Shown: positions 1-64,000 of the stretch, in pieces
Position numbering within the stretch: position 1 is the stretch's first letter
Layout of the letters: every line of letters starts with the position of its first letter
From: an uncultured Flavobacteriaceae bacterium
GTDB taxonomy: Bacteria > Bacteroidota > Bacteroidia > Flavobacteriales > Flavobacteriaceae
Direction of reading: 5' to 3'
DNA: 64,000 bases
Assembly: GCA_943788165.1 (NCBI GenBank)
Contig: CALSPF010000002.1
Coordinates: forward strand, 572,909-636,908
Made by a program: the position numbers and the translations under genes
The notes under the pieces: generated by a model
Databases searched by the model: none
What the model was told of the DNA's origin: nothing
The model's input: only the letters and a program-made list of their open reading frames with translations

Positions 1-278
1 CGTGGTAAAACACCTGTTTGATAGGATCGTACTAATTCCCTGTTTTTTAACGCATTGTTTTCTTCAACCAAGCGTTTGTTTTCATCTGCCAAATCAAAAT
101 AGGAGTTGAGTTGACGAAAAGGTTGGTGAATGAAGCCCGAAATAACTAAACTAGACTTGGCTATTTGACTATTGTGGTAACTGCTTTGTGTTCCTGAGAT
201 AAATAGCCCAAGATTGAACAAAAATAGGAAGAGCAAAAAGTTCTTGTAGCGAATAATAGCATTTAAGACCCATTGCAT
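1..278 (-). CDS. mreC: MreC, rod shape-determining protein (partial, N-terminus only)
   Basis: This is the N-terminal 92 residues of a protein that runs off the left edge of the window. It begins MQWVLNAIIRYKNF, followed by one hydrophobic helix (about residues 13-30) and then a helical stretch rich in Glu, Asn and Lys (about 60-80). That is the MreC layout of an inner-membrane anchor followed by a periplasmic coiled coil. It starts 7 bases after the mreB stop on the same strand, as in the usual mreBC operon. MreC is known to link the MreB filament to the cell wall elongation machinery. The identification rests on this N-terminal architecture and on the neighbour, because the diagnostic beta domains lie outside the window. 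Confidence 0.85.
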   Translation of the reverse strand, partial: MQWVLNAIIRYKNFLLFLFLFNLGLFISGTQSSYHNSQIAKSSLVISGFIHQPFRQLNSYFDLADENKRLVEENNALKNRELVRSYQTGVLP

Positions 279-285
279 TGTTTAC

Positions 286-1314
286 TTATTTTAATAAGAT
301 CGTTTTGTAGCGATCAATGTTTTTAAGGGCAATTCCAGTACCGCGAACAACCGCCTGTAAAGGATCTTCTGCAATGTAAACCGGTAGATCTGTTTTTAAG
401 GATATACGTTTGTCTAAACCACGGAGCATAGAACCTCCACCGGCCAGATAAATTCCTGTATTGTAGATGTCCGCCGCTAATTCTGGTGGTGTTTGCGACA
501 AAGCTTCCATGATGGCGTCTTCTATGCGTAAAATCGATTTATCCAAGGCACGTGCAACTTCCCGATGGGAAACCATTGCCTGCTTTGGTTTTCCTGTTAA
601 AAGATCTCTTCCTTGAACAGACATTTCGTCTGGGGGAGTTTCTAGGTCTTCTAGAGCAGCACCAATATTAATTTTAATTTTTTCTGCGGTACGTTCCCCT
701 ACATAAAGGTTGTGTTGTCGACGCATATAATAAACGATATCATTGGTAAACACGTCTCCTGCAATTTTGACAGATTTGTCACACACAATTCCCGATAGAG
801 CAATAACAGCAATTTCAGTGGTTCCTCCACCTATATCGACAATCATATTCCCTTTGGGTTGCTTTATGTCAATACCAATTCCTATTGCTGCTGCCATAGG
901 TTCGTGTATTAAGTAAACTTCTTTTCCGTTTACACGTTCAGCCGATTCACGCACTGCGCGCATTTCTACTTCTGTGATTCCCGAGGGAATACAAATCACC
1001 ATTCTCAATGAGGGAGTGATCATTCTTTTTTTTAGGGTAGGTACACTTTTGATCAGCATACTGATCATTTGTTCAGAAGCATTAAAATCGGCAATTACAC
1101 CATCTTTTAACGGACGAATGGTTTTGATGTTTTCATGAGTTTTACCTTGCATCATACTGGCTTCATGGCCAATGGCAATTACCTTATTGGTGGTTCGATC
1201 TATGGCAACAATGGAAGGGCTGTCCACAACAATTTTATCTTTGTGGATAATCAAGGTGTTTGCTGTTCCTAAATCAATCGCAATTTCTTCCGTTAAAAAA
1301 TCAAAAAATCCCAT
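286..1314 (-). CDS. mreB: MreB, actin-like cell shape protein
   Basis: This 342-residue protein has the actin/Hsp70-type ATPase fold of MreB. Visible motifs are the phosphate-1 loop IAIDLGTANTLI near residue 12, the phosphate-2 loop VDIGGGTTEIA near residue 160, and the adenosine motif LAGGGSMLRG near residue 290. MreB forms membrane-bound filaments that direct lateral peptidoglycan synthesis. The length is normal and the frame is intact. The mreC start lies 7 bases downstream, so the two are one operon. The upstream gene purH is 43 bases away on the same strand and may be co-transcribed. Confidence 0.96.
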   Translation of the reverse strand: MGFFDFLTEEIAIDLGTANTLIIHKDKIVVDSPSIVAIDRTTNKVIAIGHEASMMQGKTHENIKTIRPLKDGVIADFNASEQMISMLIKSVPTLKKRMITPSLRMVICIPSGITEVEMRAVRESAERVNGKEVYLIHEPMAAAIGIGIDIKQPKGNMIVDIGGGTTEIAVIALSGIVCDKSVKIAGDVFTNDIVYYMRRQHNLYVGERTAEKIKINIGAALEDLETPPDEMSVQGRDLLTGKPKQAMVSHREVARALDKSILRIEDAIMEALSQTPPELAADIYNTGIYLAGGGSMLRGLDKRISLKTDLPVYIAEDPLQAVVRGTGIALKNIDRYKTILLK

Positions 1315-1357
1315 GCGGCGCCTGTGTGTTTAATGCTGATTCTCAAAGTTAGTAAAA

Positions 1358-2893
1358 TTAATGCTTAAAATGACGTATTCCTGTGAATACCATTGACATA
1401 TTTTGAGCATTACAATAATCAATCGACAATTGATCTTTTATCGATCCACCTGGTTGAATGACCGACATTACACCAGCATTTTTAGCAATCTCGACACAGT
1501 CAGGGAAGGGGAAAAAAGCATCACTTGCCATAACAGCATTGGTTAGGTCGAACCCGAAATTTTGTGCTTTGTTAATGGCTTGTTGTAGCGCATCTACTCG
1601 AGAGGTTTGTCCCGTCCCAGAAGCAAGTAATTGACCGTTTTTAACCAAGACAATCGTGTTAGACTTGGTGTGTTTGCAAATTTTAGACGCAAATAATAAA
1701 TCTTCAATTTCTGATTCATTGGGGGCTTTATCTGTTGCAGTAGTTAGAATGTCTTTGGAATCGGTAACATTATCGCGATCTTGAACCAAATATCCATTCA
1801 GGCAAGTGCGAATTGTTTTTCCTTTTAGTTTTGTAGATTTTTGTGTTAAAAGAATGCGGTTTTTTTTGCTGGTCAAAACAGCCAAAGCCTCCTGGGCAAA
1901 AGAAGGTGCAATCACCACTTCACAAAAGAGATCATTGATTTTCTCAGCAGTGGCAAGGTCAATTTCTTTGTTGGTAATCAATACTCCACCGAAAGCAGAA
2001 ACAGGGTCTCCTGCCAAGGCATCTTCATAGGCATTCACAAGATTGTTGCGTGTTGCAAATCCACAAGCATTGTTGTGTTTTAAGATGGCAAAGGTGGGCT
2101 GTCCATCATAAAACTCAAGCATAAGATTCACGGCTGCATCAATGTCCAGTAGGTTGTTGTAAGACACTTCCTTCCCGTGTATTTGTTCCAAAAGATCTCC
2201 CAGTGGTCCGTAAAAGGTTCCTTCTTGATGTGGGTTTTCGCCATAGCGCAAGGATTTTGCTTCCTGCTGACTTATTTTTAATGCACTGGAGGCTTGAGTG
2301 TCATTATTGAAATAGTTGAAAATAGCAGCATCATAATGCGAAGAAACTTGAAAAGCTTTTGTGGCAAAACGCTTTCTGTCTTCTCTTGAAGGAGCACCAT
2401 TGGACGCAATGAGTAAATCCAATACTTCTTGGTAATCATTCTTGTCGGACACACAAAGTACGTCAGCAAAGTTTTTGGCAGCAGCACGAATTAAGGAAAT
2501 TCCACCGATGTCAATTTTTTCAATAATATCTTGTTCTGAAGCTCCAGAGGCCACAGTGTTTTCAAAAGGATATAAGTCAACAATGACCAAGTCCAGTTGT
2601 GGGATTTCATATTGTTTGAGCTCTTGTTGGTCAGAGGCAACATTTTGACGGTTTAAAATCCCACCAAAAACTTTTGGGTGTAAAGTTTTTACACGTCCAC
2701 CTAAAATAGAAGGGTAGGAAGTAATGTCTTCAACGGCAACGACTTCAATTCCCATATCGCGAATAAACTTTTCGGTACCTCCTGTTGAATACAAAGTAAC
2801 TCCTTGTTTGTTCAGTTCTTGAATGATGGGGGCCAAACCTTCTTTGTCAAAAACAGAAATAAGGGCTGAAGTGATTATGTGCGTTGAATTCAT
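1358..2893 (-). CDS. purH: PurH, bifunctional AICAR transformylase / IMP cyclohydrolase
   Basis: This enzyme catalyses the last two steps of de novo purine synthesis, AICAR to FAICAR and then to IMP. The N-terminal MGS-like cyclohydrolase domain (about residues 1-145) contains ALISVFDKEGL and LYSTGGTEKF. The rest is the AICARFT domain, with KHNNACGFA near residue 270 and ASDAFFPFPDCVEIA near residue 455. I chose the ATG at 2893, giving 511 residues, because it opens directly into the conserved cyclohydrolase strand. A longer reading from 2932 would add 13 residues that do not look conserved and would overlap the gene upstream. The GAF-domain gene ends 10 bases before this start. Confidence 0.96.
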   Translation of the reverse strand: MNSTHIITSALISVFDKEGLAPIIQELNKQGVTLYSTGGTEKFIRDMGIEVVAVEDITSYPSILGGRVKTLHPKVFGGILNRQNVASDQQELKQYEIPQLDLVIVDLYPFENTVASGASEQDIIEKIDIGGISLIRAAAKNFADVLCVSDKNDYQEVLDLLIASNGAPSREDRKRFATKAFQVSSHYDAAIFNYFNNDTQASSALKISQQEAKSLRYGENPHQEGTFYGPLGDLLEQIHGKEVSYNNLLDIDAAVNLMLEFYDGQPTFAILKHNNACGFATRNNLVNAYEDALAGDPVSAFGGVLITNKEIDLATAEKINDLFCEVVIAPSFAQEALAVLTSKKNRILLTQKSTKLKGKTIRTCLNGYLVQDRDNVTDSKDILTTATDKAPNESEIEDLLFASKICKHTKSNTIVLVKNGQLLASGTGQTSRVDALQQAINKAQNFGFDLTNAVMASDAFFPFPDCVEIAKNAGVMSVIQPGGSIKDQLSIDYCNAQNMSMVFTGIRHFKH

Positions 2894-2903
2894 AAATAAT
2901 AGA

Positions 2904-3365
2904 TTAAAATAAAAGGTCGGCAATTGCCGCATTGAGTTGTTCTAAAAAATGGGCATCTTCCTCAGAAAATGCATTGATGACGTTTGAGTCAATATCGATT
3001 TGACCAACGTTCTTGTCATTGACAAACAGTGGAATGACAATTTCTGACTTGACGTGTATGTCGCAAGCAATGTAGCTGTCTTGAGCAGAGACATCGTCTA
3101 CCACAAAATTCTCGTTTGAAATGGCTACTTGGCCACAAATTCCTTTGCCAAAAGGAATAACCGTATGGTCTGAAGGAATTCCAGCAAATGCCTTTAGATG
3201 AAGTGTTTTTTCTGCATCATTGGCAAAGTAAAACCCCACCCAATCGTAGTGATTTATGGTCGTTTGCAACAAAAGACAAATTTTTGTCAGTGTTGAGTCC
3301 TTGTCCGAAGTTGCGTTTGAAAGCAGTGCTTTGGCTTCTTGTAGAAGAAGGGAATAATTGGTCAC
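2904..3365 (-). CDS. GAF domain protein, free methionine-(R)-sulfoxide reductase-like
   Basis: This is a 153-residue single GAF domain protein. It resembles fRMsr (MsrC), which reduces free methionine-R-sulfoxide in the cytoplasm. The family segments GKGICGQVA, VDDV and YIACDIHVKSEIVIPL are present, so the Cys equivalents of E. coli C94 and C118 are kept. The third family cysteine, in the segment IAC about ten residues before GKGICG, is replaced: the stretch reads GIPSDHTVIPFGKG with no Cys. Catalysis with two cysteines may still be possible, or the protein may be a GAF sensor. It is 10 bases upstream of purH and probably heads that transcript. Confidence 0.75.
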   Translation of the reverse strand: MTNYSLLLQEAKALLSNATSDKDSTLTKICLLLQTTINHYDWVGFYFANDAEKTLHLKAFAGIPSDHTVIPFGKGICGQVAISNENFVVDDVSAQDSYIACDIHVKSEIVIPLFVNDKNVGQIDIDSNVINAFSEEDAHFLEQLNAAIADLLF

Positions 3366-3378
3366 GTTGATTTTTTTT

Positions 3379-3386
3379 CAAAAATA
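3379..3386 (-). promoter_or_regulatory. Bacteroidota-type -7 element upstream of the GAF-purH operon
   Basis: Read on the minus strand this is TATTTTTG, a perfect match to the Bacteroidota -7 consensus TAnnTTTG, 13 bases before the GAF gene start. No clear TTTG -33 element is visible at the expected spacing, so the call rests on the -7 box and its position. Confidence 0.4.
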
Positions 3387-3519
3387 GGAAAAACAGCTAC
3401 TAAAAACCGTTTTTTAAGGGAATAAATTAACGCTTAATTCTTAAGATTTCCCGCTGATTTTGAATCAATTGTGGCACGCTTATGGTAATTAATATTTTTG
3501 TATCTTTATATTGAATATT

Positions 3520-3927
3520 ATGACGATGAAGCAGTTGCGTATTTTGATCTTATTACTCTTCTTTTTACACAGTAAAGTAGGATTGGCTTTTAATGTGCAT
3601 TATTGTGGAAAGCACATTGCCGAAATCTCTTGGGCGTTCGATGCCAAAGGCTGTGGGATGGAGCAAACAGATTTGCCGCTCAGTACTGCCGATCAATTAA
3701 GCCAGAAAAGTTGTTGTGATAATGATGTGGTGATTGCCCAAAACGATGCCGATCAAACCAAGGTTGAAGGACAAAAAGCACTACTTTATGCTAGAACCAA
3801 TCAACGGAGTTTATTTGAAAAGCAGGTCGAAATCATTGCTTTCACCCCCTCGATAAATAACTCTACCTATCCTCCTCCCAAAAGGACACAGTATAAAATC
3901 AATTGTGCCTTCATTTTTTACGCTTAA
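3520..3927 (+). CDS. HYC_CC_PP family small secreted protein
   Basis: This protein of about 135 residues has an N-terminal signal peptide (hydrophobic run ILILLLFFLHSKVGLAF). It also has the three signatures that name the HYC_CC_PP family of Bacteroidota: VHYCG just after the signal, KSCCDN in the middle and YPPPKR near the C-terminus. The biochemical role is unknown. These proteins commonly sit beside a TonB receptor and a heavy-metal-associated protein, exactly as here, which suggests a part in metal (probably copper) handling at the outer membrane. I placed the start at the ATG at 3520; an in-frame TTG at 3511 and an ATG at 3526 are alternatives. Confidence 0.8.
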   Translation: MTMKQLRILILLLFFLHSKVGLAFNVHYCGKHIAEISWAFDAKGCGMEQTDLPLSTADQLSQKSCCDNDVVIAQNDADQTKVEGQKALLYARTNQRSLFEKQVEIIAFTPSINNSTYPPPKRTQYKINCAFIFYA

Positions 3928-3992
3928 AACAACAGTTTCTTTGAATTCAAAAAGGTAATAAACTGTTCTATAAATGTTTTAACGAAAAAAAA

Positions 3993-6237
3993 ATGAAAAC
4001 AATACTCACATTTACACTTCTTCTTTTCACCCTTCCTGTGCTTGCGCAAGAGTTGGTAGAAGGTCAACTACTGTTTCAAGAAAACAATGAAACCTATCCC
4101 TTAGAAGGGGTCAATATATATTGGTTGAATACGTCCAAGGGGACGGTGTCTGATCAAGAGGGAAAATTTGCGCTAGCTCGGGAAACTACCACGAATCAGT
4201 TGATTCTTCAGTACCTTGGTTTTAGCACAGATACACTAACTGTGGTAGCTGGTAAAAAAATCATTCACTTCATGAAAGAAGACACAGGCGAAAGCTTGGA
4301 TGAGGTTGAATTGACCCAACGACGAAAAGCCATTCAAAAATCTTATTTCGAAGCCCAAAATGTGATGCAAGTCAGTAGCGCAGAATTATTAAAAGCCGCC
4401 TGCTGTAATCTATCAGAGAGCTTTGAAACCAACCCCTCCATTGATGTTAGCTTTTCAGACGCGTTAACAGGGACCAAGCAAATCCGAATGCTGGGTTTAT
4501 CTAGTCCTTATTTGCTGATTACAGAAGAGAATATTCCTTCGGTGCGCGGGGCTTCCCAAATCTATGGTCTCACCTACACCCCAGGCACATGGATAGAAAG
4601 CATTCAAATTACAAAGGGAGCAGGTTCGGTAACCAATGGTTTCGAGAGTATCGCAGGGCAAATAAATACCGAATTGCAAAAACCTTTTTCCGACGCTCCA
4701 TTGTTTGTGAATTTATTTACCTCCATCAATGGAAGACAAGAAGCCAATGTGCATGTAAATACCATACTTTCCGATAAATGGAGCACAGGTTTTTATCTGC
4801 ATGGAAATCAACGTAACCTTTCAACCGATAGAAATACAGATGGTTTTTTAGACTTACCTCTTGCCAATCAAGTAAATCTTTTTAATCGTTGGCAATACAC
4901 CAATGCTGAAAAAGGTTGGGTGAGTTTTGCGAGTTTTAGTTTTTTAGATGATCAAAAACAAACGGGGTCAATTGATTTTAACCCCTCAACAGACAGAGGA
5001 TTGACAAACGAGTGGGGCAGTCAAATCGACACGCAAGCGCTTCGATGCTTCTCTTAAAAGTAGGCTATGTTTTTCCGTCTGTTTACCGTACCAGAGTTTT
5101 GGCTTTCAAGCGGCCTTTAATTCCCACGATCAAAACGCGTACTACGGTCTTCAGCGTCAATACGACATTAAGCACGAGAGTTTTTTCGGGAACCTACTCT
5201 TCAATTCTATTCTGGGGAACACCAAAAACAAATTCAAGACAGGAATAAACATGTCGCTTGGGATCGCTATGAAGAAGTGGTCGACGGTGGCTTGTATCAA
5301 CGGACCGATCAGGTGGTTGGCGCTTTCTTTGAATACACCTACGACAGCCTAGAGAAATGGAATATTGTTGCCGGAATTCGCGTTGATCGGCACAACAATT
5401 TGGGCACCTTTTTAACTCCTCGATTTCATGCGCGCTATACCCCGTGGGAGCGCTCCGCCCTCCGTTTTTCCTTTGGTCAGGGACGAAAAGCAGCCAATAT
5501 TTTTGCTGAAAACCAGACCTTGTTTGCCACCAACAGAGCCATTCAAGTACAATCCAACGGGGGGAGTATCTATGGTTTACGACCCGAAAAAGCCTGGAAC
5601 TATGGCCTTAGTTTTCGTCAAGGCTATACCTTGTTCAATAAGCAGGGAGACCTATTACCCTTGACTACTATAGAACGCAATTCCAAGATCAGGTCGTTGT
5701 CGATTGGGAAACAGCCCGCTATATTCGCTTCTATAACCTAGACGGGAAGAGCCATGCAAACAGCTTTCAACTAGAGAGTGGACTATGCCCCGTTTAAAAA
5801 CACTTCTTTTCGTTTGGCCTATAAAAACTATCAAGTTAAAACGGACTACTTGGATGGTTTGAAGCAAAAGCCTTTGCAGCCAGAACAACGCTTTTTTGCC
5901 AACGGTGAATACAATAATGTCTACTCCAGCGGGCAATGGATGGCGCGCCGATTTGACCTATCATTTTGTGGGTGAACAGCGTTTGCCCACCAATGCTAGA
6001 GATGGAGTAAATTTTAATTCCAATGCCTATGGGTTATGGAATACACAAATTACCCGTGTTTTTTCTCCCCGCTTTGAAGTATATTTGGGAAGTGAAAACC
6101 TTACCAATAAAAAACAAATCAATCCGGTGATTAACGTAGACCAACCCTTTGGCAGGGATTTTGACGCCAGTTTAGTCTATGCGCCTATTTTTGGGCGAAT
6201 GGTTTATGCGGGATTGCGTTATAACTTAAAAAAATAA
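3993..6237 (+). pseudogene. TonB-dependent receptor broken by several frameshifts
   Basis: Pieced together, this is a normal-sized receptor of about 745 residues. It has a signal peptide, a CarboxypepD_reg-like domain (VEGQLLFQENNETYPLEGVN), a plug domain (LGLSSPYLLITEENIPSVRG) and a C-terminal barrel ending LVYAPIFGRMVYAGLRYNL. The reading frame shifts near 5037, 5060, 5075-5090 and 5255, again near 5655, near 5775 and near 5940. Homologous peptide continues in the new frame each time: one frame carries YQSFGFQAAF, and a later one carries DYYRTQFQDQVVVDWETARY. The clean collinear remains, together with frameshifts in neighbouring essential genes, favour sequence error over decay. The flanking HYC_CC_PP and HMA proteins suggest a metal, probably copper, substrate. 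Confidence 0.8.
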
Positions 6238-6239
6238 AT

Positions 6240-6584
6240 ATGAAAAAGATAATAGTACTCTTATTTGCTTTAGCTCCATTTGTGTTATTGGCGCAGAAAA
6301 AAGATCTTCAAAAAACAACTTTTGAGGTAGATGGAGTGTGTGGAATGTGCAAAGCGCGGATTGAAAAAACCGCTTATGGACTCAAAGGTGTGAAAACCGC
6401 TTCATGGGATATTCCTTCGCATCAGTTTCAAGTTTTATTCGATGCAAATAAAGTTAGTATTGAAGATATACATACGGCCATCGGTAATGCTGGTCACGAT
6501 ACTCCCTTGGCCACTGCGCCAGATGAGGTGTATGAAAACCTCCCTATGTGTTGTTTGTATGAACGTAAAAAGAAAGTAGAATAA
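6240..6584 (+). CDS. Secreted heavy-metal-associated (HMA) domain protein
   Basis: This is a 114-residue protein with a signal peptide (MKKIIVLLFALAPFVLLAQ) and one HMA fold. The metal-binding loop GVCGMCKARIEKTA carries the CxxC pair near residues 34-37, and a second CC pair lies at PMCCLYERK near the C-terminus. HMA domains bind Cu(I), Zn(II) or similar soft metals; a periplasmic copy would act as a metal chaperone. It starts 2 bases after the TonB receptor stop and is probably its last operon partner. The following hairpin at 6583-6614 closes the operon. Confidence 0.85.
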   Translation: MKKIIVLLFALAPFVLLAQKKDLQKTTFEVDGVCGMCKARIEKTAYGLKGVKTASWDIPSHQFQVLFDANKVSIEDIHTAIGNAGHDTPLATAPDEVYENLPMCCLYERKKKVE

Positions 6585-6614
6585 AAAAAGCGACCCACTC
6601 GGGTCGCTTTTTTT
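6583..6614. terminator. Rho-independent terminator, bidirectional
   Basis: The stem is an A-run plus GCGACCC (to 6596), the loop is ACTC, and the 3' arm is GGGTCGC plus a T-run (6601-6614). It lies between convergent genes, the plus-strand metal module and the minus-strand membrane protein at 6629, and can serve both. Confidence 0.85.
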
Positions 6615-6628
6615 ATGCATTAGATAAA

Positions 6629-7005
6629 CTAGGAGGTTTTGCCTATCACGAAGGCAGTTGCTCCTGCAAGCGCAGCGGTCATTAGGCCGCCAATAACGAT
6701 TTCTTTAAGAAAAGGGATGAAATCAAATGATCCGCTTCCACTTATCATAAAGAAATGATAGCTCATCGCATAAAGTACCCCAAGAATTAGTCCGGCATTA
6801 AAGCCAGTGCTAAAGATGGAAATATTCGTCCAGCGCGTAAAAATTACAGCAAAAATAAAATCATAAAACAAGCAACCTAAGAAAATAAAGAGAGGGCTTT
6901 CTTCTCCTTTTCCAAGTCTGGGAACAAAACTTCGTAAACTAACCATCCTAATAAGTAATATACGATGGTTCCAACAACTCCTGAATAAAGTAAACTTTTG
7001 TTCAA
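6629..7005 (-). CDS. Small membrane protein of Bacteroidota, one apparent frameshift
   Basis: The protein has about 125 residues and three to four hydrophobic helices. The first part reads NKSLLYSGVVGTIVYYLLG and on to WLVYEVLFPDL. It then changes frame near 6915-6925 and continues GKGEESPLFIFLGCLFYDF and on through the remaining helices to GKTS. Neither half alone is a credible protein: the second would start in mid-helix. Only a TTG at 7005 fits as start in the first frame. The pattern LLGWLxYxxLFPD followed by a polar loop, IFLGCLFY and IFTRW looks like a family of uncharacterised inner-membrane proteins common in flavobacteria. The function is unknown. The break belongs to the cluster of indels in this region. 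Confidence 0.55.
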
Positions 7006-7052
7006 AATAATAAGATTTTTTTCAGGATAAATGTAGTAAACTTAATTTAAAT

Positions 7053-7085
7053 AAAAAAAACCGCTCGATGGAGCGGTTTTTTTTT
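7053..7085 (-). terminator. Rho-independent terminator downstream of groEL
   Basis: An A-run and CCGCTC (to 7066), loop GATG and GAGCGG with a T-run (7071-7085) form a strong hairpin. It lies 21 bases past the groEL stop on the minus strand. Flanking A and T runs make it usable in both directions. Confidence 0.85.
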
Positions 7086-7105
7086 ATCGTTTGAATTGAA
7101 GTGAT

Positions 7106-9038
<1,933 letters not shown>

Positions 9039-9103
9039 ATATAATTTTATTTTTAAATTTCAATTTCAGAAATTATGCCAAGCAAGTTGTTGGCAGTTTT
9101 TTA

Positions 9104-9140
9104 TAAAAAAAAATGCCAGCTTGTCAGGAAGCTGGCATTT
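9104..9140 (-). terminator. Rho-independent terminator downstream of secG
   Basis: A 12-base stem AAATGCCAGCTT (9111-9122), loop GTCAGG and AAGCTGGCATTT (9129-9140) is preceded on the plus strand by an A-run. The A-run is the T-run of a minus-strand terminator. It separates secG from groES. Confidence 0.85.
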
Positions 9141-9147
9141 GTATAAG

Positions 9148-9510
9148 TTAATACTTGTTTATTCTTCTACAGAAGGTCTCTGCAGGAATTTCAAGTACTT
9201 CTTCTGGAATTGTTTCAGGGATGGTTTGTTCAACACCACTGTCAATTAGTTTTGATTCAGTTTCAACTGTTCCTGTTCCGGTGTTGATTCCAAAGTTAGA
9301 CAAGAGAATCAAAGCCAGCAAAAGCGTAGCTAGAATCCATGTACTGCGGTCTAAGAAATCGGTTGTTTTTTGAACTCCTCCTAGTTGTTGTCCACCTCCA
9401 CCAAAAGAAGAAGATAATCCGCCTCCTTTAGGGTTTTGTACCATCACCACAAGGATGAGTAGAAAACAAACAATAAGAATCAATGTAATGAATATTGAAA
9501 AAGTGCTCAT
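9148..9510 (-). CDS. secG: SecG, preprotein translocase subunit
   Basis: This 120-residue membrane protein is a component of the SecYEG channel. The first helix FSIFITLILIVCFLLILVV is followed by the SecG signature MVQNPKGGGLSSSFGGGG and a second helix STWILATLLLALILLS. A Glu/Pro/Thr-rich tail follows, as usual in Bacteroidota. The last residues (TFCRRINKY) look out of place. One base out of frame the same DNA reads PSVEE and a stop at 9159, a more typical acidic end, so a one-base error near 9177 is possible. It lies 3 bases downstream of the preceding gene, in an operon with lptE. Confidence 0.92.
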   Translation of the reverse strand: MSTFSIFITLILIVCFLLILVVMVQNPKGGGLSSSFGGGGQQLGGVQKTTDFLDRSTWILATLLLALILLSNFGINTGTGTVETESKLIDSGVEQTIPETIPEEVLEIPAETFCRRINKY

Positions 9511-9513
9511 GAC

Positions 9514-10297
9514 TTAACTGTTTTGTTGTAATTGTTTAATTGTTTTGATTTGGTCTGCAAAGAAACCATTTTTTTCTGGATATTTCAAACTTAAAATTTG
9601 ATAGGCGTAGAGGGCTTTTTTATATTTCTTTTGCTGAAGATAAATTTTCGCCAGCGTTTCGGTCATAAACTCTTCTTTGTTGAATTCATTGAGGGCCGAT
9701 AAATCCACCTTGGGTTGATCTTGGCGTACGGGTGGTATTTTGGGTTTGTTTTCTAAAAAGGAATCGATCAACGATAATTTATCATCTAAACTAACCGCTT
9801 CTTTTTTGGGCTCAATTTTTCCTTTGGAAGAATAAATCACCCAGTCAGCATAGGTCATAGCAAGGGGTTCCTCCTTTTTAACTTTTTTCCGTTGGTTTCT
9901 TTTTTGGTGCTGCTTTTATTGAAGACTTTGGAACTACTTGTTTTACAGGCAAGGCTGCCTTTAGTTCAGTGGTTGAATCTGACCACGGGTAATTCGGCTG
10001 CTTTATCTTGTTGATCGCCTGCTTGAATTTCACTGCTTAGCATGTCTTTTGTCGGTATACGAAACGCTATTTTCCAGCCAATTATTCAAAAAAGCTCTCG
10101 ATGGACTCAGTACAGCTGTTTTGCGTAAAATCAGATTGTAATTGTATTGCTCTTGCTCTTTGAGCGTTTTTAAATAATGCGCATAGGCAGATTGAAAATA
10201 AGGGATAGCGGTAGGTGATCTTCTCAAAGACTTTTCGTTGCGCTTCATCTTTTGGGTCAAAAGTGCGCATTAGTTGGGTGTATTCTTGTGCTGTCAT
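9514..10297 (-). pseudogene. TPR-like protein between lptE and secG, several frameshifts
   Basis: The pieces suggest one protein of about 260 residues. It begins MTAQEYTQLMRTFDPKDEAQ, 2 bases after the corrected lptE stop. It continues in another frame (PYFQSAYAHYLKTLKEQEQY, then LSPSRAFLNNWLEN), then KDMLSSEIQAGDQQDKAAEL in a third. A Lys/Pro-rich linker follows, and it ends with MTYADWVIYSSKGKIEP and a TPR-like helix pair (MTETLAKIYLQQKKYKKALYAYQILSLKYP would be its core). Breaks lie near 10210, 10035, 9985 and 9890. Flavobacteria commonly carry a helical protein of this kind between lptE and secG; its role is not established. Intact neighbours and collinear homology suggest sequence errors rather than a dead gene. 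Confidence 0.55.
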
Positions 10298-10299
10298 TC

Positions 10300-10822
10300 C
10301 TACCATTTTGCCAATGTCTGCGTTAAAAATGTCTTGCGTTATGCGCTCAAATATTTCGCGGTTTGCAGCGTCTTTTACATCAAATAATTGCTGATTGGCA
10401 TCGAAATCATAAAAGAAAGAAAAGCGCTGTTCAAAGTTGTCTGCTGTCTTTTTGGTGTTGGTGTAGCGCAAATTAACCGTCATGGTTAGTCTGTTCTGAG
10501 CAGCAGTGTTGTTTGCTGTTGAGGTTGTGGGAGAAATACGGTATTCAGTAATCTCTCCTTCATAGACCAGATGCCCATTTGTACTCACCAAATTTAGATT
10601 GGTTTGATTTTGTATTAAATCTTGCAGCGCAATGGTGAATTCTTGGTCTAAACCTGGCTCTACCGTAGATCCTGGTTTGTTTCCGGCCTCGTTGTTGAAG
10701 TAGTTTACTTGGAAGGTGTCTGTGCCTGCAGGAATGGATGCTCCTGTGAAGGAGTAAATCCCACAGTTGTTAATGCTGCCACTTAGAACAACCAAAAGGA
10801 TAATATTATAAATCTTCTTCAT
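10300..10822 (-). CDS. lptE: LptE, LPS assembly lipoprotein (C-terminal frameshift corrected)
   Basis: LptE plugs the LptD barrel that inserts lipopolysaccharide in the outer membrane. The protein has a lipoprotein signal (MKKIYNIILLVVLSGSINNCG, Cys about residue 20), then the Bacteroidota LptE pattern YSFTGASIPAGTDTFQVNYF, TNLNLVSTNGHLVYEGEI and a final helix REIFERITQDIFNADIGK. As given, the frame runs on past this point into the next gene. One base fewer in an AAAA run near 10306 gives GKW and a TAG stop at 10300-10302, a 173-residue protein of normal size and ending. The start overlaps the end of the sigma-54 activator gene by 17 bases, so they are co-transcribed. Confidence 0.85.
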
Positions 10823-12074
10823 CGTTCAGGTCGTATTGTTTGATTTTTCGGTAGAGTGTGCGTTCAGAAATACCGAGTTCTTCTGCAGCAAGCTTTCTTC
10901 TGCCCCGACTTCTTTCTAGCGCCTTTTTGATCATTTCAATTTCTTTATCTAACAAAGACAGAGGCTCTTCTGCTTCGATGGTTTCGGCATAGGAGTAACT
11001 GTCTTGCGCCTGTGCAATGGGTTGTGTTTGATTGGGCTCTATTGATGGATTCATCACCGTTAAGGCGCTGTGATCTTCATGATTACTCAGGTTTTCATTC
11101 CCATAGATTTTTTCAATGAGACCTTCTTTTTCTTCCTTACTAATGTCTTGATTCATTAGTTCTAAGGTAAGCTTTTTGAGGTCATTGAGATCGTTTTTCA
11201 TGTCAAAGAGAACCTTGTAAAGAATTTCTCGTTCAGAGGCAAAATCACTTTGCTCTTTTTGGCCGTTGGTGAGTGCGGGTAATTGCGATCCCATATCGGG
11301 TAAATAGGGACGAAGTGTTGCTGCATTAAGAAGGCGATCTTGCTCTAGGACTGATATTTGTTCTGCCACATTGCGTAACTGACGAATATTCCCATTCCAA
11401 TTGTACTGTATTAATAATTGCTGTGCATGCTCATCTAGCCGCAGCGTTGGCATTCTGTATTTTTGTGCAAAATCTACTGCGAACTTGCGAAACAATAAAG
11501 GGATGTCTTCTTTGCGTTCGCGCAAGGGTGGAAGGTGAATATCGACTGTGCTTAAACGGTAAAATAAATCTTCTCGAAATTTATTTTTTTGGATAGCATC
11601 ACGCATGTTGACATTTGTTGCAGCAACAATACGCACATTGGTTGTTTGTGTTTTTGAGGAGCCAACTTTAAGGAATTCGCCTGTTTCCAGAACGCGTAAC
11701 AAACGCACTTGCGTTGAAAGAGGAAGTTCCCCAACTTCATCCAAAAAAATGGTGCCTCCATCGGCCACTTCAAAATAACCACTTCGTGTGGCTGTTGCGC
11801 CAGTAAAGGCTCCTTTTTCATGCCCAAAGAGTTCACTGTCAATGGTGCCTTCTGGAATTGCTCCGCAGTTAACAGCAATGTATTTTGCATGCTTGCGGTG
11901 TGAATTTTGATGAATTATTTTTGGAATATTTTCTTTTCCAACCCCGCTTTCTCCGGTAACTAGTACGGAGATGTCGGTCACGGCAACGCGAAGTGCTTTT
12001 TCGATCGCACGATTTAAACTTTGGCTCATTCCTATGATGCCAAATCGCTGTTTAATTGTTTGTAGATTTTCCAT
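10806..12074 (-). CDS. Sigma-54 interaction domain AAA+ activator with Fis-type HTH
   Basis: This 422-residue enhancer-binding protein activates RNA polymerase carrying sigma-54. The AAA+ domain starts almost at the N-terminus. Its Walker A is GESGVGKE (residues 41-48), its sigma-54 contact loop is GAFTGA (88-93), and its Walker B is GGTIFLDE (106-113). A Fis-type helix-turn-helix closes the protein (RRKLAAEELGISERTLYRKIKQY). No receiver domain or other sensor is fused, so its signal must come from a partner or from its own level. It sits between miaB (9 bases upstream) and lptE (overlap), an arrangement common in flavobacteria. Targets cannot be read from the sequence. Confidence 0.92.
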   Translation of the reverse strand: MENLQTIKQRFGIIGMSQSLNRAIEKALRVAVTDISVLVTGESGVGKENIPKIIHQNSHRKHAKYIAVNCGAIPEGTIDSELFGHEKGAFTGATATRSGYFEVADGGTIFLDEVGELPLSTQVRLLRVLETGEFLKVGSSKTQTTNVRIVAATNVNMRDAIQKNKFREDLFYRLSTVDIHLPPLRERKEDIPLLFRKFAVDFAQKYRMPTLRLDEHAQQLLIQYNWNGNIRQLRNVAEQISVLEQDRLLNAATLRPYLPDMGSQLPALTNGQKEQSDFASEREILYKVLFDMKNDLNDLKKLTLELMNQDISKEEKEGLIEKIYGNENLSNHEDHSALTVMNPSIEPNQTQPIAQAQDSYSYAETIEAEEPLSLLDKEIEMIKKALERSRGRRKLAAEELGISERTLYRKIKQYDLNDEEDL

Positions 12075-12083
12075 CGGTTAACG

Positions 12084-13565
12084 TTAAATATTTTCAGAAA
12101 TGCCAATGGCGGTTCCTATCAGTGTGGCTGAAGTACAGTCTTTAATTTCAACATCCACAAAATCGCCAATTTGGTAGTTCTGCTTTGGGAAAACAGCCAC
12201 TGTATTTTGAGAGGTTCTTCCGCTCCATTGATCAACAGATTTTTTCGATTCCTTTTCAATTAGCACACAAACAGTTTGCCCTAAAAAACTTTCGGTACGG
12301 AAACGACTATGGGCTTGTTGTTTGTCAATAATTTCGCTCAACCTTCTTTTCTTTGTTGCCAAAGGAATGTCGTCTTCCATTTTTCTTTCTGCAAGAGTTC
12401 CTGGGCGTTCAGAATAGGCAAACATAAAGCCAAAATCATATTTCACGTAGTCCATCAAACTCAAGGTATCTTGATGATCTTCTTCTGTTTCAGTAGGGAA
12501 GCCGGCAATCATGTCTTGAGAAATGGCACAGCCTGGAATGATTTTTCGAATATTGTCGATCAAATCAAAATATTCTTGACGGGTGTGAAGACGATTCATT
12601 TTCTTTAAAATACGATCACTTCCAGATTGAACAGGCAAGTGAATATAATCGCAAATATTCGGGTATTTAGCCATAACATGAAGAACATCTAGCGTCATGT
12701 CTTGGGGGTTGGAGGTTGAAAAGCGAAAACGAATTCTTGGGTGAGCTTCAGCTGCCATCGACATCAATTGTGCAAAATCAACCGCTGTTTTTTGTTGCAG
12801 TTCAGTTGCTTTCACAAAATCTTTTTTGAGCCCTCCACCATACCATAAATAGCTGTCGACATTTTGCCCTAGGAGGGTAATCTCCTTAAATCCGCGTTGC
12901 GCAAGATCTTCGATTTCAAGTAAAATACTTTTTGGGTCACGACTGCGCTCTCTTCCGCGCGTAAAAGGAACAACACAGAACGTACACATGTTGTCACACC
13001 CACGAGTAATGGATACATAGGCACTCACTCCATTGGAATCGATGCGGATTGGTGCGATATCTCCATAGGTTTCTTCTTTGGATAAGATCACATTTACGGC
13101 ATCTCTGCCTTGGTTAATCTCGGCCAATAAATTGGGTAAGTCTTTATAGGCATCTGGGCCAACAACCATATCCACGATTTTCTCTTCCTCTAGAAACTGA
13201 TGTTTTAATCTTTCGGCCATGCAGCCCAAAACACCAACTTTCATGTTAGAATTTGTTTTCTTAACGGCATTAAATTTCTCTAATCTTTTGCGAACAGTTA
13301 ATTCTGCTTTTTCTCGAATGGAACAAGTATTGACCAAAATCAAGTCGGCTGTTTCCATTTTTGAAGTGGTTTGATAGCCTTCCTTAGACAAAATAGAGGC
13401 AACCACTTCACTGTCTGAGAAGTTCATTTGACAGCCATAGGATTCGATATAAACAGATTTCTCGGTTTTTTGATTCCTTTCTTTGTGCGCGATTACAACA
13501 CCGTCTGTTGCTGGTGTTATCTTTTTATCTTGTGAAAGATGAGTATGATTTGGTTTTGTCTGCAT
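12084..13565 (-). CDS. miaB: MiaB, tRNA-2-methylthio-N6-dimethylallyladenosine synthase
   Basis: This radical-SAM methylthiotransferase modifies A37 of tRNAs that read UNN codons. The N-terminal UPF0004 domain supplies three cluster ligands (ESYGCQMN, VNTCSIRE, LGCMAERL). The radical-SAM motif CxxxCxxC is in RGCDNMCTFCVVPFTRGRERS near residue 190. A TRAM domain ends the protein (QTVCVLIEKESKK to VDVEIKDCTSATLIG). I chose the ATG at 13565 (493 residues). A TTG at 13592 would extend it by nine residues but lies next to the likely promoter. The frame is intact. Confidence 0.95.
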   Translation of the reverse strand: MQTKPNHTHLSQDKKITPATDGVVIAHKERNQKTEKSVYIESYGCQMNFSDSEVVASILSKEGYQTTSKMETADLILVNTCSIREKAELTVRKRLEKFNAVKKTNSNMKVGVLGCMAERLKHQFLEEEKIVDMVVGPDAYKDLPNLLAEINQGRDAVNVILSKEETYGDIAPIRIDSNGVSAYVSITRGCDNMCTFCVVPFTRGRERSRDPKSILLEIEDLAQRGFKEITLLGQNVDSYLWYGGGLKKDFVKATELQQKTAVDFAQLMSMAAEAHPRIRFRFSTSNPQDMTLDVLHVMAKYPNICDYIHLPVQSGSDRILKKMNRLHTRQEYFDLIDNIRKIIPGCAISQDMIAGFPTETEEDHQDTLSLMDYVKYDFGFMFAYSERPGTLAERKMEDDIPLATKKRRLSEIIDKQQAHSRFRTESFLGQTVCVLIEKESKKSVDQWSGRTSQNTVAVFPKQNYQIGDFVDVEIKDCTSATLIGTAIGISENI

Positions 13566-13600
13566 TCTATTTCGTTGGATAATATTTTTCAATAATCATA

Positions 13601-13608
13601 CAAAAGTA
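13601..13608 (-). promoter_or_regulatory. Bacteroidota-type -7 element for miaB
   Basis: On the minus strand the bases read TACTTTTG, a perfect TAnnTTTG box, 35 bases before the miaB ATG. No obvious TTTG -33 box is seen at 19-21 bases further upstream, so this is a partial promoter match. Confidence 0.4.
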
Positions 13609-13734
13609 ATGAATTACCGTCATTTTGTCATGTTTTGGGTAAAAAGCTAGAAAATTTCTTTGGGGGCAAAAGAATGTTTAGTCATTGAATAGTGAGTAGA
13701 TAAAGCGTTAATTTTTTTGATTTTATCCTCAAAA

Positions 13735-13765
13735 TTTGAGCCGTTAAAAAATTCGTCTACTTTTG
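13735..13765 (+). promoter_or_regulatory. Complete Bacteroidota promoter for topA
   Basis: TTTG at 13735-13738 and TACTTTTG at 13758-13765 match the -33 (TTTG) and -7 (TAnnTTTG) consensus of Bacteroidota sigma factor, separated by 19 bases. Transcription would begin a few bases further on, leaving a short leader before the ATG at 13786. Confidence 0.65.
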
Positions 13766-13785
13766 TTGATAAGAAAAAACCCATC

Positions 13786-16281
13786 ATGGCGAAGAACTTA
13801 GTTATTGTCGAATCTCCTGCAAAGGCAAAAACAATTGAAAAATTTTTAGGGAAAGATTATAAAGTAGCCTCGAGTTTTGGGCATATAGCTGACCTTCCCT
13901 CCAAGGAGTTAGGGGTTAATGTAGAGGGGGATTTCCTTCCCAAATACATTGTTTCTTCAGACAAGAAAAAAGTGGTTTCAGAGTTAAAGGCCTTGGCCAA
14001 GAAAGCTGAAATTGTTTGGTTAGCGAGTGATGAGGATCGAGAAGGAGAAGCCATTGCTTGGCATTTAGCCAACACCCTAGAGTTAAAAGAAGAGAACACC
14101 AAACGTATCGTTTTTCACGAAATCACCAAGAATGCCATCTTAAAAGCGATTGATTCTCCACGTGAGATTGACTACAATTTAGTGAATGCACAACAAGCGC
14201 GAAGAGTTTTGGATCGCTTGGTAGGATATGAATTATCACCAGTTCTTTGGCGAAAAGTAAAAGGAGGTTTATCGGCTGGAAGAGTTCAATCGGTTTCTGT
14301 TCGATTAATCGTTGAACGCGAAAGAGAGATCAAGGCATTTGTTCCTGCTTCAATGTTCAAAACCCAAGCGGAGTTTCTTACAACAGCAAACAAACTGATA
14401 AAAGCAGGTTTGAATACTAGCTTTGATCATGCAGAAGAAGTTGAGACTTTTCTGGCAAAAAATGCCAGTGCAGATTTTGCTGTTGCCTCCAAAGAAACTA
14501 AGCCAGCCAAAAAGAGCCCAACGGCTCCCTTTACTACCTCCACCCTGCAGCAAGAAGCTGCTCGGAAATTGTTTTTCTCTGTGAGCAAAACAATGACCAT
14601 GGCGCAACGTTTATATGAGGCAGGTTTAATTACCTACATGCGTACCGATAGTGTAAATCTTTCTAAAGAAGCCCAAACGGCAGCTTTGAAAGAAATTGCC
14701 CATCGTTATGGTGAAGACTATGCGCAAGCAAGGACTTTTAAAAATAAAAGTAAAGGTGCACAAGAAGCTCACGAAGCCATACGACCAACCGATTTAAGTC
14801 GTGCTACTGTTTCTGCAGATTATGACCAAATGCGTTTATATGAATTGATTTGGAAGCGAACGGTTTCATCTCAAATGAGTGATGCTAAATTGGAGCGAAC
14901 TGTTTTAAAAATTGGCGCCAACCAGCACAACGAAATCTTTACAGCACGTGGAGAAATTTTAACTTTTGAAGGTTTTCTTAAGGTATATCTCGAAGGTGTT
15001 GATGAAGATGAAGAAGAAGCACAAGGCATACTTCCTCCTGTAGAAAAAGGCGATACTTTAACTTTAAGATCATTGGTTTCTACTCAACGGTTTACTCGTC
15101 CTCCCTATCGTTTTACCGAGGCTTCTTTGGTGAAGAAACTCGAGGAATTAGGCATTGGACGTCCATCTACCTACGCCCCAACAATATCCACTGTTCAAAA
15201 CAGGGGGTATGTGGCCAAGGGTACTGTTGAAGGAGTACAACGCTCTTACCAACAATTTGCCTTGGACAAGGGAGAAGTTACCGCCAGTAGACTAACCGAA
15301 ATGGTTGGCTCGGATAAAGGAAAATTGGTTCCAACGGATATTGGAATGATTGTCAATGACTTCTTGGTAAACAATTTTGAAAATATTTTAGATTACAATT
15401 TCACTGCTCAAGTCGAGCAAGATTTTGATGAAATAGCTGAAGGGAAAGAAGACTGGATTAAAATGATCAAAAGCTTCTATGGCGATTTCCAAACAACTGT
15501 TCAACATGTAAAAGAACACGCAGAACGCGAATCTGGAGAACGTGTTTTGGGCGCCCATCCAGATTCTGGACGTACAGTTAAAGTGCGTTTGGGGAAATTT
15601 GGCCCCATCGCGCAAATTGGTGATGCTGAAGATGAAGAGCCAGTTGTTTTTGCCAGCCTTAGTCAAGACCAACAGTTGGATACAATAACTTTTGAAGCTG
15701 CGTTGGATTTATTTCAATTGCCTAAAGATTTAGGAGAGTATGAGGGGGAGATCGTTACGGTAAACAACGGTCGTTTTGGCCCCTATGTCAAATTTGGAGC
15801 TACTTTCGTTTCCTTGCCCAAAGGAACAAACCCCATGGAGGTCGATCGCGACTTGGCCATTGAACTCATTGAAGAAAAGAAAATTGCCGATGCTCCTATA
15901 TATATCTATAAGGAATTACCTGTAACAAAAGGAACAGGCCGCTTTGGTCCTTTTATCAAATGGAGCGGAATGTTTATTAACGTTAACAAGAAGTATAATT
16001 TTGATGCCCTTTCCAATGCTGATATTGAAACATTGATCAAAGACAAGATTCAAAAAGAGATCGATAAGGTTATCCATAACTGGGAAGAAGAAGGAATTCG
16101 AGTGGAGAAAGCCCGATGGGGTCGTTCAAATATTATACAGGGAAAAATTAAGATTGAGTTATCGAAAGACATCGATGCTACAAAAATCACCTTGGCTGAA
16201 GCACAAAAACTTATTGAAGCTAAAAAACCCAAGAAAAAACCTAAGAAAAAGGCAGCTTTCAAAACAAAAGCTAAAAAGTAA
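13786..16281 (+). CDS. topA: DNA topoisomerase I
   Basis: This 831-residue type IA topoisomerase relaxes negative supercoils. The TOPRIM domain is at the N-terminus (LVIVESPAKAKTIEKFLG; LASDEDREGEAIAWHL). The catalytic tyrosine lies in EAGLITYMRTDSVNLS near residue 285. GIGRPSTYAPTISTVQNRGY is also conserved. C-terminal repeats with GRFGPYVKFG and GRFGPFIKW are followed by a Lys-rich tail. No zinc-ribbon cysteines are present, as is usual in this phylum. I placed the start at the ATG at 13786 because MAKNLVIVESPAKAK is the conserved N-terminus and a good promoter lies between it and the upstream in-frame ATG at 13717. Confidence 0.97.
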   Translation: MAKNLVIVESPAKAKTIEKFLGKDYKVASSFGHIADLPSKELGVNVEGDFLPKYIVSSDKKKVVSELKALAKKAEIVWLASDEDREGEAIAWHLANTLELKEENTKRIVFHEITKNAILKAIDSPREIDYNLVNAQQARRVLDRLVGYELSPVLWRKVKGGLSAGRVQSVSVRLIVEREREIKAFVPASMFKTQAEFLTTANKLIKAGLNTSFDHAEEVETFLAKNASADFAVASKETKPAKKSPTAPFTTSTLQQEAARKLFFSVSKTMTMAQRLYEAGLITYMRTDSVNLSKEAQTAALKEIAHRYGEDYAQARTFKNKSKGAQEAHEAIRPTDLSRATVSADYDQMRLYELIWKRTVSSQMSDAKLERTVLKIGANQHNEIFTARGEILTFEGFLKVYLEGVDEDEEEAQGILPPVEKGDTLTLRSLVSTQRFTRPPYRFTEASLVKKLEELGIGRPSTYAPTISTVQNRGYVAKGTVEGVQRSYQQFALDKGEVTASRLTEMVGSDKGKLVPTDIGMIVNDFLVNNFENILDYNFTAQVEQDFDEIAEGKEDWIKMIKSFYGDFQTTVQHVKEHAERESGERVLGAHPDSGRTVKVRLGKFGPIAQIGDAEDEEPVVFASLSQDQQLDTITFEAALDLFQLPKDLGEYEGEIVTVNNGRFGPYVKFGATFVSLPKGTNPMEVDRDLAIELIEEKKIADAPIYIYKELPVTKGTGRFGPFIKWSGMFINVNKKYNFDALSNADIETLIKDKIQKEIDKVIHNWEEEGIRVEKARWGRSNIIQGKIKIELSKDIDATKITLAEAQKLIEAKKPKKKPKKKAAFKTKAKK

Positions 16282-16283
16282 AC

Positions 16284-17432
16284 ATGAGTTTAGATTTTTT
16301 GACCCCTGTTAATGATGCTGTTCTCGGAATAGCCGCTTTATTACCAAAACAGGTGATTGGGAAATTGCTACAGGTGCATACCGAGAAAAACGGTTTTCCT
16401 GAATTAGAAAACACACGCATTGCTTTTTTTGGGGTCTCTGAAAGTAGGAATAGCTATTATCCAGTAATGGAGTATGACACAAACTCTTTCCGGAAGGAGT
16501 TTTATCAACTCTTCCCAGGAAACTGGTCCGTCAATTTTGCAGATTTAGGCGATCTACCCTCGGGCGAAAAGCCAGAAGACACCTACTATGCCTTGAAGGA
16601 AATCTGTCTCTACCTTAGACAATTAAACATTATTCCAATTGTATTGGGAGGGAGTCAAGATCTCACGGTTTCCTTGTATCGTTCTTTTGAAAGTTCCGAC
16701 CAATGGGTGAATATCGTCTCTGTTGACAATCGATTCGACTTTTCGCAAGAAGAAGAATTGATTTCTGGACGATCTTATATGAGTGAGATCATCATGGAGA
16801 ACCCAAGCAGGTTAAATAACTTTACGAATCTGGGGTATCAATCCTATTTGATCGCGCAAGAGGAATTGGATTTAATGGAAAAATTGTTTTTTGATTCCCA
16901 ACGTTTGGGTCAGGTTTTGGATCGGCCAGAAAATACTGAGCCTGTTTTTCGCGAAGCAGACCTTGTGAGTTTTGACATGAAAGTGTTGAGTGGAGTAGCA
17001 GAAGGAAACCTTTCGCAAGGAATGCCAAATGGAATTGATGCAAGAACTATTTGTGCCTTAGCACGTTACGCAGGAATTAGTGATCGAGTTAGCATTATTG
17101 GATGTTTTGATTTACCAGATGCTTTAATTTTTCATAAATTGCTAGCTCAAATGATCTGGTATTTCATTGAAGGGGTCCAATGTCGCTTTGACGAATACCC
17201 AGTCGATGCTGCCCAGGGATTTACACGTTATACGGTCCAAATGTCGGATAGAGAACTGGTTTTTTTGAAGAGTTCGAAAAGCCAACGTTGGTGGATGGAA
17301 TTCGTGAAAGAAAACTATTTGGATAATAAAACAAGAAGTAGTGCGTTATTATCATGCACGCACCAAGATTATTTGAACGCATGTAATGATATTTTGCCCG
17401 ACAGATGGTGGAGGGCGACCAAAAGAAGCTAG
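16284..17432 (+). CDS. Arginase/formimidoylglutamase-fold protein with degenerate metal site
   Basis: This 382-residue protein has the ureohydrolase (arginase) fold, but its metal-binding motifs are altered. GGDHS is replaced by GGSQD (residues 122-126), DAHxD by DNRFD (148-152) and SFDxD by SFDMK (229-233). Several ligands to the two manganese ions are therefore lost, so arginase-type hydrolysis is unlikely and a scaffold or regulatory role is more probable. It starts 2 bases after topA and sits immediately upstream of gldK. This neighbourhood is common in flavobacteria, where the gene is usually labelled formimidoylglutamase. No function in gliding or T9SS follows from the sequence itself. 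Confidence 0.75.
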   Translation: MSLDFLTPVNDAVLGIAALLPKQVIGKLLQVHTEKNGFPELENTRIAFFGVSESRNSYYPVMEYDTNSFRKEFYQLFPGNWSVNFADLGDLPSGEKPEDTYYALKEICLYLRQLNIIPIVLGGSQDLTVSLYRSFESSDQWVNIVSVDNRFDFSQEEELISGRSYMSEIIMENPSRLNNFTNLGYQSYLIAQEELDLMEKLFFDSQRLGQVLDRPENTEPVFREADLVSFDMKVLSGVAEGNLSQGMPNGIDARTICALARYAGISDRVSIIGCFDLPDALIFHKLLAQMIWYFIEGVQCRFDEYPVDAAQGFTRYTVQMSDRELVFLKSSKSQRWWMEFVKENYLDNKTRSSALLSCTHQDYLNACNDILPDRWWRATKRS

Positions 17433-17513
17433 GATTTACAGTGTTAATCCGTTTTAATTGGAGAAAATAGCATTTAAATAAAATATTATTAAATGCCACT
17501 CGTTAAATACTAT

Positions 17514-18890
17514 ATGAAGAAAATAGTTGTTTTCATTTTTACTGCGTTGATGATCTACGGATGTGGAAACAAACGCGGTGAACTTATCGGAGTTCAGCAA
17601 AAGAAATGGTTTCCTGAAAAGCCATATGGAATGACACTTGTAGAAGGTGGAGCTTTCATTATGGGTAAACAGGATGATGACGTTGCTCAACTTAAGAATG
17701 CGCCAGCAAAGACAGTAACTGTTCGTTCATTTTACATGGATGAAACAGAAATAACCAACAGTGAATATCTACAGTTCGTATATTGGGTGCGTGACTCCAT
17801 AGCGTTAGCAATGCTCGCACGAAAGGCAGACGAACTTAGCTTGGGTGAAGATGGCGAAACTGGAGATGGAATAGCTGAATATGCATTTAAAGATGCAGAT
17901 ACAGCTGATCTGTCCGAATTTCAGAAGTACATGCGCGCCAATTACTACGATTTATCTGACGACCCCTATGCAGGTAGAACATTGAATTGGGATCAAGATA
18001 TTGAGTGGGAACCCAATAATTATGTTGATCAAGCCTATGTTGAGGTTATGGATAGTTTGTACTTACCACCAGAAGTTTGGTACAACGGTGAAATGAAAAT
18101 AGATGTCAACAAAATGGTCTATAAGTATTCTTGGTTTGATGCAGAAGCAGCCGGCCTTGAAAGACAAAAAGATCCATCATCTCGAGACCGCTTACCATTC
18201 ATCAAGAAAGAAGAAATTGAAATCTATCCAGATACAACTGTCTGGATCAAAGATTTTAACTATTCCTACAACGAACCGATGCACAACGATTATTTTTCAC
18301 ACCCAGCATACCAAGATTATCCTGTGGTTGGAATTTCATGGAAACAAGCCGTTGCTTTTTGTACATGGAGAACGCATTACAAAAACTCTTTCCAAAAAGC
18401 AAAAGGAGACCCATTGGTAAATAATTTCCGTTTACCTACCGAAGCCGAATGGGAATATGCCGCACGAGGTGGAATCCCTTCCGGGACTTACCCATGGGGA
18501 TCACCTTATTTATTAAATGACCGAGGTTGCTTTTTAGCCAACTTCAAGCCTTTGCGCGGAGATTACTCTGCCGATCAAGCGATGTATGCTGTTGAAGCGA
18601 AATCGTACCTGCCCAATGACTTTAACCTGTATAATATGGCAGGTAATGTAGCCGAATGGACTGAATCTTCTTATGACCCGGGAGCATATGAATATGTTTC
18701 ATCGCTGAATCCAAACATGTCCTTAAATCAAGAGCGACGAAAGGTTGTTCGTGGGGGATCATGGAAAGATGTAGCCTATTTTTTGCGTGTAAGCTCTAGA
18801 GATTATGAGTACCAAGACACAGCAAGAAGTTATATTGGCTTTAGAACCGTGCAAGATTATTTGGGTTCTGAAAAAGTAAAAATTAAATAG
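17514..18890 (+). CDS. gldK: GldK, T9SS/gliding outer-membrane lipoprotein
   Basis: GldK forms, with GldN, the periplasmic ring of the type IX secretion system attached to the outer membrane. The protein (458 residues from the ATG at 17514) has a lipoprotein signal with Cys in IYGCGNKRGE. It then has an FGE-sulfatase (formylglycine-generating-enzyme-like) fold: MTLVEGGAFIMGKQ, MDETEITNSEYLQF, FRLPTEAEWEYAARGG and VVRGGSWKD. A longer reading from 17493 would put seven residues ahead of the signal peptide and is less likely. It heads the gldKLMN cluster, 41 bases before gldL. Confidence 0.96.
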   Translation: MKKIVVFIFTALMIYGCGNKRGELIGVQQKKWFPEKPYGMTLVEGGAFIMGKQDDDVAQLKNAPAKTVTVRSFYMDETEITNSEYLQFVYWVRDSIALAMLARKADELSLGEDGETGDGIAEYAFKDADTADLSEFQKYMRANYYDLSDDPYAGRTLNWDQDIEWEPNNYVDQAYVEVMDSLYLPPEVWYNGEMKIDVNKMVYKYSWFDAEAAGLERQKDPSSRDRLPFIKKEEIEIYPDTTVWIKDFNYSYNEPMHNDYFSHPAYQDYPVVGISWKQAVAFCTWRTHYKNSFQKAKGDPLVNNFRLPTEAEWEYAARGGIPSGTYPWGSPYLLNDRGCFLANFKPLRGDYSADQAMYAVEAKSYLPNDFNLYNMAGNVAEWTESSYDPGAYEYVSSLNPNMSLNQERRKVVRGGSWKDVAYFLRVSSRDYEYQDTARSYIGFRTVQDYLGSEKVKIK

Positions 18891-18931
18891 AAAATTTTAT
18901 CTTTAGAAAATACTAAATTATAAACAAAAAT

Positions 18932-19582
18932 ATGGACGCAAAACAACTCAAAGGTCGCTTAAGAAGAAAAATCATCATGCACATGTTATTCCAAATTGGA
19001 GGAGCAGTTGTAATTGTTGGAGCATTATTTAAAATTCTTCACTTAGAAATTGGTCCCATTACTGGTGGTGTTGTACTAGGTTTAGGATTAGGTACTGAAG
19101 CTATTATTTTCCTTGTGGGAGGATTAATGTTAGACGATGCTCGTGAAGAACACATAGCTTTTGTAGAACACCAGGAGGAAAAATCTGGTCATGGAAAACC
19201 CTCAGGTAATACAGATGAAGGTCTATCAAGCAAAATTGATGGTATCTTGCAAGAAGCAAAACTAGACGTTAGTGTTGTAAATGGTCTAACGCAAAGCATT
19301 AAGAACCTTGAAGCATCAGCTAAAGCACTTACTCCAGCAGCAGAGGCAGTTTCATCTTCAGAAAGTTATTCTGAGCAATTGACCAAGGCAGCTGTTCAAC
19401 TAGAAACTTTAAACGAATTATACAGTGCACAAGTAGCAAGCTCTAGTTCTCAAACTGTTTACAATGAGCAAGTGGCTGAGAACGCTGAACGTTTGAAAGC
19501 ACAGATGGAGGCCTTGTCTGCAAATTTAGCATCACTTAACCAAGTTTATGGCGGAATGCTTTCTGCAATGAACAAAAACTAG
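18932..19582 (+). CDS. gldL: GldL, T9SS motor stator protein
   Basis: GldL is an inner-membrane protein of 216 residues that with GldM forms the proton-driven motor of the T9SS and of gliding. Two membrane helices lie close to the N-terminus (about residues 15-40 and 45-67), with a short loop between. The rest is a long cytoplasmic helical region rich in Ala, Glu and Ser. A conserved Glu lies within the second helix (GTEAIIFLVGG), in keeping with proton-transfer chemistry established for the family. gldM follows after 7 bases. Confidence 0.96.
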   Translation: MDAKQLKGRLRRKIIMHMLFQIGGAVVIVGALFKILHLEIGPITGGVVLGLGLGTEAIIFLVGGLMLDDAREEHIAFVEHQEEKSGHGKPSGNTDEGLSSKIDGILQEAKLDVSVVNGLTQSIKNLEASAKALTPAAEAVSSSESYSEQLTKAAVQLETLNELYSAQVASSSSQTVYNEQVAENAERLKAQMEALSANLASLNQVYGGMLSAMNKN

Positions 19583-19589
19583 TTAAGCA

Positions 19590-21167
19590 ATGGCAGGAGC
19601 AAATGAAACCCCACGTAATAAACTTATTGCGTTAATGTACTTGGTGTTTATCACCATGTTAGCATTGAATGTTAGTAAAGAAGTTTTGGATGGTTTTGGA
19701 CAAATGTTCAAGAAAATTCAGAGCGCAAACGAACGTGTCAATCAAGGAAACATCATTTACTATGATAAAATTGAGGTTAACGCCCAAGAAAAAGAAGGTA
19801 AATGGGTTGGTCACGATAGAACAGCAAAGGAAATCCGAAAAGAATCGGACAAATTTTTTGCTCGTATAGTAGATATTAAAGCAACAATCACGGAAAAGCA
19901 ACGTATCGCAGATCCTGATTTAAAAGAATACTCTCAAATGGACAAGGGTGAAGCCTTGGATTTGATTTTCTTTGATGCGAGCGGTGTATCTCCAGAAGGA
20001 GTAGCATTTGTTGATATGATTAATGCCTATAAAATGCGTGTTATTCAGGTTTTTGCCTCTCAATTTCCACAGTACACAGATTTGGTTGAAGAGCGTTTTT
20101 TCACAGGAGACTTTGAAGGCAAGGTCCCTACTAGTGATGGTTCGCAGCCATGGTTAGCCAATAACTTTGAAGGCTTTCCGTTGATTTCTTCATTGGCTAA
20201 ATTAACCATGATGCAGAACGATATTCGTTTGACAGAAAGTGATGTATTGAATGCATTGTTAGGAAAAGAACTCGAAGGGAGTAGTAAAGTAAATACAGAT
20301 AACTACATTACTTTATTGAAATCTGAAAAAGGAGCTTACTATCAAGGTGAAACTTTTGATGGAAGCGTTATTTTAGGTCGTAAAGGTGGAGCACAAAATC
20401 CAAATGAGGTTTCTCTTTCCATGGACGGACGTAAACTATCTGAAAATGATTACGAGAAGATCCCGGGAGGTATAAAGTTAAAAGTATCTGCAGGTCGTCC
20501 TGGAGATCACCGTATAGAAGGAGACTTAGTTTTCTTGAATGCTGGTGTTGAATCTAGAATTCCTGTTGATCAATCTTTCATGGTAATCGCTAAACCAAAC
20601 TCTGCAGTAATTTCTGCTGATAAGATGAATGTGGTTTACCGAGGTGTTGATAACCCAATGACTATTTCTATCCCTGGAATTCCAGACGATAAAATCAATG
20701 CATCTGCACCTGGTTTAAAACGTCAAAAGGGGAGCAAGTTTATAATGAATCCGGGTAAGGGTAGAGAGATTACCATTACTGCTAATGGAAAATTACCCGA
20801 TGGAAAACTCGTTTCTACTAAAACTAAATTTAGAATCAAAGATTTACCACGTCCAAATGCAACATTTTTCCGCCAGTCAGGTAAAATAAGATTACCCAAG
20901 GCGAGTATTGAACGTGCTGAGGTTGGTGCAATTCTTGAGGACTTTGATTTTGACTTGACATTAAAAACTTTGGAGTTTAAAGTAAAAGTTCCTGGCGCAC
21001 CTACAATTACCTGTAAGGGAACAAAATTAAATGCTAAAGCTCTACAAGCTCTTGGTCGTGTTAGATCTGGACAAGAAATCAGCATTTTTGATTTAAAAGT
21101 TCAGAACCCTAGCAAGCCTAATTATAAATTTAAGCGTGTTGCTCCAGTTCTAATCGAAATTTTATAA
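19590..21167 (+). CDS. gldM: GldM, T9SS motor/periplasmic shaft protein
   Basis: This 525-residue protein has a single N-terminal membrane helix (NKLIALMYLVFITMLALNV) and a large periplasmic part made of a helical region and beta domains. The arrangement matches GldM/PorM, which spans the periplasm and transmits motor torque to the GldK/GldN ring. The N-terminal segment ETPRNKLIALMYLV is strongly conserved in the family. The gene is intact, 7 bases after gldL and 7 bases before gldN. Confidence 0.97.
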   Translation: MAGANETPRNKLIALMYLVFITMLALNVSKEVLDGFGQMFKKIQSANERVNQGNIIYYDKIEVNAQEKEGKWVGHDRTAKEIRKESDKFFARIVDIKATITEKQRIADPDLKEYSQMDKGEALDLIFFDASGVSPEGVAFVDMINAYKMRVIQVFASQFPQYTDLVEERFFTGDFEGKVPTSDGSQPWLANNFEGFPLISSLAKLTMMQNDIRLTESDVLNALLGKELEGSSKVNTDNYITLLKSEKGAYYQGETFDGSVILGRKGGAQNPNEVSLSMDGRKLSENDYEKIPGGIKLKVSAGRPGDHRIEGDLVFLNAGVESRIPVDQSFMVIAKPNSAVISADKMNVVYRGVDNPMTISIPGIPDDKINASAPGLKRQKGSKFIMNPGKGREITITANGKLPDGKLVSTKTKFRIKDLPRPNATFFRQSGKIRLPKASIERAEVGAILEDFDFDLTLKTLEFKVKVPGAPTITCKGTKLNAKALQALGRVRSGQEISIFDLKVQNPSKPNYKFKRVAPVLIEIL

Positions 21168-21174
21168 CATTCCC

Positions 21175-22107
21175 ATGAAAAATTCATTGTTATTTAGTTG
21201 TTTGTTTTCTTTGCTCTTATCGACTTCAATGTTGTATGGACAAGCAAATTTGCTTAATGCTCGTGTACCACAAGAAGTAGGTAAACTGAATGATCAGCAA
21301 ATAGCATCTAACGATGAAAGCCCACTGTCTTATGGTTATATCGACGATAGAGATATACTTTGGTCTAAAACAGTTTGGGAAAAAATTGATTTGGATGAGC
21401 GTATAAACTTCCCGTATTACTATCCTAGTGAATCACAAAATCTTGGAGAAGAAAGAAAGTCTTTATTTGACGTTCTTGTTAAAGGAATTGAAAATGGTGA
21501 GATAAAAGAAGTTTATGCTGATGATGGGGGATATTTCAAAACGAAATTAACCTATGAACAAGTAAGAGAGAATTTATCTTTCATTGGTTTTCTTCCTGGT
21601 TATGAACAAGCTTCAAATGAGGGAATCTTAACAGAAGATGAAATCAAAGCAGAATATGGTGTGGAAATTCCTCTTAAATCATTGCATGTTACTGAATATC
21701 GAATCAAAGGCACTTGGTACTTCAATAAGCGTCAAGGAGAGATGAAATATCGTTTATTAGGAATTGCACCTTGTGCACCAGATAAAGAGATTTTAAATCC
21801 TGCAGGTATGCCTCCTGGAATTGATCCAGATGTTCTGTATCCACTTTTTTGGATATGGTTTCCAGACGCAAGAGATATTTTGAATAATGCTGTTGTCTTT
21901 AATACGCGTAACTCATCACAGCCAATTACTTTTGACAATATGTTAAACTCCCGTCGATTCAATGCATTGATCTACAAAGAGGAGAATGTATACGAAGACA
22001 GAAAGTTAGATGAATATATTTTTGAAGATGCTCTCCAACAATTGCTGGAATCTGAGCGAATTAAGTCTGTTATTCGCGACTTTGAACAGGACATGTGGAA
22101 TAATTAA
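21175..22107 (+). CDS. gldN: GldN, T9SS/gliding ring protein
   Basis: This 310-residue periplasmic protein has a signal peptide (LLFSCLFSLLLSTSMLYGQ). It contains GldN-family segments such as DDRDILWSKTVWEKIDLDERINFP, LKSLHVTEYRIKGTWYFNKR and LFWIWFPDARDIL. It partners with GldK in the outer ring of the T9SS. It is the last gene of the gldKLMN operon and is closed by the terminator at 22126-22155. Confidence 0.96.
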   Translation: MKNSLLFSCLFSLLLSTSMLYGQANLLNARVPQEVGKLNDQQIASNDESPLSYGYIDDRDILWSKTVWEKIDLDERINFPYYYPSESQNLGEERKSLFDVLVKGIENGEIKEVYADDGGYFKTKLTYEQVRENLSFIGFLPGYEQASNEGILTEDEIKAEYGVEIPLKSLHVTEYRIKGTWYFNKRQGEMKYRLLGIAPCAPDKEILNPAGMPPGIDPDVLYPLFWIWFPDARDILNNAVVFNTRNSSQPITFDNMLNSRRFNALIYKEENVYEDRKLDEYIFEDALQQLLESERIKSVIRDFEQDMWNN

Positions 22108-22125
22108 CCATAGGATAACAATATA

Positions 22126-22155
22126 AAAACGCTGCCCTCGGGCGGCGTTTTTCTT
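22126..22155 (+). terminator. Rho-independent terminator after gldN
   Basis: AAAAACGCTGCC, loop CTCG and GGCGGCGTTTTT form a GC-rich hairpin with a T-run, 19 bases past the gldN stop. One G-U pair lies in the stem. Confidence 0.85.
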
Positions 22156-22171
22156 TCATATCAAATTTTAA

Positions 22172-23230
22172 ATGAAGAAAGTGGATACCCTTATCGTGGG
22201 TTTTGGATTGGCAGGGCTTGCCTATGTGGAAACCCTACAGTTGTCCAACAAAACATTCCATGTTATAGACGCGGAAACTTCAGGCTCCTCAGCCATTGCA
22301 GCGGGTATTTATAACCCAACTGTTTTGAAACGTTTTAATATGACCTGGAAGGGAGAGGAGTTGCATGCTTTGGCACTTCCCTTTTATCAAGCAATTGAAA
22401 ATCGACTTAAGCATAAAATAAACTTTCCAGCTCCTATTTACAAACTGTTTAGCCAAGTGGCGGAGCACAATCAATGGGCGGTAGCTGCAGATCGTCAAGG
22501 ACTTTCGCTTTTCTTGGACGCAACAATTCATTCCACGCCTCTAGCAGGCGTTAAAAGCCCCAATGGCTTTGGAAAGTTAAAAGAATGTGGGCGCATAGAT
22601 ACTCGTGCTTTGATCGACGCCTATCGGTTATCTATTGATAATTTTTACACCCAAGCAACCTTTGATTATGCGGCCATTGAACAGCTTGAAGATGGACTGA
22701 TGTACAAGAATATTCATGCACAACATATTGTTTTCTGTGAAGGCTATGCCATGGTGAACAATCCTTTCTTCAGTAATTTACCCCTGGTGGGGTCCAAAGG
22801 TCAGATTTTGATCATCCACGCGCCACAATTGCAAAGCGATGCAATTCTGAAAGGGCCAATTTTTATAGCTCCTTTAGGCGACGATCGTTATTGGGCCGGT
22901 GCCACTTTTGAACAAAAAGATAAAACCTTAGCCACTAGTGTAAAAGGAAAAGATTGGCTAGTAACTAAGATTGAACAACTCATCGATGTTCCCTATACCA
23001 TCGAAGATCATGTATGTCACATACGTCCCACAGTGATAGATAGACGTCCATTGTTAGGAACGCATCACAAATATAAAAACATACACCTGCTCAACGGTTT
23101 GGGTTCACGTGGAGTTTTGACAGCGCCTCAAGCGGCAAAGTGGCTTTATCAGTCAATTGACCAAAGAATAGACCTGCTTTTTGAGGTAGACATTAATCGC
23201 TTTGAAAAAACAGTTGAAAAGCAAGCGTAA
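22172..23230 (+). CDS. FAD-dependent oxidoreductase, DadA/glycine oxidase-like
   Basis: This 352-residue protein begins with the dinucleotide-binding fold (VDTLIVGFGLAGLAYVETL, GxGxxG) and has the DAO-family C-terminal segment IRPTVIDRRPLLGTHHKYKN followed by LNGLGSRGVLTAPQAAKWL. The family oxidises amine groups of amino acids or similar substrates with FAD; the substrate here cannot be told from sequence. It lies alone between the gldN terminator and the ABC-F gene, 38 bases before the latter. Its own -7 box was not found. Confidence 0.85.
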   Translation: MKKVDTLIVGFGLAGLAYVETLQLSNKTFHVIDAETSGSSAIAAGIYNPTVLKRFNMTWKGEELHALALPFYQAIENRLKHKINFPAPIYKLFSQVAEHNQWAVAADRQGLSLFLDATIHSTPLAGVKSPNGFGKLKECGRIDTRALIDAYRLSIDNFYTQATFDYAAIEQLEDGLMYKNIHAQHIVFCEGYAMVNNPFFSNLPLVGSKGQILIIHAPQLQSDAILKGPIFIAPLGDDRYWAGATFEQKDKTLATSVKGKDWLVTKIEQLIDVPYTIEDHVCHIRPTVIDRRPLLGTHHKYKNIHLLNGLGSRGVLTAPQAAKWLYQSIDQRIDLLFEVDINRFEKTVEKQA

Positions 23231-23268
23231 GTCAATGGCTTTTCTCATTTTTGTAACAAATTTTTAGC

Positions 23269-25179
23269 ATGCTTAGCGTTCAAAATATGACCGTTTCTTT
23301 TGGAGGAGAAACACTTTTTAGAGATGTATCTTTTCGTTTAATAGCGGGAGATCGTGTGGGATTGGTTGGTAAAAATGGCGCAGGTAAATCGACCATGTTG
23401 CATTTGATTGCCAAAGACCATGAGCCAACATCTGGTTCCATTTCTCAAGAGAAAGACGTTCGCTTGGGTTTTCTTCGTCAAGACATCGATTTTGAAAAAG
23501 GGCGAACTGTTTTGGAAGAAGCCTATCAAGCTTTCGAGGAGATCAAATCCCTGGAGGCAGCTATGGAGCATATAAACGATCAATTGGCTACACGTACAGA
23601 TTATGAGTCTACCGCTTATAATGATTTAATAATCGACTTAAACGACGCTACAGAGCGTTACGAGCTTATTGGTGGGTATCATTATCAAGGGACAACTGAA
23701 CGTATTCTTCAAGGCTTAGGTTTTGTTCCGAGTGATTTTGAGAAAATGACCGATACTTTTTCGGGGGGATGGAGAATGCGGATTGAATTGGCAAAATTAC
23801 TTCTTCAGAACAACGATATTTTATTGCTCGATGAGCCAACCAATCACTTGGACATTGAATCCATTATTTGGTTGGAAGACTTCTTGACCAAATACAGAGG
23901 CTCAGTTGTTGTGGTATCGCACGATAAAATGTTCTTGGACAATACGAGTAACCGAACCATCGAAATTGTTGGTGGACGTATATATGACTACAAAAAAGCC
24001 TATTCCAAGTACTTGGTTCTTCGCGAAGAAATAAAGACGCAACAACGCGCAGCGCAAAAGAATCAAGCCAAAGAAATTGAACAAACAGAAAAACTAATTG
24101 AGCGTTTTAGGGCCAAAGCCTCTAAGGCTTCCATGGCACAATCGCTTGTAAAAAAATTGGATAAAATTGACCGTATTGAAATAGATGTGGAAGATACGGC
24201 AACCATGAAATTGAAATTCCCTGTCGCCATTCAGCCAGGAAAAGTGGTATTGCGTGCGGAAAACATTGTTAAGAGTTACGGGGAAAAAACAGTACTCCAA
24301 GGCGTTGATATTGAAATTGAACGAGGAACAAAAACCGCTTTCGTAGGTCAAAATGGACAAGGAAAGTCCACTTTGGCAAAAATAATTGTCGACGAAATTG
24401 ACTTTCAAGGAGAATGTAAATTAGGACACAATGTATTGATTGGTTACTTCGCACAAAACCAAGCAGAATATTTAGATGGCTCTCTCACATTATTGGAAAC
24501 AATGGAGGAAGCTGCAACAGACGAGAACAGAAAAAGAGTGCGCGATATGTTGGGTTCTTTTATGTTTCGTGGCGATGACGTGGATAAGAGAGTGAAAGTG
24601 CTTTCAGGAGGAGAGCGCAACCGTTTGGCACTTTGTAAATTATTGTTGTCTCCCTTTAATGTATTGATCATGGATGAGCCAACCAATCACTTGGACATTC
24701 GTTCTAAAAACGTATTGAAAGAAGCCTTAAAGAAATTTGAAGGAACTCTCATTCTTATTTCACACGACAGGGACTTCTTACAAGGCTTAAGTGATCGTGT
24801 GATGGAATTTAAAGACCACGTGCTCAAAGAGTACTTGGGCGATATTCAATTTTATTTGGATCAAAAAAGTCTCGCTTCATTGGTGGATTTAGAGCGTGTT
24901 GACAAAGTAAAAAGCAAGAAGAAAGCAACCAATGAAAATGATTATCAAACGCAGAAAAAGTTAAAGTCGTTACAGAATAAACAATCGAAGGTAGAAACGC
25001 AAATTGCCGATTTGGAGAAAGAAATTAAGGCAATCGACCTTGAGCTTCAAATCAATTATGAGGCTACTATTGCTCAACCAAATTTCTTTGACATCTACAA
25101 CAAGAAAAAAGAGGTTCTTGCAGAATCAATGTTGCGTTGGGAAGCTATATTAGAAGAACTAATGGAATTGGAAGCCTAA
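23269..25179 (+). CDS. ABC-F family ATPase (Uup-like)
   Basis: This 636-residue soluble protein has two ABC domains and no membrane segments. Walker A motifs are GKNGAGKS and GQNGQGKS, signatures are FSGGWRMRIELAKLL and LSGGERNRLALCKLL, and the Walker B segments are LLLDEPTNHLDI and LIMDEPTNHLDI. A charged coiled-coil C-terminal tail (KLKSLQNKQSKVETQIADLE) resembles Uup. ABC-F proteins act on the ribosome or on branched nucleic acids. The stop codon overlaps the next ATG (TAATG), so the small zinc-ribbon gene is translationally coupled. Confidence 0.9.
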   Translation: MLSVQNMTVSFGGETLFRDVSFRLIAGDRVGLVGKNGAGKSTMLHLIAKDHEPTSGSISQEKDVRLGFLRQDIDFEKGRTVLEEAYQAFEEIKSLEAAMEHINDQLATRTDYESTAYNDLIIDLNDATERYELIGGYHYQGTTERILQGLGFVPSDFEKMTDTFSGGWRMRIELAKLLLQNNDILLLDEPTNHLDIESIIWLEDFLTKYRGSVVVVSHDKMFLDNTSNRTIEIVGGRIYDYKKAYSKYLVLREEIKTQQRAAQKNQAKEIEQTEKLIERFRAKASKASMAQSLVKKLDKIDRIEIDVEDTATMKLKFPVAIQPGKVVLRAENIVKSYGEKTVLQGVDIEIERGTKTAFVGQNGQGKSTLAKIIVDEIDFQGECKLGHNVLIGYFAQNQAEYLDGSLTLLETMEEAATDENRKRVRDMLGSFMFRGDDVDKRVKVLSGGERNRLALCKLLLSPFNVLIMDEPTNHLDIRSKNVLKEALKKFEGTLILISHDRDFLQGLSDRVMEFKDHVLKEYLGDIQFYLDQKSLASLVDLERVDKVKSKKKATNENDYQTQKKLKSLQNKQSKVETQIADLEKEIKAIDLELQINYEATIAQPNFFDIYNKKKEVLAESMLRWEAILEELMELEA

Positions 25180-25358
25180 TGTTTGAACACTTTTTTCAAT
25201 GCCCCAATTGCTGGCAAACCATTTCAATGCTATTGGATGAAATGGAGGAAGAACAACACTATATCGAGGACTGCGAAGTCTGTTGTCGTCCTATTCAATT
25301 AACCTATGTTTATTCAGGTGAATTAGTGCATTTTTCAGCCCAAGCATTAGATGAATAA
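25179..25358 (+). CDS. Small CPxCG-type cysteine-rich (zinc ribbon) protein
   Basis: This 59-residue protein begins MFEHFFQCPNCWQTISM and continues EDCEVCCRPIQLTY, so two Cys pairs (CPNC and CEVC) form a likely zinc ribbon. Similar CPXCG-motif proteins are found across Proteobacteria and Bacteroidota; the function is unknown. The ATG at 25179 overlaps the stop of the ABC-F gene and is preferred over an earlier start inside that gene. A terminator follows directly. Confidence 0.75.
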   Translation: MFEHFFQCPNCWQTISMLLDEMEEEQHYIEDCEVCCRPIQLTYVYSGELVHFSAQALDE

Positions 25359-25387
25359 AAAAAGAGGCCACATAGCCTCTTTTTTAT
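25357..25387. terminator. Rho-independent terminator, bidirectional
   Basis: An A-run with GAGGC, loop CACATA and GCCTC with a T-run sits between the plus-strand zinc-ribbon gene and the minus-strand lipoprotein gene. It can end transcription from both sides. Confidence 0.8.
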
Positions 25388-25403
25388 TGATATAAATCGA
25401 TCA

Positions 25404-26465
25404 TTAAGCCTTAATTTTTGTCCAGCTAAAGATCGATTTGTCTACTTGGCTTTTTCCGTCGTTATTTGAACTGACCTCAGAAGATTCGCTTTGGAATGCT
25501 TCAATCGCTTCTCCATTGTCAACGCTAATATTTGAAATACTTCCAACGGCCTTTTCATCTGCCGAGAAAGGAGCTTTGTTGGAGGCGCTTTTGATGTCTA
25601 CTAGTCCATTTGTTAAATTGAAGTTACCAACAGAATTTCCTTTTCCGCCAGAGATTTCTATACCGCTTTCTGACTCGTTGCTTAGTTCAACAATAAAATG
25701 ATCGATGGTTCCTGTATAGCCCTCATCAAGATCAATTCCGTCATCACCACAAGCGTGTACGAATAGATTTGAAACGTTTACTGTTCCACCAAATATTTCA
25801 AGACCATCATCCTGAATTGAATATATTTCAACTTGGTTGATAGTAGTTTTGTTTCCAACACCGCAGAGGGTTAGACCGTTCGACTCGCTTCCGGTTCCGA
25901 TGAAAACACCACCATGTCGAATGGAAACATATTCTAGGACTCCTGAGTTATCATCCGTATTTTCTCCTCCATAGTAACTGGCTTCAGTATTAGGATTTAA
26001 GCCCGTGTAAAATGTTTCGTCATCACCATTTTGCAATGAAATCGGAGCATCTCCTAAAATAATGATACCTCCCCACAAGCCAACATCTTCACTTGACAAC
26101 GAAGATTCTTTTCCGTTTTTCAGATCGATGTCATCGTTTATTGAGGTAAAGATGATGGGTTTGTCTGCGGTCCCTTTTGCATTTATTTTTCCACCTTTGG
26201 CAATAACTAGCATAGAAGTTGTCGAGGCTTCTCCCGGGTTAGCTTTTATGATTGTTCCCGCATCGATGGTGAGGCTAACACCACTGGGGACAGTTACCTG
26301 TTGATCGAGAAAATATACAGTATTAGCCGTCCAATGGCTGTCTTGTGCAATGGTTCCGCTAATAATGATTTCCGATGGAGTTTTGATTGTTCCTTCGCAT
26401 CCTATCAATACTAAGGCAAAAAGTAGACTAGATAGCAATGCTTTTGATGTATAAAAATGCGTCAT
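25404..26465 (-). CDS. Lipoprotein with right-handed beta-helix fold, unknown function
   Basis: This 353-residue protein has a lipoprotein signal (LLSSLLFALVLIGCEG, Cys about residue 23). Its body is rich in Gly, Ser, Asn and Asp with the short regular turns of a parallel beta-helix, for example VPSGVSLTIDAGTIIKANPG, NAKGTADKPIIFTS and IDGLEIFGG-like rungs. Similar proteins are widespread in marine Bacteroidota and are usually surface-anchored with no assigned activity. No catalytic motif of a pectate lyase or other glycan-active enzyme is evident. It stands alone, with its 3' end at the shared terminator. Confidence 0.7.
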   Translation of the reverse strand: MTHFYTSKALLSSLLFALVLIGCEGTIKTPSEIIISGTIAQDSHWTANTVYFLDQQVTVPSGVSLTIDAGTIIKANPGEASTTSMLVIAKGGKINAKGTADKPIIFTSINDDIDLKNGKESSLSSEDVGLWGGIIILGDAPISLQNGDDETFYTGLNPNTEASYYGGENTDDNSGVLEYVSIRHGGVFIGTGSESNGLTLCGVGNKTTINQVEIYSIQDDGLEIFGGTVNVSNLFVHACGDDGIDLDEGYTGTIDHFIVELSNESESGIEISGGKGNSVGNFNLTNGLVDIKSASNKAPFSADEKAVGSISNISVDNGEAIEAFQSESSEVSSNNDGKSQVDKSIFSWTKIKA

Positions 26466-26614
26466 AATTCGTTAGTTTTTCTAAAATATAGTTAATAAAT
26501 ATATGCTTTTTTATATAGCCCACTTCTTCTTTAAGGGTAAAAACGTTTTCAAACATTGCGATAAGAGTGATTTGCGGTTGTAATTGCTTAACTTTAAACG
26601 TAAGATACTGAAAA

Positions 26615-27052
26615 ATGAAAAATAACTACCTAATCGTGATCTGCTTTGTTTTTTCTACCATTCTTACGGCTCAAGAAGAGGTTAATCCTGTCGATAAGAA
26701 AGCAGTGTTAAGTGTTATGGAAGCACAAGAAAGCGCTTGGAATAAAGGTGACTTAGAGCGTTTTATGATGGGCTATTGGCAGAATGAGGCACTAGTATTT
26801 GTTGGTCGATCTGGACCAACCTATGGTTATGTAAATACCTTGGACAGTTACCGCAAAGGATATCCCGATAAAGAAACAATGGGGGAGTTGCATTTTGATA
26901 TTCTTCACCAGCAACAATGGGACAACAATACTGTTCAAGTCATTGGTAAATTTACCTTGATTAGAAGCAAGGATCGTCCCACAGGATTTTTTACCCTTTT
27001 ATTTAGGAAAATAGAGGGGCAATGGAAGATAGTAAGTGATCACTCATCTTGA
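26615..27052 (+). CDS. Secreted NTF2/SnoaL-like (DUF4440-type) protein
   Basis: This is a 145-residue protein with a signal peptide (MKNNYLIVICFVFSTILTAQ) and one cone-shaped NTF2-like domain. Family marks are the helix AVLSVMEAQESAWNKGDLERFMMGYW and the strand pattern VQVIGKFTLIRSKDRPTGFFTLLFRKIEGQWKIVSDHSS. Such domains bind small ligands or act as simple hydrolases or isomerases; no specific activity can be assigned. It stands alone, 84 bases before the giant adhesin gene. Confidence 0.8.
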   Translation: MKNNYLIVICFVFSTILTAQEEVNPVDKKAVLSVMEAQESAWNKGDLERFMMGYWQNEALVFVGRSGPTYGYVNTLDSYRKGYPDKETMGELHFDILHQQQWDNNTVQVIGKFTLIRSKDRPTGFFTLLFRKIEGQWKIVSDHSS

Positions 27053-27136
27053 ATAAAATCACTAGATTTGTAGGACAGGGCAGGTTTGATTATAAATAAA
27101 TTATTTACTCACTATATATATTCTTTTAAAATCAAC

Positions 27137-30100
27137 ATGGATAAAAAAAACAGCAGCGAACACATTAAGTTTGTCTACACATTCTTTTTGATGCTTGCTT
27201 TTTTTTTAGGGGGAAACCAGGTTCTTGCACAATGCCCCGGTCCAGTGGGTGATTGCGACGGAGATGGTATCTCAGATGCGGTTGATTTGGATGATAACAA
27301 TAACGGAATTTTAGATTCCACAGAATGTCCCATTACCTATATTGATTTTTCTTCCATTGCAGCTGGCATAAGTCCAGGTGATGCCTCCTCAGTTTTCACC
27401 AATTTTTTGAATGGGAATAGTTTGACGACATCCATTACCATTGATGCTCCAGGTCAATTGGTGGGAAGCGATGGTTTGGTGTCTATTTCTTCTAGAAATG
27501 GAGGTAGTTTACTCCGTTTTGAAGATGCTTCTCCTGCAGAGACTGGACATTCATTCGAGTCTTCAATTGGTTTTGCCTCCCCAGTAAAAATACGTTTTGG
27601 AGCAAATGCGACAATTGGGCTTTCAAATATTACCCAAGCAGATCAATTTCAATTTACTGCAGCTGGAGTGTTACCCGCCGGTTTTGAGTGGATTGTTGTT
27701 TCTTCTAACTTCGCCAATATAGTGGTAAATGGTGCCACACTCACTGTTTCTGGAACATCAGGATCGGGGCCTGACTTTGCTGAATTTGACGTTTACACGA
27801 ACCTTCCCGTTGAAAAAATTTATGTGGTTTACCTAAATCTAACGACAGAGTCACTGAATTCGGGACAATTTGTTTTTTCGATGTGTCAGGATTCAGATAA
27901 TGACGGAATCATCGATGGTGAAGATTATGATTCTGATAATGATGGTTGCTCCGATGCCAATGAGGCGTATGGGTCACCACTTTCCGATGGTGGCGATACG
28001 GGCATTTATGGTGAAGATACCCCAACTTTTAGCGGGGGACAAGTGGATGCAAACGGTTTGGTAATTTCCGCTGGAGTAACAGGGAATAGTTATACTTCAT
28101 TACCACAAACTTCTTCGGTTAGTACAAGCTTGAATAATCATCATACGGCTACTTCTGTTGCAGTTGATGCAACTGCATTAACGAGCAAAACTATTTTTAT
28201 TGGAACGGGGACTACATTTACAATTACCGCTGCAGTGGCAACAAGTACATCAAATTTTAATCTCGATAGTACACCCGATTATTCTACAGGCTTTGATGCT
28301 AGTTCAGGTTTTTTGTATCAATGGCAAGAAGACGGAATTGACCTAGCCAATGGAGGGGTGTATAGTGGCGCAATATCTAGAATATTAAGTTTAACGGATG
28401 TAACAGGTTTGGATGGGAAAGTGTACACTTTACATATTTTGCATGCCGATAATGTTTGCTTTTCACGTCAAAATAGTGCTACCCTGACCGTTATTGGGCC
28501 TTGTGATCCACAACCATCAGATCCAACTCAAAATGCCTTCTGGCAAGCTGCAGATTGTGATGGCGATGGAGTGACAAATGGGCAAGAGACAACAGATGGT
28601 ACAGGTTTTCAGAATTTGTGCTCCTTCCTTGTATCGTCCCAAACGCTAACACCAAGTGCTGCGTGGGATACTGCTGATTGTGATTTTGATAATATAAGCA
28701 ATGCTGCTGAATTATTTATTGATACCGATGGTAACGGAATATTTAACGCACTCGACGCAGATGACGATGGAGATGGTATTCTAACCTTAGTAGAAGGAAT
28801 TATCGATACTGATAGCGATGGAACGCCAGATTATCTAGATGTCGATTCAGATAATGACGGTTTGAATGATGATGATGAGCTAACCATAGGAACCAATCAC
28901 CTTGTTTTTGAAGACAATGATTTAGACGGAATATCTGATCACTTTGATCCAGACGATGATAATGATGGGATTTTAGATAGCATTGAATGTGGATATCCTA
29001 ATGGAGGCATTCTTAATGGAAGTTTTGAATCAAATTCAGTTAGTAGTTATATTCAAATAGATGATATACTTGTCCCGGGTTGGTCAACAACCGATGGTAA
29101 TAGTAAAATTGAATTATGGGAAACAGGATTTCTAGGCCGAAGTTCCTATGATGGTAATATACTTGCTGAATTAAATGCAACATCTAACGGAGCTATTTAT
29201 CAAGATTTAGCGACACTTCCCAATACCTATATCATTTGGTCAGTTGCCCATCAAGGGCGAAGTTCAAATTTCGAAACATTGCAAGTTCAAGTTGGCGCAT
29301 CTTTGGCTTATTCTGTTATTTTACACACTGAAGATGCAACGAATGGAGTTTGGAAATTTTATTCTGGTATTTATTTAATTCCTTCAGGACAAACCTCCAC
29401 AACTTTTTTCTTTAATACACCTGATTCTGGATCCTCGGGAAACTTAGTTGATGCGATTTCTTTTGATCGCCCGGCAAATAGTTGTCTGTTGGACACCGAC
29501 AGCGATGGCGTTAACAACAGTTACGATTTAGATAGTGACGATGATGGAATTTTAGATGGAACAGAAGGAGGAACAGCAGATACGGATGGAGATGGAATCC
29601 CAAACTTCTTGGATATTGACGACGATGGCGATGGTATTTCAACAATCACCGAAACAGCCTCCGATACGGATGGAGATGGGATCCCAAATTACCTCGACTT
29701 GGATTCTGATAGTGATACGATTTCAGATACCATTGAAGGACTTACGGATACCGATCTTGATGGAATACCCAATTACCTGGACCTAGACTCTGATGATGAT
29801 GGTCTTTTGGATAGTGTTGAATTGAATGTCAACGATATTGATGGAGATACACTTGCAGATTATATTGATCCCTTGGCAGCTGGATTTGATGTTAGCCCAA
29901 CCTATGTTTTGGTTAACGAATCGGGGACTGTAACCAAAAGTGTTTTGGTACAATTGAACCGCAAACCTATTTCTGATGTAGTGCTTTCCATTACCATAGA
30001 GGACGCCACAGAGGTGAGTGTATCTTCTACAACCATGACCTTTACTAATCTCAATTGGAATGTACCCCAATTACTTGTGGTTTCAGGGGTAGATGATGCC

Positions 30101-33100
30101 GTAAGAGATGCCGACACAAACAGTGACCTTACTTTCGCGATTGTGGATACACAGTCTGATGATGATTTTGATCCCCTAGCCAATCAAATTGTTCAGGTGA
30201 GAAATCAAGATGATGATCCTGAAGTTTGTTTTTCAAGAGACTTTGATGATAGTGATTTTGCCTTTATTGAAGATGCAACTCATACAAGTGGATCAGATAC
30301 GTTCTCATTAACTCCTGATATAGGATATAAAAGAGGGATGGTTTGGTTTCAAAGAAAACTTGATTTACGTGTTTCATTTTCTTTAAGTGTTGATGTATTC
30401 TTAGGGTATAATGATTATGGTGCAGATGGTATAGCTTTTGTAATTCAAAATATAAGTACATCAGAAGGATCAAGTGGAGGAGGCCTCGGATACCGGGGAA
30501 TTAGCCCTTCCTATGCCATTGAAATGGACACCTATAATAATGGATCACCAAGAGACGGCAACACCGGCAATGATCATATTGCTTTTGTAAAAGACGGTAA
30601 TGCTAGTAATGCTCCAGCTCCAGGTGATTTAACAGATGTTTACAATCTTGAAAATGGATTTTGGCATAACATAGTAATTAATTGGAATCCAAACACAACC
30701 CGATTGGATTACACTTTTACAAGAAATGGAGGAGGTGTTTATTCTGACTTTAAAACAGTAGATCTTATTGGAGATGTTTTAAATTCTAATATTGGATACT
30801 GGGGTTTTACTGCCGCAACTGGAGGATCAACAAATTTGCAGCAAGTTCGGTTTGATGATGATTCTATTTGTGTTACTGATGAAATTCTTCCCCCAACAGC
30901 AACAAATGCGGTTGCAAATTCAACAGTTCAAGTTATATGTGCCACCGGGTCTCCTACACTTAACGATCTTGCAAAAACTATAGCGCGTCCAGATGGTGTT
31001 GACGCTCTGACTGATTTTTTGAATAATTCATATAATTTAGTGTGGTTTTCTTCGGCAACAGGAACTTCTACGTATTTACCAGGAATTACACCCTTGATTG
31101 ATGCAACAACATATTATGTAGAAGCAGCAAGTTTATCTGACCCATATGCCACTTCCTATCGCCAAAGTGAAAGCCGTTTGGAGGTTCTTGTTGATTTAGT
31201 CAACGGAACATTTACCTCTACAAATACTTATCCCAGCTTATTGGAAGCAAGTGGAGTAAGTACTTTTTCATTGGTGTTGGACCAACAGCCTAGTCAAAAT
31301 GTCATTTACAACTTAAGAACGACAGATACCGCCCAAATGACCGTTTTCCCCACGACCATGACCTTTACGCCCACCAATTGGAATACTACCCAAGTAGGAA
31401 CAATTACGGCTGTAAATAATCTTATTGTGGATGGTGATCAAAATGTAACCTTGCGAATTGAATTGGATACTGGGGCTTCAGATAATTGTTATTCAACCAC
31501 AGCAAATTATGGAATAACTATTTTGGACAATGAAATAGCTGGCTTTGTTTTAAGCCCTGTCTCGGGCATATTAACGGAGGGAAGCACACAAACGGCAGCT
31601 GTTGATATTGTCCTCAGTGCCGCCCCATTAACCGACATTATCATAGACTTGCAAAGTGCAGATCTAACTGAAGCGACCCTAGCCATAGCTAGTGTAACGT
31701 TTACACCGCTAAATTGGAATACAGCACAAACTGTATTGCTCAATTCTGTTGATGAATCGCTAGTAGATGGAACGCAAACAGTGTCGATTACAGCAAGTGT
31801 GAATACAGCTTCTGACCCTGCCTTTACGGGATTAGCATCTCAAACAGTGACAGTATCCGTAGCCGATGACGATATTCCTGGGTTTACCCTTTCTGCGTTT
31901 GCTGGAACATTGACAGAGGGTTCCTCTCAAACGGTGAGTTTTACCCTTGTTTTGGATGCTCGTCCAACAAAGGATGTTGCTATTTCTATCACGATTTCTC
32001 CTACGGACGAAATTTCTGCCGCTACAACACTAGTTACGTTTACCAACGTAAATTGGAATATTCCTCAAGTGATTAGCCTCTCTTCTGTTGATGATTTCTT
32101 AATTGATGGAACGATCAACACTGATCTTGTTTTTGCTGTAGTTTCAGGCTCGGATCCATTTTTTACTTCTATTGCATCACAAACCTTGAGTGTTCCAAAT
32201 TTAGATAATGAAATTGCTGGCTTTAGTCTAAGTTCTCTCAATGGGGGAGATTTGCTCGAGGGGAGCTCTGCCGTAGTTAGTTTCACAGTCGTTTTGGATG
32301 CACAGCCCGACCTTTTAGATTTTGTTATCATAGACATAAACAGTTTGGATGTCACGGAGGCGACCGTTCTTGCTACAACGACCTCATTGGTGTTTACCAA
32401 TGCCAATTGGAACATTCCCCAAACCGTTGTCCTTGAAAGTGTAGAAGATTTAATATTAGATGGAACAACAACTTCTTTTATAACGGCTGCCATTAGTTCT
32501 TTTTCCCCTTCAAATGGTTTTTCTCTCTTGGCTCCACAATCTCTTACAGTGCAGACCTTGGATAACGATGTAGCTGGTTTTACACTTACTCCTGTAGCAG
32601 AAAATCTAACAGAAGTCATTAGCCCAACAACCACTTTAACTGTGGTTTTAAATGTTGGGCCGCTGACAAATGTAACTCTAGATTTTAGCTCAAATGACCT
32701 TGGTGAAGTGATTGTAGGTGGATCAGCTTCAGTTGTCTTTGGTCCAACAAATTGGAATGTACCTCTGATTGTGAACTTGGTTTCAGTAGATGACTACATT
32801 ATCGATGGAACGCAGCTGGTTTCCATTTCTGCTTCAATCAACGCTTCTTCTAATGCTGGCTTTTTAGGGCTAGCCTCTCAAACGGTTAGTGTAACAAATG
32901 CAGACAATGATCGAGCAGGGATTACTGTAATTCCACTCGACAACTTAACAAGCGAAAGTGAGGAAACAGCCAGCTTTTCTGTACAATTAAATTCGATTCC
33001 AACAGCAGATGTATCGATAGATATTCGTTCTACTGACGTCAGTGAAGTCACGGTAGGTGTGAGTGCAATTATTTTTACCTCTGTAAATTGGAATGTCCCA

Positions 33101-35098
33101 CAAATTGTCACCCTTACAGGTGTGGATGATTCACCACCAATGTCTGATGGAAGCCAAGTAGTGACCATAGTGATAGAGAATATTAGTTCTTTGGATTCCA
33201 ATTATGGTGAACTAACGGATAATGAGGTAGAAAATATTTTAATCACAAATCAAGACAATGATGCTCCAGGAATTGTGATGAGCTTGTTGAACAATAATTT
33301 TAGAACCAGTGAATCTGGTTCAACCATTACAGTTCAATTTGAATTATTAGCGCAACCAGCGAATGGTGGTTCGGTAACAATCCCATTAACACTTGCAGGA
33401 GAAACCGATGAAATTTCCATGACAGCTACAGCTGTGGTAATCGAAAGTCAAAATTGGAACCAACCAACCCTTAACCAAGTCGTTTTAACTGGATTGGATG
33501 ACTACATAATTGATGGGACACGACCGCTACTGTTTGTTACTGGGGATCCGATTAGTTCAGATCCGCCTTATGATAACTTAACGGCAAGTTCTGTAGCAGA
33601 TATTACTGTATACAACTTGGATAATGATATTCCTGGTTTATTGATTTCACAGCCGCAAGCTGTTTCAGAAAATGTAAGTACTACTTCTTTTACAATTGCA
33701 CTCATGACTGCTGTCACTTCAGAAACAATGGTTCGTATTGTAATTGAAGATCCAACAGAACTCTTCACGACCACTGATCAGTTAATTTTTTCACCATCAA
33801 ACTGGAATATCCCTCAGACGATTACGCTTTTTGGTGTTGACGACACCCTACTAGATGGAGATATTTTCTCCACTATTTCGATTAGTGTTGACAGTATAAG
33901 TTGTGATTCATTATACTGTTACCTTCCACTAACGCTAATGCAGGTGCTTAATATAGATAATGATTTTGATCGTGACAGAGATATGATATTTGATGTCTTT
34001 GATAACTGTATAGATATACCCAACCCTCTTCAGGAAGATTTTGATGCCGACGGAATTGGCGACGCCTGCGATGAAGATAGAGATGGTGATGGTGTAGTAA
34101 ATGCGCAAGAAGTAACCGATGCGACCAATGCCGACGATCCCTGTGATTATATTTTTCAAAATATTACCGTTCAGCGTTTTGATGTTGGCGATTGTGACAA
34201 TGATTTAATTCCAAATGTAATTGATGAAGACGATGACAATGATGGAATTCTCGATACTGATGAAACCTTTACAGACCTCGATTTAGACGGTCGTCCCAAC
34301 AGCCTCGATTTGGATGCTGACGGAGACGGATGTTCTGATGTAGAAGAAGCAGGCTATTTTGACCAAGATAATGATGGGGTTTTAGGGCAGAGCCCTGTTG
34401 TAGTTAATGCGCAAGGAAGGGTGTTGAACCAAGGTGGATATGCTAGACCAAACGATTTAGATAACAATGGAATTCCCGAATATCTCTCAGTAAATGAATC
34501 GATTATATGGACTAGTCAGCCTCCATCTGAAGTATTCTATTCATCTTCCATAGTAGTATCAGCCACTGCGTCCAGTGCTGACTATATTGACTATCAATGG
34601 CAGGAAAACATTGGTGAGGTAGCTTTACCTAAATGGCAAAATATTTCTGATGGTTTTGTTGTTTCGGGTAGTCAAACGAATCAATTACTATTGTCTGATC
34701 CCGAGCCGAGCTATGGAGGGAAACAACTGCGATTAAGTGCGCAAAATCTATTGTATCCTTGCCAAGAAATGCTGTATTCATTGGTCGTAACAATTGGTTT
34801 AGCTGAGGTGATAATTCCCAGTGCTTTTTCTCCTGATGGTGATGGAGTAAACGATGTTTTGGAAATCCAAGGGTTAAATGGAAGAGGGGTATATGTTCTC
34901 CGTGTTTTCAATCGTTGGGAAATAAAAGTGTTTGAAACATCGGATTATAGAAATGATTGGGAAGGTACGTCCAATGTGTCTTCTTTTATTGGAACAGACA
35001 ATTCGCTGCCCGAAGGAACTTATTTTTATTTGCTTGAATGGCAAGATGGGAGAGCACCATTGAGTGGATTTATTTACATTAAACGAAGAAGTAACTGA
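27137..35098 (+). CDS. Giant T9SS type B adhesin-like protein (SprB-type substrate)
   Basis: This 2653-residue secreted protein has a signal peptide (to about residue 34) and blocks of Asp-rich thrombospondin type 3-like calcium repeats (at 27.25, 27.9, 28.55-28.98, 29.48-29.88 and 33.96-34.35 kb). It also has an L-type lectin-like domain (30.2-30.9 kb; GADGIAFVIQN and YAIEMDTYNN). Nine copies of a beta repeat of about 112 residues, each with an NWNxPQ-like motif, start near 29.88, 31.20, 31.54, 31.88, 32.22, 32.58, 32.92, 33.27 and 33.63 kb. An Ig-like segment follows, and then the C-terminal CHU_C sorting domain (IIPSAFSPDGDGVNDVLEI to the end) that sends it through the T9SS. I chose the ATG at 27137, at the signal peptide. 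The next gene, a PorP/SprF protein, overlaps its stop. Confidence 0.92.
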   Translation: MDKKNSSEHIKFVYTFFLMLAFFLGGNQVLAQCPGPVGDCDGDGISDAVDLDDNNNGILDSTECPITYIDFSSIAAGISPGDASSVFTNFLNGNSLTTSITIDAPGQLVGSDGLVSISSRNGGSLLRFEDASPAETGHSFESSIGFASPVKIRFGANATIGLSNITQADQFQFTAAGVLPAGFEWIVVSSNFANIVVNGATLTVSGTSGSGPDFAEFDVYTNLPVEKIYVVYLNLTTESLNSGQFVFSMCQDSDNDGIIDGEDYDSDNDGCSDANEAYGSPLSDGGDTGIYGEDTPTFSGGQVDANGLVISAGVTGNSYTSLPQTSSVSTSLNNHHTATSVAVDATALTSKTIFIGTGTTFTITAAVATSTSNFNLDSTPDYSTGFDASSGFLYQWQEDGIDLANGGVYSGAISRILSLTDVTGLDGKVYTLHILHADNVCFSRQNSATLTVIGPCDPQPSDPTQNAFWQAADCDGDGVTNGQETTDGTGFQNLCSFLVSSQTLTPSAAWDTADCDFDNISNAAELFIDTDGNGIFNALDADDDGDGILTLVEGIIDTDSDGTPDYLDVDSDNDGLNDDDELTIGTNHLVFEDNDLDGISDHFDPDDDNDGILDSIECGYPNGGILNGSFESNSVSSYIQIDDILVPGWSTTDGNSKIELWETGFLGRSSYDGNILAELNATSNGAIYQDLATLPNTYIIWSVAHQGRSSNFETLQVQVGASLAYSVILHTEDATNGVWKFYSGIYLIPSGQTSTTFFFNTPDSGSSGNLVDAISFDRPANSCLLDTDSDGVNNSYDLDSDDDGILDGTEGGTADTDGDGIPNFLDIDDDGDGISTITETASDTDGDGIPNYLDLDSDSDTISDTIEGLTDTDLDGIPNYLDLDSDDDGLLDSVELNVNDIDGDTLADYIDPLAAGFDVSPTYVLVNESGTVTKSVLVQLNRKPISDVVLSITIEDATEVSVSSTTMTFTNLNWNVPQLLVVSGVDDAVRDADTNSDLTFAIVDTQSDDDFDPLANQIVQVRNQDDDPEVCFSRDFDDSDFAFIEDATHTSGSDTFSLTPDIGYKRGMVWFQRKLDLRVSFSLSVDVFLGYNDYGADGIAFVIQNISTSEGSSGGGLGYRGISPSYAIEMDTYNNGSPRDGNTGNDHIAFVKDGNASNAPAPGDLTDVYNLENGFWHNIVINWNPNTTRLDYTFTRNGGGVYSDFKTVDLIGDVLNSNIGYWGFTAATGGSTNLQQVRFDDDSICVTDEILPPTATNAVANSTVQVICATGSPTLNDLAKTIARPDGVDALTDFLNNSYNLVWFSSATGTSTYLPGITPLIDATTYYVEAASLSDPYATSYRQSESRLEVLVDLVNGTFTSTNTYPSLLEASGVSTFSLVLDQQPSQNVIYNLRTTDTAQMTVFPTTMTFTPTNWNTTQVGTITAVNNLIVDGDQNVTLRIELDTGASDNCYSTTANYGITILDNEIAGFVLSPVSGILTEGSTQTAAVDIVLSAAPLTDIIIDLQSADLTEATLAIASVTFTPLNWNTAQTVLLNSVDESLVDGTQTVSITASVNTASDPAFTGLASQTVTVSVADDDIPGFTLSAFAGTLTEGSSQTVSFTLVLDARPTKDVAISITISPTDEISAATTLVTFTNVNWNIPQVISLSSVDDFLIDGTINTDLVFAVVSGSDPFFTSIASQTLSVPNLDNEIAGFSLSSLNGGDLLEGSSAVVSFTVVLDAQPDLLDFVIIDINSLDVTEATVLATTTSLVFTNANWNIPQTVVLESVEDLILDGTTTSFITAAISSFSPSNGFSLLAPQSLTVQTLDNDVAGFTLTPVAENLTEVISPTTTLTVVLNVGPLTNVTLDFSSNDLGEVIVGGSASVVFGPTNWNVPLIVNLVSVDDYIIDGTQLVSISASINASSNAGFLGLASQTVSVTNADNDRAGITVIPLDNLTSESEETASFSVQLNSIPTADVSIDIRSTDVSEVTVGVSAIIFTSVNWNVPQIVTLTGVDDSPPMSDGSQVVTIVIENISSLDSNYGELTDNEVENILITNQDNDAPGIVMSLLNNNFRTSESGSTITVQFELLAQPANGGSVTIPLTLAGETDEISMTATAVVIESQNWNQPTLNQVVLTGLDDYIIDGTRPLLFVTGDPISSDPPYDNLTASSVADITVYNLDNDIPGLLISQPQAVSENVSTTSFTIALMTAVTSETMVRIVIEDPTELFTTTDQLIFSPSNWNIPQTITLFGVDDTLLDGDIFSTISISVDSISCDSLYCYLPLTLMQVLNIDNDFDRDRDMIFDVFDNCIDIPNPLQEDFDADGIGDACDEDRDGDGVVNAQEVTDATNADDPCDYIFQNITVQRFDVGDCDNDLIPNVIDEDDDNDGILDTDETFTDLDLDGRPNSLDLDADGDGCSDVEEAGYFDQDNDGVLGQSPVVVNAQGRVLNQGGYARPNDLDNNGIPEYLSVNESIIWTSQPPSEVFYSSSIVVSATASSADYIDYQWQENIGEVALPKWQNISDGFVVSGSQTNQLLLSDPEPSYGGKQLRLSAQNLLYPCQEMLYSLVVTIGLAEVIIPSAFSPDGDGVNDVLEIQGLNGRGVYVLRVFNRWEIKVFETSDYRNDWEGTSNVSSFIGTDNSLPEGTYFYLLEWQDGRAPLSGFIYIKRRSN

Positions 35099-36027
35099 TG
35101 AGAAAGCAATGGTTATTTCTTGGTTTTGTTCTCTTAGTAGTGACTTCTAACGCACAGCAAGAATCTAGCTTTAGTCATTATATGTTCAACCATCAGGCTG
35201 TTAACCCTGGCTATGTTGGTTCTCGTGGAGTTACCAATTTTACTTCTGTTTTACGTTCGCAATGGGCAGGAATAGAGGGCGCTCCATTGACACAGACACT
35301 TTCGTTTAGTGGACCTGTTTCGGCCAAGAATATTGGTTTTGGACTTACGGTTTTAAACGATAAAATAGGCCCTATAAGCACCACTTCTTTTGACATAGAT
35401 TTGGCCTATCATTTGCGCCTTAATCGAAAAGATCATCGTTTATCGGTTGGGATAAAAGCAGGGATGATGAACTATGTGTTAAATCCAGCCATGATTAAAA
35501 CAGCAGTTATAAATGATGCCGCATTTGTTTTAGAAAATGAAAGATCATTGTTGCCCAATATTGGATTTGGAATGTATTATTACGGACAAAACTTTTATGC
35601 AGGTTTTGCTGTTCCACGTTTATTGTCTCATGCTGATTTCGCAATTGAACGACATTACTATTTCATCAGTGGGGGATTGGTTAATGTGACAAAAAGCTTC
35701 ATGTTGAAACCAAGTTTGCTACTCAAGCAGTCCAAGAGTGTGGCAGGCTACGATTTTTCACTTTTGGGAATCATCAACGACACCTTTTGGTTGGGTGGTC
35801 AAATCCGAAACAACTTTGATGCAGAAACCTTTTCTTCTTTTGCTGGGACAGGAACAACGGCACTGCTAGGAATTCATTTAGGCGACCGTTTTTCGGTCGG
35901 CTATTCCTATGGTTTTCCCTCTTACTTCTTGAACAGCGGATTGAATGCCACCACACATGAAGTATTTTTACGGTTCAATCTAGCGACCAAAGTACAAGGA
36001 TATTTACGTTCACCTAGATTCTTTTAA
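35098..36027 (+). CDS. PorP/SprF family T9SS outer-membrane protein
   Basis: This 309-residue outer-membrane beta-barrel protein has a signal peptide ending NAQ and the family opening QESSFSHYMFNHQAVNPGY followed by VGSRGVTNFTSVLRSQWAGIEGAP. SprF-type proteins are needed to secrete or attach type B adhesins such as SprB. The start codon overlaps the stop of the giant adhesin (TGATG), so the pair is translationally coupled. This gene is the likely partner of that substrate. Confidence 0.93.
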   Translation: MRKQWLFLGFVLLVVTSNAQQESSFSHYMFNHQAVNPGYVGSRGVTNFTSVLRSQWAGIEGAPLTQTLSFSGPVSAKNIGFGLTVLNDKIGPISTTSFDIDLAYHLRLNRKDHRLSVGIKAGMMNYVLNPAMIKTAVINDAAFVLENERSLLPNIGFGMYYYGQNFYAGFAVPRLLSHADFAIERHYYFISGGLVNVTKSFMLKPSLLLKQSKSVAGYDFSLLGIINDTFWLGGQIRNNFDAETFSSFAGTGTTALLGIHLGDRFSVGYSYGFPSYFLNSGLNATTHEVFLRFNLATKVQGYLRSPRFF

Positions 36028-36029
36028 GC

Positions 36030-38195
36030 ATGAAACAATTCATCATCTATCTTCTTCTCCAAACAGTGACAATTGTCTGCCTAAACGCGCAAAACCAAGA
36101 ACCCGTGAACACCAATGATACATGGGGAGATTACTATTTCATCAATGGGAAATATGCCAAAGCGATTAAGGGTTATCCGCTTTTTTCTGGTGAACTAACA
36201 CTAGCGCAACAGCGTAATTTGGCACAAGCCTTCGCACAAGTAGGGAAACGCCTTCAAGCGAAAAACACATATTTACCAGTAGTCAATTCGACTGAAGCTA
36301 GTGTTGAGGATTATTATCGTTACGCTAACATGTTGAATGACGAGAAAACACTTGCTAAAGAATACCGCGACAAAGCATTCCGACTAGCCTGGACAACTCC
36401 CTCTTTATTTACAAGCGATAGTTTGTTGTTCAAGAAACGATTTGATACAAGCCCGTATGTTATTGAAGGATTGAACGGGAATACTGAAAACAATGAATTT
36501 GGGTTAATTTTTTTAACCAACGATTCCATTAGTGATGTACTTTATTTAAGTGATCAAGAAAAAACCAAGAAGCGTAATTCGATCCTAAAACGAATCAAAA
36601 CAGATTTGCCGATATATAATTTCTACTATGGGAAATTGAACAGCAAAGAGCAATCGTTTGTTCGTGAGGGTACTCTTTCTCCTTCAGTCAATTCGTATTT
36701 CCAAGAAGGCCCAGGAAGTTATCAGCCTGAAACAGATTACTTTTATTTTTCACGAAGTACAACACGCTTCGATCAAAAGAAGACTGTTCAACTCAATGTG
36801 TATCAAATCAAACGAGCAGACATTGCACAAAACAAAGTTGCGGAATCTTTAACGTTTAATGTGGAAGGAAGTTCTACTGTTCACCCAAGTATATCATCTG
36901 ATGGCAAAAGACTTTATTTTGCCAGTGACCGTCCTAATGGGTTTGGCGGAATGGATATATATTATGTTGACATTTTTAACAACCAATTTTCGGATCCAGT
37001 TAATTTGGGTCCTGACATTAATACCGAAGGGGATGAGGTTTTTCCTTTTTCTTTTGATGCAACACATTTATTTTATTCATCTAATGGTAAAGAAGGGTTG
37101 GGGAAGATGGATGTATATTTAGCCGAGCATCGTATTGAAAAGCGCTGGGAAAGTTTTGTTTTGGGGAAAAACATTAATTCCGAAAAAGATGATTTTTCTT
37201 TCGGACTAAACAAGGCGCTGAATCTTGGTTTTTTCGCTTCCGATCGAGCGGGTGGGCAAGGGCAAGACGATTTGTACGCCTTTCCATTTACAGCAGAAAT
37301 AAGTGGGCTTGATGATCACTACGAATACATTCCTTCTGACACGCTTATTGTAGCCACCAATGGAGTACTACAGAATGATATTAAGGTGTTAAATGATAAA
37401 GATCCATTGCAACGTTTGCTTGCAAAAGAAGCCATTCAAGTAAGCCAAACAAGAAACGGATCCTTGACGTTTAATAGCAATGGTTCTTTTTTATATAAAA
37501 ATACACAGCCACTATCGACCATTGATTCTTTTGCCTATGCGGTAAAAACTAGCCAAGGTCAATCCAAAGCCGTTTGGGTAAAACTAGAGCGTGCTGAGGT
37601 TGAAGCGAGTGAGCTTACACCAGTTTTTTCTGTGGCATTTGCGCCTATTTTCTATAATCTGGATAGAAGCAACATCTTGCAAAGTTACCTAGAACGTGTT
37701 GAAAAAGTGGTGGAGGTAATGCGCGACAATCCCTCGTTAGAAGTGGAGGTTAGTTCTTATACAGACTGTCGAGGGACTTCTGCTTATAACTTGCGTCTCT
37801 CCAAAAAACGCACAAATGCTATACTGTCGTATGTTCGTGAAAGAATCGATAAACCCGAACGTATTTTTGGGGAAGGTTATGGCGAGTTGTCGCGCGACTC
37901 AATTGAGCGAAATGAATTTCAATTAGTTGCGGGTTCTTTTTCAGTTCAATCCAATGCTACTGCTTTAATCAACAAATTGAGCGCAGCTGGGTATAAAGTA
38001 ACTGCCACTGCTGTGGGTGAAATTGTCAGGGTCGTTGCAGCAGAATCAAATAAACGCGAGGAGTTGGAAAGAATGCAGGAAGAGCTTAAAACAGGTGGTG
38101 TTGATTCTTGGATAAATATAGTTGCTTGCGCACAAATGTCAGAAGAGGACTATCAACAGAACCGTAAAACTGATTTCAAGGTAATTCGCCTTTAG
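36030..38195 (+). CDS. OmpA-family protein with PD40 repeats and an inserted SPOR domain
   Basis: This 721-residue protein has a signal peptide, a short TPR-like region (about residues 30-110) and PD40/WD40-like propeller repeats (about 270-420; HPSISSDGKRLYFASDRPNGFG). A beta segment follows, and then an OmpA peptidoglycan-binding domain starting near residue 535. The OmpA fold is interrupted. After GEGYGELSRDSIER comes a SPOR-like stretch (about 628-695; FQLVAGSFSVQSNATALINKL), and then the OmpA ending resumes as CAQMSEEDYQQNRKTDFKVIRL. Both modules bind cell wall (stem peptide side and denuded glycan). It starts 2 bases after the PorP/SprF gene and is the third member of the adhesin operon; it may anchor the complex to peptidoglycan. 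Confidence 0.88.
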   Translation: MKQFIIYLLLQTVTIVCLNAQNQEPVNTNDTWGDYYFINGKYAKAIKGYPLFSGELTLAQQRNLAQAFAQVGKRLQAKNTYLPVVNSTEASVEDYYRYANMLNDEKTLAKEYRDKAFRLAWTTPSLFTSDSLLFKKRFDTSPYVIEGLNGNTENNEFGLIFLTNDSISDVLYLSDQEKTKKRNSILKRIKTDLPIYNFYYGKLNSKEQSFVREGTLSPSVNSYFQEGPGSYQPETDYFYFSRSTTRFDQKKTVQLNVYQIKRADIAQNKVAESLTFNVEGSSTVHPSISSDGKRLYFASDRPNGFGGMDIYYVDIFNNQFSDPVNLGPDINTEGDEVFPFSFDATHLFYSSNGKEGLGKMDVYLAEHRIEKRWESFVLGKNINSEKDDFSFGLNKALNLGFFASDRAGGQGQDDLYAFPFTAEISGLDDHYEYIPSDTLIVATNGVLQNDIKVLNDKDPLQRLLAKEAIQVSQTRNGSLTFNSNGSFLYKNTQPLSTIDSFAYAVKTSQGQSKAVWVKLERAEVEASELTPVFSVAFAPIFYNLDRSNILQSYLERVEKVVEVMRDNPSLEVEVSSYTDCRGTSAYNLRLSKKRTNAILSYVRERIDKPERIFGEGYGELSRDSIERNEFQLVAGSFSVQSNATALINKLSAAGYKVTATAVGEIVRVVAAESNKREELERMQEELKTGGVDSWINIVACAQMSEEDYQQNRKTDFKVIRL

Positions 38196-40219
38196 AATTT
38201 AAGTAGCAGTGCAGTGTAGACTGATCGCTCTGGTGCTGCTTCATAAAACCGTCCGCCAAAGGCATTGATACGGATGTTGTCACTATATTTTACGTTAAAT
38301 AAATTGGTGCTTCCAAGAATAATATGACTCTTGGTTGTTGCCAATTTGAACGGGACTTTATAAGAAATATCATCCCGCCAAAAACCAGCAACTGATGTTG
38401 CGTTGCTGTCATTTGTGAATAATTCTCCTCTATAAATACGTTCGTAGTTGAGCTGAGCTTTGTTTTTAAATATATAGTCAATGGAAACATTTCCAAATGA
38501 ATTGGGAATCCCGGGTAGTTTATTTCCATCCAATCGTCGACCATTACTTTCATATTCTTCATAGGTAAAATCGGTATGACTGTAGCTTAGCGAAAAAGTC
38601 AATTTTTTGCTGAACTGGTGAGATAGATCAACTTCTATTCCGTTGCGAAGCGTAGCGCCAGCATTTCGAAAAAATGTGCGTCCGGGAGCAGCTACTAATT
38701 CATAGGGCACAAGATCGTTTTTTGTGTTTATTGAAAAGTAAGCCACATTCCACTGTGTTTTGATTCCTTTATACTTTAGTCCCATTTCATTATTTTGGGC
38801 CGCTTGAATGTTTATCAAGTCATTGAATCCTCCGCGGTTATTTGGGTCAGCAGAAAGTTCACTCAGTGTTGGTGTTTCGTAGCTTTGAGAATAGTTACCG
38901 TAAATTATTAGCCCGGGTTTAAGTTGAAATGAAAGACCTACTTGTGGACTCCAAGCAGTTAGATTTCGTTGATCAGATGCATTGCCATCGAATAAAAATC
39001 GGTCTACAACCCTCAATCGATTGTCATCCCAGCGAATACCTCCGTTAAGGGTCCATTTTTTATACGTCAATTGTTCAATCAAATAAGCACCAAAAGCAGT
39101 AAAACGTTCAATTTGACTTAGGCTTAAATCTCCCTTTTGACCGTTTGAATTGACAAAACGCTCTCTTCTGTCGTCTTGAAACGAAAGACTGTAGCCAAGT
39201 TGTGTTTTGGATTGTATATTTTCAATTGCCCAAGCATAGGTCAATAAGCTTCCTTGTCCAGTATAATTTCTGTTTAATTCTACCCAACCACCATTGGAAA
39301 ATGGTAATTGTCCTTGGAATTTTCGGTTGGAAACAAAACCATAGGCCTGAATCGAAAGGGCATTTTTTTCATAGGAAAAAGAAGTGCCCGCCTTAAGGTG
39401 TGTTATCTTTTCGCCTGCATTAAAGGTGATATTCCTGTCTCTCGCCTCCCGCCTGTTGGTCGAAAAATCTTCCAGTGTTTGTCCGCCGGCATCTGCTGCA
39501 AAAGGGCTATTGGTAGCGTTGAATTGAAAAATGATTTTACTGGAAGGATTGAGCTGATGCTTCAACTTGGCATTAAACTGATTGTTTTCAAACTGACTTT
39601 GGTTTCTGTAGCCATTCCCTTTTACGTGATTTAAGTGGAGAATTAGTTGGTTTTTTTCGTCGGTAATCCCTCCCGTATAATTCAATTGGGTGAAGCCAAA
39701 ACTGCCGGCTCTTAAACCGATTCGATGAAAATTTTCATCAACATTACTTAGTGTTTGGATAGAGACTACACCCCCTGAAGCATTTCCATAACGCAATGCA
39801 CTCGGACCACGAAGTACCTCTATGGTTTCTAAAAGCCCCAGCGGAAGATTGTCGAGTTGTCCTTGACCATCAGGGGTGGTCTCAGGAATTCCATCGACCA
39901 CAAGTTTAATTCCTCTAATACCAAAGGCAGAACGAGCGCCAAAACCACGAATTGAAAGTCGTAAATCTTGTGCAAAATTGCTGCTGTTGAAACTGATGAC
40001 ACCCGGGATACTGGTCAAATATTCTTGTAAGCTTAACTGTAGTTTTTGATCTTCTGCAGGAATTTCTTTACGGCTAACAGCTCCAGGAAAATACAGAAGA
40101 TTTGCCTTTGCCTTTAAAGAGGTTAATTCAATTTCTTCTAATTTAATGGTGGATAAACTATCAATTTGCGCATGACAGTATCCAGAAACAAGAAGGAATA
40201 AAAGAATTTTTTTTTTCAT
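38192..40219 (-). CDS. TonB-dependent receptor
   Basis: This 675-residue outer-membrane receptor has a signal peptide (MKKKILLFLLVSGYCHAQ), a plug domain (QEYLTSIPGVISFNSSNF, RLSIRGFGARSAFGIRGIKL, DNLPLGLLETIEVLRGPSALRYGNA) and a 22-strand barrel ending in AALLLKF-like residues with a C-terminal Phe. There is no CarboxypepD-like domain. The plug resembles ferric-siderophore (FecA-like) receptors, but the substrate cannot be told. It converges on the OmpA-SPOR gene with a 4-base overlap. Confidence 0.9.
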   Translation of the reverse strand: MKKKILLFLLVSGYCHAQIDSLSTIKLEEIELTSLKAKANLLYFPGAVSRKEIPAEDQKLQLSLQEYLTSIPGVISFNSSNFAQDLRLSIRGFGARSAFGIRGIKLVVDGIPETTPDGQGQLDNLPLGLLETIEVLRGPSALRYGNASGGVVSIQTLSNVDENFHRIGLRAGSFGFTQLNYTGGITDEKNQLILHLNHVKGNGYRNQSQFENNQFNAKLKHQLNPSSKIIFQFNATNSPFAADAGGQTLEDFSTNRREARDRNITFNAGEKITHLKAGTSFSYEKNALSIQAYGFVSNRKFQGQLPFSNGGWVELNRNYTGQGSLLTYAWAIENIQSKTQLGYSLSFQDDRRERFVNSNGQKGDLSLSQIERFTAFGAYLIEQLTYKKWTLNGGIRWDDNRLRVVDRFLFDGNASDQRNLTAWSPQVGLSFQLKPGLIIYGNYSQSYETPTLSELSADPNNRGGFNDLINIQAAQNNEMGLKYKGIKTQWNVAYFSINTKNDLVPYELVAAPGRTFFRNAGATLRNGIEVDLSHQFSKKLTFSLSYSHTDFTYEEYESNGRRLDGNKLPGIPNSFGNVSIDYIFKNKAQLNYERIYRGELFTNDSNATSVAGFWRDDISYKVPFKLATTKSHIILGSTNLFNVKYSDNIRINAFGGRFYEAAPERSVYTALLLKF

Positions 40220-40297
40220 AATACAACATACTGTTTAGTGCGAATAATTGCGAGTACCAAAATAGGCAAGACATCCTTTATGACAACAATTGAAAGT

Positions 40298-43012
40298 TTA
40301 AATCTTGTAAATACAGCGGAAAGTGATAAATCTTGGCTGAATAAATGTTTCGGAAGTAAAGACAGATACATTATTTGCACTGTTCCTTACTTGAGAGTCA
40401 ATGTTGAGAATGTTGACTGCATTGAGTTCGTATTCCCATTTGGCATCTCTATCCTTGCGGTAAGATAAACTTGCATTCCAATTCTGAAATGACTGTGATT
40501 CTCCGTTGCCAAGGTCTTGTGTAGTATAACTGTACTTTGTTTTAAAAGTTATTTTTTTCACGATATAAGCATCAAAATCAATTGATGGGGCTCGGGTAAC
40601 AAAGGTTGTTTCTCGACTCCCTTGGTTGTTGTTTGTGACTGTATAGCTGTAATTGATGCTTACATTGGGTGCAACTTTAAAGTTCGTTCGAATACCTGGG
40701 GTGTAGGTTTGTGTAAAACCCTCGTTTAGGGAACGGCGTTCTTGGATGAATTGATTGATTTTACTATAGTTAAAGCTTGCATTTAAACTAGCTCTTATTT
40801 TTCCAAAGGTTCGCTGTACGCGTCCAAATACATTTACATTTTCATCGGCAAAACTAGAATTGAAAAAAGTACTGGTGCGAATTACATTTTCAAAATTTGT
40901 CAGGCTTCTTATTTGATCAATATTATTGGAGTAGGCCGCTCGTACAAAAACATTGGTGTAGTTAAATAAATTAAAACTACTGTAGCGTAAACTAACATTG
41001 TTGGACAAAGCGTTTTGCAGATCAGGTTCTCCATACTGTAGACTATTGTAGTTGTTCAAGACCAAGCCTTCAGCAAGACGTGTAACGTCTGTAAACTGAT
41101 TTCGCATGGAATAGTTTAATGTCAAACTTTCTCCTTTTTTAAGTTGAATACGGGCTTCAAAATCAGGCAATAATTTCAAGAAATCATCTTCTACGGTTTT
41201 ATCAAATTGACTGTTTTTATTTCCGTATGAATGTACCGAGAAGCCAGGAGTAAAGGTGAATTTCCCCGTTCTAAAGCGATAGTGCACACCCAAATAAACA
41301 TCTGTAAAATTGTAGTTAATGTCATTTTCAGCTCTTCCTTGATTGAAGTTTGGGGTTGGGTTAAACACGGTGCTATCTTCTAAGAATTGAAATATGGAAG
41401 AGTCAAAAGCCTGGTAACTCAGTATGGTTCCTAGGGTAAGGTTTAGGTTGCTTTTTGAATTAATAATATGATAGTAGTCCAATTTGGCATCCAATTGATT
41501 CGATTTGATGCGTCTATTTTGCCCAAGGCTATAGTCGGTCAAAGAAGTGTTTAGTCCAAGTGCATTTGCAGTGTTGGTGTAAGCAGTGACACCATTTGGA
41601 ATATTATCTAGGATTGCATTGTAAATGGGGTCTTCGTTTTTGAGTACATGTTGCGATTCAAAGGCGAAGATGTTGTCTTCATTAAGGGTGTAGTAGTATT
41701 TTAAATTTTGGTTGATATTATAAGGGGTTACTTCATCGATCTGATTGGTATTTCCAATGACAGAAGAGAAAATGCTTTGCTGTTGTTTGTCATCAGACAT
41801 ACGCGCCAATACATCATACTCAACTTGGTTACTGAAGTTGGGTTTATAGGAAGCACTGAGCTTTACAAGACCTGAATTGGACCGTTCGTTGCTGTCCTGC
41901 TCGGTCAATTCGTCTGGGATATTCAAATCTGGATTACTATACTGGACAAAGTTGACTTCTCTCGATATAATTTTACTGTTGTTGAAAATAAGAAAACCAC
42001 TTAAATCCAATGCCTTGTTTGGAGAATAGCTGAAGTTGGCAGTAGCTAGTTTATTTTCGATTTTGAGTGCATTGCCCTGATTGGTTAAAAAATTAAGGCT
42101 GTTATCACCAAGGTTGATACTTGTTCCGCTGTTTCTACTGGGTGTATTAAAGCCGCCACTAAAACCTCGGATGTCTCTTCTCGACAAGGCTACTTCTCCA
42201 ATATTGTTTAAATCACCAATAAAGTTGATGCTGTATTTCGGGCTATAATAAAATAGTTTAGGTTGTGCTAGATACAGGGTTTCGTCTGGTGCGCTTCCCG
42301 TTCCAGCAGTTATGTTACCAAACCAGAAACTTTCTTTTCCTTCCTTTAGTTTGACATTTATAGCAACATTGTCTTGGTTGTTTCGTACAGAACTAAGCTG
42401 ACCAACCTCTGCATAGTTTCGTAGGACTTGAATTTTATCAACTGCATTGGATGGGATGTTTTTTGTGGCAATTTTGGTATCCCCATCAAAGAAATCTTTT
42501 CCATTAACCATTAGTTTATTGACCACTTTTCCTTCGACCTCAATTTGTCCGCTCTCATTGATTTCTACCCCAGGTAACTTTTCGATGATGTCTTCCAGTT
42601 TCCTTTCTGAACCATTCTTGTAAGCATCGGCATTATAGACCAGCGTATCTCCTTTAATTGCTACGGGCATTTTATAGACCAGTTCTACTTCATCCAAAGC
42701 AAATTCTGATTTTAGCACATAGTCCTTAATGAGGTTAACTTGACCGGTTGAGATGTTGTCGTTGATGGTTTGGAGGCCTATATAACTTATTTGAATGTTG
42801 TAAGTCGTGTTTTGCTTAAGGTCTAATTTGAATTGCCCAAGGTCATCTGTAATAACATAGGATTCAAAACCGTTGGTTTCTTTGTTGATGGCAACAAGAC
42901 TGGCCAATTCCAAGGGATTTTGAAGTGTGTCTTTAATGACTCCTTTGAAGCTAATTTGACCAAAGGATACTAGAGAGGAGAGCAACAGTGCAGCTAAACT
43001 TATTTTATTCAT
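40298..43012 (-). CDS. TonB-receptor-like outer-membrane barrel with CarboxypepD_reg domain
   Basis: This 904-residue outer-membrane protein has a signal peptide and an N-terminal CarboxypepD_reg-like domain (ISFKGVIKDTLQNPLELASL, residues 20-100). A reduced plug (about 120-220; LEDIIEKLPGVEINESGQIEVEG and VNKLMVNGKDFFDGD) is followed by a large barrel. The plug type with GKVVNKLMVNGKDFF is typical of the receptor-like proteins paired with GLPGLI proteins in flavobacteria, and such a gene lies 37 bases upstream. The pair is probably one export or uptake unit of unknown substrate. Confidence 0.88.
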   Translation of the reverse strand: MNKISLAALLLSSLVSFGQISFKGVIKDTLQNPLELASLVAINKETNGFESYVITDDLGQFKLDLKQNTTYNIQISYIGLQTINDNISTGQVNLIKDYVLKSEFALDEVELVYKMPVAIKGDTLVYNADAYKNGSERKLEDIIEKLPGVEINESGQIEVEGKVVNKLMVNGKDFFDGDTKIATKNIPSNAVDKIQVLRNYAEVGQLSSVRNNQDNVAINVKLKEGKESFWFGNITAGTGSAPDETLYLAQPKLFYYSPKYSINFIGDLNNIGEVALSRRDIRGFSGGFNTPSRNSGTSINLGDNSLNFLTNQGNALKIENKLATANFSYSPNKALDLSGFLIFNNSKIISREVNFVQYSNPDLNIPDELTEQDSNERSNSGLVKLSASYKPNFSNQVEYDVLARMSDDKQQQSIFSSVIGNTNQIDEVTPYNINQNLKYYYTLNEDNIFAFESQHVLKNEDPIYNAILDNIPNGVTAYTNTANALGLNTSLTDYSLGQNRRIKSNQLDAKLDYYHIINSKSNLNLTLGTILSYQAFDSSIFQFLEDSTVFNPTPNFNQGRAENDINYNFTDVYLGVHYRFRTGKFTFTPGFSVHSYGNKNSQFDKTVEDDFLKLLPDFEARIQLKKGESLTLNYSMRNQFTDVTRLAEGLVLNNYNSLQYGEPDLQNALSNNVSLRYSSFNLFNYTNVFVRAAYSNNIDQIRSLTNFENVIRTSTFFNSSFADENVNVFGRVQRTFGKIRASLNASFNYSKINQFIQERRSLNEGFTQTYTPGIRTNFKVAPNVSINYSYTVTNNNQGSRETTFVTRAPSIDFDAYIVKKITFKTKYSYTTQDLGNGESQSFQNWNASLSYRKDRDAKWEYELNAVNILNIDSQVRNSANNVSVFTSETFIQPRFITFRCIYKI

Positions 43013-43049
43013 TAGAAAGGGATAAGGTATTATGGAAAATGTTTTGCGG

Positions 43050-43859
43050 TTAGCTTCTTCTGCGACCGCGGTTATTTCTCATTTCCATCATTTTACCTTT
43101 GATGGTAGTTTGGTAAACACTTTTTGTGATCTCTTTTCCCTTTTCTGGTATTTTTATATCGACTTCCTCCTTTGGATTCAGTACAATTTGAGAGCATAAC
43201 ATGGTAGTGTTTCCAGCGCTCACTTCAAGAATTAACCCAGGTAATCCCCAATATTCAGCAGGACCATGGCGTAATGGAATTTGCAGGGTGTACCAGGCTT
43301 CTACTTGTGTTATTTTCACGGTATCATCTTCGGGTTCTTCTCTAAGGTCTTGCCATGAGAAATTATACCAACTTAGTTCTGAGGTTGGGACAGAGGCCGT
43401 CGCTTTAAAACACATGTACTGTCCAATCAGTTTGGATTCTGTTCCCATATTCCATTCAATGGCTTGTAATTGATCTTTTACAAGAAATTTCTTACCGTAG
43501 AATTCTTGCTCCTGAACCAGCCTATTTTCTTTGATGTTTTTGTATTGTGGACCTCGAGCAAAATTGCTCCCCCATGAATCGGTAGCCCCAGAGTAAGCAT
43601 CTACTTTTTCTTCTTCTTTAAAAAAAGATTCATCTTTGGTGAAACTCAGTACAAATGTTTTCTCCAACCTATTTTTCAAGCGGTCTTTTATTTGTTTCTT
43701 CTGGGCTTCACTCATTCGTGCTCCCCAATTCCCTAAATCCATTTTTGATTGGGAGAAATAGTAGGCTTTTCCCTGAAAATATTGGATAGCTGTATTTTCA
43801 TTAGGAAGTGAAAAGGAGGTAAGTGCAAATGCAAATAGAAGTGTTAACTGAAGTCTCAT
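43050..43859 (-). CDS. GLPGLI family secreted protein
   Basis: This protein of 269 residues (from the ATG at 43859) has a signal peptide (MRLQLTLLFAFALTSFSLP) and the family-naming motif in AEYWGLPGLILEVSAGNT near residue 210. GLPGLI proteins are Bacteroidota periplasmic or outer-membrane-associated proteins of unknown activity, and are regularly encoded with a TonB-receptor-like barrel, as here. A longer reading from 43892 would put eleven residues ahead of the signal peptide. The C-terminus is basic (RNNRGRRRS). Confidence 0.88.
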   Translation of the reverse strand: MRLQLTLLFAFALTSFSLPNENTAIQYFQGKAYYFSQSKMDLGNWGARMSEAQKKQIKDRLKNRLEKTFVLSFTKDESFFKEEEKVDAYSGATDSWGSNFARGPQYKNIKENRLVQEQEFYGKKFLVKDQLQAIEWNMGTESKLIGQYMCFKATASVPTSELSWYNFSWQDLREEPEDDTVKITQVEAWYTLQIPLRHGPAEYWGLPGLILEVSAGNTTMLCSQIVLNPKEEVDIKIPEKGKEITKSVYQTTIKGKMMEMRNNRGRRRS

Positions 43860-43879
43860 GTTAAATATGGTTAGTTTAG

Positions 43880-43887
43880 CAAATATA
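43880..43887 (-). promoter_or_regulatory. Bacteroidota-type -7 element for the GLPGLI-receptor operon
   Basis: The minus strand reads TATATTTG, a perfect TAnnTTTG box 20 bases before the GLPGLI start. A -33 TTTG box is not evident. Confidence 0.4.
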
Positions 43888-43981
43888 GGCAATTATCGAA
43901 TAACTTTTTTTTGTTTCCAATGCCAGTCAATCTATCGGGCAGAGGACTTTATTCAGCTTCACTCAGAATAAGCCTTTGGTT

Positions 43982-44233
43982 TTATTCTTCACGATCAGAT
44001 GAATTTATGGAAAATGATTCAATAACTTTTTTTGTTAAATAATAGGTCATATAAACAGTCCAGCTACCTGCTTTTCCTAATACATTAACGGTATTTACAT
44101 TCCCATCTGGACCAATATTAACTGGATTAACAGCAAAATTGCCGTCAACAGAATTTTGCCAATCAATATCTTGAGCATATAAAGATGGTACAATTAAAAA
44201 AAGTAAAATTGAAAGAATTTTATTTATAATGAT
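43982..44233 (-). pseudogene. Possible small secreted protein without a standard start codon
   Basis: An open frame of about 83 codons reads IIINKILSILLFLIVPSLYAQ, a good signal peptide with a cleavage site. A short mature part follows, DIDWQNSVDGNFAVNPVNI and then a polar tail with TVYMTYYLTKK, ending at TAA 43984-43982. No ATG, GTG or TTG lies between the upstream in-frame stop (44239) and the hydrophobic region; the first codons are AAA, ATC, ATT. It is either a decayed gene or one whose start was lost by a base error. The product is unrecognised. Confidence 0.35.
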
Positions 44234-44289
44234 TTTTTAATAAGATTTTGATTTAAAAAATTGGTTGATCAATATTAATTTGCTGCTAG

Positions 44290-44707
44290 TTATTCACCGC
44301 GCAGCATTTTTTTAAATGCGGCTAAATCAAACTCATTTCCATAGAAGAGAGTGCTCATTTTTATAATATCTGCAGCAATAAGAACAGCGGTTTTTATTTC
44401 ATTTTCAGACGCACCTAATCTTTTCAATTCAGAAATATGATAGGGTGCAGTATTGGCATTTAACTGCAGCAGAGGTTCCAAGCGCGACTAAATGCGCTTC
44501 CTTTTCAGCGATTGCACCTTCTTTATACAATCCCATTTGGGCATTAAAATAAGTATTAGCGCTTTTCAAAATTGATTCGGGATAAACTGAGTTAAAAGGG
44601 CTCGCGGCTAAAAGTTCTTTTTTCTCTTCAGCAGTTAATGCATCATCTTGTGAAAATACAGTTGAGCACGTTGCAGTCAATAATAAGGTAAAAAGTAGTT
44701 TTTTCAT
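44290..44707 (-). pseudogene. Secreted AhpD/carboxymuconolactone decarboxylase-like protein, frameshifted
   Basis: The start MKKLLFTLLLTATCSTVFSQ is a signal peptide, and the first frame continues to AEKEAHLVALGTSAAVKCQYC. The second frame takes up at PYHISELKRLGASENEIKTA and ends in FYGNEFDLAAFKKMLRGE. Joined, they give a CMD/AhpD-like domain of about 139 residues with the redox motif CxxCxxxH (CQYC, then T-P-Y-H). The break lies at 44443-44449, inside that motif. Restoring the normal CxxxH spacing needs two missing bases. It could be a true pseudogene or a sequence error. Confidence 0.65.
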
Positions 44708-44928
44708 TTTAAATTTATTTATGGTTAATAACGAATTTATAGGTTTATACAATAAACACTGTTTCAAAAGTCACCTACAAAAAAGTAATTAAAACGTTTT
44801 TATTATGTGCATCTGTCTATAAAGAGAAGCAGTAAGTGAATTGCAAAATAGTAATAAGCCAATTTTAACAAGCCCTTGTGTCTACCTACATGGGTTTGTT
44901 TGATGTCTTCAAAATATAAAACCAGCTA

Positions 44929-45618
44929 TTACTCATTTGTGTATCCAGCAAGAACACGGAGTGAATAGTTTGTTATTATTGTTGCCCCACCATTGTTTTT
45001 CCCCCATTCTGCCCATTCTTTTATGTAGGCTTCCTCAATTGCCTTTTGAGCCAAGAGATCATTAAAGTCTTTGGAACCAATTGCCACCCAATGGGTAACA
45101 CCTTTTCCTCCACCTATATCGTAAACCCCAAAAGCAACAGGTCTATCTTTTCTTGTTTTTGAAGTCTGTTTCACCAATTTATCGTGAGCATTTTTAAAGG
45201 CTATTGGGTCATTTAATTTAAGATCATATATTTGTACGTAAGGATAGTCTACCCATGAACCGCCTTCAATACTTAAAAACCTTCCTGCATATGAAGTGCC
45301 CCATTCTTCAATGTAATGATTCAATTTTTGTTGGAATAACGACCATTCAGCAGCCTCAACATCCCCATCTACTCTTCCAAGTTTACCTACTTCTCCAAAG
45401 AGAATAATTCTGTGTGTCCATGGGTTGTCTCCGTGATCAATTCTTTCAATTTGAATACCTCCAGATTTGAATTTGGCATCAGCCCATTGCTCATCTGCTA
45501 GGTTGGCAATTGCACTTTCCATTCCTTTTTTTGCGTTGAAATTCCAAAGTTGAAATGTGTTTTGAGAGAATAAAGAAGTGATGCAAAATACCGCCACTAA
45601 GAAAAATATTTTTTTCAT
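44929..45618 (-). CDS. Secreted protein of unknown function
   Basis: This 229-residue protein has a signal peptide (MKKIFFLVAVFCITSLFSQ). The mature part is rich in Trp, Gly and Asp and alternates strands and helices (NTFQLWNFNAKKGMESAIAN, THRIILFGEVGKLG, RPVAFGVYDIGGGKGVTHWVAIG). This could be a dimeric alpha-beta barrel or NIPSNAP-like fold present twice, but I do not recognise the family. A CRP/FNR-type palindrome lies 52 bases upstream. The next gene in the same direction is the AhpD-like gene, 221 bases on. Confidence 0.55.
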   Translation of the reverse strand: MKKIFFLVAVFCITSLFSQNTFQLWNFNAKKGMESAIANLADEQWADAKFKSGGIQIERIDHGDNPWTHRIILFGEVGKLGRVDGDVEAAEWSLFQQKLNHYIEEWGTSYAGRFLSIEGGSWVDYPYVQIYDLKLNDPIAFKNAHDKLVKQTSKTRKDRPVAFGVYDIGGGKGVTHWVAIGSKDFNDLLAQKAIEEAYIKEWAEWGKNNGGATIITNYSLRVLAGYTNE

Positions 45619-45669
45619 TTTAAATAAATTTTATTATTATTTAAATTTAAAAAAAAATGTAATGATATG

Positions 45670-45685
45670 TGTGACTTTTGTCACA
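45670..45685. promoter_or_regulatory. CRP/FNR-type palindrome upstream of the 229-residue secreted protein
   Basis: TGTGACTTTTGTCACA is a perfect 6+6 palindrome that exactly fits the CRP-class pattern TGTGA-N6-TCACA. Its centre is about 60 bases before the ATG of the minus-strand gene at 45618, a reasonable activator or operator position. The regulator is not encoded in this window. Confidence 0.5.
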
Positions 45686-45849
45686 GTCACCACGATCTAC
45701 ATGCCATAAAATATTTATCTAATGTTTAAGATATTCACAAGGTGTTCTGATGCTGGAAACTCAGATATGAATGGCTCTGAATTTTACTCAAAAAAAAACA
45801 GGACTTCCTTCGCTTTTATTTGGATACACTTTTCGTCCGCGTGGTGTAA

Positions 45850-46059
45850 TGTGTTGAAAACAAAAAAGAAAATATTTATTTGATAACGGAAAAAGGGATT
45901 AGTTTAACTCCAATAATTATTGAATTCAGTTTGTGGGGAAATTCCAATATGTAAGAATTTAATGAAATAGATGATATTGAAGGCTTGAATTTAGATAAGA
46001 CTCTAATTATACAATCCGTTCAAGATAGTTATAATTCTATGTTGCTTAATTTTCGATAA
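45850..46059 (+). pseudogene. HxlR-type regulator remnant with internal stop
   Basis: One frame reads CVENKKENIYLITEKGISLT, continues PIIIEFSLWGNSNM, meets a TAA at 45952-45954, and goes on EFNEIDDIEGLNLDKTLIIQ to a stop at 46057-46059. The segment YLITEKGxxLxPIIxExxxWG is the end of the winged helix of HxlR-family repressors. The N-terminal half, including the family Cys, is missing. The piece is too short to be certain of the family. Confidence 0.4.
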
Positions 46060-46173
46060 TCTTTTTCTCAAATGGCATTAAATTTTTTTCAATACTATTT
46101 TGGTCTGATTTTGTTATCACTATTAGATCTTCTCTTAATCTTTGAGGGTATTTGAAAGAAGTCTTTTAACTAA

Positions 46174-46208
46174 AAAACGGTTACACTTTATAAAAGTATA
46201 ACCGTTTT
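46174..46208 (+). terminator. Hairpin, possible terminator of the decayed gene
   Basis: AAAACGGTTA and TAACCGTTTT pair around an inner ACTTT/AAAGT stem, with an A-rich 5' side and a T-rich 3' side. It lies 115 bases after the HxlR remnant. Confidence 0.5.
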
Positions 46209-46364
46209 ATTGTTTTAGTAGAGTCCTCTATTGAAATATCGAACATTAGTTTTACTCCAAAAGACTTAATCGATACTCATCACATAATGACTCTTATTAT
46301 GAAAAGTTAAACTAATATGATTTTTATTTCCCCTCCCCCTATTATTCAAAGTTGCAGCAAAATT

Positions 46365-46474
46365 TTAATGGTTAATTTCCTGGTTTAAAATTTCAATTAA
46401 TTCATTCCCTGTTTTAATGTGATTTTCGTAAAATCCAGTTAAAAATGAGTTATTGGTACCTCCTCGAAAAAGAA
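46365..46474 (-). pseudogene. 3' end of an unknown gene truncated by the IS element
   Basis: Read on the minus strand away from the IS, the frame gives FRGGTNNSFLTGFYENHIKT, then GNELIEILNQEINH and a stop at 46365. It is open up to the IS boundary at 46475, so the 5' part of the gene was removed. I do not recognise the family from 35 residues. Confidence 0.4.
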
Positions 46475-47249
46475 GGGTTCTGTCGCATCTACTAAATATA
46501 ATTATAAAAGTTTGATTTGAGTCTTGATTTACGAAGCTAATGATATAAATGATTTATAGGTTGAATTTTCAGGATTCAAAAGTTGATTTTTCTTTATCAT
46601 TCTAACTACTTCTATGCCTGATATGGTTCTCTTTGCAGATTCAAATTCCTTAAATCCTAAACCAAGCATTATACGCCACTTTATCATTCGATGATCTTGT
46701 TCTACAATATTGTTTAGGTACTTACATTGCCTTATTTTTATATTTGAATAGTTTCTCCGATTGTATAGTTTTATCGCAGCTGTGTTCGCCCCACTCTTAT
46801 CAATGTTTATGAGTTCTGGCTTAACATTTTTTTCTATCACTTTTATTAAAAATCTTTGAGCGGATATGCGCTGTCTTCTCTTTGTTAAAAGGAAATCCAC
46901 GGTATTTCCTTCTTTATCAACTGCTCTATACAAATACCTCCATTGCCCTTTTACTTTAACATAAGTTTCATCCATTCTCCATCTTTTCCCAACTATTTTC
47001 TTCCTTTTTCTGAATTGTTGTTCTACAAGGGGTGTGAACTTAAATACCCACCGTTGAATAGTAGCATGATCCACTTTCACACCTCTAATTGACATTAATT
47101 CTTCTACATCTCGGTAGCTTAAACTGAATCTTAATTTGAAGTAAACAGCTTGAAGAATAATTGATTTGGGGAAGCAGTGACCTTTGAACATCTTTTTGGT
47201 GTAAATATAAAAAATTTGATTTTTCCTTACATTAGATGCGACAGAACCC
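46475..47249 (-). mobile_element. IS6-family insertion sequence, 775 bp
   Basis: The element has perfect 17-base terminal inverted repeats, GGGTTCTGTCGCATCTA at 46475-46491 and its complement at 47233-47249. The GGTTCTGT start is typical of IS6-family ends. It encloses one intact transposase gene on the minus strand. The flanking 8-mers (46467-46474 and 47250-47257) differ, so there is no target duplication. This fits cointegrate or deletion events, which IS6 elements are known to cause. It ends 7 bases before the stop of the TonB receptor gene. Confidence 0.9.
46529..47191 (-). CDS. IS6-family DDE transposase
   Basis: This 220-residue protein has the IS6/IS26 opening FPKSIILQAVYFKLRFSLSYRDVEELM and a helix-turn-helix (VDHATIQRWVFKF). 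The catalytic acids lie in WRMDETYVKVKGQWRYLYRA (first D), INIDKSGANTAA (second D) and NNIVEQDHRMIKWR (E). Length and frame are normal, so the element may be active. It lies between the terminal repeats of the 775 bp element. Confidence 0.93.
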   Translation of the reverse strand: MFKGHCFPKSIILQAVYFKLRFSLSYRDVEELMSIRGVKVDHATIQRWVFKFTPLVEQQFRKRKKIVGKRWRMDETYVKVKGQWRYLYRAVDKEGNTVDFLLTKRRQRISAQRFLIKVIEKNVKPELINIDKSGANTAAIKLYNRRNYSNIKIRQCKYLNNIVEQDHRMIKWRIMLGLGFKEFESAKRTISGIEVVRMIKKNQLLNPENSTYKSFISLAS

Positions 47250-47256
47250 TATTTAT

Positions 47257-49377
47257 TTAATGTTTGCCCGCAACTCCTAATCGAATAATGAGTTGGGCAT
47301 TGATACTACGCCCTGGTGCAAAAAAGCGTGTTTGATTTCCGGGCGTCCCTCTAAAAACATGACTTTGATATTCTTTATCTGTTAGATTTTCCGCAGATAG
47401 AACGAAAGTTGCATGTGGAAATTTTGGAAAGGCCTTATGAAGATTAATTCCAGCACTTATGTTAAACAAAGAATACGCATCTGTCTCCCTTTCTGTAGGA
47501 GCTGGTTTGTCTTGTTTGGACGTGAAAATTCCCTCAACACGTCCGAAAAAAGCGTTGTTAGAATTTCGAATTTGAAATCCAATAATATTTTGGTTTGCTG
47601 GTATAAATGCCAAATCATCATCTGTTATTTCATTTTTACCTCTGATATAAGACCCTGTCCAGAATATACTGGATAATGCTCCTATAGAATAACTTAGTTG
47701 ATATTCAAAACCAGTAATTTTTGCTTCCCCAACGGCCTGATTTTGAACGGCAGGAGTTCCTTGGAAATCTACACTAACCGGTACGTAAAGATTATCTAAG
47801 AAATTTTGATAAAAGTTTGCGTTAAATTTAAATTTTTGACTCTTGTAAGCGTATCCTAATTCGTAAAAGACTCCTTTTTCAGGTTCTAAATCGGGATTGG
47901 GAATAACTCCATCGGCAAAATTATATTTCGAAAACAAATCAGGCCCTCTAAAGGAATTCGCTAAATTAATAGAAAAATCAGATTTTTCTGAAGCGTGAAT
48001 TTTGGCTCCGATATTACCTGTCAAAGCGCTATTGTTGTCAGAAACGTTATCGTCATTATATAGATCGGCTATTTCAGGGATAAAAAATGGCTCACGTTCA
48101 ATTTCGTTCTTTACATTGTCAAAACGTGCTGCAATTAGTAAATCAAGAACATCACTAACTTTCCATTCTTCTACAGCAAAAATACCTATAGAAGTAGCAT
48201 CACTATCTGGTTGTATTTGCCCTGGAGGAGGAGCTACTTGATTAACCTGAACGCCTGCGGGATTGAAAATGTCAACAACTAATTCTCTCTTAGTTCCAAA
48301 ACGATGTTCTTTAAGATAATCTGCACCTAAAGTTAATTTAGATTTTTCTGATAAGCGAAGTGCGGTAAAAGCTTTCACGCCACCAAAATTCACATCTACA
48401 TCTAAATTGACAGCAATTCTACGGTTAGTATTCATAGTATTTGGAAAAAATACATTGGTAACCTGATCGATATGTAGGCGTTGTTGTTTTGAGTATGCAC
48501 TGAATCCTATTTCCTCAACTGTATTTGATATTTTTTTACCACTATAATTAAGGTTGTAACCTGTCTGTTCATCTGGTGAAAACGAACGTACTCGTACCGG
48601 TGGACCAGGAGCACCAAGCCCTCCTGGAAATCCAACATTGTCATTTTTAAAGTATTTACCGCTAAATTCAATACGGTGATTTTCGGCTGGTGAATAACCT
48701 ATATTCCAATCAAAATAGTTAGATTCAAATTGACTATTGGGAACTTCTCCTCCTGGTGTATCCGTATTACTAGCATCTCTAATACCTCCGCCGATCAAAA
48801 AGTCAAAGCCATTTCCTCTTCCCTCAACTTCAAGTCTGCCTCGCGAATAAGAATTAACAGATTGATAACCACCATAAAGACTGGTTCCTATTTTAAAATC
48901 TTTGCCGTATCCATTTTCTGCTTTTCTGGTAATTACATTAACTAGTCCGCTCACGGCATCACTTCCCCAGAATGCTGAGGCTGGACCTTTAATTACTTCA
49001 ACTCGCTCGATTTGCCAAGGATCAATCAACGCATAACTTCGTATACGCCCTCCTACAAAAGAATTACCGTCAATTAAAATGGGAGCTCTCTCTCTTGACA
49101 AACCTCTAATTATGGGTGTACTTGTAATACCTCCATCATTCTGAATAGTAATACCCGGCACGTATCTCAAAATTTCTGTAGCAGATGCTGGTTGATTTTC
49201 AAGAATGGCCCTCTGTAGGATCAAGGATACGTTTACAGGTAGATTCTTAAGAGTTGCAAAAGATCGTAAAGCGGTAATTTGAACTTCGTCTATTTTTACA
49301 GTATCCTGAACTTTTTCCTGTCCGTAACTAAAGGTTTGTACGAGCACAAATAGTGCAGTAAAAATGTAATTTCTCAT
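47257..49377 (-). CDS. TonB-dependent receptor linked to the hyp genes
   Basis: This 706-residue outer-membrane receptor has a signal peptide (MRNYIFTALFVLVQTFSYGQ) and a plug domain (ATEILRYVPGITIQNDGG, TPIIRGLSRERAPILIDGNS, WQIERVEVIKGPASAFWGSDAVSGLVNVIT). The barrel is complete, with YQSHVFRGTPGNQTRFFAPGR near its end. It lies 48 bases downstream of hypE on the same strand and is probably part of that transcript. This position suggests it imports a metal, possibly Ni(II), for the hydrogenase; the sequence alone does not prove the substrate. The IS6 element adjoins its 3' end. Confidence 0.88.
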   Translation of the reverse strand: MRNYIFTALFVLVQTFSYGQEKVQDTVKIDEVQITALRSFATLKNLPVNVSLILQRAILENQPASATEILRYVPGITIQNDGGITSTPIIRGLSRERAPILIDGNSFVGGRIRSYALIDPWQIERVEVIKGPASAFWGSDAVSGLVNVITRKAENGYGKDFKIGTSLYGGYQSVNSYSRGRLEVEGRGNGFDFLIGGGIRDASNTDTPGGEVPNSQFESNYFDWNIGYSPAENHRIEFSGKYFKNDNVGFPGGLGAPGPPVRVRSFSPDEQTGYNLNYSGKKISNTVEEIGFSAYSKQQRLHIDQVTNVFFPNTMNTNRRIAVNLDVDVNFGGVKAFTALRLSEKSKLTLGADYLKEHRFGTKRELVVDIFNPAGVQVNQVAPPPGQIQPDSDATSIGIFAVEEWKVSDVLDLLIAARFDNVKNEIEREPFFIPEIADLYNDDNVSDNNSALTGNIGAKIHASEKSDFSINLANSFRGPDLFSKYNFADGVIPNPDLEPEKGVFYELGYAYKSQKFKFNANFYQNFLDNLYVPVSVDFQGTPAVQNQAVGEAKITGFEYQLSYSIGALSSIFWTGSYIRGKNEITDDDLAFIPANQNIIGFQIRNSNNAFFGRVEGIFTSKQDKPAPTERETDAYSLFNISAGINLHKAFPKFPHATFVLSAENLTDKEYQSHVFRGTPGNQTRFFAPGRSINAQLIIRLGVAGKH

Positions 49378-49425
49378 GTGTTTTAGGGTTGGTTAAGTTT
49401 AAAAAAGCAACAAAATAATAAAAAA

Positions 49426-50484
49426 TTAACAAATGCGCGGTAATTGTTCCCCGACTAACATATTTACAATACGTTTGCCACCAATGCTACTGGTTAATAC
49501 TACCTGTCTTGGATGACTCTCAGTAACTTCTCCTATTATAGATGCATTTGTACCGTAGTCCATACGTTGAAGTTTTGTGACAACTTCTTCAGAAATTTGT
49601 ACGTCTACTACGGCAATAAAGATTCCTTCATTCGCTACATACAGTGGGTCTAAACCAAGAATTTCGCATAATGCACTTACTTCATTTTGTATAGGGAGTT
49701 GTTTTTGTGATATTTCGATTCCCAGATTTCTATCTCTAGCAATTTCATTTAAGACTGTTGCAACACCACCTCGTGTCGGGTCTTTAAGTACATGAATATC
49801 TTCGCCGAATTCGTCGAGCAGTTCGGTGACCATATGATTTAAACCTCTGGTATCACTTTTTACAGCGGTTTCAAATTCAAGCCCTTCGCGTACCGACATT
49901 ATGGCTACGCCATGGGTAGCAATACCATCGCTCACAATGATTTTGTCACCAGCTTTAACATTGTGGGTTGAAATCTGAGCGCGCTTATGTATTTTGCCAA
50001 CGCCACTGGTATTTATAAAGATTTTATCTCCTTTTCCTTTTTCAACGACTTTGGTATCGCCAGTCACTATTTGTACATTGGCTTCTTCTGCCGCCGATTT
50101 AATACCGATTAGAATTTCCCAGAACTCGGTCATTTTCAAACCTTCTTCTATGATAAAACTTAATGATAGGTATTGTGGAATCGCTCCACACATGGCCAAA
50201 TCGTTTACGGTGCCATTCACTGCTAATTCTCCGATATTACTATCAGGAAAGAAAATAGGTGATATTACAAAACTATCCGTAGTAAAAGCAGTTTCGCCTT
50301 CTAACTTCAATACTGCTCCATCATGTCGTTGTTGTAAATATTCATTGTCAAAAAGATGAAAAACGCCTGAATCCAGTAATTTGTTGGTCAACAAACCACC
50401 ACTACCATGCCCGAGGGTTATAATATCAAAGTCCAATTCGGGCATGGGACAATGTAATTTCATTTTTAAGTTTTTTTCAGACAT
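49426..50484 (-). CDS. hypE: HypE, carbamoyl dehydratase for hydrogenase maturation
   Basis: HypE dehydrates the carbamoyl group on its C-terminal Cys to a nitrile, giving the CN ligands of the NiFe site. The 352-residue protein is a PurM-like ATP enzyme: ITLGHGSGGLLTNKLL near residue 22, TTDSFVISPIFFPDSNIGEL, NDLAMCGAIP, KDPTRGGVATVLNEIA. It ends in the obligatory PRIC. It lies 18 bases after hypD in the hypF-hypD-hypE operon. Confidence 0.97.
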   Translation of the reverse strand: MSEKNLKMKLHCPMPELDFDIITLGHGSGGLLTNKLLDSGVFHLFDNEYLQQRHDGAVLKLEGETAFTTDSFVISPIFFPDSNIGELAVNGTVNDLAMCGAIPQYLSLSFIIEEGLKMTEFWEILIGIKSAAEEANVQIVTGDTKVVEKGKGDKIFINTSGVGKIHKRAQISTHNVKAGDKIIVSDGIATHGVAIMSVREGLEFETAVKSDTRGLNHMVTELLDEFGEDIHVLKDPTRGGVATVLNEIARDRNLGIEISQKQLPIQNEVSALCEILGLDPLYVANEGIFIAVVDVQISEEVVTKLQRMDYGTNASIIGEVTESHPRQVVLTSSIGGKRIVNMLVGEQLPRIC

Positions 50485-50502
50485 TATTTGAAATGGGTAA
50501 GA

Positions 50503-51603
50503 TTAGACAATAGTTTCTGCTGCTCCGCTGAAATGATAATATGCAGCACATGCTCCTTCTGAACTAACCATTGGGGCTCCCATTGGATTTTGAGGTGTAC
50601 ATTTTTTACCAAACTGTGAACATTCCATCGGTTTTTTAATTCCTTTCAGAACTAAACCTGCTATGCATTCCTTAGGTTCTTCCACTTTTTTGATGTTGAT
50701 ATTGAATTTCAAATTGGCATCGAATGATGCATACTCTGGTCGTACTTCAAGTCCACTAACAGGAATAGTACCAATACCTCGCCATTCCCTGTCTGAAATC
50801 GTAAAAATCTTACGAAGGAGCTCCTGAGCTTTGTGATTCCCTTCGGGCTTTACCACTCTACTATATTGATTTTCAAGGATTGCTTCTCCCTTTTCTAATT
50901 GTTGAATCGTTAGTAATATGCCCTGCAATAGGTCTACAGGTTCAAAACCTGTGACAACCATTGGAATTTTATAGCGTGTCACCAAAGGATAATATTCATC
51001 CATTCCCATAATAGTGCAGACATGACCTGCAGCCAAAAAAGCATCTATTTTACTTTCTTCGTCCTCGATAACGGCTTCCATGGCTGGTGGCACCAAAACT
51101 TGAGAGGCTAAAATGGAAAAGTTCGTAAGTCCTAAATCATGGGCCTTGTCAACAGAAAGGGCATTCGCAGGAGCTGTAGTCTCAAAACCAACAGCGAAAA
51201 AAACCACTTCTTTGTTGGGATTGTCGTTTGCGATTTGAACGGCTTCCAAAGGAGAATATAAAATACGAACATCAGCGCCAGCGGCTTTAGCCTGTAGCAA
51301 ACTTTTTTCCGAACCTGGAACCCGTAGCATATCTCCAAAAGAACAAAGAATAACGTTTTCATCTTCGGCTAAATAGATTGCTTTATCAATTAAATGGAGT
51401 GGTGTAACACAAACGGGGCACCCTGGCCCATGAATCATTTGGACCTCTTTGGGCAACAAGTCCATAATTCCGTTTTTAACCAGACTATGGGTTTGTCCAC
51501 CACAAACTTCCATAATATTCCAAGGTTGGGTAACAGTAGCATGTATTTCGTCTAAATATTTTTTTGCCAAATCGGCATCTCGGTATTCACTAAGAAATTT
51601 CAT
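50503..51603 (-). CDS. hypD: HypD, Fe(CN)2CO assembly scaffold
   Basis: HypD carries, with HypC, the iron atom on which the CN and CO ligands are assembled. The 366-residue protein has NIMEVCGGQTHSLVKNGI (near residues 30-47), MIHGPGCPVCVTPLHLI (near 60-75) and FFAVGFETTAP. It ends with the [4Fe-4S] cysteine region (KECIAGLVLKG, MECSQFGKKCTPQNPMGAPMVSSEGACAAYY). The start overlaps hypF by 14 bases. Confidence 0.97.
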   Translation of the reverse strand: MKFLSEYRDADLAKKYLDEIHATVTQPWNIMEVCGGQTHSLVKNGIMDLLPKEVQMIHGPGCPVCVTPLHLIDKAIYLAEDENVILCSFGDMLRVPGSEKSLLQAKAAGADVRILYSPLEAVQIANDNPNKEVVFFAVGFETTAPANALSVDKAHDLGLTNFSILASQVLVPPAMEAVIEDEESKIDAFLAAGHVCTIMGMDEYYPLVTRYKIPMVVTGFEPVDLLQGILLTIQQLEKGEAILENQYSRVVKPEGNHKAQELLRKIFTISDREWRGIGTIPVSGLEVRPEYASFDANLKFNINIKKVEEPKECIAGLVLKGIKKPMECSQFGKKCTPQNPMGAPMVSSEGACAAYYHFSGAAETIV

Positions 51604-53890
51604 CTTTGTTTGTAGTTTGGTAAAATGCTAATTGCCCTAGTGCAATGTTCTCATCGTTAGGTGATACTTCTTCATGAAAATAGAGTTGAAAATTGGGTTC
51701 CAAATGCAACTGCATTAAATCAACTAACAGCGCATTCTGAAAAACACCTCCACTAAAAGTTACTTTTTTAATACTTTTTAAGCGAGCAATTTTGTCAACT
51801 ATCTTCACCAGAGAGTAGTGAAATTTAAAGGCAATCTGATTTAAATCCATACCACTTTTTAAATCCTTCACTACACCTATAATAATATCGCCCGTAGGCA
51901 GATTTTCAATATACGATATTTTTGAAACATAATATGTTTCATCTATAATTTCACTTTGGTCAACATAAGTTTGCGCTAAAGACTCTAGTTTTAAAGCGGC
52001 CTCTCCTTCATAAGTTTGTACATCCATTATTCCTAATAGGCATGCCACGGCGTCAAATAGTCGACCCATGCTCGATGTTTTTAAAAACTGTCCTTTATTA
52101 AGTGTTTTTTGATATAATAACCATTCTTGTTCAGTGAACTTTCCTCTTATCATTTCTGTCGCCGTATCATTTTTCCAACAATGTACCAAGGCGGAAATGC
52201 GAGGCTCTAAAGACATTTTATCACCCAAAATAGATGGTACATAGGATAAATGTAACAGACGGGTAAAAGTGCTGTTTTCATACGTCAAAAATTCTCCGCC
52301 CCAATTATTTCCATCATTTCCGAATCCTGTGCCATCCCATATAATTCCTAAGACCTTTTCCGGTTTTGTCAATAACGAGTGTTCAGATAAAACACTGGCA
52401 AAATGAGCAAAATGGTGTTGAATGGACACAAGCTTTGCACCATATTCATCTGTTAAATATTTTCCATATTCGGTAGAATGATAGTTTGGGTGTTTATCGA
52501 CCAAAATAACATTGGGTCGACAGTTTAGTAAATTCATGAAATGATCAATAGTCCTTTTATAGTTCTCTGCACTTTCAAAATAAACGAGATTACCTAAATA
52601 CTGGCTTAGATAGAATAATTCTTTGTAAAGTACACCGAAGACACTTTTTTGAGAGGCTCCCATTGCTAGAATTACCTCTTCTCTTTCATTGGAAACTGGC
52701 CCGAAATAATTGGGAGATAAACCTCTTGACCTTCGAATAAGTATTCGCTGTTTTTTTAATTGACTAAAGCGAACAACACTATCATCTTGAGACGTTACTA
52801 TTTCACGGTCATTCGTAAGAACGTAATCCCAAATACCCGATAATTCAGAAAAGACCTTATCGTCTTCAAAAACAATAGAGGCATTACTAATATTTCCACT
52901 TGTCGCTATAATAGGTTTACCGAAACTTTGCATCAAAAGTTCATAGAGTGGGGTATAGGGCAACATGACGCCAATCTGGTCAAGATTAGGGGCTACTTCG
53001 TGTTCGGCAATATTAGCTTGGTTGTTCTTTAATTTAAACAAGACGATAGGAGCCACTTCACCCAACAGCATTTTGATTTCTGAAGGATCCGTTTGAAATT
53101 CTTGTTGTATCAATTCAATATTGGGGTACATACAAGCAAAAGGTTTTGAAGGTCTTTGTTTTCTTTTTCTCAGCGTATTTATTACTTTACTATTGGTCGC
53201 ATCACAGGTTAGTAAATATCCACCAATACCTTTAATTACAACAATTTTTCCCTCATGCCAAAAATCGACAACTTTATTAATGATTTCTTTTGTGTCATTC
53301 ACAATTTCTTCTCCTTGTGGGTCTTTTAAAGATAATTTGATTCCGCAAGTAGTACAGGAATTAGTTTGAGAATGGTATCTACGATTTTCAGGGTTGGTAT
53401 ACTCTTCTTTACAAGTTACACACATTTTAAATTCATCCATAACGGTGAATTCTCTTTCAAATGGCAGACCGTTAATCAAAGAAAAGCGCGGACCACATGA
53501 AGTGCAGGTAATGAAGGGATATAGTAACCTTCTATTATCATGGGATAAAACTTCTGCTCTGCAGTTTTCGCATAAAGCAAAATCAGGCGTTAACATCAAT
53601 GCAGTAGTCTTGGCCTCCTGATTTTGTAAAATTTGAAAACCTTCATAAATTTGATTGTCAATTTCCAGAATGGAATGTTTGGTGATTTTTGCTAGACTAG
53701 GGGCATCGCTAAGGACGGTCTTATAAAAAGGAATTGCTGTTTCTTTCTTGGCTGTAAATTTAATATGAACACCATTAAGGTCGTTGTAAACAACCCCGTT
53801 TAGTTGTTTTTTAGACGCCAATCGATAGATATTAGGACGAAAACCTACTCCCTGAACCCTTCCTTGAATGTGGATATGCCAAGTATTCAT
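51590..53890 (-). CDS. hypF: HypF, carbamoyltransferase for hydrogenase maturation
   Basis: HypF makes the thiocarboxamide on HypE from carbamoyl phosphate and ATP. The 766-residue protein has an acylphosphatase domain (about 1-90; IHIQGRVQGVGFRPNIYRLA) and two zinc-finger units (CENCRAEVL, CTSCGPRF, CVTCKEEY, CTTCG). A YrdC domain (about 200-390; KRKQRPSKPFACMYPNIE, ATSGNISNASI) and a Kae1-like domain with His-rich motif (VSIQHHFAHFASVL, GIIWDGTGFGNDG, KVTFSGGVFQN) follow. The ATG at 53890 is preferred to a TTG at 53899. It is the first gene of hypF-hypD-hypE. Confidence 0.96.
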   Translation of the reverse strand: MNTWHIHIQGRVQGVGFRPNIYRLASKKQLNGVVYNDLNGVHIKFTAKKETAIPFYKTVLSDAPSLAKITKHSILEIDNQIYEGFQILQNQEAKTTALMLTPDFALCENCRAEVLSHDNRRLLYPFITCTSCGPRFSLINGLPFEREFTVMDEFKMCVTCKEEYTNPENRRYHSQTNSCTTCGIKLSLKDPQGEEIVNDTKEIINKVVDFWHEGKIVVIKGIGGYLLTCDATNSKVINTLRKRKQRPSKPFACMYPNIELIQQEFQTDPSEIKMLLGEVAPIVLFKLKNNQANIAEHEVAPNLDQIGVMLPYTPLYELLMQSFGKPIIATSGNISNASIVFEDDKVFSELSGIWDYVLTNDREIVTSQDDSVVRFSQLKKQRILIRRSRGLSPNYFGPVSNEREEVILAMGASQKSVFGVLYKELFYLSQYLGNLVYFESAENYKRTIDHFMNLLNCRPNVILVDKHPNYHSTEYGKYLTDEYGAKLVSIQHHFAHFASVLSEHSLLTKPEKVLGIIWDGTGFGNDGNNWGGEFLTYENSTFTRLLHLSYVPSILGDKMSLEPRISALVHCWKNDTATEMIRGKFTEQEWLLYQKTLNKGQFLKTSSMGRLFDAVACLLGIMDVQTYEGEAALKLESLAQTYVDQSEIIDETYYVSKISYIENLPTGDIIIGVVKDLKSGMDLNQIAFKFHYSLVKIVDKIARLKSIKKVTFSGGVFQNALLVDLMQLHLEPNFQLYFHEEVSPNDENIALGQLAFYQTTNKDEIS

Positions 53891-54030
53891 AAGTGGCAAT
53901 ATAAGTAATTATCCTACGATGGTTATTCTATTTTATTCATCTAATGAGAAGAATTAATCATAAGCATATCAAATAGAACAAATTAGAATCAAATAAAAAG
54001 GGACCAATTCGGTGAGTAGGGAAGGAGTGT

Positions 54031-54092
54031 AGTTTTAAAACCCTGTGAATCATACACTTACAAGGAAGGTTCTGATCCCTCTTTCTCCGCTA
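54031..54092 (+). pseudogene. tRNA-Ser-like 3' remnant
   Basis: The end GGTTCTGATCCCT followed by CTTTCTCCGCTA resembles the T arm and acceptor 3' strand of bacterial tRNA-Ser (typically GGTTCGAATCCCTCTCTCTCCGC). A variable-arm-like stretch and an anticodon-stem-like TTTTAAAA precede it. The 5' acceptor strand complementary to TCTCCGC is not found, and the T stem has a mismatch. It is therefore at best a fragment, perhaps left by integration at a tRNA gene. Confidence 0.3.
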
Positions 54093-54101
54093 AAACGGCA
54101 C

Positions 54102-54136
54102 AAAACCCATCAAATAAAATGATTTGATGGGTTTTT
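54102..54136 (+). terminator. Strong hairpin with T-run
   Basis: A perfect 14-base stem AAAACCCATCAAAT (54102-54115), a six-base loop, and ATTTGATGGGTTTT (54122-54135) is followed by T. It follows the tRNA-like remnant and would be its terminator. Confidence 0.75.
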
Positions 54137-54392
54137 CATTTTATTTAGTTTCATTTGGAAGTAAATAAAATTAGAGATAGGTGTCTAATTAGGGGACCAA
54201 TTTTATTTTTCTTAGTGGTCACCGAATTTAACCATAATACGTTGATACCAAGTTGGTCTTAAAAATTTGATGTAAACTAGACTGGTAATAGCCGTATCCA
54301 AGTACTTTATGGTAAGATTAGAAAATGTTTTCTATACTATTACATCCCTAAAATTATGAATTCGGCAATTTTTCTATTACTTTTATGCGAGT

Positions 54393-55547
54393 ATGACAAA
54401 GAATCTATCTATACCTTTTCAAGGCCCTATATCTAACGTTTTTGACGTAGTTCACGCCTTTTGGATTGCAGGAGGCAGTTGTGACGGCTGTTCTATTGCT
54501 ACTGTTGGTGCAACAAGCCCATCAGTTGAAAACCTTCTTAATGGAACGATACCCGGAGCAGCAAAAGTAATTTTGCATCACCCTGTATTGGCCGTTAATG
54601 CTGGGGAAGAATTTATGAAACCTTTTCGATTGGCAGCCAAAGGAGAATTGGGTGCTCCGTTTGTAGTTCTATGTGAAGGTTCAATTATGGACGAAGGCAT
54701 GGCCGCAGAGACCGGAGGTTATTGGTCTGGACTAGGAGCTGATGAAGATGACAATGGAGATCCACAGCCCATACCTTCCTCGAGTTGGGTGACGAGAATG
54801 TCAGAACATGCCGCGGCTGTTGTTGCGGTAGGTACATGTGCAACATGGGGAGGAATCCCTGCTGCTGCAAATAACCCTACGAATTCAGCAAGCGTAATGG
54901 ATTTACTAGGCGAAGATTATCGAAGTACTTTGGGGCTTCCTGTAGTTAATATTCCAGGTTGCGCTCCACAAGGAGATAATATTACCGAGACTATTGTATC
55001 TGTATTAATGTTTTTAAACGGGTTGACACCCTTGCCAGAATTTGATGAATTAGGTCGTCCGTCTTGGTTGTTTGATGAAACCGTGCATAGAGGATGTACT
55101 AGAGCAGGGTTTTACGAAGAAGGTAATTTTGCCGAAGAACATGGAGATAAGGAATGCCTTGTTGAAGTAGGTTGTTGGGGTCCAGTTGTACAATGTAATA
55201 TTAATAAGAGAGGAGCGATTAACCATGTTGGAGGATGCATGAATGTTGGCGCACCCTGTATAGGATGTACGATGCCCGGTTTTCCTGATAGTTTTGCTCC
55301 ATTTTATAAAACCCCTCCAGGAACAATGGTTTCTTCTAATATTTCTAGAGTAACTGGAACCGTTATTCGTAATTTGAGGGAAATGTCAATGAATAATCTA
55401 AATAGAACCGCTAAATGGGACAAAGATGGTCATGTTCCTTCAGGATGGGGTCATGTTAGAGAACCTAATATGATAAAGAAAGTGGTAAAATATGCGTATC
55501 AAAAAATGCAATTTAGTGATAGCCCTAAACCTGGTTCTAAAAAATAA
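54393..55547 (+). CDS. [NiFe]-hydrogenase small subunit, no Tat signal
   Basis: This 384-residue electron-transfer subunit of an uptake-type NiFe hydrogenase begins directly in the flavodoxin-like domain, without a twin-arginine signal. The proximal cluster ligands are C30, C33 (GSCDGCS), C149 (GTCATWGG) and C190 (PGCAPQ). Distal ligands are H232, C235, C255 and C261. The medial cluster region has C268, C282, C289 and C292. C282 lies seven residues before the PCIGC cysteine, where Pro stands in enzymes with a [3Fe-4S] cluster, so a medial [4Fe-4S] is expected. The six-Cys proximal site of oxygen-tolerant membrane-bound enzymes is absent. It may belong to group 1l or a relative; a classifier is needed. 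The large subunit lies five small genes downstream. Confidence 0.95.
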   Translation: MTKNLSIPFQGPISNVFDVVHAFWIAGGSCDGCSIATVGATSPSVENLLNGTIPGAAKVILHHPVLAVNAGEEFMKPFRLAAKGELGAPFVVLCEGSIMDEGMAAETGGYWSGLGADEDDNGDPQPIPSSSWVTRMSEHAAAVVAVGTCATWGGIPAAANNPTNSASVMDLLGEDYRSTLGLPVVNIPGCAPQGDNITETIVSVLMFLNGLTPLPEFDELGRPSWLFDETVHRGCTRAGFYEEGNFAEEHGDKECLVEVGCWGPVVQCNINKRGAINHVGGCMNVGAPCIGCTMPGFPDSFAPFYKTPPGTMVSSNISRVTGTVIRNLREMSMNNLNRTAKWDKDGHVPSGWGHVREPNMIKKVVKYAYQKMQFSDSPKPGSKK

Positions 55548-55555
55548 TTACTGAT

Positions 55556-55831
55556 ATGGAGAATGAAGCACTTTTTAATGAATGGTTAATTGGACTTGTA
55601 TTAGTCTCGTTAATTATAGTGATTGCCGCAGTACTTTTGATTTTAGTATTCTTGGCAGCAAAGCGAATCTTAAGATTGGCCGGAGCTGCATTAGAAATAG
55701 TAACTCAGATAAAAAATAACACGAATGCCATATGGGAATTGGAGACTACCAATAAGGTAGCCGTAGATATTCAAAATGAAGCAGAAGCTATTGAAGCACA
55801 TGCCACACTAGTAGCGGAAGCATTAGAATAA
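55556..55831 (+). CDS. Small hydrogenase-linked membrane protein 1
   Basis: This 91-residue protein has one long hydrophobic helix at residues 10-34 (WLIGLVLVSLIIVIAAVLLI) and a basic stop (AAKRILRL). The rest is a soluble amphipathic helix with an acidic end (TNKVAVDIQNEAEAIEAHAT). There is no signal peptide cleavage site and no Cys. It lies 8 bases after the hydrogenase small subunit. The positive charges after the helix place the C-terminal part in the cytoplasm. I do not recognise a named family. Position suggests a membrane tether or quinone-side partner of the hydrogenase. Confidence 0.75.
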   Translation: MENEALFNEWLIGLVLVSLIIVIAAVLLILVFLAAKRILRLAGAALEIVTQIKNNTNAIWELETTNKVAVDIQNEAEAIEAHATLVAEALE

Positions 55832-55846
55832 TAATAAATAAAGAGT

Positions 55847-56164
55847 ATGAGTACAGGAATACAATTATGGATACTATCATTAGTCATTGGCTTGGTAGTT
55901 ATTGGTGTCGTAGCATTTCTTCTCAATTTAGTAAAGAAAACTGCTGTTAAGATTGATGAAACTGCAGCAGATATATGGACTCAAGGAAAATTGACGGCAA
56001 ACAACACTATCCACATCCCTTTGTTTTTAACCAAAACAAATCAAGTGGCAGGCAAAATATTAAAATCCGCTGTTGCTATTGTTGGTGGCTCTAAGGCAAT
56101 TACACAACATATAGAAGGTTGTCCTGGATGTCCTCATTGTATACTGCAAAACTCTAAAAATTAA
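55847..56164 (+). CDS. Small hydrogenase-linked membrane protein 2, with C-terminal CxxCxxC
   Basis: This 105-residue protein has an N-terminal helix (residues 6-28; LWILSLVIGLVVIGVVAFLL) followed by KK, so the C-terminus faces the cytoplasm. The middle is amphipathic (TTNQ-like and VAGKILKSAVAIVGGSKAI). Near the C-terminus lies HIEGCPGCPHCILQNSKN, a CxxCxxC motif found in none of the other four small proteins. It could bind a metal or an iron-sulfur cluster, possibly as an electron relay or in assembly. It is 15 bases after protein 1 and 5 bases before protein 3. Confidence 0.75.
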   Translation: MSTGIQLWILSLVIGLVVIGVVAFLLNLVKKTAVKIDETAADIWTQGKLTANNTIHIPLFLTKTNQVAGKILKSAVAIVGGSKAITQHIEGCPGCPHCILQNSKN

Positions 56165-56169
56165 AGTAT

Positions 56170-56460
56170 ATGAGTGTTATATTAATAATTGTTACCATTT
56201 TAGCTGTACTTCTTTTAGTGTATGTTCTGGTACATTATCTTAGAGCGATTATCAAATTACTTACTAGTATTGGAGGAAATGGTTCAAGCTATTTAGCTAA
56301 ATTAAGATTAGGCCTCAGGGCAATCGAGACTGAAACCGGACACTTACCCGTTCAAGTTACCAAACTGAATGGTGGTTTGACCGAAGTGGCTGGAGGACTT
56401 AAAATAGTGGATGACCAATTGGAGGCATCAATAAATGCAGCTTTAAAACAAAATGTATAA
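56170..56460 (+). CDS. Small hydrogenase-linked membrane protein 3
   Basis: This 96-residue protein has a helix at residues 2-25 (VILIIVTILAVLLLVYVLVH), then RAIIKLL. A soluble part follows that is rich in Gly, Leu and Thr (KLRLGLRAIETETGHLPVQV, then TKLNGGLTEVAGGLKIVDDQL) and resembles the soluble part of protein 5, with repeated GGL and xVDxxL patterns. It is in the same operon; the stop overlaps or adjoins the next start. No family recognised. Confidence 0.75.
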   Translation: MSVILIIVTILAVLLLVYVLVHYLRAIIKLLTSIGGNGSSYLAKLRLGLRAIETETGHLPVQVTKLNGGLTEVAGGLKIVDDQLEASINAALKQNV

Positions 56461-56461
56461 T

Positions 56462-56752
56462 ATGGATATTGTAAACATCTTATGGTTGGTTTTATTAATA
56501 GTAACAGTACTTGTGTTACCATATCTTATCCATTTGTTACATAAAACATGGCTCGCTTCGAAATCAATTGAACGGTATTTTAAGGAAATGAAAGAAGCAG
56601 GTATCGGAGTGGCAGGGAATACAGAACATGTGAAGGCTTTGGATGATACCATAGGTGTCGCTTCTGGTATTCTAAAAGTGGCCGGATCTATCAATGAGAA
56701 TGCCGATACATTAAAAACAGCTTTGGCTACACGGGCAGAAAAAATAAACTAA
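56462..56752 (+). CDS. Small hydrogenase-linked membrane protein 4
   Basis: This 96-residue protein (start at the ATG 56462; an ATG at 56453 would overlap the previous gene by 8 bases) has a helix at residues 3-24 (VNILWLVLLIVTVLVLPYLI). An amphipathic part follows (VKALDDTIGVASGILKVAGS) with a Lys-rich end. The design is the same as its neighbours: one membrane helix and one long amphipathic segment with heptad-like spacing. No Cys. Function inferred only from operon position. Confidence 0.72.
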   Translation: MDIVNILWLVLLIVTVLVLPYLIHLLHKTWLASKSIERYFKEMKEAGIGVAGNTEHVKALDDTIGVASGILKVAGSINENADTLKTALATRAEKIN

Positions 56753-56757
56753 ATTTC

Positions 56758-57033
56758 ATGAATTCATCAACTCTTTTTATAGCTACCATTATCATAGTTG
56801 CACTTCTAGTGTTGGTATTAGTTGTATATTTAGTACTTATAATAATTGCACTCAGAAGAGCTGGTACTCATTTAAAAGGTTTGGCAGGAGGATTACAAAA
56901 AACACAAGATGATACAGGACCTTTGGGAGAAAAAGTGGGTGTCATCAATGGTGCATTGCAACAACTACATGGAGGACTATCTTCGGTGGATTCTCATTTA
57001 GTTGCTATAGCCAAAGTCTTAAAATTAGTCTAA
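56758..57033 (+). CDS. Small hydrogenase-linked membrane protein 5
   Basis: This 91-residue protein has a long hydrophobic helix (residues 6-31; FIATIIIVALLVLVLVVYLV), then RRAGTHLKGL. The soluble part is Gly/Leu-rich (GVINGALQQLHGGLSSVDSH) and is similar in pattern to protein 3, so the five are probably diverged copies of one ancestral gene. It starts 5 bases after protein 4 and lies 25 bases before the hydrogenase large subunit. Confidence 0.75.
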   Translation: MNSSTLFIATIIIVALLVLVLVVYLVLIIIALRRAGTHLKGLAGGLQKTQDDTGPLGEKVGVINGALQQLHGGLSSVDSHLVAIAKVLKLV

Positions 57034-57058
57034 TTAAAATAAAATAACAATATCGCAT

Positions 57059-58933
57059 ATGTGTTTTAAAAATTTACCGATTGCATTTGATGAAGAAGGA
57101 AACGCTTATTTAAAAGAGGGTCTTGCTGACCCCTATGAGCATAAAGTAGTTGATCTTGGAGAAGAACAAGAGGTGCTTAAAGGTTTGCTCGAACGTAACG
57201 GATTTATTAGAAATATCGATTATGATCCTGTGACTCGAGTTGCTGGAGCTTTGGCTTTTCATAGTGTGGTGGATTTAGAAAAAAAGAAGGTACTGTCAAC
57301 AAATTCAATGGCTACGCTTTTTCGTGGTTATGAAGTTATTTTAAAAGGAAGAGATCCGAGGGATGCAGCTTATATTAGCAGTAGAGCCTGTGGAGTATGT
57401 GGAGGTGTTCACGCTACAACAGCTGCCTTAGCTATTGAAATGGCATTGGAGATTAAACCGCCACCATTGGGCATTGTTATGCGTAATATTTTATTGGCTA
57501 TTGAATACATGTACGATCACCCGTTGCACTTATTCTTGTTGGCAGGTCCAGATTATTCGGAAGAATTGGTTCGGGAGACGAATCCAGAACTTATAGATAA
57601 GGCAGCAACAACAAAAGCAAAGAATAAGGATGTTCATGGGTACGATACCGTATTGGATATCATGAAAGATTTGAACCCGCTAAAAGGTAAATTATACCTT
57701 GAGGCATTGACTATGACTCGTGTTGCTCGAGAAGCATACGTTTTAATTGGAGGTAAATACCCTCATCCTCAGTCTGTTGTACCAGGAGGACTTTCGGTTA
57801 CAGTAAATGCTTCTATGCTTAATGAAGTTTATAGTAGATTGATTAAGTTTTTCGACTATAGTCAGAAGGTTACAGGCATATGGGATGATGTTTTTGATTT
57901 TTTCTTAGAGAGTAATCCTGAATATGCGAAGTGCGGTATACGTCCGGCGACTATGATGGATACTGGAGTTTGGGACAGGCCAGACCATTACGATGCAAAA
58001 TTTGAGAATTGTGATACCTGGGGAGAGGCAAGATGGTCGACTCCTGGAGTTTTGGTGGATGGTGAAGTGGTCACTACAAAACTTACCGAATTGAACGCTG
58101 GAATGGAAGAATTTGTTGAACATTCCTATTATGAAAAATGGGATGGACATCGTTTTAAAGAAGATCCAAATGGAATGCCATTGAGTCCGAATCATCCTTG
58201 GAACAAGGAAACCATTCCGAAACCAGGAAAGCAAAGTTGGAAAGATCGTTATAGTTGGGATACAGCTCCTACTTGGGACAGAATGCCGATGGAAGCAGGG
58301 GCATACACCAGAATGTACATGACAGCAAAGGCCCAAAAAGCTCCGGCAAGTAAATTTTTAGAAAACACAGGTACGAGTATGAAAATTCATGTACCGAAAC
58401 ATCTTCTCCCAGAAAAAACCTTGGAATGGAAAATTCCTGAGCATTGGAATGCTTTTGAACGTAACCGAGCAAGAGCGTATTGTATACCTTATTCGGCCAT
58501 GGTTGCCATGGAAAATTGGATGATGGCTATGGATCTAATCAAAAACGGCGATACTAAAGTTAGTGTGCCTTACGAAATTCCTAAAAAAGGAACACATATC
58601 GGATTTGGTGCATGGGGTGCTGGTAGAGGTTTCCTTACCCACCACCTTATAATCGAGAATGGGCTTATTGAAAATTATCAAATCATTACACCTTCTACAT
58701 TGAATGCAGCACCAAGGACTCCTTGGGGAGAAATGGGCCCTTATGAAGAAGCAGTACTAAACACACCTATCCTTGAAAAATTCGATAAACCTGAAGACTA
58801 TAAGGGAATAGATATTTTGAGGGCCATACGAAGTTTCGACCCTTGTATGCCATGTACTACACATATCATGGCGAAGGATAGCGACCATATGGTAACACGG
58901 GAAGTAACAACCTGTGCTTGTGGAGTTGAATAA
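57059..58933 (+). CDS. [NiFe]-hydrogenase large (catalytic) subunit
   Basis: This 624-residue catalytic subunit carries the nickel-iron site. The L1 motif is RACGVCGGVHATTA (C111, C114, H118) and the L2 motif is DPCMPCTTH (C596, C599, H602), so all four Cys ligands are present. VTRVAGALAFH near residue 60 is also typical. A 22-residue C-terminal extension after H602 contains an extra Cys-Ala-Cys and should be cut off by the maturation protease after nickel insertion. It starts with ATG at 57059, 25 bases after small protein 5. The end overlaps the start region of the next gene. Confidence 0.96.
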   Translation: MCFKNLPIAFDEEGNAYLKEGLADPYEHKVVDLGEEQEVLKGLLERNGFIRNIDYDPVTRVAGALAFHSVVDLEKKKVLSTNSMATLFRGYEVILKGRDPRDAAYISSRACGVCGGVHATTAALAIEMALEIKPPPLGIVMRNILLAIEYMYDHPLHLFLLAGPDYSEELVRETNPELIDKAATTKAKNKDVHGYDTVLDIMKDLNPLKGKLYLEALTMTRVAREAYVLIGGKYPHPQSVVPGGLSVTVNASMLNEVYSRLIKFFDYSQKVTGIWDDVFDFFLESNPEYAKCGIRPATMMDTGVWDRPDHYDAKFENCDTWGEARWSTPGVLVDGEVVTTKLTELNAGMEEFVEHSYYEKWDGHRFKEDPNGMPLSPNHPWNKETIPKPGKQSWKDRYSWDTAPTWDRMPMEAGAYTRMYMTAKAQKAPASKFLENTGTSMKIHVPKHLLPEKTLEWKIPEHWNAFERNRARAYCIPYSAMVAMENWMMAMDLIKNGDTKVSVPYEIPKKGTHIGFGAWGAGRGFLTHHLIIENGLIENYQIITPSTLNAAPRTPWGEMGPYEEAVLNTPILEKFDKPEDYKGIDILRAIRSFDPCMPCTTHIMAKDSDHMVTREVTTCACGVE

Positions 58934-59474
58934 AAATGTTCTTATTGGTACAGTAGGTTATCATTTACTTAGTAACCATTCAGTTGGTCCAATTCTGCTA
59001 CCTCAGATTCAATCTATTTCATGGAATGGTTCTGTTACTGTCGAAGAAATGAATTGGGGTCCTATCGCGATCGTTCAATATTTTCAGACCCTAGAAAAAC
59101 CTTTTGATAAAGTAATATTTTTGGTAGCCATTGAAAGACCTGAAAGAAAAATTGGAGATATTTCGGTTTTTCAGTGGATGGGGCACTTACCTTCTGAAAA
59201 ACAAATTCAAGCCTGTGTTGGCGATGCCGCGACCGGGGTGATTTCTGTAGAAAATCTTTTGGTGATAGGCGAGCATTTCAAAATTTGGCCCAAAGAAGTT
59301 TTTTTAGTAGATGTTGAACCTGGAGCTGAGCTAGCAGGTGAACACCTAACAGCTGAAGTTGATGCAAAAATTCCTGAAATTTTACGTATATTGGAAGATT
59401 TAGGACAGAAACCAACTATTGTTTTAGAAACTAAAAAACTAAGAGGAGATACCTTATTTGAAGAAAGTTTATGA
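58926..59474 (+). CDS. Hydrogenase maturation-protease-like protein (HyaD-fold), probably non-catalytic
   Basis: This protein of about 182 residues has the hydrogenase maturation endopeptidase layout (NVLIGTVGYHLLSNHSVGPI; DKVIFLVAIERPERKIGDIS; VFLVDVEPGAELAGEHLTAE). However, the usual opening GxGNxxxxDD is replaced by GTVGYHLLSNHS, so the Glu/Asp that senses nickel is not conserved. The start is uncertain: GTG 58914, GTG 58920 and TTG 58926 are all in frame and overlap the end of the large subunit. I chose TTG 58926 because MNKNVLIGT resembles the usual beginning. It probably acts as a chaperone beside the complete protease at 60981. Confidence 0.65.
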   Translation: MNKNVLIGTVGYHLLSNHSVGPILLPQIQSISWNGSVTVEEMNWGPIAIVQYFQTLEKPFDKVIFLVAIERPERKIGDISVFQWMGHLPSEKQIQACVGDAATGVISVENLLVIGEHFKIWPKEVFLVDVEPGAELAGEHLTAEVDAKIPEILRILEDLGQKPTIVLETKKLRGDTLFEESL

Positions 59475-59869
59475 AAAATGAAACGATAGAAGATAGTGCA
59501 TTGCGTTCTTTATTTTGGAAGGATGAAATTCTTCAAGTGCTCTACTGGATGCATGGTGAAGGTATGGGTAGTGAAGTAAGCCTACCCCAAATGCTTCCTT
59601 TTTTGAATACTTCTTATCAAAATTTAGAGTATCACCTCCATAAAATAACGGAAGCAGGATTATTACTAACATTAGACAAAAACGGAACCACTCATTATAA
59701 ATTTTCTGAATCGGGTAGGAAAGAGGGAGGTCGACAATTTGCTGAAGCTTTTCAAGGGATGCAAAAAGCAGGTCATGGAGAATGTGGTCCTGATTGTGAA
59801 TTTTGTTATGGTACTGACGGGGTAAAGCTTGAAAACTGTGTCCATAACTGCGCCAGCGATCCCCATTAA
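59471..59869 (+). CDS. Winged-helix protein with C-terminal cysteine cluster
   Basis: This 132-residue protein has an N-terminal winged-helix-like part (DEILQVLYWMHGEGMGSEVS; YQNLEYHLHKITEAGLLLTL; THYKFSESGRKEG). It ends in a cysteine-rich tail (GHGECGPDCEFCYGTDGVKL, then ENCVHNC), five Cys in 23 residues. It overlaps the previous gene by ATGA. The likely roles are a redox- or metal-sensing regulator of the hydrogenase operon, or a cluster-carrying accessory protein; the sequence does not decide between them. Confidence 0.65.
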   Translation: MKNETIEDSALRSLFWKDEILQVLYWMHGEGMGSEVSLPQMLPFLNTSYQNLEYHLHKITEAGLLLTLDKNGTTHYKFSESGRKEGGRQFAEAFQGMQKAGHGECGPDCEFCYGTDGVKLENCVHNCASDPH

Positions 59870-59870
59870 T

Positions 59871-60164
59871 ATGAAACCTGTACTATTCAATAACATCGAG
59901 TTCAAAGAAATTATGGAGTATGTCCAAGAACTAGTGAAACAAACTGAAAAAATTCCCGATAAGGAAACTAAAGAGCTCACTGAAGAGATTTTGAAGTATT
60001 TCGATTTATTGCATCGTGAGCCACTGTCAAGAATTCTTCAGGCCATTGAACGCAGTTATCCTGATTTAAAAGATACCTTAAAACAAGATTATACTATAAA
60101 TAAACTATTAGAGCTTTATGATTTTGAAAACACCAACTTTCAGAATATTTCAAAAAAATCCTAG
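59871..60164 (+). CDS. Small helical hydrogenase-cluster protein, unknown function
   Basis: This 97-residue acidic, helix-rich protein (MKPVLFNNIEFKEIMEYVQE; DKETKELTEEILKYFDLLHR; PLSRILQAIERSYPDLKDTL) has no membrane helix and no Cys. The ATG at 59871, 1 base after the previous stop, is preferred to a start at 59829 inside that gene. It shows the pattern of small helical accessory proteins (some fused to NifU-like domains) found in other hydrogenase operons, but I cannot assign it. Its 3' end overlaps the lipoprotein gene by 47 bases. Confidence 0.6.
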   Translation: MKPVLFNNIEFKEIMEYVQELVKQTEKIPDKETKELTEEILKYFDLLHREPLSRILQAIERSYPDLKDTLKQDYTINKLLELYDFENTNFQNISKKS

Positions 60165-60975
60165 TTTCTCACTTATGCTATTAATTGGTATCCTGAGCAT
60201 TGGATGCAAAGGTGACCATAAAAAAGATAATGTAGAGGTACAAATAGAGGCTTCCGATTCCAATTTGAGCGAAGCTCAGAAATTAGTCAATAAAACCATA
60301 ACTCATTATGGTGGAATGAAAAATTGGGAATCCAAGAAAAGCTTATCTTATGTGAAAACGATTCAAAGTTATGATTCCATGGGAGGCCTAATTCGCACAG
60401 TGGCCCAATCACATAAATATCAGTTAAAACCTTCCTTCAAAGCAAATATGAGTTGGGAGCAAGATGGAAACAAACATGAAATAGTCAATAATGGTAATCA
60501 ATCATGGAAACTGGTCAATGGAAAAATTCAGGAAGACAAAGCTTCAGTGGATAACGCATGGAACTCTTCTTTTGGTTCTCATTATATGGTGAGTATGCCT
60601 TTTAAACTGAAAGATCCCGGAACTATTCTAAACTATGAGGGTGTAGATACCTTATCAAACAATAGAATAGTACATAAGCTCAAGGTTGATTATGAGAAGG
60701 GAGCTGGAAGCTGTGGAGGAATGCATACTTGGAATTATTTTTTGAATACGGATACCTATCAATTTGAGGCCAACTTTTTAGATCATGGCGAAGGATACTC
60801 CTATACTGATTATGAAACCTTTATTCAAATTGACAGTATATTGGTAACAAAGGAAAGAAAATTGTATGCTTCAAATAAAAATATGGAGTTGACGTATCTC
60901 AAAACCCAATATAGCAATTCAGATATTCAATTTGATGTAGAATTGCCTGAAGAACTATTTAAAGTTAACAACTAG
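60118..60975 (+). CDS. Lipoprotein of the hydrogenase cluster (DUF6503-like)
   Basis: This 285-residue protein has an N-terminal signal and lipobox (LMLLIGILSIGCKG, Cys about residue 30). The mature domain resembles LolA or outer-membrane sorting folds (GGMKNWESKKSLSYVKTIQS; YMVSMPFKLKDPGTILNYEG). The segment MPFKLKD and flanking pattern recur in the membrane protein at 61569-62552, so the two are paralogues. Start choice: the ATG at 60118 supplies the basic residues of a signal peptide but overlaps the previous gene by 47 bases; the ATG at 60175 avoids overlap but leaves a short uncharged signal. The role in hydrogenase function is not known. Confidence 0.7.
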   Translation: MILKTPTFRIFQKNPSFSLMLLIGILSIGCKGDHKKDNVEVQIEASDSNLSEAQKLVNKTITHYGGMKNWESKKSLSYVKTIQSYDSMGGLIRTVAQSHKYQLKPSFKANMSWEQDGNKHEIVNNGNQSWKLVNGKIQEDKASVDNAWNSSFGSHYMVSMPFKLKDPGTILNYEGVDTLSNNRIVHKLKVDYEKGAGSCGGMHTWNYFLNTDTYQFEANFLDHGEGYSYTDYETFIQIDSILVTKERKLYASNKNMELTYLKTQYSNSDIQFDVELPEELFKVNN

Positions 60976-60980
60976 ATTTT

Positions 60981-61499
60981 TTGACTACAATTCTAAAAAA
61001 AATCCTCATTGCAGGAGTTGGAAACGAACTAAAGCAAGATGATGCGTTTGGTATCGAATTCGCTAAAAAGTTTCGAAATAATGTCTCACATTTAAACCAT
61101 ATCATGGTTATGGAAGTGGGTATCGGAGGTATTCATTTAGTACAAGAATTGCACGCGGGATATGATATCTTGGTTCTAGTAGATGCAGTGGCGTGGGGGG
61201 AGGAAGCAGGACATATTTATTTTCGAGAAATGGAGAAAGTTTCTGATATAGAGGAAATGCCTGTTTTTGAAAAAAGGACTTTTCTTGCAGATATGCATTA
61301 TACAAACCCTATTAGAGCGTTGATGCTAGCCAAGGCATTGAAGGTCTTACCCAAAGAGGTATATATCTTGGGTTGTGAGGCCGCCGAACATGATGATTTT
61401 GCCATTGGAATGACTGATGTAGTTGAAAATGCAATACCTAAAGCAATCGTTCGATTGAAAAACTGGTTGAGTACAAAACAACTGGCGTCTTTTGAATAA
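60981..61499 (+). CDS. Hydrogenase maturation endopeptidase (HyaD/HycI family)
   Basis: This 172-residue protease removes the C-terminal peptide of the large subunit after nickel insertion. The opening ILIAGVGNELKQDDAFGIEF carries the GxGNxxxxDD nickel-sensing acid, VDAVAWGEEAGHIYF gives the second conserved acid region, and ADMHYTNPIRALMLAKAL resembles the family His segment. TTG at 60981 is the only plausible start. It lies 5 bases after the lipoprotein gene and is the penultimate gene of the plus-strand operon. Confidence 0.88.
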   Translation: MTTILKKILIAGVGNELKQDDAFGIEFAKKFRNNVSHLNHIMVMEVGIGGIHLVQELHAGYDILVLVDAVAWGEEAGHIYFREMEKVSDIEEMPVFEKRTFLADMHYTNPIRALMLAKALKVLPKEVYILGCEAAEHDDFAIGMTDVVENAIPKAIVRLKNWLSTKQLASFE

Positions 61500-61542
61500 G
61501 TAAATGCAATTAAAAAATAGTTCTTATTAAATGTAAATTTTG

Positions 61543-61550
61543 TAACTTTG
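61543..61550 (+). promoter_or_regulatory. Bacteroidota-type -7 element before the membrane-anchored DUF6503-like gene
   Basis: TAACTTTG is a perfect TAnnTTTG box 18 bases before the ATG at 61569. It suggests an internal promoter giving this gene its own transcript. A -33 TTTG is not seen at the usual spacing. Confidence 0.4.
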
Positions 61551-61568
61551 TACGATAACCATCATATT

Positions 61569-62552
61569 ATGAATCAGGACATTAAGCCAACTAAGAGCCC
61601 TAAAAAAATAGAGAAACATTCAGAGGAAGAAATTCCTTGGTGGCATAATTTAAATGTAAAAGATTTAGTAAACCCCATTAAAATAAGACGTGTACAAATA
61701 TTGTCTGCAGGAGTATTTTTACTTGCGCTCATTGTTGGAGGTATGTACGTTTGGGAAAACTATCTAAGAGAGCCAACAGGAGCTGAATTTGTAGATGAGA
61801 TTGTTGATGCTGCTGGTGGCCTTGATACTTGGTATGGCATTGAAAACGGACAGTTTACACGAACTCATAATTTATATGATGATTCCGGAGAATTGTTAAA
61901 AGCTAGCAAAGAGACTTTTTATTTTAAAAGAGGGGAAGAGGGTCTAAAACTACAAGTGAAATCGGTTGGAAGTGACAATAGTGAAGTAGTGGTTGGAAAG
62001 GATGATGAAGGTTTTTGGGCAACAAAAGATAGTCAAGCGGTTGACCCAAGAGAGGCGGCCGAGGATGAGGGCATGATGTGCGATTCTCAATTTTGCGACC
62101 CTCAATGTGCATCTACAATGGCATTCTTTAGATTTTCAATGCCTTTTAAACTAAAAGATAATGGGGTGAATGCTAGTCTAGCTTCAACAGGGTTCAATAT
62201 TGCAGAGTTGAATTTTTTGGGAGGTTCTGGAAAAGAACCAACGTTACTCGATATATCTTATGACCCTAAGGTAGGAAAGGATAAATGGCGATTTTATGTA
62301 GACCCTCAAGATAAATTAATTCACAAAGTTGAATATTATAACAAGTCCGATAAAGGAGAAACTCGCCCTGAAGAAATCTATTGGACAGACCACAAAACTG
62401 TCGATGGCATTACCTTTAGCCACCGTTGGACGAGGTATTGGCCTAATGGTAAAGTCATGGATGAATATGTGTATTCAGACGTGAATTTAGATAATGAATT
62501 GCAAGATGAATTTTTTAATAGAAGTAATTCATCGGTCGTTGCAAATAGATAA
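61569..62552 (+). CDS. Membrane-anchored protein with LolA-like domain (DUF6503-like paralogue)
   Basis: This 327-residue protein has a cytoplasmic N-terminal tail (residues 1-45, Lys-rich), one membrane helix (about 46-66; VQILSAGVFLLALIVGGMYV) and a large domain on the far side of the membrane. That domain shares FFRFSMPFKLKDNGVNA with the lipoprotein at 60118 and adds a Cys segment (GMMCDSQFCDPQCASTMAFF). It is the last gene of the plus-strand hydrogenase operon and converges on cooC with 7 bases between stops. The lipoprotein/anchored pair suggests periplasmic handling of a lipid or metal, but this is inference. Confidence 0.72.
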   Translation: MNQDIKPTKSPKKIEKHSEEEIPWWHNLNVKDLVNPIKIRRVQILSAGVFLLALIVGGMYVWENYLREPTGAEFVDEIVDAAGGLDTWYGIENGQFTRTHNLYDDSGELLKASKETFYFKRGEEGLKLQVKSVGSDNSEVVVGKDDEGFWATKDSQAVDPREAAEDEGMMCDSQFCDPQCASTMAFFRFSMPFKLKDNGVNASLASTGFNIAELNFLGGSGKEPTLLDISYDPKVGKDKWRFYVDPQDKLIHKVEYYNKSDKGETRPEEIYWTDHKTVDGITFSHRWTRYWPNGKVMDEYVYSDVNLDNELQDEFFNRSNSSVVANR

Positions 62553-62559
62553 ATATTGT

Positions 62560-63330
62560 TTATTCTGCTAATATAGAATCGCGCAATTTTTCTAAAGCTT
62601 TTACAACTTTGGCTTTAGGGTTATAATCCATAACGGATTTTCCTATTAAGTCTGCCGCCATTACTTCTTCGTCAAATGGAACAAATACGGCAATTGGAAG
62701 GTTGATTTTAGCGCAGTACTCTCGTATTGCCATTTCATCTTCTTTGGTGCGTACCTTATTGGCAATTGCCTCTACTTTACCAATACCTAATTGTTCTGCC
62801 ATTTCGGCAAATCGGGAAGCCGCCTCTAGAGATCTGTAGTAGGGCTCAACAACCGTATAGATTTTATCTACGTATTTAGACGTTCCTCGTTTCATATGCT
62901 CTAAAGATGCTTCCGTATCCAAGACCATAATTCGCCCATGTTCTGAAGATAGTGCTGAATTTACCAATTCGCGAACGACGGTATGTGAACCACACATGCA
63001 TCCTGTACCTGCCTTTTCTGGTTTACCGATCATAAGTAAGGTTACATTATCTGTTGCCTTTTGCCCGTAGGTTTCCAATACTTCTTGAAAAGGAATCTTT
63101 ACTTGAAATTTCCATTTACCATCTCCAATCTCTACTCTTTCGATGATGTCGGTGCTTAAATTTGGTGGACCTTTGTCTGACTTGTCAACACCTAAAACAA
63201 TGGAAAGGTTAGGATTGGGATCACCATCAATGGCGAGAACTTCATCCCCTTTGGCACCAAAAATCCGGCAAAGTGTTCCGCTAATAGTAGTTTTGCCAAC
63301 ACCTCCCTTACCTGCTATTGCTATTTTCAT
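62560..63330 (-). CDS. cooC: CooC-like nickel-handling ATPase
   Basis: This 256-residue MinD/CooC-type P-loop ATPase has a deviant Walker A GKGGVGKTT (residues 7-15), an Asp switch (VLAIDGDPNPNL) and the CxC metal site C111-M-C113 in TGCMCGSHTVVRE. A second ATPase motif is MVLDTEASLEHM. CooC inserts nickel into CO dehydrogenase, where the CxC pair binds nickel at the dimer interface. No CODH gene is present here. Placed beside hypC in a hydrogenase locus with no hypA or hypB in view, it may deliver nickel to the hydrogenase. It is 21 bases downstream of hypC on the same strand. Confidence 0.82.
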   Translation of the reverse strand: MKIAIAGKGGVGKTTISGTLCRIFGAKGDEVLAIDGDPNPNLSIVLGVDKSDKGPPNLSTDIIERVEIGDGKWKFQVKIPFQEVLETYGQKATDNVTLLMIGKPEKAGTGCMCGSHTVVRELVNSALSSEHGRIMVLDTEASLEHMKRGTSKYVDKIYTVVEPYYRSLEAASRFAEMAEQLGIGKVEAIANKVRTKEDEMAIREYCAKINLPIAVFVPFDEEVMAADLIGKSVMDYNPKAKVVKALEKLRDSILAE

Positions 63331-63351
63331 TAGTATCTTAATTTAACATTA

Positions 63352-63609
63352 TTATTCATCATCAGGCCTAATATCATCAAGTTCATCAGTTCCAAGTAGA
63401 AAATCCATTGTGCGTTTTGCTTCTTCCTCATCAACTACACTCATAGCAACGCCGACATGTACTAATACATAATCACCTTCTTTAGCTTCAGGCACCAGTC
63501 CTAGATTGATTTTTTTTATAATCCCATCAAATGAAACCTTGCCTATTTTGAATACACTTTCTCTAGTATCATCAAAGCCTATAATTTTCCCTGGTACGGC
63601 TAAACACAT
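63352..63609 (-). CDS. hypC: HypC, hydrogenase maturation chaperone
   Basis: This 85-residue protein starts MCLAVPGKIIGFDD. The second-position Cys, freed after Met removal, is the iron-binding ligand of HypC. GDYVLVHVGVAMSVVDEEEA is the second family segment, and an acidic C-terminus follows. HypC carries Fe(CN)2CO from HypD to the large subunit. The ATG at 63609 is certain because it places the Cys at position 2; a longer reading from 63663 would mask it. cooC follows 21 bases downstream. Confidence 0.93.
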   Translation of the reverse strand: MCLAVPGKIIGFDDTRESVFKIGKVSFDGIIKKINLGLVPEAKEGDYVLVHVGVAMSVVDEEEAKRTMDFLLGTDELDDIRPDDE

Positions 63610-63625
63610 AAATACAAATTTAAGT

Positions 63626-64000
63626 TTAAGTAAACTTACGAAAATCCAGTGAGACGGATTCATCTAAATAAAATTTTAGTTGCGGGAGGATTACGGCTTC
63701 AAATTCCATCCAACCCTCTTTTGTAAGTAGAGGAATCAATTGATTCCAAATAAATTCTTTGAAATGGCCTTCACCAATATCGGTTTTACCGCGCACCTGT
63801 CGTTGGGTAAGCCAGAACGTAATAATCAACCAAATTGATTCGGCGGTATGCAAGTATTGTGCGTCTAATTGTTCAGACTTAATAATACCTTTCTCAGAAT
63901 TTAGTCGCAACCATTCCTCTATCTGTACAATCATTTTCTCCAAATAGGTTACACGTTTTGCATGCATTTTTGGATAAGCTCTTTCCATTTCAAGTAGGTC
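63626..64000 (-). CDS. TetR-like regulator, C-terminal part (runs off the window)
   Basis: The frame is open to the right edge and reads DLLEMERAYPKMHAKRVTYL, then EKMIVQIEEWLRLNSEKGII, then HTAESIWLIITFWLTQR, ending in LDESVSLDFRKFT. The layout matches the ligand-binding half of a TetR-type regulator common in Bacteroidota (a hydrophobic helix with xxYPKxxxxR, then a helical bundle). The DNA-binding domain lies outside the window. It is 16 bases upstream of hypC on the same strand, so it may control the hypC-cooC genes. Confidence 0.5.
   Translation of the reverse strand, partial: DLLEMERAYPKMHAKRVTYLEKMIVQIEEWLRLNSEKGIIKSEQLDAQYLHTAESIWLIITFWLTQRQVRGKTDIGEGHFKEFIWNQLIPLLTKEGWMEFEAVILPQLKFYLDESVSLDFRKFT

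Follow-up and report, generated by a model that had tools for sequence, protein, structure and literature searches.

Two predicted families of single-helix membrane proteins lie between the structural genes of a group 1l-type [NiFe]-hydrogenase from Flavobacteriaceae

In the sections of Ray 2022 (PMC9561532) that describe group 1l [NiFe]-hydrogenases, and which cite Ortiz 2021, five genes for transmembrane (TM) proteins are placed between the small-subunit (S) and large-subunit (L) genes and are named HylTM1-5. The sections of that paper on group 1m mention two small TM proteins and do not, in those lines, link them to HylTM. The group 1h enzyme of Methylacidiphilum is described as membrane-associated in passages of another report, in which its operon contains two hypothetical membrane proteins (PMC7174314). 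Huc, the group 2a enzyme of M. smegmatis, has a coiled-coil helical stalk and a quinone acceptor, each shown or modelled, and the stalk protein HucM is encoded by one gene and forms a peripheral tetramer, according to the parts of PMC10017518 that concern the stalk.

The window analysed here is a stretch of 64,000 nucleotides from an uncultured marine Flavobacteriaceae bacterium (GCA_943788165.1, contig CALSPF010000002.1). A small-subunit gene, five small ORFs and a large-subunit gene follow one another on its plus strand with intergenic gaps of at most 25 bases (Table 1), and both structural subunits are confirmed by Pfam. The five ORFs, of 91, 105, 96, 99 and 91 amino acids, lie between the S and L genes. 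The TM3 and TM4 genes overlap by 8 bases; judging from relatives, the true start of TM4 may be the internal ATG at 56462. In 1l loci and in most 1m-like ones, homologues of the divergent protease-like protein are encoded downstream of the large-subunit gene. By analogy, the P-loop ATPase of the cluster might be of the CooC type.

Table 1. Predicted features of the hydrogenase cluster, in window coordinates
Feature	Coordinates	Strand	Evidence
HypE	49426..50484	-	TIGR02124 above cut-off
HypD	50503..51603	-	TIGR00075 above cut-off
HypF	51590..53899	-	TIGR00143 above cut-off
HylS-like [NiFe]-hydrogenase small subunit, 384 aa	54393..55547	+	Pfam PF14720, PF01058; 5AA5 chain A E 2e-104
HylTM1, type A, single helix, C-terminus predicted cytoplasmic	55556..55831	+	ORF, profile comparison, alignment
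HylTM2, type A, C-terminal CPGCPxC motif	55847..56164	+	profile comparison, alignment, AF2 model
HylTM3, type B	56170..56460	+	profile comparison, alignment, AF2 model
HylTM4, type A (start may be 56462)	56453..56752	+	profile comparison, alignment
HylTM5, type B, weakly DUF948-like	56758..57033	+	profile comparison, Pfam below gathering score
HylL-like [NiFe]-hydrogenase large subunit, 624 aa	57059..58933	+	Pfam PF00374
Divergent maturation-protease-like protein, directly downstream of large subunit	58914..59474	+	TIGR00072 E 8e-6, below cut-off
Winged-helix-like protein, conserved H105, C108, C112, C115, C126	59471..59869	+	weak Pfam match
Small conserved cluster protein	59829..60164	+	homologues in most 1l loci
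Hydrogenase maturation protease	60981..61499	+	Pfam PF01750; TIGR00072 above cut-off
CbiA/NifH-like P-loop ATPase of cluster	62560..63330	-	Pfam CbiA, Fer4_NifH
HypC/HupF chaperone	63352..63663	-	profile matches

As far as sequence can tell, the locus belongs to group 1l and represents a [NiFe]-hydrogenase operon of the hydrogen-scavenging type. In a quick tree of large subunits (L041 is omitted as too short, and L054 is labelled "split" although its upstream part is missing), the window protein groups with those of Maribacter, Flagellimonas and Hymenobacter roseosalivarius, the last of which is a reference organism for group 1l; the protein falls among 1l enzymes and apart from 1m, with 1h far outside. 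The large subunit carries RACGVCGG and DPCMPCTTH motifs and a conserved V(T/N)TCxC near its C-terminus. The small subunit has C30 and C33 at its proximal-cluster motif and a C-terminal tail comprising residues 346-384. None of 64 small-subunit rows (residue 30 is covered by 61 of them) has an RRxF[LIVMF] motif near the N-terminus, and a cytoplasmic dimer is therefore predicted. Like published group 1l, the locus combines five short TM genes between S and L with a small subunit lacking a Tat-like motif and a place in the H. roseosalivarius clade; nothing essential sets it apart, and the window enzyme comes from Flavobacteriaceae. The first-pass annotation had guessed at group 1l and at a cytoplasmic dimer without a Tat signal, and both proposals are supported. 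It had also considered the architecture poorly described, which does not hold, because HylTM1-5 are already in print, at least in outline (PMC9561532). To the published S-TM1-5-L layout the sequence comparison adds, among other points, the division into A and B families, presented below, and the link to the sister group 1m. Strains of Robiginitalea and Marinovum with 1l genes showed no substantial H2 consumption in one study, as its relevant section states (PMC10305171). A plasmid search with the DNA as query returned a single 102-base match, within the small-subunit gene, and the same kind of search with TM3 returned none.

Each HylTM protein consists of a single N-terminal helix followed by a soluble part. 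No second membrane segment is found in 65 TM proteins, five each from the window and 12 further loci (the near-identical L001 was excluded and L010 lies outside the set). Lys and Arg number 14 on the N side of the helix and 141 within the 15 residues that follow it, and the soluble part should therefore face the cytoplasm. When hydrophobicity is averaged by alignment column, the soluble parts of all five proteins show a helical period of 3.40-3.54 residues (p ~0.001 or lower by column shuffling), in a scan that began at 3.4, shorter periods lying outside it. The periodicity is clear only after column averaging, the per-sequence hydrophobic moments being weak (mean z 0.64-1.52). The soluble helices thus appear amphipathic and coiled-coil-like in the manner of the HucM stalk, and may assemble as coiled coils. 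These results agree with the first-pass annotation, which had described five single-helix proteins between the structural genes, each with basic residues and an amphipathic cytoplasmic segment after the helix. AF2 monomer models of HylTM2 and HylTM3 have mean pLDDT values of 67.6 and 67.7 and are of low confidence (pTM 0.33). None of the five proteins reaches a Pfam gathering score. TM5 of the window comes to 20.5 bits against DUF948 (PF06103), below the gathering score of 37.2; 11 of 14 TM5 sequences match this family weakly at E<=0.01, but a TM3-model hit of the DUF948 kind (L055) sits in an unrelated gene context.

Comparison of soluble-part profiles with shuffled controls divides the five proteins into type A (TM1, TM2 and TM4) and type B (TM3 and TM5), which shows that HylTM1-5 represent two duplicated families. 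E values are 1.6e-4 to 4.9e-8 for A-A pairs, 2.7e-9 for the B-B pair (TM3-TM5, hhalign) and 0.023 or weaker for A-B pairs. Pairs within a type score 23.8-50, and the highest of the shuffled controls (20 column shuffles per pair) scores 9.7; the single-pair probability for TM1-TM2 is just 24%. Kinship of TM3 and TM5 within a diverged tandem family had been proposed from the sequence alone, and the profiles support it; the second family had been missed.

The same five-gene insert is found in 14 of 45 small-subunit loci, from several phyla. Among 299 genomes of the window's family, TM3 is present in two, one being the window's own genome, and the large subunit is present in the same two. Among 396 genomes of a second phylum, 20 encode a 1l/1m-like large subunit, and 19 of these carry TM3 (they include the centre genome, picked for carrying the locus); TM3 also occurs in 2 of the 34 genomes whose only large subunit is 1h-like and in 4 of the 342 that have none. 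For the 1l/1m-like class versus the rest, Fisher p is 2.9e-26. Six genomes thus have TM3 but no 1l/1m-like large subunit, and in three of them the TM genes are next to a small-subunit gene on short contigs. On the stretches available, L053 and L056 have TM sets (of five and three genes, respectively) but no hydrogenase, whereas L039 has a small-subunit gene whose upstream 8 kb contain no TM gene. The number of TM genes between S and L falls to four in four Chloroflexota loci and to two in L044, and only three occur within 17 kb in L018 and L019; a stalk of strictly five parts is therefore not a universal feature.

Counterparts of all five TM classes occur in actinobacterial loci that resemble the published group 1m; positions u1, u2, u3, d1 and d2 of these loci best match TM1, TM2, TM3, TM4 and TM5, respectively. 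Group 1m forms a related clade and has in common with the window the TM classes, the small-subunit tail, C33 and the V(T/N)TCxC sequence near the large-subunit C-terminus. However, its S and L genes are adjacent and the TM genes are encoded on the other strand, whereas S and L are separated in the window. We rejected an assignment of these actinobacterial loci to 1h, because TM genes are missing from classical 1h loci and L022 has genes that are listed for 1m. Group 1h includes the closest solved structure by sequence, the C. necator enzyme (5AA5), but no TM homologue is found in any of 15 1h loci. Small-subunit C33, H63 and the C-terminal tail accompany the TM set, and all 15 1h loci lack all three; 1h has Asp at the C33 position and a DPCLPCGVH end. 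Comparison shows that the predicted TM proteins go with the 1l/1m enzyme clade and not with 1h. The linkage to the enzyme expected by the first-pass annotation is evident in both genome sets; absence from related loci, which it had named as evidence to the contrary, is seen for 1h, and across the 1l loci the genes are present.

The earlier suggestion that the stalk resembles HucM must be restricted. Searches with the five HylTM profiles list no hydrogenase chain at E<=1, in a copy whose confirmed Huc entries are those of the small subunit. What they do hit, in some cases at E values as low as 2e-5, are coiled coils of designed or repetitive sequence, immunoglobulin-binding protein constructs and similar entries; we attribute these matches to composition. 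Homology to HucM was rejected on the basis of these searches, in which none of the profiles matched it; HucM is at most an analogue, although a relationship in fold alone is possible. Both systems would place an enzyme on a coiled-coil stalk with a quinone acceptor, an arrangement that for HylTM is only proposed, but HucM is a single-gene, peripheral protein, whereas the HylTM proteins come from five genes and are each predicted to span the membrane once.

HylTM1-5 are likely to anchor the hydrogenase dimer to the membrane, and we infer that they may also form a quinone conduit. On the reading to which we give somewhat better than even weight, they are dedicated subunits that would assemble into a hetero-oligomeric, cytoplasm-facing coiled-coil membrane stalk. 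The cytoplasmic SL dimer would dock on this stalk through the small-subunit tail, which is proposed as the docking site because it occurs in TM-set enzymes and not in 1h. Quinone, rather than electrons, would travel through or along the stalk to its site of reduction, the small-subunit distal cluster, since the HylTM proteins have neither haem ligands nor universal Fe-S ligands; the stalk might thus work as that of HucM does, without being HucM. A cytochrome b-type haem relay was rejected as unlikely because of the near absence of ligands from the helix segments (His in 2 of 65 proteins, Cys in none), which leaves the TM proteins no obvious means of passing electrons, as had been supposed for them. 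The CPGCPxC motif of TM2 was rejected as a general relay site: it is missing from the Chloroflexota-type TM2 rows L011, L016 and L041, and is at most lineage-specific. A broader proposal, which we hold with slightly less than even confidence, is that 1l and 1m have the A/B family in common and that its members build an integral coiled-coil hetero-oligomer, which would conduct quinone and dock on the conserved S tail. Chloroflexota would have versions made from four genes (A, B, A, B) or from two (one A, one B), and the whole would represent a second, independently evolved HucM-style quinone delivery.

Perhaps the TM proteins instead only anchor or scaffold the dimer, and a soluble or peripheral carrier, such as the winged-helix-like protein with its many Cys residues or some other Fe-S protein, takes electrons to a quinone reductase. 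The His and four Cys positions of the winged-helix-like protein are kept in 30-31 of 31 homologues, 1m-like loci included, and HhyE, a putative Fe-S protein, is described in part of PMC6883350 as needed for H2 consumption by Hhy in M. smegmatis. However, the weak winged-helix match suggests regulation, and no quinone reductase match occurs among the cluster genes scanned; we regard this reading as less likely than the stalk with a quinone conduit. Less probable still is a role as membrane assembly or insertion factors that are not part of the mature enzyme. The range of two to five TM proteins between S and L and the position of 1m-like TM genes outside the S-L pair would suit such factors, but their genes are tightly linked to those of the enzyme and in 1l sit between S and L, and the TM set goes together with the small-subunit tail, all of which argues against this role. 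An unrelated insertion has nothing but the unusual position of the genes in its favor and is refuted, to the point of being negligible, by the insert shared among phyla and by co-occurrence in the 299 and 396 genomes.

The route by which aerobic, high-affinity hydrogenases feed the electrons of trace H2 into respiration has been called unresolved for Hhy (1h) and, at the time, for Huc, in a passage of PMC6883350, and 1h is said in part of PMC7174314 to require an unknown membrane partner. The present comparison yields a candidate set common to two related clades, 1l and 1m. The A and B pair of L044 is a minimal version that is easy to express, and the small-subunit tail is a predicted docking site, so the question of the electron route becomes directly testable in 1l and 1m. 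In these enzymes, the HylTM set probably tethers the hydrogenase to the membrane beside its quinone acceptor.

The small and large subunit genes of the [NiFe]-hydrogenase (S and L) lie in tandem on the + strand with five single-helix ORFs (HylTM1-5, here TM1 to TM5) between them, as the first-pass annotation described. S encodes 384 amino acids, the five ORFs 91-105 and L 624, and intergenic gaps are at most 25 bases. Pfam identifies both structural subunits, and its gathering score is reached by none of the five TM proteins. The genome (2.18 Mb) contains one large-subunit match. Among named records the nearest is L001, a Flavobacteriaceae MAG whose small subunit is 99% identical. Because the five-TM layout of group 1l is already in print in the available text of Ray et al. 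2022 (PMC9561532), the locus belongs to a described kind. Group 1l is known from marine Bacteroidota too, according to an extract of PMC10305171.

Coordinates of features in and near the hydrogenase cluster of the window
Feature	Position	Strand	Remark
IS6 family transposase	46529-47191		near hyp genes
S	54393-55547	+	small subunit
TM2	55847-56164	+	type A
L	57059-58933	+	large subunit
Winged-helix-like protein	59471-59869		conserved HxxCxxxCxxC...C stretch
DUF6503-like protein	60118-60975		on one side of maturation protease
DUF6503-like protein	61548-62552		on the other side

The winged-helix-like protein accompanies 1l as well as many 1m-like loci, and is possibly a metal-sensing regulator or an electron carrier. 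Both DUF6503-like proteins are encoded within the cluster.

The TM proteins comprise two paralogous types, A (TM1, TM2 and TM4) and B (TM3 and TM5). The hhalign comparison used profiles of the soluble parts without the membrane helix, and its E-values are those of single comparisons rather than of a database search: 2.7e-9 for TM3-TM5, 4.9e-8 for TM1-TM4, 8.7e-6 for TM2-TM4, 1.6e-4 for TM1-TM2 (probability only 24%), and 0.023 or weaker for every A-B pair. Within-type pairs score 23.8-50, versus a top control score of 9.67 in 20 column shuffles per pair. Two A-B pairs, TM3-TM4 (11.9 versus 7.6) and, slightly, TM1-TM5 (9.5 versus 8.8), exceed their own shuffled controls, so a distant kinship of the two types is conceivable from sequence. 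TM2 carries a C-terminal CPGCPxC motif in Bacteroidota, Pseudomonadota, SAR324 and Rhodothermaceae, and Chloroflexota-type TM2 rows lack it.

One scan of genome contigs yields 45 loci encoding relatives of the small subunit. Five TM genes separate S and L in 14 of these, in taxa that include Bacteroidota, Pseudomonadota, SAR324, Rhodothermaceae, Chloroflexota and Thermomicrobiales. The intervening TM genes number four (A, B, A, B) in four loci, all Chloroflexota, and two (A, B) in L044. S and L adjoin in 21 loci, whose TM homologues are encoded on the other strand; L040 has S with opposite-strand TM genes and no L on its contig, and L012 is cut after TM3. No TM gene occurs in L026, L032 and L039, where available sequence stops at or just past S; in L039 the TM genes are missing even though the stretch extends 8 kb upstream. 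The window and 13 five-TM loci (all but L010) supplied the per-TM models and so match them by definition; loci of the four-TM, two-TM and opposite-strand kinds stood outside model building.

Counterparts of the TM genes are found in loci resembling group 1m. L022, from Amycolatopsis marina, encodes a TPR protein, a NifU protein, a CbiA/NifH-like ATPase, a HycI protease and, as a weak match below gathering score, a biotin-ligase-like protein. This content agrees with the group 1m gene list in the available text of Ray 2022 (PMC9561532); DUF1059, also on that list, is not among the 14 L022 proteins scanned. The 1m markers were examined in L022, and the remaining 20 adjacent-gene loci are grouped with it by layout and tree. 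L022 has opposite-strand TM genes, three upstream and two downstream. Taken as position classes, upstream genes u1, u2 and u3 and downstream genes d1 and d2 score best as TM1, TM2, TM3, TM4 and TM5, respectively (best versus next: 86 vs 49, 92 vs 52, 107 vs 86, 79 vs 52 and 68 vs 45), on full-length profiles in which the membrane helix raises every score. Other loci fit the classes less neatly: TM5 outscores TM3 for some Thermoleophilia-type B genes, the first upstream TM gene of L043 is assigned TM5, and Chloroflexota gene c2 is a near tie (82 vs 78). The five classes occur once each in a 3+2 split in 5 of the 21 adjacent-gene loci (L020, L022, L024, L027 and L037); several others group TM1-TM4-TM2-B, and L018 and L019 have TM1-TM3 only. 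Some stretches among the 21 are cut. More than one TM set lies near one hydrogenase locus in L028, L035 and L036 (Solirubrobacteraceae/Thermoleophilaceae MAGs). In the literature passages surveyed, no text ties the 1m proteins to HylTM.

Among 299 genomes of Flavobacteriaceae, the window's family as judged from L001, the TM3 model and L are each found in two, the same two, one being the window's own. In the phylum of the Amycolatopsis genome, 25 of 396 genomes have TM3 and 54 have L. Large-subunit identity is bimodal in these 396: at least one match reaches at least 51% in 20 genomes, and 34 have only 39-43% (1h-like). TM3 is present in 19 of the 20, 2 of the 34 and 4 of the 342 without L. Fisher p is 2.9e-26 for the 20 versus the rest, with classes set after identities were known and the centre genome counted among the 19, and 0.09 for 1h-only genomes versus genomes without L. 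In the sole miss among the 20 (G649), L lies at the very beginning of a contig of 3 kb. Six TM-positive genomes fall outside the 20. In L050, L051 and L052, S adjoins TM genes on short contigs (L052 comes from a 1h-only genome), and L055 is a lone gene that we labelled DUF948-like. The remaining two, L053 with five TM genes and L056 with three, lack a hydrogenase gene within the available stretch, L056 coming from the second 1h-only genome; such sets might form the stalk of another enzyme or might reflect contig breaks. Because an IS6 transposase lies near the hyp genes and no L, TM3 or HypD was found in the same-genus genome G099, the hydrogenase cluster may be an island that was gained or lost.

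No TM homologue at E<0.01 was found in 15 group 1h loci, within 10.6-31 kb each. These are C. necator, Methylocystis and Embleya plasmid loci and 12 further 1h-like loci, from 12 of the 34 1h-only genomes, hand-picked mostly for sequence room around the gene. Small-subunit position C33 is Cys in 46/46 1l/1m rows versus Asp in 15/15 1h rows, H63 is His in 46/46 versus 0/15, and H278 is His in 43/48 versus Gly in 15/15. C33 belongs to the proximal-cluster motif CDGC of the window's S, and Asp takes its place in 5AA5, the C. necator 1h structure. Judged by sequence, this contrast possibly reflects a redox difference between the clades. The tail was counted on a single alignment of 64 rows, in which 46 of 49 1l/1m rows extend to residue 331; the motif P[STN]x[WF] is present in 43 of these 46 versus 0/15 1h rows. 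It is missing from L009, which has a long tail with TSGW, and from L026 and L039, which are cut by the stretch end. Beyond position 345, 1l/1m tails have a median of 58 residues, and 1h subunits terminate after 10-19.

At their C-terminal end, 1l/1m large subunits have DPCMPCTTH and then V(T/N)TCxC (17/17 aligned rows), versus DPCLPCGVH without those Cys in 1h (15/15). The peptide after DPCMPCTTH is ordinarily removed in maturation. Its two V(T/N)TCxC cysteines are invariant in the 17 rows, and the peptide might serve a separate function. A quick-method large-subunit tree shows three distinct branches, one each for 1h, 1m-like and four-TM loci (SH-aLRT 100, 100 and 99), with no settled branching order among 1m, four-TM and 1l.

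The TM proteins are computed to have a single helix and a cytoplasmic soluble part, and no second helix was found. Among 65 helix segments, two contain His and none contains Cys. In all five classes the soluble columns have an amphipathic period of 3.40-3.54 (p about 0.001 or lower; scan from 3.4), similar to the 3.5 of coiled coils, and this range also holds for nine classes from 1m and Chloroflexota loci, at p of about 0.01 or below. AF2 monomer models are helical, at low confidence. Linkage, topology and analogy suggest the role of the set, which likely anchors the hydrogenase at the membrane. The TM helices would form a bundle, the small-subunit tail would dock the S-L dimer, and quinone would reach the small subunit. 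That the set is a quinone conduit is a more tentative hypothesis, somewhat short of probable. Such a principle exists, as available portions of PMC10792529 provide a precedent, and those of PMC11018855 model for archaeal Hys a protein like HucM, the stalk protein of Huc (group 2a, M. smegmatis). The high apparent affinity of Methylacidiphilum 1h is tied to membrane association, possibly via an unknown partner, in the available text of PMC7174314. By analogy, HylTM would be a membrane partner of that sort for 1l and 1m, and not for the 1h loci examined.
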